DNA from: Arachis hypogaea
Taxonomy: Eukaryota; Streptophyta; Magnoliopsida; Fabales; Fabaceae
Length of the DNA stretch: 64,000 nucleotides
NCBI RefSeq assembly: GCF_003086295.3
Contig: NC_092039.1
Location: 66,669,649-66,733,648, forward strand
Direction of reading: 5' to 3'
The translations under genes and the position numbers were made by a program. The stretch's first letter is position 1. Every line of letters begins with the position of its first letter. Shown in pieces: positions 1 to 64,000 of this stretch. The notes under the pieces were generated by a model. The model made no database searches, was not told where the DNA came from, and was given only the letters and a program-made list of their open reading frames with translations.

Positions 1-1283
1 TAGTCCATACTTTATTCGGAAATTGACGACGTAACTTGGTGTTGAACGCCAAGTACATGCTGCTGTCTGGAGTTAAACGCCAGAAAAACGTCATGATTCG
101 GAGTTGAACGCCCAAAACATGTTATAACTTGGAGTTCAACTCCAAGAAAAGCCTCAGCTCGTGGATAGATCAAGCTCAGCCTAAGCATACACCAAGTGGG
201 CCCCGGAAGTGGATTTATGCATCAATTACTTACTCATGTAAACCCTAGTAGCTAGTTTAGTATAAATAAGACTTTTTACTAGTGTATTAGTCGTCTTTTG
301 ACAGTTTAATCTTTTGACTATTCGGTCTCTTGATCACTCAGGGGGGCTGGCCATTCGGCCATGCCTGAACCTTTTACTTATGTATTTTCAACAGTGGAGT
401 TTCTGCACACCATAGATTAAGGGTGTGGAGCTCTGCTGTACCTCAAAGTTTCAATACAATTACTATTACTTTCTATTCAATTATCTTCTATCCTTATTCC
501 AAGATATACGTTACACTTAACTTTGATGAATGTGATGATCCGTGACACTCATCATCATTCTCACCTATGAACACGCGTGACTGACAACTATTTCCGTTCT
601 ACTCTAGGCCGGGCGCATATCTCTTAGATTCCCCAACAGAATCTTCGTGGTATAAGCTAGATAGATGGCGGAATTCATGAGGATCCGGAAAGTCTAAACC
701 TTGTCTATGGTATTTCGAGTAGGATTTTGGGATTGAATGACTGTGACGAGCTTCAAACTCCTGAAGGCTGGGCGTGATGACAAGCGCAAAAGAATCAAGG
801 GATTCTATTCCAACCTGATTGAGAACCGACAGATGATTAGCCGTGCTGTGACAGAGCATAGGAACATTTTCACTGAGAGGATGGGATGTAGCCATTGACA
901 ACGGTGATGCCCTACATACAGCTTGCCATGGAAAGGAGTTGGAAGGATTGGATGAATGTAATAAGAAAATAGAGATACGAGAGGAGCACAGCATCTCCAT
1001 ACGCTTATCTGAAATTTCCACTATTGATTTACATAAGTATTTCTATCCCTTTTATTTTCTTTTTATTATTAGTTTTCGAACTCATCATAAACCAATTTAA
1101 TCTGCCTAACTGAGATTTACAAGGTGACCATAGCTTGCTTCATACCAACAATCTCTGTGGGATCGACCCTTACTCATGTAAGGTATTACTTGGATGACCC
1201 AGTACACTTGCTGGTTAAGTTGAACGGAGTTGTGAGCTTCTCTAACAGTGTTTGGAACTCTTTTATCACAATTTCGTCCACCA
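1..1283 (+). mobile_element. TE1: right part of an LTR (TGATGAGCGG family), cut by window edge
   Basis: The sequence is collinear with the right part of the 3' LTR of TE4 (15060-16543) and ends in the same way, at CGTCCACCA. Its first 150 bases hold the GGCGTTxAACGCC-type units seen in that family. No primer site follows. Instead the CGTGGCACGC array of TE2 starts at once, so this is either a solo LTR or the 3' LTR of an element that continues to the left. The five bases after it (CGTGG, 1284-1288) would be the target duplication. Long antisense frames inside it are also present in other LTR copies and are not taken as genes. Confidence 0.85.
261..268 (+). promoter_or_regulatory. LTR TATA box of TE1
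   Basis: TATAAATA sits at the same place as in the LTRs of TE4 and TE7, a little after the GGCGTT palindromes and the phrase AAACCCTAG. It is the likely start region for the element's transcript. Confidence 0.5.
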
Positions 1284-2335
1284 CGTGGCACGCGAACTCA
1301 TTACTATATGAGCCATCACTATGGCGTGCCACTTTGTGTCAAAGGCGTGGCACGCCAGCCCCAGAGTTCACTTGGACGTGCCACTTGAGGAACAAGGCGT
1401 GGCACGCCAAGCCTATAAGACCCACAATTGAATGGGCGTGCCACTTGAGCCACAAAGCATGGCACGCCAGTGAATAAGGAGACCATGAAAAAGCTGGGCG
1501 TGCCACTTGGTATCGAAGGCGTGGCACGCCAGCTCATGAAGTCCGACTAAGGCGTGCCACTTGAGCAACAAGGCGCAACACGCCATCACCTAAGGAGGCC
1601 AAATAAAGCTGGGCATGCCACTTGGTATCGAAGGCGTGGCACGCCAGCTTAATTATCTCACTTTGGCGTGCCAATTGAACATTTAGGCGTGGCACACCAA
1701 CATCTGGGACCAGGGCAAATGAAGGGCGTGACACGCCAATCTCATGGCGTGGCACGCTGGTAGTGCTTTCCAGAGAAGGAATTAAAGGGCCATGAACTTA
1801 GGCATGCCACTTGAGAGATGAGGCGTGGCACGCCAGCAAGAAGATGAAGCAATTAAAGGACGCAACACGCCAGTCTCATGGCATGGCACGCTAGTAATGT
1901 TTTCCAAAGAGGAAGAAGAGGAGCCAATGAACTCAGGCGTGCCACTTGGATGGCGAGGCATGGCACGCCGGCAAGGGGGTGAAGCTTTGAGAAGGGCGTG
2001 GCACGCCAGACCTAGGCGTGCCACGCTGGTACAAATCTCCAGAAGCATAGAAATAAGGGAAGTGACCTTGGGCGTGCCATTTTGGTTAGAAGGTGTGGCA
2101 TGCCAGGGTCTTTTGCCCTTTAAAATGCCTTGGGCGTGCCACTTTGGATCGAAGGCGCAGCACGCAGGCTACTTTGCCCTTTAAAATGTCCTGGGCGTGC
2201 CACTTAGGCTAGAAGGCGTGGCACGCCAGAGGTGAAACAGAGGACTGCGTGCCACTTGAATGGAGAGGCGTGGCATGCCAAATCAGAAACAGAAGGAGCA
2301 TGACACGCCAGAGAAGCGCCAGTCACACGCCAGCT
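1284..2335 (+). repeat. Array of GGCGTGCCAC / GTGGCACGCC inverted pairs
   Basis: About fifteen pairs of GGCGTGCCAC and GTGGCACGCC, which are reverse complements. The two arms are usually 12-20 bases apart and the pairs are separated by variable sequence of 15-60 bases. Each pair could fold into a 10-bp hairpin. Many copies carry single C-to-T or G-to-A changes (GCATGCCAC, GTGGCATGCC). It occupies the upstream part of the LTR, before the TATA box. Spurious open frames on both strands come from the repeat. Confidence 0.9.
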
Positions 2336-2428
2336 GGAAGATCACATTTGTTGAGTTTTTTTTCCCTCCAAATTGTAATTTTCTTTTCACTTTTGTAATT
2401 TTCTTTTATTTTCTTGATCTAGGAGTAG

Positions 2429-2436
2429 TATAAATA
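2429..2436 (+). promoter_or_regulatory. LTR TATA box of TE2
   Basis: TATAAATA follows GGAGTAG, as the TATATATAG of the TE9 LTRs does in reverse order (TATATATAGGAGTAG). Likely promoter of TE2. Confidence 0.5.
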
Positions 2437-3402
2437 CCCTTGGAAGTATTGGAAAAAGGGGTTAGCTAGCAAGTCACAGAGCTTAGTTTGGATTTCACTT
2501 TTTACTTTTCATACTTCATCTCTTCCATCTTTTATACTTTTTCCCTGAGCTATGAGTAGCTAAATTCCCTCTCATTGAGAGAGGGAGCTCTATTGTACTT
2601 GATGGATTAATGATAGTGAATTTCTTCTTCTATTCATCTTCTCTTTGATTTGCTAGAAGGAATTTCAATTTTAATGCTTAGTGTTCAATTAACTTGGAAA
2701 AGAGATTGAATGAAAAATGGGTTTCATGGGAACCTTGGAAAAGGAAACATGAAACCATGCTAGAAATCCCTTCTCAAACTTGAGAAGAATCTGGGTTTTG
2801 GTGTTTGGATATGGTGACATATAATCCTCCCTCTACCTGGACCTATGATGATGTGTGGTATAATTAGGGACCAAGCATATCTCTCTTCAAGAGCAATTAG
2901 ACCAAGGAATTGGCTATTGATCAAGATCTGAGAGATTGAGTCACCAAGGGATTGGGGCTCAATCAATCATGATTGCTAAGAGGTCAATGAGTTGCATGAT
3001 TGAAGAGGATATGAGCTGGAATTAATCCAAAGAGACAGTATCTCCTGATATCAATGAATTCCCACATTCTTATCTCTCCCATTCTTTTATAGCTTTACTT
3101 ACATTCTGCAAAATCTCATTCCCCTTTACATTCTTGTTATTTCCGTTTCTGCATTTTATTACTTTCTGTTATTTCTTTTGTCATTTATGTTTCTGTCATT
3201 TACAATTCTGCACACACAACTTATTCTGTTGAGCTTGACTATTTCACCAATTGATTAAAATTGCTCAAATCTACCAATCTCTGTGGATACGATCCCACTC
3301 CACTGTGGGTTAATACTTGATGATAATTTTGGTGCGCTTGCCAAGAGCGAATTCATCAATATTATTGGAGAAGGGTAGTGAATCCGAGCCGATAAAGTTT
3401 TA

Positions 3403-3420
3403 TGGCGCCATTGCCGGGGA
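3403..3420 (+). other. Primer binding site, tRNA-Asp type (TE2)
   Basis: TGGCGCCATTGCCGGGGA matches the complement of the 3' end of plant tRNA-Asp (ending ...CCCCGGCAACGGCGCCA) except for one base (A for G). tRNA-Asp priming is typical of the Athila lineage. Confidence 0.85.
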
Positions 3421-3696
3421 TTGGTTTGAATTTGACAATGAGTAAACCAATTGGAAAGCTAGATTTAGCATTTATTTTATTTTATTTTATTTTTTTCTTT
3501 ATTCATTTCCTAGTGTAACCTTTAAATTCCTTTCTAATCTCTGTTTTTCTTTCTTGTCTTTCTAAGATTCTTTAACCATTCATTGTTTATACTTTCACTC
3601 TTCTAACTGTTTGATTAATTGCATCACTTAAGCTAATCACTAATTTTAACTAAGGAGATTTCTTCACTTGCTCTTTTCTTGTTGTGTGTTGGCTGT

Positions 3697-5024
3697 ATGA
3701 CAAGTAGAAGAAGAGAGACTTCATCCTTTTTGATAGTGAACCTGAGAGAACCTTCCGTAGATTGAGGAGGGAGGCTAGAGGCAAGGGTATAGTTGGAGAA
3801 GAACCAGTAGAAGAAGATCTAACAACCACCATGGAAGACGAAGTGCACGAAGATGTTGGAGGAGGAGCTGGAAATCAAGCTGCTCAAGAGAGGAGAGTCC
3901 TAGGCTCCTATATCAACCCAAATCTAGGAAACTGTGGCAATAGCATCCTCAAGCCAATAATCCATTCCAACGAGTTTGAATTGAAACCTCAACTCATCAC
4001 ACTAGTCCAGAATAACTGCTCATAAAGAGGAGGTGCTCAAGAAGATCCAAATCAACATCTCAACACATTCTTGAGGATATGCGATACTGTAAAGTCCAAT
4101 GGTATACACCCTGACACCTACAAACTACTTTAATTCCCTTTCTCACTCAGAAATAAGGCAACAAAGTGGTTAGAATCATTTCCCAAGGAGAGACTAACCA
4201 CATGGGAGGATGTTGTGAACAAGTTTGTAGTGAGATTTTACCCTCCACAAAGGATCAACAGGCAAAGAGCTGAGGTGCAAACCTTCAGACAGCTAGATGG
4301 TGAAACACTCTATGAGGCCTAGAAGAGGTTCAAAGATCTAACAAGGAAATGCCCACCGGATATGTTTAATGAGTGGGTGCAGCTCCACATTTTCTATGAA
4401 GGATTAACTTATGAATCGAAGAAGGCTATGGACCACTCTTCAGGGGATTCACTCAACAAGAAGAAGACCATTGAGGAAGCCATAGATGTCATTGAAACTG
4501 TAGCTGAGAATGACTACTTCTATGCTTCAGAAAGAGGCCAAAAGAAGGGGGTGCTGGAACTCAATTCTATGGATGCCCTGTTGGCACAAAACAAGGCAAT
4601 TGCAGCACAATTGGCAGCCTTAACCAAGAAAATGGAAAACAATCAAGTTGCAGTTGTCCAAGCTCAAGTACCATCCCAAGAAGAAAATGAACCAGAAGTT
4701 GAATGTGAGCAAGCAAACTATGTTCATAACCCCTCTCGACCACCATATGACCCTAACTCTAAGACATATAATCCAGGATGGAAGAACCACCCAAATTTTG
4801 GGTGGGGGAACCAACAAAATCACAACCAAGAACACAACAAACCATACCAAGCCAATCAATACCAGAATCACAACTCCAACCATCAGTCAAATAACAACAG
4901 ATCTTACCATAATCCACCTCATACAACATATCCTTCCAACCAGCAAACACACTACCATCAAGACACACTAACCCCAACCTCACAACCATGTGAAATCAAG
5001 GGTAACTTTGAGAGAGTAGAGGCC
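3697..5024 (+). pseudogene. gag: TE2 gag, frameshifted and truncated
   Basis: Athila-type capsid protein frame, relative of the TE9 gag. ATG at 3697 (MTSRRR...), then a one-base frameshift near 3715 moves into the frame that reads SEPERTF, LGSYINPNLGN and NNFELKPQ-like text. The retrotransposon gag domain follows (WLESFPKERLTTWEDVVNKF, then AEVQTFRQLDGETLYEA, then CPPDMFNEWVQLHIFYEGL). In-frame stops lie at 4023, 4131 and 4320; the last is a TGG-to-TAG change. The downstream linker is Asn/Gln/His-rich with a YNPGWKNHPNFGWGNQQ motif. It ends at RVEA where the LTR of TE3 begins. No protease remains. Confidence 0.85.
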
Positions 5025-6441
5025 TGAAGAATGAAACTCTCACGCGATCTAGAATTTTCACAAATAAATTTCCATTGTAAGTATAGCTTCTAGACCGACA
5101 AGAATTCCTTTCTTACAAAAGTTTTGGTCGTCTTCTCAAGGAATTGCAGGGAGGTATGATTTATTATTGGTTATGGAAAAAGATATGTTGTTGGGGTTTT
5201 TTAATGTATAAGATGAAAAGCAAGAATAGTAAATGGCAAAAGGAATAAACAAAGAACTAGAAAAGCTCTTGGCAAGGTATAAGAACTGGAAATCCTTTCC
5301 TAGTTATCCTTATCAATTGTGTTGAGAATTGAATTTCAATCCCACTCTAACTATGAAGGTAAGTCAGATGGATAAATCAATATGAATCCTCAAGTCCTAG
5401 TCTTTCCCTTGGAAAGACTAGAGTTAGTGGAATCCAAATTAATCAGCAAAGAATTCCAATTTTCAGTCAACACCTTGAGTTTGATAACTCAAGCATCACT
5501 AATTACTTAACCAAAGCCAAAAGGGAAAATTCTAAATTATTTATATCATAAATAAAAGAAACAAATCATAGATCTGAGAATACCTTAAATTATATTAAAT
5601 AGAATATTCAAATCTAACATGGAAAAGTTCATAAATTAAATTGGAAAAATAAATAAAAGGAACATTGAACCTGTGATTGAAGAAGATGAAATCCTAATTC
5701 CTTTAAGAGGAATCCTAATCCTAAATCCTAAGAGAGAGGAGAGAACCTCTCTCTCTAAAAACTATATCTAAAAACTAAAATTTTGAATTATGAATGAATG
5801 ATCTGATTCTGCTCCACTCTCAGCCTCTAATCTGTGTTTTCTGGGCCAAAAACTGGGTCAAAAGTAGATCAGAAATTGCTGGAGACGAAATCTGCCACGT
5901 ACAGGTCGCGGCTCATGCGTGCGTACGCGCCAGGTGCGCCTGCGAGCTGATGGGCTTTTCGCCAATGTGCACGTGCGCGTGCTTTGCGCATGCGCATCCT
6001 TAAACGCTAGGTCAACTATGGCAAGTTATATATTGTTGCAAAGGCCCGAATGTTAGCTTTCCAACACAACTAGCACCGCATCATTTGGACCTTTGTAGCT
6101 TAAGTTATGGTCGCTTTAGTACCAAGAGGTCAGGTTGGACAGCTTTAGCAGTTTCTTTAGTTTCTTGTATTCCTTCTACTTTTGAATGCTTCCTTTCCAT
6201 ATTCTAAGCCATTCCTGCCCTGTAATCTTTTAAATTACTTTACACACATATTACGGCATCGAATGGTAATAAGAAATGATTAAACATGGCAAAATTAAGA
6301 CCAAAGAAGCAAGTTTTCAATCATAGAACAAATTCTGGAAAGGAATTGTAAAACCATGCAAATAGTATGAATAAGTGTGTAAAGACTTGATAAAAACCAC
6401 TCAATTGAACACAAGATAAACCATGAAATAGTGGTTTATCA
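5025..6441 (-). repeat. TE3 3' LTR
   Basis: 1417 bases, starting TGATAAACC on the minus strand and ending CTTCA. A variable GC-rich block at 5900-6000 (GCGTGCGTACGCGCC, GCACGTGCGCGTGC) lies where the other LTR of this element has CACGCGTCCGCGTG units. It lacks about 50 bases present in the other LTR (ACAAGTAACAAACCC...CTCGGGTCG). Confidence 0.8.
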
Positions 6442-6480
6442 ACCTCCCCAAACTTAAACGTTAGCATGTCCTCACGCTAA
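6442..6480 (-). promoter_or_regulatory. Hairpin plus polypurine tract at the 3' LTR of TE3
   Basis: Read on the minus strand: stem TTAGCGTG, loop AGGA, stem CATGCTAA (one G-T pair), then CGTTTAAGTTTGGGGAGGT directly abutting the LTR start TGATAAACC. The purine-rich stretch is where plus-strand DNA synthesis would be primed. The hairpin is the same module found in TE4, TE6, TE7, TE8, TE9 and TE10 with other stem sequences. Confidence 0.75.
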
Positions 6481-6838
6481 GCTCAAGAGAAGCTATAAGA
6501 GTGAAGGCATAATGGTGGGATGTATGAAATGCAACTTATTTATATGAAAGTAGCTAAATGCAAAATGCTCTTACCTACTTGGTTAAAAGTAAACAAATTC
6601 TCCAAGAAAAACATAAATTGGATTTCACTAATTCAAATCATAAAAACGAAGTACAAATAACTTGCAAGAAGAAGATAGCTCATGAAAACCGGGAACAAAG
6701 AATCGAGCATCGAACCCTCACCGGAAGTGTATGCACTCTAATCACTCAGGTGTTTAAGGTTCGATTCTATCAATTATCTACTAATCTTGCTTTCTAAGGC
6801 TTTCTCTTCATCTAACAATCAACAAAAATTTAATGCAC
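6481..6838 (-). other. TE3 3' untranslated tail, left part
   Basis: Non-coding tail between the TE4 insertion point and the hairpin. Open frames are short and not conserved. The last five bases, TGCAC (6834-6838), are the duplicated target of TE4. Confidence 0.6.
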
Positions 6839-8607
6839 TGATGAGTGGATAATTTATACGCTTTTTGGCATTGTTTTTATATAGTTTTTAGTAAGTTTAA
6901 GCTAATTTTAGGGATGTTTTCACTATTTTTTATGATAAATTCACATTTCTGGACTTTACTATGAGTTTGTGTGTTTTTCTGTGATTTCAGGTAAATTCTG
7001 ACTGAAATTGAGGGATTTGAGCAAAACTCTGAAGAAGGCTGACAAAAGGACTGCTGATGCTGTTGGAATCTGACCTCCCTGCACTCGAAATGGATTTTCT
7101 GGAGCTACAGAACTCCAATTGGCGCGCTCTCAACAGCGTTGGAAAGTAGACATCCAGAGCTTTCCGGCAATATATAATAGTCCATACTTTATTCGAAGAA
7201 TGACGACGTAACGTGGCGTTGAACGCCAAGTACACGCTGCTGTCTGGAGTTAAACGCCAGAAAAACGTCATTATCCGGAGTTGAACGCCCAAAACACGTT
7301 ATAACTCGGAGTTCAACTCCAAGAAATGCCTCAGCTCGTGGATTAATCAAGCTCAGCCCAAGCATACACCAAGTGGGCCCCGGAAGTGAATTTATGCATC
7401 AATTACGTACTCATGTAAACCCTAGGAGCTAGTTTATTATAAATAGAACATTTATCTATTGTATTAGACGTCTTTTGACCATGTTTCATCTTTGGTCTCA
7501 GTTTTGTTTTATTCTTCATCTTAGGAGATCATTGATCATGTTAGGGAGGCTGGCCATTCGGCCATGCCTGAACCCTTTGCTTATGTATTTTCAACGGTGG
7601 AGTTTTTGCACACCATAGATTAAGGGTGTGGAGCCCTGCTGTACCTCAAGTATTAATGCAATTCTATTTTCTTTTATTCAAATCTCTCTTATTCTTATTC
7701 CAAGATATTCATTCGTACCCAAGAACATGATGAATGTGATGATAAGTAACCCTCATTATCATTCTCACTCATGAACGTGCGTGATTGACAACCACTTCCG
7801 TTCTACATGCAACAGAGCTTGAATGCGTATCTCTTAGATTCCCCAACAGAATCTTCGTGGTATAAGCTAGATAGATGGCGGCATTTATGAGGATCCGGAA
7901 AGTCTCACCTTGTCTGTGGTATTCCGAGTAGGATCCTGGGAATCCGGAAAGTCTAACCTTGTCTGTGGTATTCCGAGTAGGATTCCGGTAATGAATGACT
8001 GTGACGTGCTTCAAACTTGTAACCTGCTGGGCGTTAGTGACAGACGCAAAAGAGGGATTCTATTCCAGTAGGAGCGGGAACCAACCGGTGATTAGCCGTA
8101 CTGTGACAGAGTGCGTGAGCATTAGTTTTCACTGCGAGGATGGGATGTAGCCATCAGCCATGGGTGATGCCTCCAGACGATTAGCCGTGCGACTGACAAC
8201 CGCATAGGATCATTTTCCCGAGAGGATGAAAGTAGCCACAGTTGATGGTGAACCCCTATACAAAGCTTGCCATGGAAAGGAGTAAGAAGGATTGAGTAGA
8301 AGCAGTAGGAGAGCAGGCGTCCTTGGGCTCTACAGCATCTCCATCCGCTTATCTGAAATTCCCACCAATGAATCTGCATAAGTATTCTATCCCTTTTATT
8401 ATTCCTTTTTATTATTTATTCCAATAATCACAATTCCCCTTTAATCTGCCCTACTGAGATTTACAAGGTGACCATAGCTTGCTTCATACCAACAATCTCT
8501 GTGGGATCGACCCTTACTCACGTAAGGTGACCCTTTTATTATTCCTAAGTTCCACAATTCTACAATAAATGCAAATCAAAGAATAGTGATCACAATTTCG
8601 TCCACCA
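6839..8607 (+). repeat. TE4 5' LTR
   Basis: 1769 bases from TGATGAGTGG to CGTCCACCA. It has GGCGTTGAACGCC-type units at 7206-7345, a TATA box, and near the end GGGATCGACCC with the hairpin CCTTAC-TCAC-GTAAGG (8512-8527). Relative to the 3' LTR about 54 bases are missing after CACGTAAGG, replaced by a short repeat of nearby T-rich sequence. Confidence 0.93.
7438..7446 (+). promoter_or_regulatory. LTR TATA box of TE4 (5')
   Basis: TATAAATAG after AAACCCTAGGAGCTAG; the same phrase is found in the TE1 and TE7 LTRs. It would drive the element transcript. Confidence 0.55.
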
Positions 8608-8613
8608 AGTTTT

Positions 8614-8631
8614 TGGCGCCGTTGCCGGGGA
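8614..8631 (+). other. Primer binding site, tRNA-Asp (TE4)
   Basis: TGGCGCCGTTGCCGGGGA is an exact 18-base complement of the plant tRNA-Asp 3' end, six bases after the LTR. Confidence 0.92.
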
Positions 8632-10113
8632 TTGTTCGAGTATGGACAACTGACAGTTCATCTTGTTGCTCAGATTAGGTAATTTTCTTTTCAAAAATCT
8701 TTTTCAAAAATTTTTCTTTTATTTTTCGTTTTTGCAAACTTTATTTTCGAAAAAATAAAATAAAAATACAAAAAAATAGAAAATCATAAAAATCAAAAAT
8801 ATTTTGTGTTTCCTGTTTGAGCCTTGTGTTAATTTTTAAGTTTGGTGTCAATTGCATGTTTTTAAAATTTTTCTTGCATTTTTCGAAAATCCCATGCATT
8901 CATAGTGTTCTTCATGATCTTCAAGTTGTTCTTGACAAGTCTTCTTGTTTGATCTTGATGATTTCTTGTTTTGTGTCTTTTGTTGTTTTTCATGTGCATC
9001 TTTGCATTCATATTTTCCATGCATTAAAGATTTCTAAGTTTGGTGTCTTGCATGTTTTCTTTGCATCAAAAAAATTTTTTTCAAAATTATGTTCTTGATG
9101 TTCATCATGATCTTCAAGGTGTTCTTGGTGTTCATCTTGACATTCATAGCATTCTTGCATGCATTCATTGTTTTGATCTAAAAATTTCATGCATTGAATA
9201 TTTTTGTTGTTTTTCTCTCTCATAATTAAAAATTCAAAAAAATCAAAAAAAATATCTTTTCCTTATTTTCCTCCAAATTTTTGAAATTTTGGGTTGACTT
9301 GGTCAAAAATTTTTAAAATTAGTTGTTTCTTACAAGTCAAGTCAAAATTTCAATTTTAAAAATCTTATCTTTTCAAAATCTTTTTCAAAAATCATATCTT
9401 TTTCATTTTTTTTATAAATTTCGAAAATTTCAAAAAAAAAATCTTTTTCAAAATATTTTCAAAATCTTTTTCTTATCTTTATATCAAATTTTCGAAAATT
9501 AGCTAACAATTAATGTGATTGGTTCAAAAATTTGAAGTTTGTTACTTTCTTGTTAAGAAAGGTTCAATCTTTAAGTTCTAGAATCTTATCTTGTAGTTTC
9601 TTGTTAGTTAAGTCAATTTTAAAATTAACTCTTTTTCAAAAATATCTTTTTATTAAAATTTTTATCTTATCTTTTATCTTATCTTTTTCAAAAAAATTTT
9701 ATCTTTTTCAAAATTTGATTTCAAATCTTTTTCAATCAACTAACTAATTTGTTGTTTGTTTCCTATCTTTTTCAAAAACTACCTAACTACTTTTCCCTCT
9801 CTAATTTTCGAAAATTCTCCCTCCCTTTTTCAAAAATTCTTTTTGTTTTAAATTTTAATTTTAATTATATTTTATCTCTAATTTTCGAAAATCACTAACT
9901 TTTTTCGAAAAATTATTTTCGAATTTTCTCTTCTCCTCTCTTCTTCTATTTAATTATTTAATTACTAACACTTCTCTTCACCTTTCTTCATCCAAAAATC
10001 CGAATCCTTCCCTCTTCTTCCTTATACCCCTATCTTCTTCTACTAACATAAAGGAATCTCTATACTGTGACATAGAGGATTCCTCTTTCTTTTCTTGTTT
10101 TCTTCTCTTTCAT
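8632..10113 (+). other. TE4 AT-rich 5' leader
   Basis: About 1.5 kb with no convincing coding frame. It is dominated by imperfect TCTTTTTCAAAA and TTTTCGAAAAT units and a central block of GATCTTCAAG-GTGTTCTTG-like repeats. Two copies of AAGTTTGGTGT occur at 8838-8848 and 9036-9046. The same layout, including the two copies, is seen in TE7 and TE10. Confidence 0.75.
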
Positions 10114-12441
10114 ATGAGCAGGAACAGGGAAAAAGGCACTCTTGTTGAAATTGATCCAGAACCTGAAAGGACTCTGAAGAGAAAATTAAGAGAAGCTAAA
10201 TTACAACAATCCAGAAACAACCTTTCAGAAATTTTCGAACAAGAGAAGGACATGGCAGCCGAAAATAATAATAATAATAATGCAAGGAGAATGCTTGGTG
10301 ACTTCACAAAGCCAACATCCAAGTTTGATGGAAGAAGCATCTCCATTCCTGCCATTGGAGCCAATAACTTTGAGCTTAAGCCTCAACTAGTTGCTTTAAT
10401 GCAACAAAACTGCAAGTTTTATGGACTTCCATCTGAAGATCCCTATCAGTTCTTAACTGAGTTCTTGCAGATCTGTGAGACTGTAAAGACGAATGGAGTT
10501 GATCCTGAAGTCTACAGACTCATGCTTTTCCCTTTTGCTGTAAGAGACAGAGCTAGAATATGGTTGGATTCACAACCTAAGGATAGCCTGGACTCCTGGG
10601 ATAAGCTGGTCACTGCCTTCTTGGATAAATTCTTTCCTCCTCAAAAGCTGAGCAAGCTGAGAGTGGATGTTCAAACCTTCAAACAAAAAGATGGTGAATC
10701 CCTCTATGAAGCTTGGGAAAGATACAAGCAGCTGACCAAAAGATGTCCATCTGACATGTTTTCAGAATGGACCATGTTAGATATATTCTATTATGGTCTC
10801 TCTGAATTTTCGAAAATGTCACTGGACCATTCTGCAGGTGGATCTATTCACCTGAAGAAAACGCCTGAAGAGGCTCAAGAACTCATTGACATGGTTGCAA
10901 ACAACTAGTTCATGTATACCTCTGAGAGGAATTCCGTGAATAATGGGATACCTCAGAAGAAAGGAGTTCTTGAAATTGATGCTCTGAATGCCATATTGGC
11001 TCAGAACAAAGTGTTGACTCAACAGGTCAACATGATCTCTCAAAATCTGAATGGATTGCAACATGCATCCAACAGTACTAGAGAGGCAGCTTCTGAAGAA
11101 GCTTATGATCCTGAAAACCCTGCCATGGCAGAGGTTAATTACATGGGTGAACCTTATGGAAACACCTATAACCCATCATGGAGAAATCATCCAAATTTCT
11201 CCTGGAAGGATCAACAAAAGCCTCAACAAGGCTTTAACAATGGTGGACGCAATAGGCTGAACAATAGTAAGCCATATCCATCATCTTCTCAGCAACAGAC
11301 AGAGAACTCTGAACAAAACAATTCTAATTTAGCCAATATAGTCTCTGATCTGTCAAAGGCCACTTTCAGTTTCATGAATGAAACAAGATCCTCCATTAGA
11401 AATTTGGAGGCACAAGTAGGCCAGCTGAGTAAGAAAGTTATTGAAACTCCTCCCAGTGCTCTCCCAAGCAATACAGAAGAAAATCCAAAAGGAGAGTGCA
11501 AGGCCATTGATTTGATCAAAGTGGCCGAATGCACTAGGGAGGAGGAGGACAAAATTCCTAGTGAGGAAGACCTCCTGGGACGCCCTTCAAGCAAGAAGGA
11601 GTTTCCTATTAAGGATCCAGAGGAATCTGAGGCTCATCTAGAGACCATAGAGATTCCATTAAATCTCCTTCTACCATTCATGAGCTCTGAAGAATATTCA
11701 TCCTCTGAAGAGAATGAAGATGTGACTGGAGAGCAAGTTGCTCAATACTTAGGAGCTATCATGAAGCTGAATGCCAAGCTGTTTGGTAATGAGACTTTGG
11801 AAAGTGAACCTCCCTTGCTCATTAGTGAACTGGATACTTGGATTCAGAAAACTCTACCTCAAAAGAAACAAGATCCTGGCAAGTTCTCAATACCTTGCAC
11901 CATTGGCACCATGAGCTTTGAAAAAGCTCTATGTGATATTGGGTCAGGGATAAATCTGATGCCACTCTCTGTAATGGAGAAGTTGGGAATCATTGAGGTA
12001 CAACCTGCCTTGTTCTCATTACAATTGGCAGATAAGTCTTTGAGACAAACTTATGGAATAGTAGAGGACGTTTTAGTAAAGGTTGAAGGCCTTTACATCC
12101 CTGCTGATTTCATAATCCTAGACACTAGGAAGGAAGATGATGAATGCATCATCCTAGGAAGACCTTTCCTAGCCACAGCAGAAGCTGTGATAGATGTCAA
12201 TAGAGGAGAGTTAGTCCTTCAATTAAATGGGGACTACCTTGTGTTTAAGGCACATGGCCATCCCTCTGGGACAAAAGAGAGTAAGCATGAAGAGCTTCTC
12301 ACAGTTCAAAGTCAGGAAGAGCTCACACAGTCAAACTCTAAGTTTGGTGTTGTGAGGCCACAACCAAACTCTAAGTTTGGTGTTCAAACTCCATATCCAA
12401 ACTCTAAGTTTGGTGTTGGCAACTATACAACATTGACCTGA
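10114..12441 (+). pseudogene. gag: TE4 gag-protease, one in-frame stop
   Basis: One frame of 776 codons broken by a single TAG at 10906-10908, where relatives have CAG (NNQFMYTSE). Residues about 1-60 are charged (MSRNREKGTL, EPERTLKRKLREAK). The retrotransposon gag domain spans roughly 85-260 (NNFELKPQLVALMQQNCKF; RIWLDSQPKDSLDSWDKLVT; VQTFKQKDGESLYEAWERYK). A linker with YNPSWRNHPNFSW follows, without a CCHC knuckle that I can see. A pepsin-like protease with DIGSGINLMPLSVMEKLG (usual plant motif D-L/I-G-A/S-S) and IILGRPFLATAEAVID follows. The C-terminus carries three NSKFGV repeats. The ATG lies just after the T-rich leader, as in TE7 and TE10. Confidence 0.9.
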
Positions 12442-12448
12442 TCACCTT

Positions 12449-12512
12449 GTGGCTCCATGAGAGCCACTGTCAAGCTATTGACATTAAAGAAGCGCTTGTT
12501 GGGAGGCAACCC
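12449..12512 (+). promoter_or_regulatory. Post-gag tandem hairpins (TE4)
   Basis: Eight bases after the gag stop is GTGGCTC-CATGA-GAGCCAC (12449-12467), directly followed by TGTCAA-GCTA-TTGACA (12468-12483), then AAGCGCTTGTTGGGAGGCAACCC. TE7, TE9 and TE10 have the same pair with compensating stem changes, so an RNA structure is likely. The loop of the first hairpin includes an ATG. Role unknown. Confidence 0.7.
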
Positions 12513-12664
12513 AATTTTATTTATCTAATTTTATTTTATTTTGTTTCTTTGTTATTTTTATGTTTAATTAGGTACATGATCATGAGGAGTCACGAAAAAA
12601 TCAAAAAAATTAAAAACAGAGTCAAAAACAGAAGAAAAAATTTTTCACCCTGGAGGACGCACGG

Positions 12665-12911
12665 GCTGGCGTTCAACGCCCAGAAGGTGCATCTGGCCGG
12701 CGTTTAACGCCAGAACAGAGCACCATTCTGGCACTGAACGCCCAAAACAAGCAACAACCTGGCGTTAAACGCCAGGATGGTGCACAGAGAGGACAAACTG
12801 GCGCTGAACGCCAGGAACAAGCATGAAACTGGCGTTCAACGCCAGAAACATGCATCACATGGGCGTTGAACGCCCAGAACATGCACCAATGGGCGTTTGA
12901 ACCCCAGAATG
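12665..12911 (+). repeat. Palindrome array GGCGTTxAACGCC (TE4 internal)
   Basis: Eight near-palindromic units of 12-15 bases (CTGGCGTTAAACGCCAG and variants) about every 30 bases, spaced by AGCATG/AACAAG-like text. It lies between gag and ORF2. Equivalent arrays lie at the same place in TE7 and TE10. Confidence 0.9.
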
Positions 12912-13217
12912 ATGCATGAAGGCATTTTTCATGCCTATATGGTAAAGGAATGGTATTTCTTTTCACCTCAGGATCTGTGGACCCCACAGGATCCCCACCT
13001 ACCATATTCCCACCTTCCCTCCTAATCCTATTTTTGTGATTTGAATTCCCCATGTCACAATTCCCAATCTTCTTCATCAATCACCTCAAATCCTCTTCCC
13101 AATCACCCCATTCACCATTCACATCAACCTCCTCTTTCCCACCCAACCCCACCCATATTGCCGAATCCATCTCCCCTCACTCACCTCCATCTTCTTCTTC
13201 TTCTCTTCTTTCTTTTC

Positions 13218-13252
13218 TTGCTCGAGGGCGAGCAATATTTTAAGTTTGGTGT
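13218..13252 (+). promoter_or_regulatory. Hairpin plus polypurine-like motif upstream of ORF2 (TE4)
   Basis: TTGCTCG-AGGG-CGAGCAA (13218-13235), six bases, then AAGTTTGGTGTGG. It lies about 38 bases before the ORF2 start. It has the same design as the module at the 3' LTR but with a different stem. Confidence 0.8.
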
Positions 13253-13289
13253 GGTAAAAGCATAGCTTTTTGCTTTTCCATTACCATTA

Positions 13290-13622
13290 ATGGCACCTAA
13301 GGCCAGAGAAACCTTAAAAGAAAGACAAAAGCTTCCACCTCTGAGTCTTGGGAGATGGAAAGACTTATATATAAGCTGGAATAGCTCAGTTGGTTAGAAC
13401 ATGTGGCTGCAAATCAAGAGATCCCTGAGATACCACAGGGGATAAGTTGTCCTCCACACAAATATTGGAAGCAATTAAGGATGGAACATCATGAGCACTC
13501 CATCATTCTCCAAGAAATAAGAGAAGATCAAAAGAGCAATGAGGGAGGAGCAACAAAGGCAAGGAAGGGACATAGAAGAGTTGAAGAACATCATTGGTCC
13601 TTCAAGAAGAAGACGCCACTAA
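13290..13622 (+). pseudogene. TE4 ORF2 remnant with large internal deletion
   Basis: Start MAPKARET and end ...RRRRH-type tail match ORF2 of TE10 and TE7, but only 333 bases remain against 1125 in TE10. After GGGAGATGGAAAGACTT the reading jumps through a tRNA-derived insert to AAGAGATCCCTGAGAT, near the start of the C-terminal region. The start region is also frameshifted. What survives of the tail is the coiled-coil part (HHEHSIILQEIREDQK). Not functional. Confidence 0.85.
13375..13409 (+). pseudogene. 5' half of tRNA-Asn inside the TE4 ORF2 deletion
   Basis: 35 bases starting GCTGGAATAGCTCAGTTGG agree with the first 35 bases of plant tRNA-Asn(GTT), as I recall it, at all but two positions (both G to A). 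The match starts exactly at tRNA base 1 and stops after the first anticodon base in the anticodon loop. It replaces the deleted middle of ORF2. It cannot form a whole tRNA. Confidence 0.8.
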
Positions 13623-14682
13623 AGGTGGATTCATTCCTTCTTCTTTATTTTCTTTCTGTTTTTCGTTTTTAATTAGTGTGTTTAATTATGTTTTGTGTCT
13701 CTACTTCATGATCATTAGTATGTAACCATGCCTTAAAGCTATGAATAAAATCCATTAGTCCTTCACTTATCTTAAATGAAAAATGTTTTAATTCAAAAGA
13801 ACAAGAAGTACATAATTTTCGAAATTATTATTGAATTTAATTTAATTATATTGATGTGGTGGCAATAATTTTTGTTTTCTGAATGAATGCTTGAACAGTG
13901 CATATTTTTTATCTTGTTGTTTATGAGTGTTAAAATTGTTGGCTCTTGAAAGAAGGATGAACAAAGAGAAATGTTATTGATGATCTGAAAAATCATGAAA
14001 TTGATTCTTGAAGCAAGAAAAAGCAGTGAAAAAGGAAGCTTGCGGAAAAAAAAAAAGTGGCGAAAAAAAAATAGAAAGAAAAAGAAGGAGCAGTAGAAAA
14101 AGCCAATAGCCCTTAAAACCAAAAGGCAAGGGTAAAAAGGATCCAAGGCTTTGAGCATCAATGGATAGGAGGGCCCAAGGAAATAAAATCCAGGCCTAAG
14201 CGGCTAAATCAAGCTGTCCCTAACCATGTGTTTGTGTCATGAAGGTCCAAGTGAAAAGCTTGAGACTGAGTGGTTAAAGTCGTGATCCAAAGCAAAAGAG
14301 TGTGCTTAAGAGCTCTGGACACCACTAACTGGGAACTCTAGCAAAGCTGAGTCACAATCTGAAAAGGTTCACCCAGTTATATGTCTGTGGCATTGATGTA
14401 TCCGGTGGTAATACTGGAAAACAAAGTGCTTAGGGCCACGGCCAAGACTCATAAGTAGCTGTGTTCAAGAATCAACATGCTTAACTAGGAAAGTCAATAA
14501 CACTATCCAAAATTCTAAGTTCCTAGAGATGCCAATCACTCTAAACTACAAAGGAAAAAGTGAGATGCCAAAACTGTTCAGAAGCAAAAAGCTACAAGTC
14601 CCGCTCATGTGATTAAATTAATATTCATTGATATTTTGGACTTTATAGTATATTCTCTTCTTTTTATCCTATTTGATTTTCA
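13623..14682 (+). other. TE4 3' non-coding tail
   Basis: About 1.06 kb without a coding frame, well conserved with TE7, TE8 and TE10 (phrases GCCTAAGCGGCTAAATCAAG, AGAGCTCTGGACACC, GGCCACGGCCAAGACTC). It contains a long purine tract at 14043-14102. Confidence 0.75.
14043..14102 (+). repeat. Internal purine tract (TE4)
   Basis: About 60 bases, almost all A and G on the sense strand, with GTGG and AGGAG breaks. It ends about 620 bases before the 3' LTR. A tract at a similar distance is present in TE3, TE6, TE7, TE8, TE9 and (shorter distance) TE10. Confidence 0.8.
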
Positions 14683-14720
14683 GTTGCTTGGGGACAAGCA
14701 ACAATTTAAGTTTGGTGTTG
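14683..14720 (+). promoter_or_regulatory. Hairpin plus polypurine tract at the 3' LTR of TE4
   Basis: GTTGCTTG-GGGA-CAAGCAAC (14683-14702), five bases, then AAGTTTGGTGTTG up to the LTR start at 14721. Position identifies the purine-rich stretch as the primer for plus-strand synthesis. Confidence 0.85.
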
Positions 14721-16543
14721 TGATGAGCGGATAATTTATACGCTTTTTGGCATTGTTTTTATATAGTTTTTAGTAAGTTTAAGCTACTTTTAGGGATGTT
14801 TTCACTAGTTTTTATGATAAATTCACATTTCTGGACTTTACTATGAGTTTGTGTGTTTTTCTGTGATTTCAGGTAAATTCTGACTGAAATTGAGGGATTT
14901 GAGCAAAACTCTGAAGAAGGCTGACAAAAGGACTGCTGATGCTGTTGGAATCTGACCTCCCTGCACTCGAAATGGATTTTCTGGAGCTACAGAACTCCAA
15001 TTGGCGCGCTCTCAACGGCGTTGGAAAGTAGACATCCAGAGCTTTCCACCAATATATAATAGTCCATACTTTATTCGAAGAATGACGACGTAACTTGGCG
15101 TTGAACGCCAAGTACACGCTGCTATCTGGAGTTAAACGCCAGAAAAACGTCATTATCCGGAGTTGAACGCCCAAAACACGTCATAACTCGGAGTTCAACT
15201 CCAAGAAATGCCTCAGCTCGTGGATTAATCAAGCTCAGCCCAAGCATACACCAAGTGGGCCCCGGAAGTGAATTTATGCATCAATTACGTACTCATGTAA
15301 ACCCTAGGAGCTAGTTTATTATAAATAGAACATTTATCTATTGTATTAGACGTCTTTTGACCACGTTTCATCTTTGGTCTCAGTTTTGTTTTATTCTTCA
15401 TCTTAGGAGATCATTGATCACGTTAGAGAGGCTGGCCATTCGGCCATGCCTGAACCCTTTGCTTATGTATTTTCAACGGTGGAGTTTCTGCACACCATAG
15501 ATTAAGGGTGTGGAGCCCTGCTGTACCTCAAGTATTAATGCAATTCTATTTTCTTTTATTCAAATCTCTCTTATTCTTATTCCAAGATATTCATTCGTAC
15601 CCAAGAACATGATGAATGTGATGATAAGTAACCCTCATTATCATTCTCACTCATGAACGTGCGTGATTGACAACCACTTCCGTTCTACATGCAACAGAGC
15701 TTGAATGCGTATCTCTTAGATTCCCCAACAGAATCTTCGTGGTATAAGCTAGATAGATGGCGGCATTTATGAGGATCCGGAAAGTCTCACCTTGTCTGTG
15801 GTATTCCGAGTAGGATCCTGGGAATCCGGAAAGTCTAACCTTGTCTGTGGTATTCCGAGTAGGATTCCGGTAATGAATGACTGTGACGTGCTTCAAACTT
15901 GTAACCTGCTGGGCGTTAGTGACAGACGCAAAAGAGGGATTCTATTCCAGTAGGAGCGGGAACCAACCGGTGATTAGCCGTACTGTGACAGAGTGCGTGA
16001 GCATTAGTTTTCACTGCGAGGATGGGATGTAGCCATCAGCCATGGGTGATGCCTCCAGACGATTAGCCGTGCGACTGACAACCGCATAGGATCATTTTCC
16101 CGAGAGGATGAAAGTAGCCACAGTTGATGGTGAACCCCTATACAAAGCTTGCCATGGAAAGGAATAAGAAGGATTGAGTAGAAGCAGTAGGAGAGCAGGC
16201 GTCCTTGGGCTCTACAGCATCTCCATCCGCTTATCTGAAATTCCCACCAATGAATCTGCATAAGTATTCTATCCCTTTTATTATTCCTTTTTATTATTTA
16301 TTCCAATAATCACAATTCCCCTTTAATCTGCCTAACTGAGATTTACAAGGTGACCATAGCTTGCTTCATACCAACAATCTTTGTGGGATCGACCCTTACT
16401 CACGTAAGGTTTATTACTTGGACGACCCAGTACACTTGCTGGTTAGTTGAACGGAGTTGTGTCCACTCGTGCCAAAAATCCTAAGTTCCACAATTCTACA
16501 ATAAATGCAAATCAAAGAATAGTGATCATAATTTCGTCCACCA
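14721..16543 (+). repeat. TE4 3' LTR
   Basis: 1823 bases from TGATGAGCGG to CGTCCACCA, TATA box TATAAATAG at 15320-15328. Followed by the target copy TGCAC. Confidence 0.93.
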
Positions 16544-17565
16544 TGCACCAATACACAAATCAAGAGGTCTTTTAAGGGTTGTAATGGGGTTAGGGTCAAG
16601 GTAGGATTGTATTTGATCAAGTGGACTAAAATCTGAATCCTTAATTAACCTAAACTTTCCACCTAACTTAAGACAATCCATTTAATTAAAATGCTGAATC
16701 TAACTTCCCTTTAACTGTGTTTTCCACATATTCATGCATCCTAAATTTGAGTATAGTACATATGCATTGATACCAACACTTACTTTGGGGCATTTTGTCC
16801 CCTTTTATTATTTGCTCTTTTTTTCTTTTCTGTTTCACTTTTTTTTCTTTTCTTTTTTTTTTCTTTTTCTATTATTATATTTATTTTTTTCTTTTCTCTT
16901 ATTTTTCTCAATGCATATGATTAAAGTATTGAATCAATAATGTGTTCAACTATTATTTTACACATTTTCACAAAAATATACAACACCCACTTACTCAAAC
17001 CAAATATTTTCAAACCCAACTTCCCCACACTTAAATCATGAGCACTTTTACTAGTCTAAGCTAACCAAGGATTCAAATTAAGGACATTATTGTCTTCCGC
17101 TTAGAGTTAGTAATGAGCTAAAGTAAAGAACAAATGGGTAAAATAGGCTCAAATTGGTTTGCAAAGGATAACGAAAGGGTAAGGCCATATGGGTAAGGCT
17201 CAAATTTGGTTTGCAAAAGATAAAGATTACAATTTTAGAGAGAATAACACACAAAAATAAAATATATTGGTTGATAAAATGCAACCAATCAAATAGGCTC
17301 AAAATCTCACTGGTTTTGTGTGTTCGAGATCTAAACCATGTTCCAATATAATATTTATTCAGACATGTTTATCAAAAATTTTAATTCAAATTAGTGAAAT
17401 GCTTTAAAAAGTTTCTTGAAAAAGAAATTCTTACTTTAACCAAGTGGTGGTAAAGTATGCAATCAAACATGCAAATACATATGCAAATGCAGCAATGAAC
17501 AAACATAGGAAATAAAAAATTGGTGTTGAGAAAGGACTAACTAACTCGTGGAGATCGGTATTGAC
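16544..17565 (-). other. TE3 non-coding tail, right part
   Basis: Continuation of TE3 after TE4. No coding frame. It includes the pyrimidine stretch 16801-16908, which is a purine tract on the element's sense strand. A second copy of the TE3 polypurine phrase without a hairpin is at 17031-17043 (TTTAAGTGTGGGG on the minus strand). The same text occurs on the plus strand in TE6 (37276-38073). Confidence 0.7.
16801..16908 (-). repeat. Internal purine tract (TE3)
   Basis: About 100 bases of almost pure T and C on the plus strand. Without TE4 it lies roughly 650 bases upstream of the TE3 3' LTR. Confidence 0.75.
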
Positions 17566-17601
17566 CTCCCCACACTTAAAGATTGCACCGTCCTCGGTGC
17601 A
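17566..17601 (-). promoter_or_regulatory. Internal hairpin plus polypurine motif (TE3)
   Basis: On the minus strand: TGCACCG-AGGA-CGGTGCA, then ATCTTTAAGTGTGGGGAGGT. The stem shares nothing with the other copies beyond the closing G-C pair, yet it pairs perfectly. Same loop and same following phrase as at the 3' end of this family. Confidence 0.8.
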
Positions 17602-17637
17602 TGCAAAGATGTGTAGGTGGACGGGGGTTGTGGTTCC

Positions 17638-17688
17638 TCAGCTGGTGCTCGTTGTAGAGTCTTTCTCTTTACCTTTTCTGGTGGCCAT
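17638..17688 (-). pseudogene. Short frame MATRKGKEK... (TE3)
   Basis: Sixteen codons, basic start MATRKGKEKDSTTSTS, then TGA. It resembles the basic N-terminus of ORF2 in the other elements in style only. It lies just before the internal hairpin module. Possibly the start of a lost second ORF; low certainty. Confidence 0.25.
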
Positions 17689-18294
17689 CCTGAAAAGGGA
17701 GAAGAGAAAGGGATATGAAGTCAAAGGGATAGAGCAAGGGAGAGGGCAGTACGAGTGATAATCATGCCAAAGTAAAGAAGAATGTCATTAACACATGGTC
17801 GTGACTTCATGAAATTAGGACATCAATGGAAATATAGCACGATAAATTGAGGCGATTAAATGCAAGATGTTTATTGGCATGCTGGCAAAAGGCATGGGTA
17901 GCATAGATCAAGCATTAAAAGCCAAAATGTATTATCAGTCGTAAGAAACTAACAATAATGTTTGTATTGATAATTGTATTTAATTAATAAAATATTGGAA
18001 GGGTTTGGTGAAAAATAGGCATTAGAGTAGAAGGATAGAATAATTAAGAATTCATAATGCCTTACGGGCTTTTCACAAACACTTGATATGCATGTAAAAA
18101 TCCAAAAATTAGTATTAATTGTCAAATCACTCTTGATGATATCCACAAGCTCAAGTATAATAATATAAGACCCAAATAAAGCTCCAACACCAACATAAAA
18201 TGCATGAAAATGAAAAAGAAAGAAGAAAGAATTAGGATTGAGAGAGAAGTGGGATTTGGGGGTGGGAAAGAATAAAAACTGGTGGCGCTGGGAC

Positions 18295-18660
18295 ATAGTG
18301 GTGCGGCGCAACCGACGCGGACGCGCACAGTGCACGAACGCATGGTTCGCGAAAAAGGGAAGTGGCGCGGACGCGGCATGGACGTCGACGCGCGACAGTT
18401 ATTGTACCTCTAGTGCGAATCCAGCGTGAGGCCAGCACATCTTTCGGCCAAAACAGGGTTTACGCCGATTTTCCCAACCACGCTGACGCGTGGGTCGCCA
18501 AAAGCATAAATGGTGTGCACGGGTACAATACACGTGCGCATGGGTTGGATGGTGCCTAAGGCACGTTTCTAGCCCAGCTCCCTCGCAACTCTCTATTCAA
18601 ACTCACCAACTTCGCAAGCACAAGGGACGCGTCAACGCACAGGGCGCTGGCGCGTCCATC
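18295..18660 (-). repeat. GC-rich repeat block inside TE3
   Basis: Irregular units built on GACGCG, GTGCGCATGG and CGCGGACGCG, much richer in CG than the surroundings. It resembles the variable block of the TE3 LTRs and the CACGCGTCCGCGTG units at 21420-21625. No coding frame is convincing. Confidence 0.6.
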
Positions 18661-18818
18661 TCCCCCTTTTTATATATAAATGGAGAATGCAGAATGCAAT
18701 GCTAATATGAATGTTATGCATGATTCAAGGTCCAAGCAAAACTCAAAAACAGACTAAAATTAAAACTGAAAAAGGAACGATCATACCATGGTGGGTTGGA
18801 CTTTTGATGGGCTTCCTG

Positions 18819-20380
18819 TTATGGTGGCTTGTGCTTGAATTCATCCAGAAATCTCCACCAATGCTTGGAATGCCAATAGCCTCTGGGGTCCCAAACAAGG
18901 CACGTAAAGCCCTTAGGTGAGTTCAAACAGGTTTCAAGGCTCCCGGGATGTTGAATGTCAGAATAGATTCTAGGATCCCAAACCTTGCTTTTACACCCAT
19001 TTTTGTCTCGATCTGCATTTTTCCAACTGGGTGATAAGTAATCTAAATTCTCACTGCAGTGACCAAACAGCCTTCGAGACCCATACAATTGAGCTTGACA
19101 CCAATCCTTGCACCTCAAATTGAAGTGCGAAACTTCATTGAATCTTGCATACCAGCTCTGAGTGCGAGTAAATTCCCTTTTACTCCTAAAGCCGCAAAGA
19201 GCTCTAAGCTGGCCATCTGTTTCAAGTAAACCATATTCAAGTGGAAAAGTAAAGATAAAAGCTAAGGATTTTACCCACTTGATGTTTGTATTGGGTGGTA
19301 ATGGCCTTGGGATACGTGTTTCCAGTGGTTTTGCAAGCTCTACTCCCTTATGGTCTTCTGTGAATTCCTCCATTTATTTGCAAACTTCTTCCATTTCAAC
19401 CATGTCTTGATCAAAGTCTTCGATATCTTCCTCATCACTTGAGTCATAATTGGGAGGTTGAGAAAAGTCTACCTCTGCATCATCTTTGTATTCACTTGGG
19501 GAAGATTCTTCTATCTCAAAGAATTCACTTGCGGATGCAAGTTCATTACTAAGAGAACTTGACTTGTGAGTATCATCATCAAGGGAACTTGCGTCTTGGG
19601 TTATTCCGTCCAGTTCTTCATAAGATACCTACTTTGGGGGTTGTGCACTATCCTCCTTAGCATCAATTGTAACGTCCTTGACAGAATTTTCCACAACTCT
19701 GGATTCCCATGGAAGTTCAGCATCTCCTAAGTCTTCAATCAACTCTTTTTCTTCTATAATGACAGCTTCCTCTACTTGTTCCAGTACGAAGTCATGCTCT
19801 GTACTGTCTACTGGAGTCTCTAGTATCTCCATGCGACGTTCCTCATTAGATTGTCCACATGGAGCTATGGGGGTTCCTTGAGTGTCCGAATGTCTGGAAG
19901 ATAATTGATTTATTGCTTCCTCCAGTTGATGAAGGGTTGCATGAAATTGATCTACTGTTTCCTTGAGGCGAGCCTGTGATTCTTGAGGTGATGGATATGG
20001 ACATGGTACATAGGGAAGTGGTGGTTCTTGGGATTAATTGGATTAGAATTGGGGCAGATAAGGATCATACGGTGGTGAATGGTGAAAAGGAGCTTGTGAG
20101 TGTGGTGGTTCGAAGCTATATTGAGAGGATGGTCTATAAGCACATAGTGGAGCTTGTTGGTAAATACAAGGGGTCCACCATATCTATCAGCTTGGTATGC
20201 ATTGTAGAATGGTCTTTGTCCATGATATCTAGGAAGGTGTTGTTGCCTAAAGGGTTGATCATATCCTCTCGGCTCCATCCATCTTTGATTGCTTAGACCG
20301 TGATGCATAGTCCTGTTATAGCTTCCATTCCTATCAACAAAATTAGAGCCAAACTCAAAGCGAGAGGGGTGAGAACTCAT
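18819..20380 (-). pseudogene. TE3 ORF: unknown Q/P/Y-rich then acidic protein, degenerate
   Basis: Starts MSSHPSRFEFGSNFVDRNGS about 95 bases after the primer site. N-terminal part is rich in Gln, Pro, Tyr and His (RGYDQPFRQQHLPRYHGQR). A middle part follows with QFHATLHQLEEAINQLSSR. Then an acidic block (MEILETPVDSTEHDFVLEQ; IEDLGDAELPWESRVVENS) and a C-terminal Trp/Cys-containing part (YGLLETDGQLRALCGFRSK ... VWDPRGYWHSKHWW). At least one frameshift near 20165 and several stops break it. I recall similar unnamed proteins in Arachis. No capsid, protease or polymerase motif, so function is unknown. Confidence 0.65.
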
Positions 20381-20475
20381 AGTAGTTGTTAGAATTAAGA
20401 AGGGAAACCAAAAACAAATAAACAAGTAAAAGAAAAATATTTACAATAACAAATAATAAGGCACACGTTTGCAAC

Positions 20476-20493
20476 TCCCCGGCAACGGCACCA
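20476..20493 (-). other. Primer binding site, tRNA-Asp type (TE3)
   Basis: Minus strand reads TGGTGCCGTTGCCGGGGA, one base from the tRNA-Asp complement (T for C at the fourth base). Confidence 0.85.
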
Positions 20494-20496
20494 TTT

Positions 20497-21928
20497 TGAA
20501 GAACGAAACTCTCGCACGATCTAGAATTTCACAAATAAATTCCCGTTGTAAGTATAGCTTATAGACCGACAAGAATTCCTTTCTTACAAAAGTTTTGGTT
20601 GTCACAAGTAACAAACCCAATAAAATTTATAAACCGAAGTATTCAAACCTCGGGTCGTCTTCTCAAGGAATTGCAAGGTGGTGTGTTTATTATTGGTTAT
20701 GGAAAACAGTGTTTTTGGGTTTTGAAGGGTTTTGAACAAGAGAAATAAATTGTAGGAATTAGTAAATCAATAACTAAGAAAACTCTTGCCAAGGTATGAG
20801 AATTGGATTTTAATCCTTATCAGGTGTGCTGAGAATTGGGTTTTAATCCCACTTAATTATCCCTTATTAAATAAAGGAAAGTCAAGTGGACTAATTAAAT
20901 TGATCCTCGAGTTTCAGTCAACTTTTAGAGCGATCCAAATTAATTAGCAATTGCCAATTTCAACCACTACTGAGTTTGATAACTCAAGTATCATCAATTA
21001 CTTAACTAAAGCCAAAAGGGAAGAAAATCTACTCGAATGAAAATAATTTGGATAGAGCCCAAGTCTGGAATACCTCAAATTGTATTAAATAGGAAATCAA
21101 TCTAAACATGAAGAGTTCATAAACCAAATTGAGAAAATAAATAAAAGGAATATTGAACTTGTAAATGAAGAGAAGTAGTCTAAACATAATAAAAATCCTA
21201 AATCCTAATTCTAATTTCTAAGAGAGAGGAGATAACCTCTCTCTCTAAAAGCTATATCTAATCCTAAAACTATGTATGAATGTATGTTGTATGACGTATC
21301 TCGATGAATGGATGAATTTCCCAATTTATAGCCTTTAATCTGTGTTCTCTGGGCTTGGATATGGACCAAATAACGACCCAAAATCATCTTCAGCGCATTC
21401 GACAATTTCTTCAGATCACCCAAGTCACGCGTCCGCGTGGGTCACGCGTCCGCGTGGGTCACGCGGTCGCGTCATCTGGAGTTTTGCTCTTCCACGCGAT
21501 CGCGTCAGTCATGCATCCGCGTCAGTTGTGTTTCGCGCCACTCACGCGTTTGCGTCATCCATGCGCTCGCGTTGATGCTCTTTGCGCTAAGCACGCGTTC
21601 GCGTGGGTCACGCATTCGCGTCGCTTCCAGTTTCTTCAAAAACTCCATTTTGTGATTTCCATCTATTTTTGTATGTTTCCTTTCCATCCTTTAAGTCATT
21701 CCTGCCCTATAAAACCTGAAAGTACTCAACACACAAATCACGGTATCGAATGGTAATAAAGGATAATTAAATTTAATATTTTTAAAGCATAGGAAACATG
21801 TTTTCTCATATGTCATATCATAAGGAAGGAATTGTAAAACCATGCTAATTCATATGAATAAGTAGGTGAAGAGTTGATAAAATCATTCAATTTAAGCACA
21901 AGATATATCATAAAATGGTGGTTTATCA
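20497..21928 (-). repeat. TE3 5' LTR
   Basis: 1432 bases, TGATAAACC to CTTCA on the minus strand. A cluster of CACGCGTCCGCGTG and related units is at 21420-21625. Its right end cuts the TE5 gag frame. It is clearly diverged from the 3' LTR at 5025-6441, in the variable block and by an indel of about 50 bases. Confidence 0.82.
21420..21625 (-). repeat. CACGCG..CGCGTG palindrome cluster in the TE3 LTR
   Basis: At least eight units such as CACGCGTCCGCGTG, CACGCGATCGCGTC and CACGCGTTCGCGTG, roughly every 20-30 bases. It is the counterpart of the palindrome arrays in the other families here, with a different word. Confidence 0.85.
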
Positions 21929-22723
21929 GGCTTCCTTACGATTCGCTTGAACTATTGCCACCTTCTTCAAACATTCTTCCACTAGTTTACTTTTATTCAC
22001 CAGTTCAGCAAAATTTCTTATCTCTAGCACAACAACAGAATTCATCAGTTCTTCTCGGAGTCCTCCTTCAAACTTCAAACACTTCCATTCCTCAAAGTCT
22101 ACTGGGTTCCCTTGATAAATCTTAGAGAAATGGCACAAGTCATCGAACTTACGGGCATACTCAGCAATAGTCATATCCCCTTGCTTCAGCTGCATAAGCT
22201 CCATCTCCTTGGCATCACGTGCTGCTCTCGGAAAATACTTCTTATAGAATTCGTCTCTAAAGGAATCCCAAGGAATGTCACCTTCATTCTGTTGCAGCAA
22301 TTGCTGTATCCCTTGCCACCAGTACTCAGCCTCTCCTTCGAGCACATAAGTAGCAAACTCTACATGTTGGCCTTCCGGAACATGTTGTGCTTGTAGTGAT
22401 CGCACGATGCCTCGGAACCAGTTGTCAGCATCAGTCGCAACGATTGTACCTTTGAACTTAGGTGGATTCACTTTCAGAAAAGTACAAAGGGTCATGAGTT
22501 TATCAAGATGCGCTAGATCAACCTTGTTATTTCCATTATCCTCTCTGTTTTCGTTTCCAGTTTCATTTCTCACTTCGAGACGCTCAACAGCCCTAGCAGC
22601 AGCCATCGTAGCCTCATGCACTGCCTCAGCTACAATGTTCATCGTAGCCATAATGGTTTCCTGTCCTCTCTCTCGGTTATCACTAGGGGTTCCTTCCCGC
22701 GCACTCTGTCTTCGTGGTCTCAT
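21929..22723 (-). pseudogene. gag: TE5 gag, truncated (chromovirus Tekay/Del type)
   Basis: Open for 265 codons from MRPRRQSAREG; the upstream in-frame extension starts from a non-ATG codon. The gag domain is clear: PPKFKGTIVATDADNWFRGI, YVLEGEAEYWWQG, FYKKYFPRAARDAKEMEL, MTIAEYARKFDDLCHFSKI, FEGGLREELMNSV. No stop before the break. It ends at NRKEA, where the LTR of TE3 supplies a stop. This frame is unrelated to the Athila-type gags nearby. Confidence 0.9.
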
Positions 22724-22925
22724 TGTAGTCCTGTTCACACCAAACAATCATTATTAAGGTGATCAGTCTCAATACCTCATGTTAAGTGTGAACATTCCCA
22801 AAATGAAAACACAGAAACAATCATGCAACACATATCATTGAGATATCCTATAAGCATGAGACACACAACAGAGTATGCAATGAAGCATAGTCAGTCCACT
22901 CCCTATGCTCTACTGGGAACGAACT

Positions 22926-22937
22926 ACTCTGATACCA
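22926..22937 (-). other. Primer binding site, initiator tRNA-Met type (TE5)
   Basis: Minus strand reads TGGTATCAGAGT a few bases after the LTR end. TGGTATCAGAG is the usual plant iMet site and fits a Tekay/Del element. Confidence 0.85.
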
Positions 22938-22940
22938 AAT

Positions 22941-25900
22941 TGTAACGACCCAATTTCTGATACGTCATGATCGTATGAGAAACTGAGCGCTACGAATTTG
23001 TCTTCCTAATTATTATCTATTATTTATTATATGAGCCTGATTCGTTGTTAAAAGCGTAGTTATTTTGCGAGGTAATTTTTTTTTAAAACATTTGGATTAA
23101 TAAACAGAATCATTCATAATCAATTCACAACTGATAATATATAAAATAGTTATAAACAACCACACCTAAATATATCTATATCAGTTGACAACATTTCGTG
23201 ATCCAGCCTTTATTAGAGTATAGACTTTTAGTTAGAACACCCAAAGATATAGCTAAATAATATCTATATACATAGGTATACATACAATATCCCAGGCCCT
23301 GACCTGTTCAAGAAGTCCCTAAGCTGGCACCCAGGCTAGCCTAGACTCCATACTCACCTAGTCCCTCTAAACTACTAAAGCGAGAGAAAGTACGTTCTAG
23401 GTCTTCAAAACTCAAGTCAGGTGGAACGTCACCAAAAAGTAGAACATCATCTGTTACTCCTCTGCACGATCAGATGTTTCCATATGACGTCTCTCTGGTA
23501 ACTCATCAAGTAGTCACAAAATAAGAGTCTCGTACACAGGATTTAGGTTAAAGTTTGTAGATAAGCAGGGTGCAGACGTTGGCTGGCCTCACAGTATATA
23601 CATATGAACAGGTAATGGAGTTCACTCTAGACTCAGAAGACTACCTAGAGCGGAATCCTCTTTGCAGAACAGTCATCAGCAAACTACGGAAGGGTACTCA
23701 TGCTTCCATCTGAAGGGGGAAGGGAGAGAGAAGGGGTAAGAATTGGGGAGTTCTTAGTAGGACCGGGGTTATTAGTTACGTTCATTAATTCCGTATTGCT
23801 TAGCAGATAAATAGCAAAATACCGAGAAGCATTAGACATAAGAAATAGATAAATAGAGAAAATAAAGAAAACAAAAAGCAAAACACAAATTAAAGAATAC
23901 AAGAAAATAAAACACAGACACAGTGAATAGAATACAAACAAAGAAAGCATACATTCAAATAACAATCATAACAGAGGAAATGCACAACTAAGTATGATGC
24001 ATGTCTAGCCCTAGTGCAGGTAATGAGCTCATCTATCAGTTACATACCCGCTCCCGACGTTACCCAACAACCTCTGTCTGGATAAGGCTTTCCTATTGGC
24101 AATATCCACTGCAAGCAACTTTTCTCTTGCAGGGTATCCAAGCAACCTTTGTCTTGCAGGGCAACACTTGTTAGCCGATATACACCCAACACACTCACTA
24201 TAAGCAACCTTTGTCTTACAGGAGCACAACACACTCATTGTAAGCAACCTCTATCTTACAGGAGCACACTAATCTCGATACCTCTGTAAGCAACCTCTGT
24301 CTTACAGCAAAGCATTATAGCAAGGTATCCAAGGAAACATTCTTAGTGGTCGTACTACCATCCATCTGACTGCCTCTCTGCAGCAGATTCTTACATAATC
24401 ATTCTCATTATCATCATTCATTAACATTCCCATTATTCATCATCACTTTCACATTCTCATGCAGTACCTCTTTCTTTCTCTGTTCAATCATACTATACAA
24501 ACTTTACAGCTTTTACTTTTACAACATCTTAACTCAAACCATTTTTAAATCACATTACTCTTTTCTCGTTGTCTTTTTACTTTGCTTTGATTACTCTTTT
24601 CTCTGTATCCCTTTATTCTTCTCTGGTTACTCTATTCTCTGTGTTTCTTTACTCTGCTCTGATTTTTCTGCTTAACATATGTATTTAAAGCTTATGTAAA
24701 TTTCGGTATGAATAGTTAGTCTGTCCCAAGTATAGGTTCATTAAGTCTATACTAAAACAATTTAACTTTTCATATAATACCTAACCCTAGCCGCAACTCA
24801 AGGACTAACTATGTTGCCCTAGTTCGTTCACTAATCTATGTCTGTTTCTGTCATTAAAATTTTACAGACTTTTCTTTAGTTTTTATCTTTTCTTTAACCT
24901 TTTATCTTTCATTTATCTTTGCCTCACTATCATATTATTACCACTCCCTAAGTGTTTTATGAAAGTAATTAGGAGAATTCTGCACTTAAAGTTGTCTTTC
25001 TAAAGCTTTTACAGAAAACTGCCTTTTTCGTATTATTTTATTATTTTTATTAAAATAATATTTTTAATTAAATATTCTTATTTAATATTTTATTATTATT
25101 TATTATTTTATCATTAATTTTTCGAAAATTACCTTACTTTAACCTTTAACCTTTAGAATTCACTTTTTACAACCAGTAACTTTTAATATTTCAAATTTAA
25201 CCACCCTAACTTTCAGAAATTACAAAATAACCCCTCAAACACCAAAATAATTATAACCTTGCCCTTTTTAAGATCTAAAAGGTGTTCTTCATATTCTTCA
25301 TAAATTCTTCAGATTCTTTCTCTGTTTTTTACCCGTTTTTCAGTCTTTTCAGCAACCGATTTTTACCAAAATTCATAATAAATTCCCAGCCACTAAAACC
25401 CCATCTTTTCTACATGATTTTAACATGAATTTAACCCCAATTTAAGACCTAGGGTTCGTTTTTCCAGCAGCTCTCAAGAACAACATTCATAGCTTGAATA
25501 TCATCAAATTTCATCAAAATTTCAACAAGCTTTCACCAAGAATAACTCATATAAGCAATCAATTTCAAGCATAACCAAACCATATCATAATCACACATCT
25601 CAAACACAATCAATCAAGATTAAGTTCGTCACACCCTACCTGGTTTTGCTGCTCCTAATTCGGTTAGACTTTCAGGTGGTCCTTAAGCACTTTTACCTCC
25701 TAAATCACATCAAGAACAACTTTAAATCCAAAAACCCTCAACTAACCAAATCTCACTCATCATGTCAGGAAGTGATTTCTAACCTTATACTTGCTGTAAA
25801 TTCATGTTTCTTGGCCCTCAAGTCAAGTTAAGCATGATTCCTAAGGAAAAACATCAAGAAAACACATGTTTTGCATGGTTTTCCTTGAAAACCGAATTGA

Positions 25901-26760
25901 AGAGGGAGGGAGACAGCCATCTCACCTTATTTCCACCCTTCATATGTTATACGGTTATGTAGAGGAAGAAAAGAGGATCATTTTGGTGAAATCGGAATTT
26001 TGATTTGAGTTTTAGTTCAGAAGAAATCAAGCTTTGAAGATTAAGTGTTCATCAAAGTTTCTCTCTTTTCTCTCTTGTTATTTTCGGCCAAAATGATGAA
26101 ATGAGACAGCCTTGGAGTGTCTTGGGGGTGTAGGGTGAGTTTTGATTGGTTGGCTTAAATGTGGATTATAATAATATTAAAATATCTTAGGTGTATAACT
26201 ACTAAAACTAGGTGTATCGGAACACACGTAAAAACATCTCTAAAAATTCTTTTCTGAGATACTAGCATAAAAGACACTAGTAAAATATTTAATATGAGAA
26301 TAGATAATGTATGATGAGGCCTTAGCATTGCTAAAATCATCAGAGAGTGCTGGTGTTAAGCTGCACCAGTAAATTGTGAACCCAGTTAAACCGATTTTCT
26401 ATTTTTAACTAAAACTAACCAGGTATCCTTATAATATCATTCAAGAAGCTTCTAATACTAATATAATGATAATATTATCCTATTATCTCTCTTCTTTCAT
26501 GAATCGAGTCCGGTTCGTCAAACTGAGACTATTTACAAAAAACAGAATCAAAACTCTTAATCGATACGGTTCAAAAACTGGGCTCTTCATGACTACGTTA
26601 TTGAGCTTGCCTCAGAAAAGGTTCTATCTTAAAGATGACATAATGACAATGAGGATTGAGATACTTGATGATATAGCAGAAGTTCTCCCCTTACTGATCT
26701 TTCAGAGAAATCCATATTTCCAAAAAAGTTCTCACGTACACGAAAACCGGGGTTGTTACA
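22941..26760 (-). repeat. TE5 5' LTR (3.8 kb)
   Basis: 3820 bases bounded by TGTAACGACCC and GGGTTGTTACA, an inverted terminal pair of the TG...CA type. The inside is non-coding; open frames are short and lack motifs. It holds a stem-forming repeat cluster at about 24110-24310. Confidence 0.88.
24110..24310 (-). repeat. Repeat cluster with CTGTAAG / CTTACAG stems in the TE5 LTR
   Basis: Five to six units of the form GTAAG-CAACCTCTGT-CTTAC or GCAAG-CAACTTTTCT-CTTGC, separated by AGGAGCACAACACACTCA-like text. Arms are complementary and the loop word is CAACCTYTGT. Arms vary between TAAG/CTTA and CAAG/CTTG. Confidence 0.75.
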
Positions 26761-26878
26761 GCTTAGGCTACTGAGCGTGTTTATTATTTAAGTTTGAAGA
26801 GATTTGGGAACATTGGTTGGGATAAAATGGTGTTTTTTATTTCTATATTTGGGAATTTGGTGCATACTCATGTATTAA

Positions 26879-28529
26879 TGATGAGCGGATAATTTATATG
26901 CTTTTTGACATTTTTTTAGGTAGTTTTTAGTAGGGTCTAGCTACTTTTAGGGATGTTTTTATTAGTTCTTATGAAAAATTCACATTTTTGGACTTTACTA
27001 TAAGTTTGTGTGTTTTTCTATGATTTCAGGTATTTTCTGGCTGAAATTGAGGGACCTGAGCAAAAATATGATTCAGGCTGAAAAAAGATTGCTGATGTTG
27101 TTGGATTCTGACCTCTCTGCACTCAAGACATATTTTCTGGAGCTACAGAACTCTAAATGGCGCGCTCTCAATTTCGTTGGAAAGTAGACATCTATGGCTT
27201 TCCAGAAATATTTAATAGTTCATACTTTGTTTGAGCTTAGATGACGCAAACGGGTGTTCAATGCCAGCTCCATGCTGTATTCTGGAGTAAAACGCCAGAA
27301 ACATGTCACAAACCAGAGTTAAACGCCAAAAACATGTTACAACTTGGCGTTTAACCCCAAGAGAAGCCTCTGCACGTGTACAGCTCAAGCTCAACCCAAG
27401 CACACACCAAAGTGGGACCCAGAAGTGGATTTCTGCACTTAGACTAATTTTTGTAAACCCTAATAGCTAAGTTTAGTATAAATAGAACTTTTTACTATTG
27501 TACTAGGCGTCTTTGACCAAGTCTTATCTTTGGATTGTCTTTTGATTCATTGATCATGTTTTGGGGGCTGGCCTCACAGCCATGCCTGCACCTTTATCAC
27601 TTATGTATTTTCAATGATGGAGTTTCTACACACCATAGATTAAGGTGTAGAGCTCTGCTGTTCCTCGAGTATTAATACAATTACTATTATTCTTCTATTC
27701 AATTAAGCTTATTCTTATTTAAAGATATTCGCTGCACTTCAACATGTTGAATGTGATGATCTGTGACACTCATCATCATTCTCACCTATGAACGCGTGCC
27801 TGACAACCACTCCCGTTCTACCTTAGATCGAGCGCATATCTCTTGGATTCCTTAATCAGAATCTTCGTGGTATAAGCTAGAATCCATTGGCAGAATTCTT
27901 GAGAATCCAAAAAGTCTAAACCTTATCTGTGGTATTCCGAGTAGGATTCATGGATTGAATGACTGTGACGAGCTTCAAACTCGCGAGTGTTGGGCATAGT
28001 GACAGACGCAAAAGAATCACTGGATTTTATTCCGACATGATCGAGAACCGATAGATGGTTAGCCGTGCTGTGACTGAGCATTTGGACCATTTTCACAGAG
28101 AGGATGGGAAGTAGCCATTGACAATGGTGACTCCCTACATACAGCTTTCCATAGAAAGGAGTAAGAATGATTGGATGAAAGTAGTAGGAAAGTAGAGATT
28201 CAGAAGGAACAAAGCATCTCCATACACTTGTCTGAAATTCCCAGCAATGATTTACATAAGTATCTCTATCTCTATTTTATGCTTTATTTATCTTTATATT
28301 CGAAAACCATTATAACCATTTGAATCTGCCTAACTGTGATTTACAAGATGATCATAGCTTGCTTCATACCAACAATCTCCGTGGGATCGACCCTTACTCA
28401 CGTAAGGTATTACTTGGACGACCCAGTGCACTTGCTGGTTAGTTGTGCGAAGTTGTGACAAAGTGTGATTCGCGTTTAAGAGCTCCAAGTCTTTGGTGCC
28501 ATTGTTGATGATCACAATTTTGTGCACCA
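26879..28529 (+). repeat. TE7 5' LTR
   Basis: 1651 bases, TGATGAGCGG to TTGTGCACCA. GGCGTT-type units at 27250-27365, TATA box TATAAATAG at 27477-27485, U5 hairpin CCTTAC-TCAC-GTAAGG near the end. Confidence 0.9.
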
Positions 28530-28535
28530 AGTTTT

Positions 28536-28553
28536 TGGCGCCATTGCCGGGGA
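28536..28553 (+). other. Primer binding site, tRNA-Asp type (TE7)
   Basis: TGGCGCCATTGCCGGGGA, one base from the exact tRNA-Asp complement, the same change as in TE2. Confidence 0.88.
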
Positions 28554-30086
28554 TTGTTCGAGTTTGGACAATTGACGGTTCATCTTGTTGCTCAGATTAG
28601 GTAATTTTCTTTTCAAAAAGTTTTCAAAAATCTTTCAAAATTTTTTATTTTGTTTTCGTTTTTTTTAAATATAATTTTTGAAAAAAAAAATACAAAAATT
28701 AATAAAATCATAAAAACCAAAAATATTTTGTGTTTCTTGTTTGAGTTTAGTGTCAATTTTTAAGTTTGGTGTTAATTGCATTTTAAAAAAAAAACATTTT
28801 ATGCATTTTTCAAAAACTCATGCATGGTGTTCTTGTTTGATCTTCATATTTTCTTGTTTTGTGTCTTTTGTTATTTTTCATATGCATTTTTGCATTCATA
28901 GTGTTTAAACATGAAAATTTTTTAAGTTTGGTGTCTTGCATGTTTTTCTTTTCTTGAAATTTTTTTTCAAAAATAAGTCTTGATGGTCATCTTGATCTTC
29001 AAAGTGTTCTTGGTGTTCATCTTGACATTCATAGTGTTCTTGCATGCATCACTGGTTTTGATCCAAAATTTTCATGTTTTGGGTCATATGTATGTTTTTC
29101 TCTCTCATCATTAAAAATTTAAAAATAAAAAAAATATATTTTCCTTCTTTCTCTCATAAATTTCGAAATCTTTGGGTTGACTTAGTCAAAAAATTTTAAA
29201 ATTAGTTGTTTCTTGTTAGTCAAGTCAAGATTTCAATTTTAAAAATCTTATCTTTTCAAAATCTTTTTCAAAAATCAAATCTTTTTCATTTTTCTTTTAT
29301 ATTTTCGAAATTTTTTTTATTTTCAAAATATTTTTCTTATCTTTATTTCAAAATTTCAAAAACTTTACTAATAATTAATGTGATTGATTAAAAAATTTGA
29401 AGTTTGTTACTTTCTTGTTAAGAAAGGTTCAATCTTTAAATTCTAAAATCATATCTTTTAGTTTCTTGTTAGTCAAGTAATCAAATTTTAATTTTAAAAA
29501 TCAAATCTCTTCCAAAATATCTTTTTCAATCATATCTTTTTAATCACATCTTTTCTTTTCAATCATATCTTTTCAAACATATGCTTTTCAAATCATATCT
29601 TTTTCAAAATTGATTTCAAAATATTTTTCTAACTTCTCAACTTGTCAAAATTGATTTTCAAATCTTTTTCAACTAACTAATTGACTTTTTGTTTGTTTTA
29701 CTATGTCTTATCTTTTTTTTTTCAAAATCACGTAACTACTTTTCTCTCTCTAATTTTCAAAAATTCCTCACCCTTTTTCAAAAATTCTTTTTAATTAACT
29801 AATTGTTTCAAATTTTAATTTTAATTTTATTTCTTCTCTTAATTTTCGAAAATCACTAACCATTTTTCAAAAATAATTTTCGAAATTATCTCCCTTTCAT
29901 CTCATTCTATTTATTTTATTTAATTACTAACACTTCTCTTCATCTAAAAATTCGAACCCTCTCTTCTCCTCTGCGTTCGAATTTTTCTCCTCCTTCTTCT
30001 ATTCTTTTCTTCTTCTACTTAGATAAAGGAATCTCTATACTATGACATAGAGGATTCTTCTTCTTTTTTGTTCTCTTCTTTTTCAT
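28554..30086 (+). other. TE7 AT-rich 5' leader
   Basis: No coding frame. Made of TCTTTTTCAAAA and AATCATATCTTTT repeats. AAGTTTGGTGT occurs at 28762-28772 and 28924-28934, as in the TE4 leader. Confidence 0.75.
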
Positions 30087-32394
30087 ATGAGCAGGAGCAA
30101 GGACAAGGACATTCTTGTTGAAGCAGATCTTGAACTTGAAAGGACTCTGAAGAAGAAACTAAGAGAAACTAAAGCACAAAAATTCAAAGAAAACCTTACA
30201 GAGAATCTCGAAAAAGAAGAAATGGCCGAACCCAATAACGATGGTGTAGGCGCAAGGAGGATGCTTGGTGATTATACTACACCCACTTCTATTTTTTATG
30301 GAAGAAGCATCTCAATCCCTACCATTAGAGCAAACAATTTTGAGCTGAAGCCTCAACTAGTTACTCTAATGCAACAGAATTGCAAGTTTCATGGACTTCC
30401 ATCAGAAGATCCCTATCAGTTCTTAACTAAATTCTTGCAGATCTGTGATACTGTTAAGACTAATAGAGTAGATCCTAAAGTCTACAGGCTCATGCTTTTC
30501 CCCTTTGCTGTAAGAGACAGGGCTAGAACATGGTTGGACTCACAACCTAAAGATAGCCTGGACTCTTGGGATAAGCTGGTCACGGCCTTCTTGGCCAAGT
30601 TCTTTCCTTCTCAAAAGCTGAGCAAGCTTAGTGTGGATGTTCAGACCTTCAAACAAAAAGATGGTGAATCCCTCTATGAAGCTTGGGAAAGATACAAGCA
30701 GTTGACCAAAAAGTGTCGTTCTGGCATGCTTTCAGAATGGACCATTTTAGATATCTTCTATGATGGTCTATCTGAGCTTTCTAAGATGTCACTGGACCAT
30801 TCTATAGGTGGATCCATTCACTTAAAGAAAACGCCTGCAGAAGCTCAAGAACTCATTGATATGGTTGCAAATAACCAATTCATGTACACCTCTGAGAGGA
30901 ATCATGTGAATAATGGGATGCCTCAGAAAAGGGGAGTTCTTGAAATTGATACTCTGAATGCCATATTGGCTTAGAACAAAATGTTGACTCAAGAAGTCAA
31001 CATGATTTCTCAGAGTCTGAATGGATGGCAAAATGCATCCAACAGTACTAAAGAGGCATCTTCTGAAGAAGAAGCTTATGATCATGAGAACCCTGCAATG
31101 GCAGAGGTAAATTACATAGGTGAACCCTATGGAAATACCTATAATTCCTCATGGAGAAATCATCCAAATTTCTCATGGAAGGATCAACAAAAGCCTCAAC
31201 AAGGCTTTAATAATGGTGGAAGAAACAGGTTTAGCAATGACAAGCCTTTTCCATCATCTTCTCAGCAACAGACAGAAAATTCTGAGCAGAGCCCCTCTAG
31301 CTTAGCAAACATAGTCTCTAATCTATCTAAGGCCACTTTAAGTTTCATGAGTGAAACAAGGTTCTCCATTAGGAATTTGGAGGAACAAGTGGGTCAGTTG
31401 AGTAAAAAAATCACTAAAACTCCTCCTAGTACTCTCCCAAGCAATACATAAGAGAATCCCAAAAGAGAGTGCAAGGCCATTGATATAATCAATATGGCCG
31501 AATGCCTAAAGGAGGAGAAGGACGTGAATCCCAGTGAGGAAGACCTCCTGGGACTTCCTTTGAACAAAAAGGAGTTCCAAACTGAGGAACCTAAGGAATC
31601 TGAGGCTCACCTAGAGACCATAGAGATCCCATTGAACCTCCTTTCACCATTCATGAGCTCTGAGAACTATTCTTCCTCGAAAGGGGATGAAGATATAATT
31701 GAAGAGCAAGTTGCTCAATATCTAAGAGCCATCATGAAGCTGAATGCCAAGTTGTTTGGTAATGAGACTTGGAAATGTGAACCTCCCTTGCTCATTAGTG
31801 AACTAGATACATGGGTTCAGCAAACTCTACCTCAAAAGAAACAAGATCCTGGTAAATTATTAATATCATGTACCATAGGCACCATGACCTTTGAGAAGGC
31901 TCTGTGTGACCTGGGGTTAGGTATAAATCTTATGCCACTCTCTGTAATGGAGAAGCTGGGGATCTTTGAGGTACAAGCTGCAAGAATCTCATTAGAGATG
32001 GCAGACAAGTCAGTAAAATAAGCTTATGTATTGGTAGAGGACGTGTTAGTGAAGCCTAAAGGCCTTTACATCGCTGCTGATTTCATAATATTAGACACTG
32101 GGAAGAATGAGAATGAATCGATCATTCTTGGAAGACCCTTCCTAGCCACAGCAGGAGCTGTGATTGATGTTGACAGAGGAAAGCTAGTCCTTCAATTGAA
32201 TGGGGACTACCTTGTGTTTAAAGCTCAAGGATGAAAAGCTTCTCTCAATACAAAGTCAAACAAGGCCCCCACAGTCAAACTCTAAGTTTGGTGTTGGGAG
32301 GCCACAACCAAACTCTAAGTTAGGTGTTGAACCCCCACATTCAAACTCTAAGTTTGGTGTTGGGAGGTCCCAACAATGCTCTGATGATCTGTGA
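30087..32394 (+). pseudogene. gag: TE7 gag-protease, several stops
   Basis: Starts MSRSKDKDILVEADLELER. It has the gag domain (TWLDSQPKDSLDSWDKLVT, VQTFKQKDGESLYEAWERYK), YNSSWRNHPNFSW, protease text ALCDLGLGINLMPLSV and IILGRPFLATAGAVID. In-frame stops at 30972 (CAG to TAG), 31449 (GAA to TAA) and 32019 (CAA to TAA). A deletion near 32229 then shifts the frame; the last part (to 32394) again carries NSKFGV repeats, the middle copy mutated to NSKLGV. In the protease the usual DLGSS reads DLGLG, so activity would be doubtful even if restored. Confidence 0.88.
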
Positions 32395-32457
32395 AGCTCC
32401 ATGAGAGCTGACTGTCAAGCTATTGACATTAAAGAAGTGCTTATTGAGAGGCAACCC
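32395..32457 (+). promoter_or_regulatory. Post-gag tandem hairpins (TE7)
   Basis: Straight after the gag TGA: AGCTC-CATGA-GAGCT (32395-32409), then TGTCAA-GCTA-TTGACA (32413-32428), then AAGTGCTTATTGAGAGGCAACCC. The first stem differs from TE4 by a paired change that keeps pairing. Confidence 0.7.
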
Positions 32458-32597
32458 AATTTTTATTTATCTATATTTCTATTGTTCTTTTATGTTTAAT
32501 TAGGTATATGATCAAGTGGAGTCACAAAACAATTGCAAAAATTAAAAACAGAATCAAAAACAGTAGAAGAAACAGCACACCCTGAAGGAAGAGCTTA

Positions 32598-32840
32598 CTG
32601 GCATTTAAATGCCAGTAAGGAGCATATGGCTGGCGTTCAACACCAAAACAGAGCATGAAGGTGGCGTTGAACGCCAGAAACAAGCAACAGTCTGGCATTT
32701 AAACGCCAGGATTGCACCCTGAAGAGAGCTGGCATTAAATCCCAGAAACAAGCATAGAGCTGGCATTTAACGCCAGAAACAAGCATAGAGCTGGCGTTAA
32801 ACGCCATAAACAAGCATCAGTCTGGCGTTAAATGCTAGGA
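32598..32840 (+). repeat. Palindrome array GGCGTTxAACGCC (TE7 internal)
   Basis: Eight units such as CTGGCATTTAAACGCCAG and CTGGCGTTAAACGCCA spaced by AAACAAGCA-like text. Many units have lost CG by transition (GGCATT). Confidence 0.88.
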
Positions 32841-33291
32841 TTGCATGCAGATGGCATTTTACACACCTAGAGGGTGCAGGGATGAGAAATCCTTGACACC
32901 TCAGGATCTGTGGACCCCACAAGATCACCTCAGGATCTGTGGACCCCACAGGATCCTCACCTACCTTCTCCCTCTCTCTCACACATTTTTATAACACTCT
33001 TCCCCAAACATCATTCACCAATCACCTCAATCACTCTTCCCCATCACCTCTTCACCACTCACATCCATCCTTTCTTCCCCATAAACCCTACCTACCTTCA
33101 GATTCAAAATCTCTTTCCCACCCAAACTCACCCTAAATGACCGAATCCTTACCCCTCTCTCTCCACTATATAAACCCCCCATCCTTCTTCATTTTCACAC
33201 AACACCACCCTCTCTTCTCCCCTTAGGCCGAAACCTACACCACTCTCCCTCTCCTCCATCTCTTCTTCTTCTTCATCTATTCTTTCTTCTT

Positions 33292-33326
33292 TTGCTCGAG
33301 GGAGAGCAACATTCTAAGTTTGGTGT
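33292..33326 (+). promoter_or_regulatory. Hairpin plus polypurine-like motif upstream of ORF2 (TE7)
   Basis: TTGCTC(G)-AGGG-(A)GAGCAA, where the innermost pair has decayed to G-A, then CATTCTAAGTTTGGTGTGG. About 40 bases before the ORF2 ATG. Confidence 0.75.
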
Positions 33327-33364
33327 GGTAAAAGCATAGCTTTTTTGTTTTTCCATAACCATTG

Positions 33365-34519
33365 ATGGCACCTAAGGCCGGAGAAACCTCTAGAAAGAGG
33401 AAAGGGAAGACAAAATCTTTCACCCCCGAGTCATGGGAGATGGAGAGATTCATCTCAAAAGCCCACCAAGACCACTTCTATGATGTTGTGGCCAAGAAGA
33501 AGGTGATCCCTGAGGTCCCTTTCATGCTCAAGAAAAATGAGTATCTGGAGATTCGACATGAGATCCAAAGAAGAGGTTGGGAAGTTCTTACCAACCCCAT
33601 TCAACAAGTTAGAATCTTAATGGTTCAAGAGTTCTATGCCAATGCATGGATCACTAGGAACCATGATCAAAGTATGAACCTGAATCCAAAGAATTATCTT
33701 ACAATGGTTTGGGGGAAATGCTTAGATTTCAGTCTGGAAAATATAAGGTTGGCATTCAACTTACCTATGATGCAAGAAGACGCACGCCCCTACACTAGAA
33801 GGGTCAAATTTGATCAAAGGTTGGACCAAGTCCTCATGGACATATGTGTAGAAGGAGCTCAATGGAAAAGAGACTCAAAAGGCAAGCCGATTTAATTGAA
33901 AAGACTAGACCATAAGCCTGTGGCTAGAGGATGGTTGGAGTTCATCCAACACTCCATCATCCCCACTAGCAACCGATCCGAAGTAACTGTGGATCGGGCC
34001 ATCATGATCCATTGCATCATGATTTGAGAGGAAGTAGAAGTTCATGAAGTCTTCTCTCTAGAACTCTACAAAGTAGCCGAAAAGCCCTCCACCATGGCAA
34101 GGCTAGCTTTTCCTCATCTCATTTGCCATCTATGCTACTTAGCTGGAGTTATCATAGAAGCAGATATCCTCATTGAAGAGGACAAACCCATCACTAAGAA
34201 GAGGATGGAGCAAAAAAGAGAGCCTATTCATGGATCTCAATAGACGCATGAGGAAGCTCATCATCAAGAAATCCCTGAGATGCCTCAAGGAATGCATTTT
34301 CCTTCAAACAACTATTGGGAACAACTCAACACTTCTCTAGAAGGATTGAGTCATGACATGAACCAATTAAGGGTGGAACACCAAGAACACTCCATCATTC
34401 TCAATGAGATTAGAGAAGATCAAAGAGCTATGAGGGAGGAGCAACAAAGGCAATGAAGAGACATAGAGGAGCTCAAGAACACCATTGGTCCTTCAAGGAG
34501 AAGGCGCCACCATCACTAA
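33365..34519 (+). pseudogene. TE7 ORF2, four in-frame stops
   Basis: Same product as TE10 ORF2: basic start MAPKAGETSRKRKGKTKS, domain with ESWEMERFISKAHQDHFYDV, VQEFYANAWITRNHDQSMN, DFSLENIRLAFNLPMMQE, KPVARGWLEFIQHSIIPTS and the C-terminal coiled coil (LRVEHQEHSIILNEIREDQR). Stops at 33893 and 34025, at about 34240 and at about 34453; two look like CAA to TAA or GGA to TGA. Frame otherwise held to RRRHHH and TAA at 34517. Confidence 0.85.
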
Positions 34520-35586
34520 GGTGGACTCATTCCTTAACTTCCTTGTTCTTATCTCTCTATTTTTTGGTTTTTGAACTTCATGTTTGTCTATGTTTGTGTC
34601 TTTATTACATGATCATTAGTGTCTAGTAACTATGTCATAAGGCTATTAATAATTCCATGAATCCTTCACCTTTCTTAAATTAAAAATGTTTTTAATACAA
34701 AAGAACAAGAAGTACATGAGTTTCGAATTCATCCTTGAATTTAGTTTAATTATATTGATGTGGTGACAATACTTTTTGTTCTCTGAATGAATGCGTAAAC
34801 AGTGCATATTTTTTATCTTGTTGTTTATGAATGTTAAAATTGTTAGCTCTTGAAAGAATGATGAACAAGAGAAATGTTATTGATAATGTGAAAAATCATA
34901 AAATTGATTCTGGAAGCAAGAAAAAGCAGTGAATAACAAAAGCATGCGAAAAAAAGTGGCAAAAAAAATCTTAAGAAAGAAAAAGTAAAAGCAAGCAGAA
35001 AAAGCCAATAGCCCTTAAAACCAAAAGACAAGGGTAAAAAGGATCCAAGGCTTTGAGCATCAATAGATAGGAGGGCCCAAGGAAATAAATCCAGGCCTAA
35101 GCGGCTAAATCAAGCTGTCCCTAACCATGTACTTGTGGCATGCAGGTCCAAGTGAAAAGCTTGAGACTGAGTGGTTAAAGTCGTGGTTCAAAGCAAAAAG
35201 AGTGTGCTTAAGAGCTCTGGACACCTCTAACTAGGGATTTTAGCAAAGTTGAGTCACAATTTGAAAAGGTTCACCCAGTCATGTGTCTGTGGCATTTATG
35301 TATCCAGTGGTAATATTGGAAACCAAAGTGCTTAGGGCCACGGCCAAGACTCATAAAAGTAGTTGTGTTCAAGAATCAACATACTTAACTAGGAGAATCA
35401 ATAACACTATCTGAACTCTGAATTTCTAGAGATCCCAATCATTCTAAACTTCAAAGGATAAAGTGAGATGCCAAAACTGTTCAGAAGCAAAAAGCTACAA
35501 GTCCCGCTCATCTAATTAGAACTAATATTCATTGATATTTTGAGATATATAGTATATTCTCTTCTTTTCATCCTATTTGATTTTTA
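34520..35586 (+). other. TE7 3' non-coding tail
   Basis: Conserved with the TE4 tail phrase by phrase; no coding frame. A purine tract at 34948-35003 lies about 620 bases before the 3' LTR. Confidence 0.75.
34948..35003 (+). repeat. Internal purine tract (TE7)
   Basis: A/G-rich stretch with GTGGC and TCTT breaks, aligned with the tract of TE4. Confidence 0.72.
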
Positions 35587-35624
35587 GTTGCTTGGGGACA
35601 AGCAACAATTTAAGTTTGGTGTTG
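35587..35624 (+). promoter_or_regulatory. Hairpin plus polypurine tract at the 3' LTR of TE7
   Basis: GTTGCTTG-GGGA-CAAGCAAC (35587-35606), then AATTTAAGTTTGGTGTTG up to the LTR start at 35625. Confidence 0.85.
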
Positions 35625-37275
35625 TGATGAGCGGATAATTTATACGCTTTTTGGCATTGTTTTTAGGTAGTTTTTAGTAGGATCTAGCTACTTTTAGGGA
35701 TGTTTTTATTAGTTTTATGCAAAATTCACATTTCTGGACTTTACTATGAGTTTGTGTGCTTTTTTGTGATTTCAGGTATTTTTTGGCTGAAATTGAGGGA
35801 CCTGAGCAAAAATCTAATTCAGGCTGAAAAAGGACTGCTGATGCTGTTGGATTCTGACCTCCTTGCACTCGAGACGGCTTTTCTGGAGCTACTAAACCCC
35901 AAATGGCGCGCTCACAATTTCGTTGGAAAGTAGACATCTAGGGCTTTCCAGCAATATATAATAGTCCATACTTTGTTTGATCTTAGACGATGCAAACTGG
36001 CGTTCAACGCCAGCTCCATGCTGCATTCTGGAGTAAAAAGCAAGAAACACGTCACAAACCAGAGTTAAACGCCAAAAACACGTTACAACTTGGCGTTTGA
36101 CCCCAAGAGAAGCCTTTTCACATGTAAAGTGCAAGCTCAACCCAAGCACACACCAAAGTGGGCCCCGGAAGTGGATTTCTGCACTTAGACTTATTTTTAT
36201 AAACCCTAGTAGCTAAGTTTAGTATAAATAGAACTTTTTACTATTGTACTAGGCGTCTTTGACCAAGTCTTATCTTTGGATTGTCTTTTGATCCTTTGAT
36301 CATATTTTGGGGGCTGGACTCACGGCCATGCCTGGACCTTTATCACTTATGTATTTTCAACGGTGGAGTTTCTACACACCATAGATTAAGGTGTGGAGCT
36401 TTGCTATTCCTCGAGTATTAATGCAATTACTATTATTCTTCTATTCAATTAAGCTTATTCTTATTCTAAGATATTCGCTTCACTTCAACATGATGAATTT
36501 GATGATCTATGACACTCTTCATCATTCTCACCTATAAATGCGTGCCTGACAACCACTCCCGTTCTACCTTAGATCGAGCGCATATCTCTTGGATTCCTTA
36601 ATCAGAATCTTCATGGTATAAGCTAGAATCCATTGGCAGCATTCTTGAGAATCCGGAAAGTCTAAACCTTGTATGTGGAATTCCGAGTAGGATTTAGGGA
36701 TTGAATGACTATGACGAGCTTCAAACTCACGAGTGTTGGGCGTAGTGACAAACACAAAAGAATCACTGGATTCTATTTCGACATGATCGAGAACCGACAG
36801 ATGATTAGCCGTGCTGTGACAATGCATTTGGACCATTTTCACTGAGAGGATGGGAAGTAGCCATCGACAACGGTGATGCCCTACATACAGCTTGCCATAG
36901 AAAGGAGTAAGAATGATTGGATGAAAGCAGTAGGAAAGCAGAGATTCAGAAGGAACAAAGCATCTCCATACACTTGTCTGAAATTCCCACCAATGATTTA
37001 CATAAGTATCTCTATCTCTATTTTATTCTTTATGTATCTTTATATTCAAAAACCATTATAACCATTTGAATCCTCCTAACTGAGATTTACAAGATGACCA
37101 TAGCTTGCTTCATACCAACAATCTCTGTGGGATCGACCCTTACTCACGTAAGGTATTACTTGGACGACCCAGTGCACTTGCTGGTTAGTTGTGTGAAGTT
37201 GTGACAAACTGTGATTCACATTTGAGAGCTCCAAGTCTTTGGTGCCATTGTTGATGATCAGAATTTTGTGCACCA
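35625..37275 (+). repeat. TE7 3' LTR
   Basis: 1651 bases, TGATGAGCGG to TTGTGCACCA; TATA box TATAAATAG at 36223-36231; GGCGTT-type units at about 36000-36110. Confidence 0.9.
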
Positions 37276-38073
37276 ATTTATCAAATGTTAGACCTTATGC
37301 ATTGATGTCCTTGTATATAGTTTGAAAGAAAGAAAAATGAGAAAAGCAAAAAGAAAAAAAATTAATATGAAAAAAAAGGGGGAAAAGAAAGAAAAAATAT
37401 ATAGAAAAAAAGAAAGAAAAAGAAAAGCAATAAAAGGGGACAAAATGCCCCAAAGCGAAGTTCAATAAAAATCAATGCATATGTGTTGTGAAGTGAAAAG
37501 AAAATGCATGAGTATGTGAAGAAGTGAAGAATGGGTAGTTAGGTTAGCACCTAATTGTATAGGTTGTCATATAGGTTAGGTGGAAAGCTTAGGCTAATCA
37601 AAGATTCAAATTATAGTCCACTTAACCATATTTGACACTACTTTGACCCTAGCCCCATTACAACCTTTGAGAAAGTCCTCATGATATTTGTATGCATGCA
37701 TTGAATGATTGTTGATTGTTAGATGAAGAACAAATCTTGGAAAGCATGATTAGGGTAGAATTGAGTGAATCAACCCCAAACACTTGAGTGACTAGAGCAG
37801 ATACACATCAGGTGAGGATTCGATTGCTCAATTACACATTTATACCATGATAATTCAATACAATTTGTAAATCTTTTTGATAATTCAATACAATTATGGG
37901 TTTGGTTCGATTGGATTCCTATTGCTCTAGCCCCTATGCTTACATATGTTTTCTTGGAGGTTGATTTGTTTTGAACAAGTGATTGTATTCATATACATAG
38001 TTGCAATTAGATAGGTTGCATATAGTTTAGTTGTATTGAATAAATGTCATACCCCTTGTTTCCTTCATTGATT
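37276..38073 (+). other. TE6 3' non-coding tail
   Basis: No coding frame. A purine tract covers 37321-37440, followed by GGGGACAAAATGCCCC. The same phrases are found in reverse in TE3 around 16760-16800. It contains CCATTACAACCTTTGA, matched in reverse by the TE3 text next to the TE4 insertion point. Confidence 0.7.
37321..37440 (+). repeat. Internal purine tract (TE6)
   Basis: About 120 bases, nearly all A and G, about 670 bases before the 3' LTR at 38112. Confidence 0.8.
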
Positions 38074-38111
38074 TAGCATGAGGACATGCTATTGTTTAAA
38101 TGTGGGGAGGT
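38074..38111 (+). promoter_or_regulatory. Hairpin plus polypurine tract at the 3' LTR of TE6
   Basis: TAGCATG-AGGA-CATGCTA (38074-38091), then TTGTTTAAATGTGGGGAGGT and the LTR start TGATAAATC at 38112. Perfect 7-bp stem. Confidence 0.82.
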
Positions 38112-38862
38112 TGATAAATCCCATTTTTTGGGATTATCTTGTGCTTAATTTAGGGGATTTTATCACTTTTTTCCCACATTTATTCAATGAAATGGCATGG
38201 TTTCATGATTGTCTCCTAATTTGCGCTTAAGTGTGAAAACATGCTTTTTAGGCCCTTGATTGATAATTTTGATTCACCTTTGATTCTACTAGATGCCTTG
38301 ATGTTTTTGTTAAGTGAATTCAGGTTGGGAAGGCCAAGAATGGATCAAAGAAATGAAGAGAAAAGCATGCAAAGTGGAGAAATAATGGAAAACAATGATT
38401 TGGGATGCTGAGATCGATGCGCACGAGCAGGAGACGCGCACGCGTGGAATTGGAGTCACATGGCGATGCGTACGCGTGACCCACATGTACGTGTCAATGC
38501 TTGCACGTGACTTCATTAAAGTGAAAATGTTGAGGACAAATTCTGGGCTTCCCAGGCCCAAATCCAACTCATTTCTGATGCTATTAAACCCAAGGATTGA
38601 AAAAGTTAGGAGCAATTAATTACCAATTAGCACATAGTTTAGTTTTAGTGGGAGTTTAGAGGTAGTTTCTAGAGAGAGTAGCTCTACCTTCTATGTAGAA
38701 TTAGGATTAGGATTAGGTTTAATTCTTCTCTTAGATCTACGTTTAATTCATACTTTGATTTACTTTTCTTCTTTAATTCCTTGTTCTTCTACCTTTTCTT
38801 TCTCTAGTTTAGCATTTAATTCTTGTAATTCTTTACTTTGTTGTTGATACACATTTGTTCCT
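38112..38862 (+). repeat. TE6 3' LTR, left 751 bases
   Basis: Starts TGATAAATCCC. It has a small palindrome cluster at 38412-38512 (ACGCGCACGCGTGG, GCGTACGCGTGAC, CATGTACGTG). Interrupted at 38863 by TE8; the last five bases TTCCT would be its target duplication, with the partner outside the window. Confidence 0.72.
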
Positions 38863-40585
38863 TGGTACACAAAATCGTGATACACAACTTCGTGCAGCTG
38901 ACCAGCATGTGCACTGGGTCGTCCAAGTAATACCTTATGTGAGTAAGGGTCGATCCCACGGAGATTGTCGGCTTGAAGCAAGCTATGGTCATCTTGTAAA
39001 TCTCAGTCAGGCGGATTCAATTGGTTATGAAACTTTGATAATTAAAAGATAAATAAACATAAAATAAAGATAGAGATACTTATATAATTCATTGGTGGGA
39101 ATTTCAGATAAGCGTATGGAGATGCATTATTTCTTCTGAATCTCTGCTTTCCTACTGCCTTCATTCAATCATTCGAACTTCTTTCCATGGCAAGTTGTAT
39201 GTTGGGGATCACCGTTGTCAATGGCTACCTCCCATCCTCTTAGTGAAAATGGTCCTCTACGGTTTCTGTACGGCTAATCAACTGTCGGATTTCTTGTCTC
39301 GGATGAAACATACCAGGCACAGCTACTGCATGGCTAATCAGATGTCGGTTCTCGATTGTGTCAAAATAAGATCCAATGATCCTTTTGTGCACTGTCGCTG
39401 CGCCCCACAGTCACGAGTTTGAAGCTCTTCATAGTCATCCCTTCCCAGATCCTACTCGGAATACCACAGACAAGGTTTAGACTTTTCGAATCTCAGGAAT
39501 GCTGCCAATTGTTTCTAGCATATACCACGAAGGTTCTAATCTCAGATTCAGATGCCCCAATGTTAGAGGGGAAACAATGTGAATCATTGATTAGAGTCCC
39601 AAGAGATATGCATTCAAGCTTGTTTTCATGTAGAACGGAAGTGTTTGTCAGGCACGCGTTCATAAGTGAGAATGGTGATGAGTGTCACTTGATCATCACA
39701 TTCATCATGTTCTTGTGTGTGAATGAATATCTTGGAATAAGAATAAGCTTGAATTGAATAGAAGAACAATAGTACTTTGCATTAATACTTGAGGAACAGC
39801 AAAGCTCCACACCTTAATCTATGAGGTATAGAAACTCCACCGTTGAAAATACATAAGAGATAATGGTGTTCATTGGTTTCGGCCCCAGAGAGGGAACTAG
39901 AATAACCAAGACCTAGGTCTAAGGACTAAACGTCCAAAACATTTCCCAAAGATTGTCAGTACAATAGTAAAAAGTCCTATTTATACTAAACTAGTTACTA
40001 GGGTTACAGAAATAAGTAAATGATGCAGAAATCCACTTCGGGGCCCACTTGGTGTGTGCTTGGGCTGAGCATTGAAGCTTTCATGTGTAGAGACTTTTCT
40101 TGGAGTTAAACGCCAGCTTTTATGCTAGTTTGGGCGTTTAACTCTAGCTTTTATCTTGTTTCTGGTGTTTAATGCCAGAAATGGGTAGGAAGTTGGCGTT
40201 TGAACGCCAGTTTGCATCATCAAAACTCGGGCAAAGTATAGACAATTATATATTGCTGGAAAGCCCAGGATGTCTACTTTTCAACACTACTGAGAGCGCG
40301 CCAATTGGGTTTCTGTAGCTCCAGAAAATCCATTTTGAGTGCAGGGAGGTCAGAATCCAACGACATCTGCATACCTTTTTCAGCCTCTGAATCAGATTTT
40401 TGCTCAGGTCTCTCAATTTCAGCCAGAAAATACCTGAAATCACAGAAAAACATAAAAACTCATAGTAAAGTCTATAAATGTGATTTTTGCTTAAAAACTA
40501 ATAAAAATATACTAAAAAGTAGCTAGATCCTACTAAAAACTACCTAAAAACAATGCCAAAAAGCGTATAAATTATCTACTCATCA
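38863..40585 (-). repeat. TE8 3' LTR
   Basis: 1723 bases, TGATGAGTAG to the TACCA-type end on the minus strand. Palindrome units at 40100-40215, TATA box TATAAATA (minus) at 39978-39985, U5 hairpin near 38935-38955. Confidence 0.85.
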
Positions 40586-40623
40586 CAACACCAAACTTAA
40601 ATTGTTGCTTGTCCCCAAGCAAC
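40586..40623 (-). promoter_or_regulatory. Hairpin plus polypurine tract at the 3' LTR of TE8
   Basis: Minus strand: GTTGCTTG-GGGA-CAAGCAAC (40623-40604), then AATTTAAGTTTGGTGTTG to the LTR. Confidence 0.85.
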
Positions 40624-41701
40624 TAAAAACAAATTAGAATAAAAAGAAGAGAATATTCAATGAATCTCACAATATCAGTGAAACTTAGTCCCAATTAGAT
40701 GAGCGGGGCTAGTAGCTTTTTGCTTCTGAACAGTTTTGGCATCTCACTTTATCCTTTGAAATTCAGAATGATTGGTATCTATAGGAATTCAGAATTTAGA
40801 TAGTGTTATTGATTCTCCTAGCTCAGTATGTTGATTCTTGAACACAACTACTTTGTGAGTCTTGGTCGTGACCTTAAGCACTTTGTTTTCTAGTATTATC
40901 ACCCGATACATAAATGCCATAGACATATTACTGGGTGAACCTTTTCAGATTGTGACTTAGCTTCGCTAAAGTCCCCAATTAGAGGTGTCCAGAGTTCTTA
41001 AGCACACTCTTTTTTCTTTGGATCACGACTTTAACCACTCAGTGTCAAGCTTTTCACTTGGACCTTCATGCCACAAACACATGGTTAGGGACAACTTGGT
41101 TTAGCCACTTAGGCCAGGATTTTATTCCTTTGGCCCTTCTATCCATTAATGCTCAAAGGCTTGGATCTTTTCTACCCTTGCCTTTTGGTTTAAAGGGCTA
41201 TTGGCTTTTTCTGCTTGCCTTTTCTTTTTCTTTCTTTTTCTTTTTCACCATTTTTTTCTTCTTTTTTTTTTCACAAGCTTTGTTATTCACTGCTTTTTCT
41301 TGCTTCAAGAATCAATTTCATGATTTTTCAGATTATCAATATCATTTTTTTGTTCATCATTCTTTCAAGAGCCAACAATTTTAACATTCATAAACTTCAC
41401 CATCAAAAACATGCATTGTTCAAGCATTCATCCAGAAAACAAAAAGTATTCCCACCACATCAAACTAATTAAACTAATTTCAAGATAAAAATTGAAATTC
41501 AAGTACTTCTTGTTCTTTTGTAATTAGGAACATTTTTTTATTTAAGAAAGGTGAAAGATTCATGGAATTATTCATAGCTTTAAGACATAGACACTAGACA
41601 CTAATGATCATGTAGTAAAGACACAAAACATAGTAAAACATAAAGCTCAAATCCAAAAACAGAAAGACAAATAGACAAAGAGATTAAGGAACGGGTCCAC
41701 C
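40624..41701 (-). other. TE8 3' non-coding tail
   Basis: Counterpart of the TE4 and TE7 tails in reverse; no coding frame. Purine tract (minus strand) at 41204-41273, about 630 bases from the LTR. Confidence 0.72.
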
Positions 41702-42857
41702 TTAGTGAGGGTGGCGTCTTCTTCCTCTTGAAGAACCAATGGTGCTCTTGAGCTCCTCTATGTCTCTTCCTTGCCTTTGTTGCTCTTCCCTCATGGCTCT
41801 TTGATCTTCTCTAATTTCATGGAGAATGATGGAGTGCTCTTGGTGCTCTACCCTTAGTTGGTCCATGTTATAACTCAAGCCTTCCAAAGAGGTGATGAGT
41901 TGCTCCCAATAGTTGTTGTGGACGAAAGTGCATCCCTTGAGGGATCTTAGGGATTTCATGAGGAATTTCCTCATGCTCTTGTTGAGGTCCATGAGTGGGC
42001 TCTCTTGTTTCCTCCATCCTTTTCTTAGTGATGGGCTTGTCCTCCTCAATGAGGATGTCTCCTTATATGACAATCCCAGTCGAATTGCATAGGTGACAAA
42101 TGAGATGAGGAAAGGCTAACCTAGACAAAGTGGAGGACTTGTCAGCTACCTTGTAGAGTTCTAGAGGTATGATCTCATGAACTTCCACTTCCTCTCCAAT
42201 CATGATATTATGGATCATGATGGCCCGATCCACAGTTACTTCGGATCAATTCTTAGTAGGAATGATAGAGCGTTGGATGAACTCCAACCATCCTCTAGCC
42301 ACAGGCTTAAGGTCCGGTCTTCTTAATTGAACCGACTTGCCTCTTAAGTCTCTTTTCCATTGAGCTCCTTCCACACATATGTCCATGAGGACTTGGTCCA
42401 ACCTTTGATCAAAGTTGACCGTTCTAGTGTAGGGGCGTATGTTTTCTCGCATCATTGGCAAGTTGAACACCAACCTTACATTTTTCATACTGAAATCTAA
42501 GTATTTCCCCCGAACCACTGTAAGCCAATTCTTTGGATTCGGGTTCATACTTTGATCATGGTTCCTAGTGATCCATGCATTGGCATAGAATTCTTAAACC
42601 ATTAAGATTCCGACTTGTTGAATGGGGTCGGTGAGAACTTCCGAACCTCTTCTTCGGATCTCAGGTCGGATCTCCGGATACTCATTCCTTTTAAGCATGA
42701 AAGGGACCTCAGGGATCACCTTCTTCTTGGCCACAACTTCATAGAAGTGGTCTTGATGGACCTTTGAGATGAATCTCTCCATCTCCCATGACTCGGAGGT
42801 GGAAGCTTTTGCCTTCCCTTTCCTCTTTCTAGAGGTTTCTCCGGCCTTAGGTGCCAT
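41702..42857 (-). pseudogene. TE8 ORF2, stops and frameshift
   Basis: MAPKAGETSRKRKGKAKAST start, then ESWEMERFISKVHQDHFYEV. First stop near 42594 is CAA to TAA in the VQEFYANAW motif. The frame continues through KPVARGWLEFIQRSIIPT to another stop at 42246. A frameshift follows and the C-terminal coiled coil (LRVEHQEHSIILHEIREDQR) is in another frame ending at 41702. Same protein as TE10 ORF2. Confidence 0.85.
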
Positions 42858-42894
42858 AAATGGTTATGGAAAAACAAAAAGTAATGCTTTTACC

Positions 42895-42931
42895 ACACCA
42901 AACTTAAAAGGTTTGCTCGTCCTCGAGCAAA
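42895..42931 (-). promoter_or_regulatory. Hairpin plus polypurine-like motif upstream of ORF2 (TE8)
   Basis: Minus strand: TTTGCTCG-AGGA-CGAGCAAA (42931-42912), then CCTTTTAAGTTTGGTGTGG, about 40 bases before the ORF2 ATG. Confidence 0.82.
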
Positions 42932-43324
42932 AGAAGAAGGAAAGAAGTGGAAGAAGAAGAAAATGGGAGATGGAGGGTGGAATGTGGTTCGTTCAAAGGG
43001 TAGAAGTAGTGTTTGTGATGTGTGAAATTGAAGGAGAGGTGACGGGTTTAGTGAAGAGATGATGCCAGGGCATCTAGGCTAGTTTCACTGACCTTTTCTT
43101 TACTGTTTTAATGTAGTTTCATGCATTTTCTTAGGAAATAAGCAAGTTTTAGATAAAAGAACACTTACATCTTGATTTAGACAAATATTATGAATTTTAC
43201 ATTATTTCATGAGAATTATGCAGGGAATGAATGTCAAATTGGATAATGTATGATTTCATGACTTGGATTAGAGCTTTGATGCACTTTATTTGTGTAATTT
43301 CAGGACAAAGGAAGCAAGGAAGAG

Positions 43325-44152
43325 CCACGTTAGCATCCATGTAAACCTAGTTAACGTAGGTACTAACATGGAATAGGGATAAGCCTGCAGCGTTAATGAG
43401 AAAAGTGGACACCAGTAACGCCCTCGAAGCCATCATGAGCCACGTTAATTGCCACGTTAACTACATTAACGTGGTAGTTAATGTGGAGACAAAAAAGACT
43501 CCAACGTTAGTGGTAATTGTGATAACCAATAACGCTCCAAGATGTGGCAATGAACCACGTTAACTAAAGTTAACGTGGACTCTAACCTGGAAGAGAGGAA
43601 CAATGCCAACGTTAGTGACACTCACCTTTGCCACTAACATTGGATCAAGCTTGCATTGCCCACGTTAGTGGTCACGTTATGAACACTATCGTGAAAGTTA
43701 ATGTGGAGTTGAAATTGATGAGCCAACGTTAGTGACACTCACCTTTGTCACTAACGTTGGGATGGCATTCATAACTACGTTAAGAGCCACGTTAACTTAG
43801 TTAACGTGAGCTCTAATGTGAGGACTAGGGGAACAAGGCAACGTCATTGGGAAATGTGAGTCCTAATAACGCTTGCGAAGATGAGACATAACCACGTTAA
43901 GAGCCACATTAACTTAGTTAACGTGAGCTCTAACGTGGGGGCTAAGGGCACAAGGCAACGTTATTGGGAAAGGTGAGTCCCAATAATGCTTGCGAAGGTT
44001 TGTAAGGCAACGTTAGTGGTCACGTTAGTACCACTAACGTTGGAGTTAACGTGGGCTATGTGGTGGGAACGTTAGTGAGAAAAGTGATTGCCACTAACGT
44101 TCTCGAACCCATAATGTCACTCAGCGTTAACGCCACTAACGCCCCAAGCTAA
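43325..44152 (+). repeat. CCACGTTAAC / GTTAACGTGG palindrome array (TE9 5' LTR)
   Basis: Many copies of CCACGTTAAC and its reverse complement GTTAACGTGG, plus AACGTTAGTG and CACTAACGTT pairs flanking CACTCACCTTTGTCA-like loops. Units are 40-100 bases long with strong local inverted pairing. A copy with small differences is in the 3' LTR. Confidence 0.9.
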
Positions 44153-44282
44153 AGTCCATGCTTACATCACTTTCTCTCTGCAAATAAAGCTGAGCCCACT
44201 GAAGATTCCCAACTGCTTCAACTTAAGATCAAAGGCCCATATCCAAGACTTGCAGAATTGACTAGAAGACCAAGAAGAGTAG

Positions 44283-44291
44283 TATATATAG
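44283..44291 (+). promoter_or_regulatory. LTR TATA box of TE9 (5')
   Basis: TATATATAG in the stretch GAGTAGTATATATAGGAG; conserved in the 3' LTR at 63158-63166. Confidence 0.55.
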
Positions 44292-45230
44292 GAGTAGTTT
44301 TGAACTAGAAAGAGGTTGGCATATTGGAGAAAACTGCACTCTGTATATTTTACCTTTCTGTAACTTCTAGAGTTAGAATGTATTTTTCTTCTTCTTCATT
44401 TCCATTTTCCAGAGCTATGAACAACTAAACCCCTTTCATTGGGTTAGGGAGCTCTGTTGTAATTTGATGGATCAATCATAGTTTTCATTATTCTTCTTCT
44501 TTCTTTTCTCTTGATCTTACTAGAAAGCTTTTGATCTTCATCTAATTGGATTGTTGTCTTGGGAAAGAAACTCTCCATAATTGGATCTTCTCTGAGCCTT
44601 GGAAAAGGGATGAGGGGATCATGCTAGAAATGCTTTCTCATGTTGGACCAAATTGGGGTTTGGATGGGTATAGTGACATATAACCCTACCAACACTTTGA
44701 TTTGGAAATACATGTGGTATAATCAGTGACCATACCTCATCTCTTCTCATGAGCAATTAAATCAAGGAATTGGGCAATTGTTCAAGTTTAGAGAGATTGG
44801 ATTGCCAAGGAATTGGAATTCAATCACTTAAGATTGCCAAGGAGATCAATGAATGCATTGATTGAGGAAGAGATGAGAATGAACTTGATCCAGATAATGC
44901 AATACCTCCTAAACCCAATGATTTTCCCATTTCTGATCTTACCCATTCTCTTTACTTTTTGTCATTTACTTTCATGCTAATCACCCCAATTTCCCATTTA
45001 AGATTCTGCACTTTATTTTCTGTCATTTACTTTCCCGCCATTTAATTTTCAGCAATTCTACATCCACTTTCTGCTTAGCTCAACTAGAGTATTCTTCCAA
45101 TTAAAATTGCTTGACCAATCAATCTCTGTGGGATTTGACCTCACTCTATTGTGAGTTTTTACTTGACGACAATTCGGTATACTTGCCGAAGGAAATTTGT
45201 TGAGAGACAAATTCCCATGCATCAAGTTTA

Positions 45231-45248
45231 TGGCGCCGTTGCCGGGGA
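45231..45248 (+). other. Primer binding site, tRNA-Asp (TE9)
   Basis: TGGCGCCGTTGCCGGGGA, exact complement of the plant tRNA-Asp 3' end. Confidence 0.92.
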
Positions 45249-45405
45249 TTGATTTTGAATCAATTATGATTAAGTTGGAAGATCACAAGATTGAGCATTT
45301 TTTTTCTTTTGTTCATTTTGTTTAGCTGTTTACTTTCAGTTACAGTTACTTCTTTCCTTATCTCCCCTTTTATTTTCCCGCACTATTTACAATTCTGTTC
45401 ACTAA

Positions 45406-47056
45406 TGGTGCACGAAATTGTGATTTCTTCTTTTCACAACTCAAATAATCCCCGATGATGAATCCAAAAACTTGGTGTTCAATACCATGGCATAAACACA
45501 ACTTCGCACAACTAACCAGCAGGTGTACTGGGTCGTCCAAGTAATAAACCTTATGCGAGTAAGGGTCGATCCCACAGAGATTGTTGGTATGAAGCAAGCT
45601 ATGGTCACCTTGTAAATCTTAGTCAGGCAAACTCAAATGGTTATGAATGATGAATAAAACATAAAGGTAAAGATAGAAATACTTATGTAATTCATTGGTG
45701 GGAATTTCAGATAAGCGTATGAAGATGCTTTGTCCCTTCCGTCTCTCTGCTTTCCTACTGTCTTCATCCAATCCTTCTTACTCCTTTCCATGGCAAGCTG
45801 TATGTAGGGTTTCACCGTTGTCAGTGGCTACCTCCCATCCTCTCAGCGAAAATGTTCAACGCACCCTGTCATGGCACGGCTATTCAGCTGTCGGTTCTCG
45901 ATCATGTCGGAATAGAATCCAGTGATTCTTTTGCGTCTGTCACTAACACCCCATAATCGTGAGTTTGAAGCTCGTCACAGTCATTCAATCATTGAATCCT
46001 ACTCAGAATACCACAGACAAGGTTTAGACCTTCCGGATTCTCTTGAATGCCGCCATCAATTCTAGCTTATACCACGAAGATTCCGATTACGGGATCCAAG
46101 AGATATCCACTCAATCTAAGGTAGAACGGAGGTGGTTGTCAGGCACACGTTCATAGGTGAGAATGATGATGAGTGTCACGAATCATCACATTCATCAAGT
46201 TGAAGAACAAGTGATATCTTAGAACAAGAATAAGCCGAATTGAATAGAAGAACAATAGTAATTGCATTAATACTCGAGGTACAGCAGAGCTCCACACTTT
46301 AATCTATGGTATGTAGAAACTCCACCGTTGAAAATACATAAGAATAAAGGTCTAGGCATGGCCGTGAGGCCAGCCTCCCAATGATCTAAGATCTAAAGTG
46401 ATCAAAAGATTTAAAATGATCCAAAGATTCCAATACAATAGTAAAAGGTCCTACTTATAGAGAACTAGTAGCCTAGGGTTTACATAGATGAGTAAATGAC
46501 ATAAAAATCCATTTTCGGGCCCACTTGGTGTGTGCTTGGGCTGAGCATTGAAGCATTTTCGTGTAGAGACTTTTCTTGGAGTTAAACGCCAGCTTTTGTG
46601 CCAGTTTGGGCGTTTAACTCCCATTCTTGTGCCAGTTCCGGCATTTAACGCCGGGCAGTCTTGAGCTGATTTGGGACGCCGGTTTGGGCCATCAAATCTC
46701 GGGCAAAGTATGGACTATTATACATTGCTGGAAAGCCCAGGATGTCTACTTTCCAACGCCGTTGAGAGCGCGCCAATTGGGCTTCTTTAACTCCAGAAAA
46801 TCTACTTCGAGTGCAGGGAGGTCAGAATCCAACAGCATCTGCAGTCCTTTTTAGTCTCTGAATCAGATTTTTGCTCAGGTCCCTCAATTTCAGTCAGAAA
46901 ATACCTGAAATCACAGAAAAACACACAAACTCATAGTAAAGTCCAGAAAAGTGAATTTTAACTAAAAACTAATAAAAATATACTAAAAACTAACTAGAAC
47001 ATACTAAAAACATACTAAAAATAATGCCAAAAAGCGTACAAATTATCCGCTCATCA
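45406..47056 (-). repeat. TE10 3' LTR
   Basis: 1651 bases; minus strand TGATGAGCGG to CGTGCACCA. Palindrome-type units at 46570-46680; likely TATA CTATAAGTA (minus) at 46452-46460. Confidence 0.92.
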
Positions 47057-47094
47057 CAACACCAAACTTAAATTGTTGCTTGTCCTCAAGCAAC
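47057..47094 (-). promoter_or_regulatory. Hairpin plus polypurine tract at the 3' LTR of TE10
   Basis: Minus strand: GTTGCTTG-AGGA-CAAGCAAC (47094-47075), then AATTTAAGTTTGGTGTTG to the LTR. Loop differs from TE4 (AGGA for GGGA), stem is the same. Confidence 0.85.
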
Positions 47095-47944
47095 TGAAAA
47101 TAAAATAAGATTAAAAGAAGAGAATATACAATGAATTCCAAAAACACCTATGAAGATCAGTATTAATTAGATGAGCGGGGCTTTTAGCTTTTTGCCTCTG
47201 AACAGTTTTGGCATCTCACTCTACCCTTTGAAATTCAGAATGATTGGCTTCTTTAGGAACTCAGAATCTAGATAGTGTCATTGATTCTCCTAGTTAAGTA
47301 TGATGATTCTTGAACACAGCTACTTATTGAGTCTTGGCCGTGGCCCAAAGCACTCTGTCTTCCAATATTACCACCGGATACATACATGCCACAGACACAT
47401 AATTGGGTGAACCTTTTCAGATTGTGACTCAGCTTTGCTGGAGTCCCCAATTAGAGGTGTCCAGGGTTCTTAAGCACACTCTTTTTGCCTTGGATCACAA
47501 CTTTATTTCTTTCTTTTTTTTTGTTTTCTTTTCTCTCTTTTTTCGTTTTTCTCCTTCTCTTTTTTTTTTTGAATTCACTGCTTTTTCTTGCTTCAAGAAT
47601 CATTTTTATGATTTTTCAGATCCTCAGTAACATGTCTCCTTTTTCATCATTCTTTCAAGAGCCAACATTCATGAACAACAAATTCAAAAGACATATGCAC
47701 TGTTTAAGCATAAATTCAGAGAACAAAAGTATTGCCACCACATCAAAATAATTAATCTGTTATAAAATTCAAAATTCATGCAATTCTTCTCTTTTTCAAT
47801 TAAGAAAATTTTTCATTCAAGAAAGGTGATAGATTCATAGGACAAGACACTAATGATCACAAGACACAAACATAGATAAACATAAGCATGATTTTTCGAA
47901 AAAACAGAAAATAAAGAACAAGGAAATTAAAGAACGGGTCCACC
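47095..47944 (-). other. TE10 3' non-coding tail
   Basis: Counterpart of the TE4 tail but shorter by roughly 150-200 bases, lost next to the purine tract (47503-47571). No coding frame. Confidence 0.72.
47503..47571 (-). repeat. Internal purine tract (TE10)
   Basis: Nearly pure T/C on the plus strand, purine on the element's sense strand, about 450 bases from the LTR because of the deletion in the tail. Confidence 0.72.
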
Positions 47945-49069
47945 TTACTGATGGCGGCTTGTTCTCCCTCTTGAAGATCCTATGGAGTGCTTGAGCTCCT
48001 CAATGTCTCTTCCTTGCCTTTGTTGCTCCTCTCTCATGATTCTTTGATCTTCTCTAATTTCATGGAGGAGGATGGAGTGTTCTTGGTGCTCCACCCTTAG
48101 TTGTCCCATGTTGGAACTCAATTCTCCTAGGGAGGTGTTCAGTTGCTCCCAATAGTTTTGTGGAGAAAAGTGCATCCCTTGAGGCATCTCAGGGATTTGA
48201 TGATGAGAGGGGTTTCTTGTTTGCTCCATCCTCTTCTTAGTGATGGGTTTGTCCTCATCAATGGGGATGTCTCCCTCTATGTCAACTCCAACTGAATAAC
48301 AGAGGTGACAAATGAGATGAGGAAAGGCTAACCTTGCCAAGGTAGAGGACTTGTCCGCCACTTTATAAAGTTCTTGGGATATAACCTCATGAACTTCTAT
48401 TTCTTCTCCAATCATGATGCTATGAATCATGATAGCCCGGTCTATAGTAACTTCGGACCGGTTGCTAGTCGGAATGATTGAGCGTTGGATAAACTCCAAC
48501 CATCCTCTAGCTACGGGCTTGAGGTCATGCCTCCTCAGTTGAACCAGCTTCCCTCTTGAATCACTCTTCCATTGGGCGCCCTCTTCACAAATGACTGTGA
48601 GGACTTGGTCCAACCTTTGATCAAAGTTGACCCTTCTAGTGTAAGGATGTTCATCTCCTTGCATCATGGGCAAGTTGAATGCCAACCTTACATTTTCCGG
48701 ACTAAAATCCAAGTATTTCCCCCGAACCATAGTAAGCCAATTCTTTGGGTCCGGTTTCACACTTTGATCATGGTTCTTGGTGATCCATGCATTGGCATAG
48801 AACTCTTGAACCATTAAGATTCCGACTTGTTGAATGGGGTTGGTAAGAACTTTCCAACCTCTTCTTCGGATCTCATGTCGGATCTCCGGATATTCACTCT
48901 TTTTGAGTTTGAAAGGGACCTCAGGGATCACCTTCTTCAAGGCCACAACTTCATAGAAGTGGTCTTGATGCACCCTTGAGATGAATCTCTCCATCTCCCA
49001 TGACTCGGAGGTGGAAGCTTTTGCCTTCCCTTTCCTCTTTCTAGAGGTTTCTCCGGCCTTGGATGCCAT
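47945..49069 (-). CDS. TE10 ORF2: intact accessory protein, 374 aa, function unknown
   Basis: The only intact frame of any size. Residues 1-20 are basic and look like a nuclear targeting stretch (KAGETSRKRKGKAKAS). Residues about 20-270 form a conserved domain: ESWEMERFISRVHQDHFYEV, VQEFYANAWITKNHDQ, KYLDFSPENVRLAFNLPMM, KPVARGWLEFIQRSIIPTS, RLAFPHLICHLCYSVGVDI. It resembles what databases call a putative plant transposon protein domain; that is from memory. Residues about 300-360 are a probable coiled coil (LRVEHQEHSILLHEIREDQR). No catalytic motif, membrane segment or zinc knuckle seen. Homologues: TE4 (deleted), TE7, TE8 and, more distant, TE9. ATG at 49069 follows the hairpin/polypurine module by about 37 bases. 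Confidence 0.88.
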   Translation of the reverse strand: MASKAGETSRKRKGKAKASTSESWEMERFISRVHQDHFYEVVALKKVIPEVPFKLKKSEYPEIRHEIRRRGWKVLTNPIQQVGILMVQEFYANAWITKNHDQSVKPDPKNWLTMVRGKYLDFSPENVRLAFNLPMMQGDEHPYTRRVNFDQRLDQVLTVICEEGAQWKSDSRGKLVQLRRHDLKPVARGWLEFIQRSIIPTSNRSEVTIDRAIMIHSIMIGEEIEVHEVISQELYKVADKSSTLARLAFPHLICHLCYSVGVDIEGDIPIDEDKPITKKRMEQTRNPSHHQIPEMPQGMHFSPQNYWEQLNTSLGELSSNMGQLRVEHQEHSILLHEIREDQRIMREEQQRQGRDIEELKHSIGSSRGRTSRHQ

Positions 49070-49106
49070 AAATGGTTATGGAAAAACAAAAAGCAATGCT
49101 TTTACC

Positions 49107-49143
49107 ACACCAAACTTAAAAGGTTTGCTCGTCCTCGAGCAAA
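49107..49143 (-). promoter_or_regulatory. Hairpin plus polypurine-like motif upstream of ORF2 (TE10)
   Basis: Minus strand: TTTGCTCG-AGGA-CGAGCAAA (49143-49124), then CCTTTTAAGTTTGGTGTGG (to 49105). Confidence 0.84.
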
Positions 49144-49569
49144 AGAAGAAAGAAGAGAGTAGAAGAGGAAGAAATGAAGGAGATGGAGATGGCTTTGTGG
49201 TTCGGCCAAAGGGGGAGAAGTAGTGTTTAGGTTATGTGAAAATGAAGGAGTGAAGATGGGTTTATATAGGAGTGGAGAGAGGGGTAGGGTTCGGCTATGG
49301 GAGGGTGGGTTTGGGAGGGAAAGTGTTTTGAATTTGAATGGTAGGTAGGTGGGGTTTTATGAATGATGGATGTGAGTGGTGAAGAGAAAGATGGGATTTG
49401 ATAGGTGAAGGGTTTTTGGGGAAGATGTGTTGAGGTGATTGGTGAATGGGTGAAGAAGAGAGAGAGTGGTGGGGTAGGTGGGGATCCTGTGGGGTCCACA
49501 GATCCTGAGGTGTCAAGGAAAAGTCATTCCTGCACCAAGTGGCGAGCAAAATTGCTCTTCATGCCAATT

Positions 49570-49743
49570 CTGGCGTTAAACGCCAGGCTGGTGCCCATTT
49601 ATGGCGTTTAACGCCAACTTCTTGCCCTTTTCTGGCGTTTAACGCCTGTCTGGTGCCCCTTTCTGGCGTTAAACGCCTAGAATGGTGCCAGACTGGGCGT
49701 TAAACACCCATCTGCTAGCCTTACTGGCGTTTAAACGCCAGCA
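49570..49743 (-). repeat. Palindrome array GGCGTTxAACGCC (TE10, between gag and ORF2)
   Basis: Six units (CTGGCGTTAAACGCCAG and variants) spaced by GGTGCCC-like text, at the same map position as in TE4 and TE7. Confidence 0.9.
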
Positions 49744-49882
49744 AGATCTTCCTCCAGGGTGTGCTATTTTTCTTTCTGTTTTTCATTCTGTTTTTGCTTT
49801 TTCAATTGATTTTGTGACTTCTCATGATCATCAACCTATAGAAAACATAAAATAACAAAGGAAAATAGATAAAATATAACAT

Positions 49883-49946
49883 TGGGTTGCCTCCCAACAA
49901 GCGCTTCTTTAATGTCAGTAGCTTGACAGTGGGCTCTCATGGAACC
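49883..49946 (-). promoter_or_regulatory. Post-gag tandem hairpins (TE10)
   Basis: Minus strand, directly after the gag TGA: GGTTC-CATGA-GAGCC (49946-49932, one G-T pair), then TGTCA-AGCTAC-TGACA (49928-49913), then AAGCGCTTGTTGGGAGGCAACCC. Confidence 0.72.
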
Positions 49947-52286
49947 TCAGAGATGCTCAGAGCAATATTGGAACCTCCCAACATCAAACTTAGAGTTTGA
50001 ATGTGGGGGTTCAACACCAAACTTAGAATTTGGTTGTGGACTCCCAACACCAAACTTAGAGTTTGACTGTGGGGGCTCTGTTTGACTCTGTTTTGAGAGA
50101 GGCTCTTCATGCTTCCTCTCCATGGTGACAGAGGGATATCCTTGAGTCTTAAACACAAAGGATTCTTCATTCACTTGAATGATCAACTCTCCTCTATCAA
50201 CATCAATCACAGCCTTTGCTGTGGCTAGGAAGGGTCTGCCAAGGATGATGGATTCATCCATGCACTTCCCAGTCTCTAGGACTATGAAATCAGCAGGGAT
50301 GTAATGGTCTTCAACTTTTACCAGAACATCCTCTACAAGTCCATAAGCTTATTTTCTTGAATTGTCTGCCATCTCTAGTGAGATTTTTGCAGCTTGCACC
50401 TCAAAGATCCCTAGCTTCTCCATTACAGAGAGAGGCATGAGGTTTACACTTGACCCTAGGTCACACAAGGCCTTCTTGAAGGTCATGGTGCCTATGGCAC
50501 AAGGTATTGAGAACTTCCCAGGATCTTGTCTCTTTTGAGGTAGTTTCTGCCTAGACAAGTCATCCAGTTCTTTGGTGAGCAAAGGGGGTTCATCCTCCCA
50601 AGTCTCATTGCCAAATAACTTGTTATTTAGCTTCATGATTGCTCCAAGGTATTTAGCAACTTGCTCTTCAGTGACATTTTCATCCTCTTCAGAGGAAGAA
50701 TACTCATCAGAGCTCATGAATGGCAGAAGTAAATCCAATGGGATCTCTATAGTCTCAGTGAGAGCCTCAGATTCCCATGGTTCCCCATTGGGGAACTCAT
50801 TGGAGGCCAGTGGACGTCCATTGAGGTCTTCCTCAGTGGCGTTCACTGCCTCTCCATCCTCTCCAAATTCGGCCTTGTTGATGGCCTTTCACTCTCCTTT
50901 TGGATTTTCTTCTGTATTGCTTGGAAGAGTACTAGGAGGGAGTTCAGTAATTTTCTTGCTCAGCTGACCCACTTATGCCTCCAAATTTCTAATGGAGGAC
51001 CTTGTTTCAGTCATGAAACTTTGAGTGGTTTTGATTAGATCAGAGACCATGGTTGCTAAGTCAGAGTTGTTCTGCTTAGAACTCTCTGTCTGTTGCTGAG
51101 AAGATGATGGAAAAGGCTTGCCATTGCTAAACCTGTTTCTTCCACCATTATTATTGTTGAAACCTTGTTGAAGTCTCTGTTGATCCTTCCATGAGAGATT
51201 TGGATGATTTCTCCATGAAGGATTATAGGTGTTTCCATAGGGTTCTCCCATGTAATTCACCTCTTCCATTGAAGGGTTCTCAGGATCATAAGCTTCTTCT
51301 TCAGATGAAGCTTCCTTAGTACTGCCTGGTGCATTTTGCATTCCAGACAGACTTTGAGAAATCATATTGACTTGCTGAGTCAATATTTTGTTCTGAGCCA
51401 ATATGGCATTCAGAGTATCAATCTCAAGAACTCCTTTCTTCTGATTAGTCCCATTGTTCACAGGATTCCTTTCAGAAGTGTACATGAATTGGTTATTTGC
51501 AACCATTTCAATGAGCTCTTGAGCTTCTGCAGGTATCTTCTTCAGATGAAGAGATCCTCCGGCAGAGCTATCCAAAGACATCTTGGACAGTTCAGACAGA
51601 CCATCAAAGAAAATACCTATGATGCTCCATTCAGAAAGCATGTTAGAGGGACACTTTCTGATTAATTGTTTGTATCTTTTCCAAGCTTCATAGAGGGATT
51701 CTCCTTCCTTCTGTCTGAAGGTTTGGACTTCCACTCTAAGCTTACTCAAATTTTGAGGTGGAAAGAACTTTGCCAAGAAGGCATTGACTAGCTTTTCCCA
51801 AGAGTTCAAGCTTTCTTTAGGTTGTGAGTCCAACCATATCCTAGCTCTGTCTCTTACAGCAAAAGGGAATAGCATAAGTCTGTTGACCTCAGGGTCAACC
51901 CCATTGGTCTTGACAGTGTCACAGATTTGCAAGAATTCAGCTAAAAACTGATGAGGATCTTCCAATGGAAGTCCATGAAACTTGTAATTCTGTTGCATTA
52001 GAGAAACTAATTGAGGCTTAAGCTCAAAGTTGTTTGCTCCAATGGCAGGGATAGAGCTGCTTCTCCCATAGAAGTCGGGAATAGGTGCAGTAAAGTCACC
52101 CAGCACCTTCCTTGCATTGTTGGCATTGTTGTTGTTTTCGGCTGCCATGGGTTCTTCTTCTTTGAAGATTTCTGTTAGGTCCTCTACAGAGAATTGTGCC
52201 TTAGATTCTCTTAGCTTTCGCTTCAAGGTCCTTTCAGGTTCAGGATCAGCCTCAACAAGAATGCTTTTGTCTTTGCTCCTGCTCAT
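49947..52286 (-). pseudogene. gag: TE10 gag-protease, three in-frame stops
   Basis: Single frame of 780 codons starting MSRSKDKSILVEADPEPER. It has the gag domain (RIWLDSQPKESLNSWEKLVN, VQTFRQKEGESLYEAWKRYK), YNPSWRNHPNLSW, then protease DLGSSVNLMPLSVMEKLG, the most canonical active-site motif in the window, and IILGRPFLATAKAVIDVDRG. Stops at about 50973 (CAA to TAA), near 50890 (TGC to TGA) and at 50349. The C-terminus has NSKFGV repeats. No CCHC knuckle seen. Confidence 0.9.
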
Positions 52287-53768
52287 ATGAAAGAGAAGAG
52301 AACAAGAAAATATGGAATCCTCTATGTCACAGTATAGAGATTCCTTGAGGTGTCAGAGGAAAAGAAAAATGGAAGGAAGAGGTAGAAAATTCAAACTTAT
52401 CAAGAAAGATGGAGTTCGAATTGTGCATTAAGGAATAGTGTTAGTCCATAAATAGAAGGATGTGAGAAGATGGGAAGAAATTTTCAAAAATAATTTAAAA
52501 ACATTTTAAAGACATTTTGAAAAACTTCAATTGATTTTCGAAAACCAAGATTAAGAAAGAAGTAAAGTGATTTTTTAAAAAGATTTTGAAAAAAAGATTT
52601 GATTGAAAACTATTTTGAAAAAGATGTGGTTAAGAAGATATGATTGGTTTTAAAAAGATGTGATTGAGAAGATATGATTTGAAAAATATTTTAAAAAGAT
52701 TTGATTTTAAAAATTAATAACTTGGCTAACAAGAAAAGATATGATTCAAACATTAAACCTTTTTCAACAGAAAAGGCAACACACTTGAAATGTTGAATCA
52801 AATCATTAATTGATAGCAAGTATTTTTGAAAATGGAAAGAAATTGATTTTGAAAAAGATTTGATTGAAAATATTTGATTTGAAAAAGATTTGATTTTGAA
52901 AAGATTTTGAAAACTAAAAAAAAATTGATTTGAAAACAAAATCTTCCTTCTTGTGCCATCCTGGCGTTAAACGCCCAGAATGGTGCACATTCTGGCGTTT
53001 AACGCCCAAACCACTACCCTTTTGGGCGTTAAACGCCCAGCCAGGCACCCTGGCTGGCGTTTAAATGCCAGTTTGTCTTCCTTACTGGGCATTTTGAACG
53101 CCCAGCTTTTTCTATATAATTCCTCTGCTGTATGTTCTGAATCTTCAATTCTCTGTATTATTGACTTGAAAAGACACAAATTAAAAATATTTTTGGATTT
53201 TTAATAATAAGAAATAATCAATATGCAACTAAAATCAAATAACAATGCATGCAAGACACCAAACTTAGCAGTTTGTATACTACTGACACTAACAAAATGA
53301 GAATGCATATGAGACACATAAACACTCAAGTCAAGAGAATTTAAAGATCAGAGTAATGAAATCATCAAGAACATCTTGAAGATCACTTAAGACACATGAA
53401 TGAATGCAAGAAGAACAAAAACATGCAATTGACACCAAACTTAAAATGAAACACTAGACTCAAAAAGAAACATAAAAATTTTTTTTTGGATTTTTTGAAA
53501 ATTAAGTGGAAAAAGAAAATAAAGTTATCAAAATTCTTAATGAGAATTCCAGGAATCATGCAATGTTAGTCTAAAGCTTCAGTCTAAAGAAATTAGACAT
53601 GGCTGAACATGCTTCAGCAGGGCATTGCATTCAAGAGCTAAATTAATGAAAATCAATCAGCTTTGGTGATGATAAGAACATCACCTTGAAATTCATTCTT
53701 AAGAACTCTGAAGAAAAATACCTAATCTAAGCAACAAGATGAACCGTCAGTTGTCCATACTCGAACAA
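52287..53768 (-). other. TE10 AT-rich 5' leader
   Basis: Non-coding, with GATTTGAAAAAGATTTTGAAAA-type repeats in reverse. AAGTTTGGTGT (minus strand) lies at 53256-53266 and 53432-53442. An extra palindrome array is at 52960-53105. Confidence 0.75.
52960..53105 (-). repeat. Second palindrome array in the TE10 leader
   Basis: Five units (TGGCGTTAAACGCCCA, TGGCGTTTAACGCCCA, GGGCGTTAAACGCCCAG and others). TE4 and TE7 have no array at this place. Confidence 0.85.
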
Positions 53769-53786
53769 TCCCCGGCAACGGTGCCA
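53769..53786 (-). other. Primer binding site, tRNA-Asp type (TE10)
   Basis: Minus strand TGGCACCGTTGCCGGGGA, one base from the exact complement (A for G at the fifth base). Confidence 0.88.
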
Positions 53787-53792
53787 AAAACT

Positions 53793-55442
53793 TGGTGCAC
53801 GAAATTGTGATCTCTTCTTTTCACAACTCAAATAATCCCCGGTGATGAATCCAAAAACTTGGTGTTCAATACCATGGCATAAACACAACTTCGCACAACT
53901 AACCAGCAAGTGTACTGGGTCGTCCAAGTAATAAACCTTACGCGAGTAAGGGTCGATCCCACAGAGATTGTTGGTATGAAGCAAGCTATGGTCACCTTGT
54001 AAATCTTAGTCAGGCAAACTCAAATGGTTATGAATGATGAATAAAACATAAAGGTAAAGATAGAGATACTTATGTAATTCATTGGTGGGAATTTCAGATA
54101 AGCGTATGAAGATGCTTTGTCCCTTCCGTCTCTCTGCTTTCCTACTGTCTTCATCCAATCCTTCTTACTCCTTTCCATGGCAACCTGTATGTAGGGTTTC
54201 ACCGTTGTCAGTGGCTACCTCCCATCCTCTCAGTGAAAATGTTCAACGCACCCTGTCATGGCACGGCTATTCAGCTGTCGGTTCTCGATCATGTCGGAAT
54301 AGAATCCAGTGATTCTTTTGCGTCTGTCACTAACGCCCCACAATCGCGAGTTTGAAGCTCATCACAGTCATTCAATCATTGAATCCTACTCAGAATACCA
54401 CAGACAAGGTTTAGACCTTCCGGATTCTCTTGAATGCCGCCGTCAATTCTAGCTTATACCACGAAGATTCCGATTAAGGGATCCAAGAGATATCCACTCA
54501 ATCTAAGATAGAACGGAGGTGGTTGTCAGGCACACGTTCATAGGTGAGAATGATGATGAGTTTCACGGATCATCACATTCATCAAGTTGAAGAACAAGTG
54601 ATATCTTAGAACAAGAATAAGCCGAATTGAATAGAAGAACAATAGTAATTGCATTAATACTCGAGGTACAGCAGAGCTCCACACCTTAATCTATGGTGTG
54701 TAGAAACTCCACCATGAAAATACATAAGAATAAAGGTCTAGGAATGGCCGTGAGGCCAGCCTCCCAATGATCTAAGATCTAAAGTGATCAAAAGATTTAA
54801 AATGATCCAAAGATTCCAATACAATAGTAAAAGGTCCTACTTATAGAGAACTAGTAGCCTAGGGTTTACAGAGATGAGTAAATGACATAAAAATTCACTT
54901 CCGGGCCCACTTGGTGTGTGCTTGGGCTGAGCATTGAAGCATTTTTGTGTAGAGACTTCTCTTGGAGTTAAACGCCAGCTTTTGTGCCAGTTTGGGCGTT
55001 TAACTCCCATTCTTGTGCCAGTTTCGGCGTTTAACGCTGGGCAGTCTTGAGCTGATTTGGAACGCCGGTTTGGGCCATCTAATCTCGAGCAAAGTATGAA
55101 CTATTATACATTGCGGGAAAGCCCAGGATGTCTACTTTCCAACGCCTTTGAGAGTGTGCCAATTGGGCTTCTGTAGCTCCAGAAAATCCACTTCGAGTGC
55201 AGGGAGGTCAGAATCCAACAGCATCTGCAGTCCTTTTTAGTCTCTGAATCAGATTTTTGCTCAGGTCCATCAATTTCAGCCAGAAAATACCTGAAATCAC
55301 AGAAAAATACACAAACTCATAGTAAAGTCCAGAAAAGTGAATTTTAACTAAAAACTAATAAAAATATACTAAAAACTAACTAGAACATACTAAAAACATA
55401 CTAAAAACAATGCCAAAAAGCATACAAATTATCCGCTCATCA
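53793..55442 (-). repeat. TE10 5' LTR
   Basis: 1650 bases, minus strand TGATGAGCGG to CGTGCACCA; palindrome-type units at about 54960-55070. It differs from the other LTR by roughly one or two bases per hundred by eye. Confidence 0.92.
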
Positions 55443-55546
55443 ACTAACCCACTAATTGTTTGACAATTTGCACCACTCACACTAACAACCACTTTAACCA
55501 TTATAATTTCTGCAATTTCTTTCTTGCTGTGAGCTGTGCTGGTTGT

Positions 55547-58364
55547 ATGACAGGTAGAAGAGGCGGAGCTTCAACGCCCTTTGATTCTGAACCTGAGAGG
55601 ACCCTCCTTAGAAAAAAGAAGGGTAGCAAGATGCAAAAGAGTTGTTGGAGCACAGGAAGAAGAGGAATTCTTTGAAACAATCATGGAGGATAACCATGAA
55701 GGAGAAGCTCATAACCATGCCAGAGATGGCCCTGTAAATCATGCTGAGCCAGGAAGAAGGGTTCTAGGATCTTACATCAATCCAGACCCAGGCAACTGTG
55801 GAAGCAGCATCCAAAACCCAACCATACATGCTAACAACTTTGAGCTAAAACCCCAGCTCATCACCCTTGTTCTGAACAACTGTTCATTCGGAGGAAGTGC
55901 CCAAGAAGACCCAAATTAACATTTAACCACCTTCCTAAGAATATGTGACACTGTGAAGTCTAATGGCATCCACCCAGATGTTTACAGATTGCTCTTGTTC
56001 CCCTTTTCACTCAGGGTCAAGGCGTCTAAATGGTTGGAGTCTTTCCCAAAGGAGAGTTTAACAGCATGGGAAGATGTAGTGAACAAATTCTTGGCAAGGT
56101 TTTATCCTCCTCAAATGATCAACAGGCTGAGAGCTGAGGTACAAACTTTCAGGCAACAAGATGGTGAGACTCTCTATGAAGCGTGGGAGAGGTTTAAGGA
56201 TTTGACAAGAAGGTGCCCACCGGACATGTTCAATGAATGGGTACAACTACATATTTTCTATGAGGGACTCTCGTATAAATCAAAGAAGGTAGTAGACCAC
56301 TCATCCGGAGGATCTTTGAATAAGAAGAAGACCATTGAAGAAGCCATAGATGTCATTGAGACTGTAGCTGAGAATGACTACTTCTATGCTTCTGATAGGA
56401 GCAGCACTCGAGGTGTAATGGAACTGAACCATGTTGATGCACTACTAGCTCAGAACAAGATGATTAACAAGCAACTAGCTGACCTTACAAAGCAAATGGA
56501 GAAGAACCAAGTTGCAGCAGTCACCACATAATCATCAACCCAAGAAGGAGTAAACACAGAGGAAGGAGGTGAATGGGAGCAAGCCATCTATGTTGGTAAT
56601 TCACCAAGGCAAAATCATGATCCACACTTCAAAACTTATAATCCAGGCTGGAAGAACCACCCTAACTTTGGGTGGGGAAACCAACAAGACCAAGGCCAAG
56701 ACCAGAGACATCAAAATCACAATCCTAACAACCATGCTGTCCACCAACATTCATCACAAAAATCATATCAACAACCACCTAACCACACTCCTCAACACCC
56801 ATATCAAAACCAGCATGATCACCCTCACTCTTATAACCTAAACCCACCATCATACTCTGAGGATAAACTCTCTAGAATTGAAACCTTACTTGAAGGTTTA
56901 TGCAAGAAAGTCCAGGACAACAAAGCATTCAAGGATGAGGTGCGAACTAACATCAAGAACCAAGGATATACCATCAAAAGACTGGAGTCCCAAGTAGGGT
57001 ATCTATCCCAGCAAATTCCTAAGTCCACTGAGAGCTTCCCGAGTGACACAGAGAAGAATCCCAGAGGAGAAGCTAAGAAAGTAAGATGGGAAAAGTACAA
57101 GGTGATCACCACTAGTGATGAAGTGAGTGTGGGGGAAGAAATCACACAAGCAAAACATCTTCAAGATAGTCCAAAACATAAGAAGGAGGAGAGAAATCAG
57201 GAACCCAACCCTCCACAGAAGGAGAAGCTAAAAGAAGAGGGTCTGAACTCATATGCACCTTTTTCTCAAAGACTCAAAGGTGGTGAAGCAAGAAGAATAT
57301 ACTCAAGGTTCCTTGATATGTTTGCATATCTTCATGTAAACATACCATTCATTAAAGCTCTCCAATAGATGCCCTCATACATTAAGTACATAAAAGAGCT
57401 GCTGACCAGAAAGAGTTCATTGAAAGGTGGGCAAACAATACTGATGAACAAGGAGTGCAGTGCTCTCATCCAACCACAGCTACCTATAAAAAGAAAAGAC
57501 CCAGGGAGCTTCCACATCCCTTGTGCTATAGGCGAAACAAAGATTGACAAAGGACTTTTTGACTTGGAAGCAAGCAACAACTTAATGCCCCTCTCCCTCA
57601 TGAAGAAGCTCCAAATTAATGAACTAACTCCTACTAATGTAATTACCAGATTGGCTGACAAAACTCAAAAACAGGCAATAGGAGTAGTTAAAAATGTGCT
57701 GGTGAAGGTTGGGAGCTACTATCTTCCCACAGACTTTGTTATCCTAGAGATAGAAGAAAGTCATCTCCATCCAATCATCTTAGGGAGGCCATTCTTAGCC
57801 ACTGCTAGGGCACTTATAGATGTGGAACGGGGAGAGCTAATCTTAAGGATACATGATGAACAACTCACCATCAATGTCTTCAAATCATGGCAAGAAGCAA
57901 GTCAAGAAAACAAAGAATCAAGAGAAGAGCATAATGAAGCATTGATGCAAGAAACAAGCAGCGAAGCACAAACAACACAATTGGAAACCCCATTGGTTAG
58001 AAAGCCATATATTCAGGAAAAACCACATTCAAAGGTAACTCAAAGAAAGCTGAGCCCACCAGAGTCATGCAAAGCTAGCAACAAGGATCCCTTAGAGAAA
58101 GAATCTATAGAAAGCAAGACAGCATCAAGAGAAACAAGGAGGAAACTACCCAGAAGATGGAGAAACAAGAAGATCCCTACAGAGGATTTCTCCCCAGGAG
58201 ATGAAGTGATCTCTGCTCACTACCCAACCATCCCACCTCATCTTGCTACCATCCCATCTCAGCTACCTCAAGTGTACATCATCAACAAAGTCTTATCTTG
58301 GAACATGTGGCGCTTCTCAACAAAGCCATTGAAGACAAACACACTACAAAAGGGGAGGATTTGA
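55547..58364 (+). pseudogene. gag: TE9 gag-protease, frameshift and stops
   Basis: ATG at 55547 (MTGRRGGASTPFDSEPERTL); a frameshift in the A run near 55612 moves to the main frame. It then has NNFELKPQLITLVLNNCSF, WLESFPKESLTAWEDVVNKF, VQTFRQQDGETLYEAWERFK, CPPDMFNEWVQLHIFYEGL, YNPGWKNHPNFGWGNQQ, and protease text IPCAIGETKIDKGLFDLEAS, where the expected DLGAS is changed (GGA to GAA), and IILGRPFLATARALIDVERG. Stops at 55917, 56529 and 57366 all fit CAA or CAG to TAA or TAG. A Lys/Glu-rich C-terminal extension (to 58364) is specific to this lineage. Confidence 0.88.
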
Positions 58365-59283
58365 AGCACCACCAACCACCCTGACAAGGGTCAACCGTCA
58401 AGCTAATGACGTTAAAGACGCGCTTCATGTGAGGCAAACCATGATTCTTACCCCTTCTTTTAAATTCTTTAGTGTTAGTTAATAAAGTAAGATCATGAAT
58501 TTCAAAACAACTTTGACAAACATTTAACAGAACCCTTATATGCAACATATAGTGAACAACAAGTTTGGTGTTCAAGGCACATTAAGATGGCATGAACACA
58601 ACTTATGTCATTTTAGGCTAAGAGTCTTGATTAAACCCTTAAACACCACATGATCACAAACTAAGTTTCGTGTCACCAATGTGCATATATGAGCATCAAA
58701 GAAGTCAGTTGTTTTGTCTTTATAAAGATCATATATATAGTAAAAAAAATTATAATATATATATATATATATTAACGGTAGCTAGTTTATATTTTAAATC
58801 TTCCTACCAAAAATTCAATTAACTTTTTGTATTCCTTTTGTCTTGTATAGGAAATAAAAAAAAGGGGGATTAGAGTAGATTGATGGAACAACCAATGGAA
58901 GGAGGTTCGGCCACTTCAGTTAGGGGGGTTATATACTTGTCTTCAAGGAGAACCCCTAGGAAAATGTTGCCATGTAAGGATGAGAAAGTGTCATCCTGGA
59001 AACCGAAGCAATCAGTTCATAAATATGATGATCCTTGTGCTCACCTTATGCCAAACCCCAACCGTCCACTATCAAAACCGTACCAATGATCTACACCTTT
59101 CAACTCTCACCACCGGCCTATATAAGGAACCCTCACCACTCTAGCCCTTCTCAACTATTCATCTAACTCACCTCTCTTCCTTCTCTCAAAACACATTCCT
59201 CTAAGACACATCTTGCCTCAAACCAACCGAACTCTATCTTCAAACTCATATCCTTCACCACCTTCGCAAACCAATTCTCACTT
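58365..59283 (+). other. TE9 region between gag and ORF2
   Basis: Post-gag hairpins at the start (58378-58411). One AAGTTTGGTGT at 58561-58571 and one decayed copy at 58663-58673. A short (AT)n run lies at about 58753-58772. No coding frame judged real, though 58880-59089 is open. Confidence 0.65.
58378..58440 (+). promoter_or_regulatory. Post-gag tandem hairpins (TE9)
   Basis: ACCCT-GACA-AGGGT (58378-58391), then CGTCA-AGCTAA-TGACG (58396-58411), then AAGACGCGCTTCATGTGAGGCAAACC. Stem sequences differ from the TGATGAGCGG family while pairing is kept; the AGCTA loop core is shared. Confidence 0.7.
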
Positions 59284-60819
59284 ATGGCATCATCAAGCTC
59301 CAAGAGGCAAAAGAGGAAGGAACCAGTGCAGAGCATTCCCATCGATGGAGGGAGATTCAAAACGGCCTTCCATGAGTTCGAGTTTGAACAAAGAAAGAAC
59401 AAAAAGATACTGCCTGAGTTGACATTCCAATTCAACGAAGATGAATGTCCATAAATTCGAGAGAAGATTGAGCAAAGGGGTTGCCAAAAAGCTCACCAAT
59501 CCGGAAACAAGGATTAATGCAACCCTCATCAAGGAATTCTATGCAAATGTGGTTAGAGAAGACAAGACCATGGCCCCCACCTTCAAGAGCTACATAAGAG
59601 GAACAAAGGTGGATTTCAGCCCCAATGCCATAAGAAGGGCTCTCCAGCTGAAATCACCACATTTTGTTGAGCTCGGTTATTAAGAAAGAATAAGTAATGG
59701 CCCCGATAATGATGAACTGGAAGAAATTGTGGGCAAAATATGTATTGTGGGATCTGACTGGGAAAGGTATTCGGATAAGAGGTCCCTGTTCATCAGGAGA
59801 GGAGACCTCATCCCAGAAGCCAAGGGATGGTTTGAGCTTGTGAGACAATCTATCCTCCCAGCTGCAAACAATTCTGAAGTCAACATCGCTAGAGCTACCA
59901 TGGTACATTGCTTAATAAAGGGTGGAGGCATCAATGTGCACGAAATCATAGCTGAGGGAATTCAAGGGTCAGCAGAGAAGAGTGATTCGGGTGCTAGACT
60001 TTGGTACCCCAGCATCATCTTTAGATTATGCATGAAAGCCAAGGTAGTCTTCGAAGACAGTAATCCAATTTGTGTAAGTCTCGAGAGGTCACTTACACTT
60101 CAACACATAACTCATGTGACACCAGCTCAACAGTAGAGAAGACCCCATCTAAGGAAGTGGACATCAGGAGAAGAACTAGAAGAAGAACCTTTCCAAGAAG
60201 AACCCCAACCAACAGAATATCATCAAGAAGGGTACTATGACCCAACCAACATAAATTTGGGTCACATTCGAGGAGCCATTGAGGATATGGCAAGGAGCTA
60301 TATGGAGGGACAAGAATAACAACTACATGTCCAAGCTCAAAGGATGGATCATGAAGAAAAACTACTCTCTAGTTGGATGGATCAACAAAGAGAGTGGCAG
60401 AAACAGCAAATGGAATTACAACAGGAGCATTACTCCCAGCTCACCCAAGACATCAGTCAAGTGTCCGAAAGGCAAGAAAGCCAAGACAAACTCCTCCAAG
60501 AACTCAACCAATGTCAAAAAGCTCAGATGAAAGCCTTCAACGAATTTAGTGTGCTCAACGAAGGAAGGCAGCTGCATCGAGAAGAATTTAACATAAACAC
60601 TCAGGCTTGTTAAACTATATGACTGGGCATATGCATAACTTGCACCCTGCCATCCCAAGTTATGAGGCAGTTCGCAAGGACTTAATAGAGCAAGAAGAGG
60701 GGAAGGTGAAACAGCAGAAGGAAGCGTTAAAGAAGAAGATGAAGGATGCCTGTTTCTGGAAAAAGCTGATAGGGAAGCGCAATGGGAATGGAGACTCAAG
60801 TAATCAAGGAGGATCCTAA
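59284..60819 (+). pseudogene. TE9 ORF2, frameshifts and stops
   Basis: Distant homologue of TE10 ORF2. Basic start MASSSSKRQKRKEP; then ATLIKEFYANVVREDKT, KVDFSPNAIRRALQL, IPEAKGWFELVRQSILPA and EVNIARATMVHCLI align with FYANAWI, DFSPENVRLAFNL, VARGWLEFIQRSIIPT and EVTIDRAIMIHSIM. A long Gln-rich coiled coil follows (QREWQKQQMELQQEHYSQLT). Stop near 59452, frameshift near 59480, stops at 59681, 60134 and about 60318, frameshift near 60609. It ends GDSSNQGGS at 60819. Confidence 0.8.
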
Positions 60820-61925
60820 GACAGGGGAACATGAGCATTCCAAAAATTGAAAGGTGGTGGAGTTCCTTCTTAGTTCTATCTAATTTACAACTTTAAATAA
60901 GAAAAATCATGTATGAAATAGAACATGCTTCCATAGTAGTTTAGGATTTTCAATTCTGCATTTAAGTTTCATTGTTGTTAAAGTCTATGATTACTAGTCT
61001 AGTGTCCCTGGTTTTCAACTTCATCTTGCTTACTTGTATGTTTGTCCCTTAAGCCAAATGAAAAGAAATGATATGAAAAATAAGAGTGGAGTTATTTTGT
61101 GAAGTGAATTCTACATGTTTGTGGTAGGAAGATTAGTTAGCTAAGTTGGTTCACCAACAAGGAAAGAAGGCAACAATCTATCCTGAATCCTATGCTTGAA
61201 ACACATCCTACGCTTGAAACACATCCTATTAGACTAACTAAATAATAAGATCCCAATAAGAAAAGAAAAAGAGCAATTAAAAAGGGAAGGGAACACGATA
61301 AAAAATAATGCTAGGCACCAAGGGTTTTAAGATGGAGGCATGTGTCTGTGGTGCTCATGTATAGGGGATATACTTGGATGAATAAGCTCTCAGGAGTGCC
61401 TTATCACTTGGTAACTTGGGTTGACTAACTCGGGATTATTAGCTGAAAGTCCACTATCAAGAGTAACCCTTACTACAGAATACTTAGTAACCCAAAGAGG
61501 TGCTGGACACCAAGGTCTCAAGAAAGAAAAAAAATAACAAACCATGTGCCTGTGGTGTGTATGTATGAGGGAAAGAGACTTGAGGGAGTAAGTCCTTAGG
61601 GGTGTCTCAACACCTAGCACCTTGAACCAACTGGTTTGGGAGTGTTGACTGAAAGCTTATCATAAAGAGTCGCCCTCTTACAGAGCACTTAGCCAAAGGA
61701 AGAATGCAATAAATCTTGAGAAAACAAAAGAAGGAACGATCAATAACTAGGAAGTCTCAGGGGATGTAAACAAGCAAGTGTTCAAGGACATGATAAAGGT
61801 CTGAAACCTGGTAAAGGAACGAACTTAAGTTGCTATGCATGAAACTCCATAAAACTAAGGATTTGACTTCCACAATAATGATTAATTCCTCTTGACTTTT
61901 CATTCATCATTCATGTTTCAGTACT
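60820..61925 (+). other. TE9 3' non-coding tail
   Basis: No coding frame. A purine-rich tract lies at 61256-61292, about 670-690 bases before the 3' LTR. Two diverged copies of a block with CCATGTGCCTGTGGTGTG and GAGTGCCTTATCAC-like text lie at 61310-61680. Confidence 0.7.
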
Positions 61926-61960
61926 TGCTTAGGGACAAGCATGCTTCAAGTTTGGTGTTG
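61926..61960 (+). promoter_or_regulatory. Hairpin plus polypurine tract at the 3' LTR of TE9
   Basis: TGCTT(A)-GGGA-(C)AAGCA (61926-61941), innermost pair decayed from G-C to A-C, then TGCTTCAAGTTTGGTGTTG to the LTR start at 61961. Confidence 0.75.
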
Positions 61961-64000
61961 TGATGCCAGGGAATCTAGGCCAGTTTCACTGACATTTTCT
62001 TTACTATTTTAATGTAGTTTCATGCATTTTCTTAGGAAATAAGCAAGTTTTAGATAAAAGAACACTTACATCTTGATTTAGACAAATATTGTGAATTTTA
62101 CATTATTTCAAGAGAATTATGCAGGGAATGAATGTTAAATTGGATAATGCATGACTTCATGACTTGGATTAGAGCTTTGATGCACTTTATTTATGTAATT
62201 TCAGGACAAAGGAAGCAAGGAAGAGCCACGTTAGCATCCACGTTAACCTAGTTAACGTAGGTACTAACGTGGAATAGGGATAAGCCTGCAGCGTTAATGT
62301 GAAAAGTGGACACCAGTAACGCCCTCGAAGCCATCATGAGCCACGTTAATTGCCACGTTAACTACATTAACGTGGTAGTTAACGTGGAGACAAAAAAGAC
62401 TCCAAGATGTGGCAATGAACCACGTTAAGAGCCATGTTAACTAAGTTAACGTGGACTCTAACGTGGAAGAGAGGAACAATGCCAACGTTAGTGACACTCA
62501 CCTTTGTCACTAATGTTGGATCAAGCTTGCATTCCCACGTTAGTGGTCACGTTAAGACCAATGACGTGAAAGTTAACATGGAGTTGAAATTGATGAGCCA
62601 ACGTTAGTGACACTCACCTTTGTCACTAACGTTGGGATGGAATTCATAACCCGGTTAAGAGCCACGTTAACTTAGTTAACGTGAGCTCTAACGTGAGGAC
62701 TAGGGGCACAAGGCAACATCATTGGGAAAGATGAGTCCCAATAACGCTTGCGAAGATAAGACATAACCACGTTAAGAGCCACGTTAACTTAGTTAACGTG
62801 AACTCTAACATGGGGGCTAAGGGCAGAAGGCAGCGTTATTGGGAAAGGTGAGTCCCAATAACGCTTGCGAAGGTTTGTAAGGCAATGTTAGTGGTCACGT
62901 TAGTACCACTAACGTTGGAGTTAACGTAGGTCATGTGATGGGAATGTTAGTGAGAAAAGTGATTGCCACTAATGTTCTCGAACCCATAATGTCACTCAGC
63001 ATTAACGCCACTAACGCCCCAAGCTAAAGTCCATGCTTACATCACTTTCTCTCTGCAAATAAAGCTGAGCCCACTGAAGATTCCCAACTGCTTCAACTTA
63101 AGATATAAGGCCCGTATCCAAGACTTGCAGAATTGACTAGAAGACCAAGAAGAGTAGTATATATAGGAGTAGTTTTGAACTAGAAAGAGGTTGGCATATT
63201 GGAGAAAATTGCACTCTGTATATTTTACTTTTCTGTAATTTCTAGAGTTAGAATGTATCTTTCTTCGTCTTCATTTCCATTTTCCAGAGCTATGAACAAC
63301 TAAACCCCTTTCATTGGGTTAGGGAGCTCTGTTGTAATTTGATAGATCAATTATAGTTTTCATTATTCTTCTTCTTTCTTTTCTCTTGATCTTACTAGAA
63401 AGCTTTCGATCTTCATCTAATTGGATTGTTATCTTGGGAAAGAAACTCTCCATAATTGGATCTCCTCTGAGCCTTGGAAAAGGGATGAGGAGATCATGCT
63501 AGAAATGCTTTCTCATGTTGGACCAAATTGGGGTTTGGATGGGTATAGTGACATATAACCCTACCAACACTTTGATTTGGAAATACATGTGGTATAATCA
63601 GTGACCATACCTCATCTCTTCTCATGAGCAATTAAATCAATGAATTGGACAATTGTTCAAGTTTAGAGAGATTGGATTACCAAGGAATTGGGATTCAATC
63701 ACTTAAGATTGCCAAGGAGATCAATGAATGCATTGATTGAGGAAGAGATGAGAATGAACTTGATCCGGAGAATGCAATACCTCCTGAACCCAATGATTTT
63801 CCCATTTTACCCATTCTCTTTACTTTTTGTCATTTACTTTCATGCTAATCACCCCAATTCCCTATTTAAGATTCTGCACTTTATTTTCTGTCATTTACTT
63901 TCCCGCCATTTAATTTTTTGCAATTCTACATCCACTTTCTACTTAGCTCAACTAGAGTATTCTTCCAATTAAAATTTCTTGACCAATCAATCCCTGTGGG
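61961..64000 (+). repeat. TE9 3' LTR, cut by window edge
   Basis: Starts TGATGCCAGG and matches 43060 onward. It has the palindrome array at 62226-63020 and TATATATAG at 63158-63166. A 36-base segment present in the 5' LTR (43499-43534) is absent here, and 13 bases near GAGCCATGTTAAC are present only here. Confidence 0.92.

Follow-up and report, generated by a model that had tools for sequence, protein, structure and literature searches.

Plus-strand primer choice is a step whose molecular details have been called largely unknown (PMC3185511), and the polypurine tract alone does not fully explain it across reverse transcriptases. Structures at the tract have been described in Sireviruses, a group of Ty1/copia elements, in which an inverted repeat surrounds the terminal polypurine tract and several tracts lie upstream of the 3' LTR; its authors proposed that the repeat helps RNase H define the primer (PMC2829016). 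The same paper states that correct RNase H processing in Ty1 needs signals outside the tract, and it cites an additional polypurine tract that Athila4 and Calypso carry in their linker (Wright and Voytas 2002) as well as internal polypurine tracts in HIV-1 and Ty1. Retroviruses and Ty1 have a T-rich box (U-box) ahead of the tract; the counterpart in fission-yeast elements is TCTT (PMC10085805). A 2013 paper stated that other LTR elements warrant a systematic search for tract-containing hairpins (PMC3601003). Plant Ty3/gypsy elements fall into two main lineages, chromovirus and non-chromovirus (PMC6317226).

We analyzed a hairpin that precedes the tract in a 64,000-nucleotide stretch of the Arachis hypogaea genome (hereafter, the window) and in other loci of the same assembly. 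Intact copies have a stem of about 6–9 bp that is closed by G-C and carries an NGGN tetraloop. Comparison of the sequences suggests that the hairpin may well act in cis during reverse transcription of these Ty3/gypsy elements, helping to define their plus-strand (polypurine-tract) primer.

Elements and hairpins of the window

The window contains nested LTR elements, which self-alignment resolved into E1 and E2 on the plus strand, E3 and the truncated E4 on the minus strand, and E5. The matched parts of the E1 LTRs (6839..8528 and 14721..16410, both +) were 99.0% identical, the 3' LTR of E2 (35625..37279, +) was 92.7% identical to its 5' copy (26879-28534), and that of E3 (45406..47056, −) was 97.2% identical to its 5' copy (53793-55442). 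The LTR match of E4 begins at 40585, and the LTR copies of E5 begin at 43060 and 61961, with E3 apparently interrupting E5. E1–E3 combine paired LTRs with a Ty3/gypsy-type gag, for which PF03732 was above the cut-off in E1 and E3 (the E2 ORF lay outside the scan) and PF19259 was weak. Among the scanned ORFs, Pfam matches were obtained for gag (PF03732) in four proteins and for ORF2 (PF20167) in two; an aspartyl protease match in one ORF was below the cut-off, and no reverse transcriptase domain was found in the 10 of 15 long ORFs that were scanned. The window elements look non-autonomous. E1–E3 are putative Athila-type Ty3/gypsy elements. ORF2, an extra ORF near the 3' LTR, is present in E3 (47945..49069, −; 374 aa, PF20167) and partial in E2, and the E3 protein was 92% identical to an Arachis stenosperma protein, with relatives in Arachis (close ones in Arachis hypogaea) and Stylosanthes. 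The presumed primer-binding site of E1, TGGCGCCGTTGCCGGGGA (8614..8631, +), was found by eye, and we take it to be complementary to tRNA-Asp. A tRNA-Asp primer-binding site has been reported in Diaspora/Calypso (PMC1142308).

A sequence-only reading of the window had counted eleven hairpins; its own list names 12 places, and at all 12 a stem of 5–8 bp with a purine tetraloop stands just upstream of TTTAAGTKTGG or a close variant (hereafter, the phrase). The stem, given there as 6–8 bp closed by G-C, is uninterrupted with 7–8 bp and a G-C closing pair in 10 of the 12 copies, while a closing-pair mismatch leaves 6 and 5 bp in the copies at 33292 and 61926. The reported loops (GGGA, AGGA, and AGGG) were confirmed at these places. 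The reported spacer of 5–9 bases was not, as the stem end and the phrase are separated by 2–3 nt in every copy; the loop and the phrase are 9–11 nt apart.

E1 has an internal hairpin, TTGCTCG-AGGG-CGAGCAA, followed by the phrase as TTTAAGTTTGGTGT (13218..13252, +), and a terminal hairpin, GTTGCTTG-GGGA-CAAGCAAC, followed by the presumed plus-strand priming tract, which adjoins the 3' LTR (14683..14720, +). The corresponding pairs of internal hairpin with phrase and terminal hairpin with tract are located at 33292..33326 and 35587..35624 in E2 (both +; internal hairpin TTGCTCG-AGGG-AGAGCAA, closing pair lost), at 49107..49143 and 47057..47094 in E3 (both −; internal hairpin TTTGCTCG-AGGA-CGAGCAAA), and at 42895..42931 and 40586..40623 in E4 (both −). 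The ORF2 ATG lies 37 nt downstream of the internal copy in E1 and E3, the two elements measured, in agreement with the distance of about 40 bases noted earlier. E5 contributes a terminal hairpin, the closing pair of which is now A.C, with its tract (61924..61960, +; LTR from 61961). Three further families are represented by TAGCATG-AGGA-CATGCTA with a tract (38074..38111, +; LTR TGATAAA 27 nt past the loop), TTAGCGTG-AGGA-CATGCTAA with a tract (6442..6480, −; LTR 27 nt past the loop), and TGCACCG-AGGA-CGGTGCA with the phrase (17568..17601, −; LTR boundary unmapped).

The earlier statement that one copy always abuts the 3' LTR is true of E1–E5, those with visible boundaries. Use of the hairpin twice per element is established for E1–E4 and, by spacing, for one more family (L002/L003, L020/L021, and L025/L026), but not for the families at 6480, 17601, 38074, and 61926. 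The term polypurine tract needs qualification for E1–E4, whose tract, TTTAAGTTTGGTGTTG, contains purines at only 7 of 16 positions. The phrase occurs in the leader, in an ORF tail, upstream of ORF2, and upstream of the LTR, with no clustering near the LTR, and its copies downstream of the 5' LTR have no hairpin.

Abundance and covariation of the hairpin

In the 2.557-Gb assembly, the phrase TTTAAGTTTGGTGT occurs 146,700 times, compared with 194 times for the reversed control. For 30 loci anchored on TTTAAGTTTGGTGT alone, an uninterrupted stem of 7–9 bp was present in 24, whereas 7 bp was reached by 0.85% of 30,000 shuffles; the other six were two decayed copies (L008 and L029) and four loci without the hairpin (L012, L016, L017, and L019). 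The phrase exists also without the hairpin. An unanchored scan for the hairpin alone, covering 200 kb (20 loci, each 10 kb long and placed at a round coordinate, from contigs C1–C20), returned 19 matches, compared with control counts of 4 (reversed sequence), 4 (C-G closing pair), and 2 (AA loop). Of the 19 hairpins, 15 were followed by the phrase or a close variant; among the remaining four, one stood before a different tract and an LTR-like start (L049), one before a purine-rich stretch and TG (L048), and two were chance-like. When the same 200 kb was searched from the phrase, stems of 6 or more pairs and no more than one mismatch were found at 19 of 37 phrases (one more, at an edge, was dropped), with an NGGN loop in 15 of the 19. 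A covariance model of the kind proposed in the sequence-only reading, built from the window copies with the phrase included, gave 20 matches with E <1e-4 in the 200 kb, not counting the window itself.

Thirteen distinct stems were aligned without gaps, each row being an intact representative of its type. Ten rows were found by the phrase or the putative integrase, and three (L041, L045, and L048) came from the hairpin scan and are biased towards pairing. G8, G10, G11, and C13, corresponding to the closing pair and the central GG of the loop, were invariant. Paired cells amounted to 96.2% (59.1 ± 3.9% in shuffles), two-sided changed cells to 38 (11.5 ± 2.6), and the covariation score to 1.00 (0.24 ± 0.06; slid versions at most 0.19), and none of the 500 shuffles reached any of these values. 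Weaker measures were two-sided change at 7 of 8 pairs, which says little alone because 112 of 500 shuffles reached the same count, and 18 further pair types (12 of 500). The 12 copies of the sequence-only reading (9 distinct) bore out its statement that the stems differ yet pair while the loop and phrase are kept: 88.7% of the cells were paired versus 69.4%, the score was 0.52 versus 0.15 (0 of 500 shuffles), and two-sided changes were present in 6 of 8 pairs (1 of 500).

When the arms were swapped among 11 distinct arm pairs, mean pairing dropped from 6.7 to 3.7 of 7, and the observed pairing was reached in 0 of 20,000 re-deals. Genome-wide counts for one stem were 13,785 for C-G, 23,891 for U-A, 654 for C.A, and 691 for U.G, with all reversed controls at 0; the compensated forms total 37,676 versus 1,345 uncompensated. 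Selection appears to act on the fold itself, with stem letters varying between families while pairing persists.

Other families and the distance to the LTR

Twenty short stretches were chosen blind to hairpins, 13 downstream of chromodomain matches and 7 downstream of a putative integrase segment; the integrase query (L049:9137-9700) came from a locus whose hairpin was already known. The sampling did not target Copia elements, CRM, Reina, Galadriel, or Tat/Ogre/Retand as such. All seven integrase-anchored stretches (L064–L070) contained the hairpin, as GAAATTTTG-AGGR-CAAAATTTT or GAATTTTG-NGGG-CAAAATTC; after it come a short A/T-rich segment, AGGNGGGTAGAA, and TGTAA (L067 is one base shorter, and L069 stops before TGTAA). 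In the frame of the preceding ...FSGN, followed by eye, all seven have a stop codon upstream of or at the stem start, and thus the stem is essentially non-coding there; in L065, also by eye, the frame's TGA shares its last two letters with the first two of the stem. In the Pfam search, the ORF neighbouring the L049 segment matched SH3_Tf2-1, the query segment itself had no significant match, and PF00385 was weak in L068 (E 7e-4, below the cut-off) and not found in L065 and L066. Tekay is a tentative label for this group, given by resemblance.

In the chromodomain group (L051–L063), PF00385 was above the cut-off directly upstream of the stretches, and L056 was not an element. The other 12 stretches are near-identical copies of one family with GACG-AGGA-CGTC, a bulge, and three more pairs. 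This stem (4 bp, bulge, 3 bp) is under the 6-bp listing threshold and was found by eye, and it reads as coding. Eight of the 12 copies are exact, and four vary (one compensated at the fourth pair minus an outer pair, one with G.U, and two with a changed loop). The background for a G-NGGR-C loop on a stem of 4 or more pairs, with three adjacent positions allowed, was estimated at 2.6e-4; this figure is too high, as real copies were included.

The Athila-type frame of the sequence-only reading was therefore too narrow, with a like hairpin in elements with a Tf2-1-type integrase tail and an imperfect one in the chromodomain family. The window-copy covariance model gave no significant match to the integrase- and chromodomain-anchored hairpins (best E 0.048); their putative tie to those of the window is by loop, closing pair, and spacing, not by a shared profile, and the three sets may have converged.

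The LTR start was located via tract-free LTR copies. In all six cases with a mappable boundary, the loop end and the LTR start were 25–27 nt apart: 26 nt in the E1–E4 type (three matches at that base and two one base earlier), 27 nt in two families (two matches in common), 25 nt in two (the same single match), and 26 nt in one integrase-anchored family (one match). A few other LTR matches were cut elsewhere, and twelve further queries gave no match starting at TG. The chromodomain family has a distance of 25 nt, as measured from its TG alone. The stem base lies 16–20 nt upstream of the LTR. The tracts found at this near-constant spacing differ widely (TTTAAGTTTGGTGTTG, TTTAAATGTGGGGAGGT, and CTATTAGGAGGGTAGAA), and a near-constant spacing to the expected plus-strand start combined with differing tracts points to primer definition. 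Tentatively, the two main branches of plant Ty3/gypsy elements, non-chromovirus and chromovirus, could share a plus-strand priming hairpin of ancient origin, whose G-NGGN-C loop lies 25–27 nt before the LTR and which would position RNase H geometrically. If so, some families could use a barely polypurine tract.

Role of the hairpin and comparison with known systems

The link to priming rests on position, and the detailed mechanism is one that we infer. An RNA/DNA hybrid cannot contain the hairpin, so the hairpin must act before or after the hybrid stage. During minus-strand synthesis, reverse transcriptase would reach the hairpin base 16–20 nt past the U3 junction and pause; its RNase H site, at least 13 bp behind the polymerase site, would then be near the U3 junction and could cut there, freeing the primer 3' end. 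The polymerase-to-RNase H value of HIV is 17–18. That of Ty3 is about 13 bp (PMC5371799), and as this does not equal 16–20 nt, the enzyme would need to halt a few nucleotides short of the stem. The hairpin and tract would be duplicated internally in some elements, where the copy before ORF2 could serve as a second, central-tract-like plus-strand start. The loop may additionally hold nucleocapsid. The predicted fold of E1 was more stable in the terminal copy (z −2.2) than in the internal copy (only z −0.5), and the minimum-energy fold differed from the hairpin in two of five folded contexts (L069 and L058); the L064 fold was computed on the antisense strand.

The main rival is a binding or packaging site for Gag or nucleocapsid, in which the zinc knuckle of Gag binds the exposed GG of NGGN and the presence of two copies enhances packaging, or RNA chaperoning close to the 3' end. 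Retroviral nucleocapsid binds GG-containing loops, the window elements encode gag, and none of the 13 representatives departs from GG in the middle of the loop, although the stem drifts. However, this leaves unexplained both the 25–27 nt between the loop and the LTR and the location of the hairpin at the tract, and packaging signals usually lie downstream of the 5' LTR, where the phrase copies have no hairpin. We consider it unlikely, though it is the strongest of the alternatives.

The hairpin could also form in single-stranded minus-strand DNA after RNA removal, where it would abut the primer 5' end and position an enzyme or block strand displacement. Its position beside the primer suits such a role, and U.G and C.A are near-equally rare genome-wide, so that the counts do not favor an RNA-specific wobble and give no support to RNA over DNA as the selected strand. 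This count of intermediates is a weak test, as ordinary decay of dead copies yields intermediates, and in the 13 representatives all three wobble cells are sense-strand G-U whereas none of the four unpaired cells is C-A. A DNA structure seems improbable to us.

Control of ORF2 expression, with the internal hairpin following a pyrimidine tract as part of a 3' splice site or a translation signal for a subgenomic RNA, is very improbable. It would fit the short distance from the internal copy to the ORF2 ATG in E1 and E3, the pyrimidine-rich sequence upstream of that hairpin, and a title on spliced envelope-class plant elements cited in PMC1142308. It does not explain the terminal copy, the integrase-anchored hairpins directly follow the pol stop, and the pyrimidine tract is inconstant, for example upstream of the hairpin at position 598 of L041. 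Splicing as the main role was rejected, as the terminal copy is unaccounted for. A chance or inherited functionless palindrome travelling with the tract is hardly credible: many copies do come from few families and raw counts are non-independent, but neither the score and paired cells (0 of 500 shuffles) nor the re-dealt arms (0 of 20,000) were matched by chance, and the hairpin was present in all seven stretches picked by integrase rather than by hairpin.

Under plus-strand primer definition, a structural landmark whose distance from the cut hardly varies would amount to a testable geometric rule, which could explain priming in families whose tract has only 7 of 16 purines. The loop, spacing, and tract together offer a practical marker of 3' LTR boundaries in plant repeats.

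The hairpin is known from one plant genome only. Searched against Rfam 15, the hairpin matched no family at gathering score, either in the window or in six loci. In viral contigs, one search gave a single hairpin match, chance-like in coding sequence and with no tract after it, and a second gave none; bacterial genomes gave no hairpin match. A literature text search with short hairpin strings returned only papers that were unrelated, as judged by their titles. In the portions of the open-licence literature consulted, no hairpin with a conserved loop and both arms upstream of the tract is described for Ty3/gypsy elements; the 2002 Athila4/Calypso paper is outside that coverage. Already published are an extra internal tract (Athila4/Calypso), multiple tracts with a tract-flanking repeat (Sireviruses), and T-rich boxes.

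A Sirevirus-type repeat across the LTR junction was rejected as a general feature: in E1, E3, and E5, the best runs did not exceed chance, with 101, 175, and 64 of 200 shuffles, respectively, doing as well. Only E2 and E4 have a 16-nt G.U-rich run across this junction (1 and 0 of 200 shuffles).

The Sirevirus repeat, as described in the passages cited above, resembles the hairpin in being a structure tied to the plus-strand tract. Its right arm falls within the 3' LTR and its loop contains the tract, whereas here both arms are upstream of the tract and the loop is an NGGN tetraloop. The upstream tracts of Sireviruses are without a repeat, while here the internal tract copy, too, comes with a hairpin, in elements that are Ty3/gypsy. 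Athila4 and Calypso share with these elements an internal tract copy near an env-like ORF, and the hairpin is absent from the passage that cites them. HIV-1 and Ty1 likewise have a second, internal tract, which is a plus-strand start there and a putative one here, and in the cited account no hairpin is attached to it. Similar to the U-box, a T-rich stretch lies directly upstream of the tract (TTTAAG, or TTTTAGG in L064); unlike in the systems described with that box, the hairpin is an additional element upstream of the T-rich stretch. It is thus a related case, in Ty3/gypsy elements, to the tract-containing hairpins for which a search was urged in the cited part of PMC3601003.

Phrase copies without a hairpin

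The tract phrase that follows the hairpin (TTTAAGTTTGGTGT or TCTAAGTTTGGTGT) was also observed without one between the 5' LTR and gag, at 8835, 9033, 28759, and 28921 on the plus strand and at 53445 on the minus strand; retrotransposon E1 contained seven phrases. A tract-like phrase lacking a hairpin, TTTAAGTGTGGGGAAG, was located at 17035 on the minus strand; read along its own strand, it lies 545 nt downstream from the hairpin-preceded phrase at 17580.

The ORF that follows gag ends in tandem repeats with a 33-nt unit (12337-12415 and 32281-32359 on the plus strand, and 50015-50060 on the minus strand), which also contain the phrase in frame; in E1 it is read as NSKFGV. YCAAAC lay upstream of the phrase in most of these repeats and could pair with its GTTTG. 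No Pfam match was retrieved for this ORF, which, judged by eye, may be protease-like.

Hairpin pairing and copies elsewhere in the genome

In E2 (35587-35714, plus strand) and the truncated E4 (40496-40623, minus strand) only, the 5' part of the hairpin can pair with the initial 90 nt of LTR sequence over a G.U-rich run of 16 nt, a length reached by 1 of 200 shuffles for E2 and none of 200 for E4. Outside the window, a second family seems to bear two hairpin-tract copies, spaced by ~1.0-1.2 kb (loci L002/L003, L020/L021, and L025/L026). The hairpin AAGATTCG-AGGA-CGAATCTT at L048:4355 (plus strand) was followed by a purine-rich stretch, with TG 25 nt past the loop; it possibly represents a further lineage, with a candidate LTR start.

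E5 and Rfam matches

The ~2-kb LTR copies of element E5 (43060-45132 and 61961-64000) were 94% identical, with the match extending to the window end (64000); E3 appears to have inserted into E5 and divided it in two. Two matches to Rfam snoR71, at 30624-30727 and 56124-56225 (-), scored 42.3 and 41.1 bits, barely exceeding the gathering cut-off of 40 bits. Both lay antisense to ORFs, one of them the gag ORF at 55953 and the other an ORF of another element at 30087, and are possibly retroelement-derived or spurious matches to the family.
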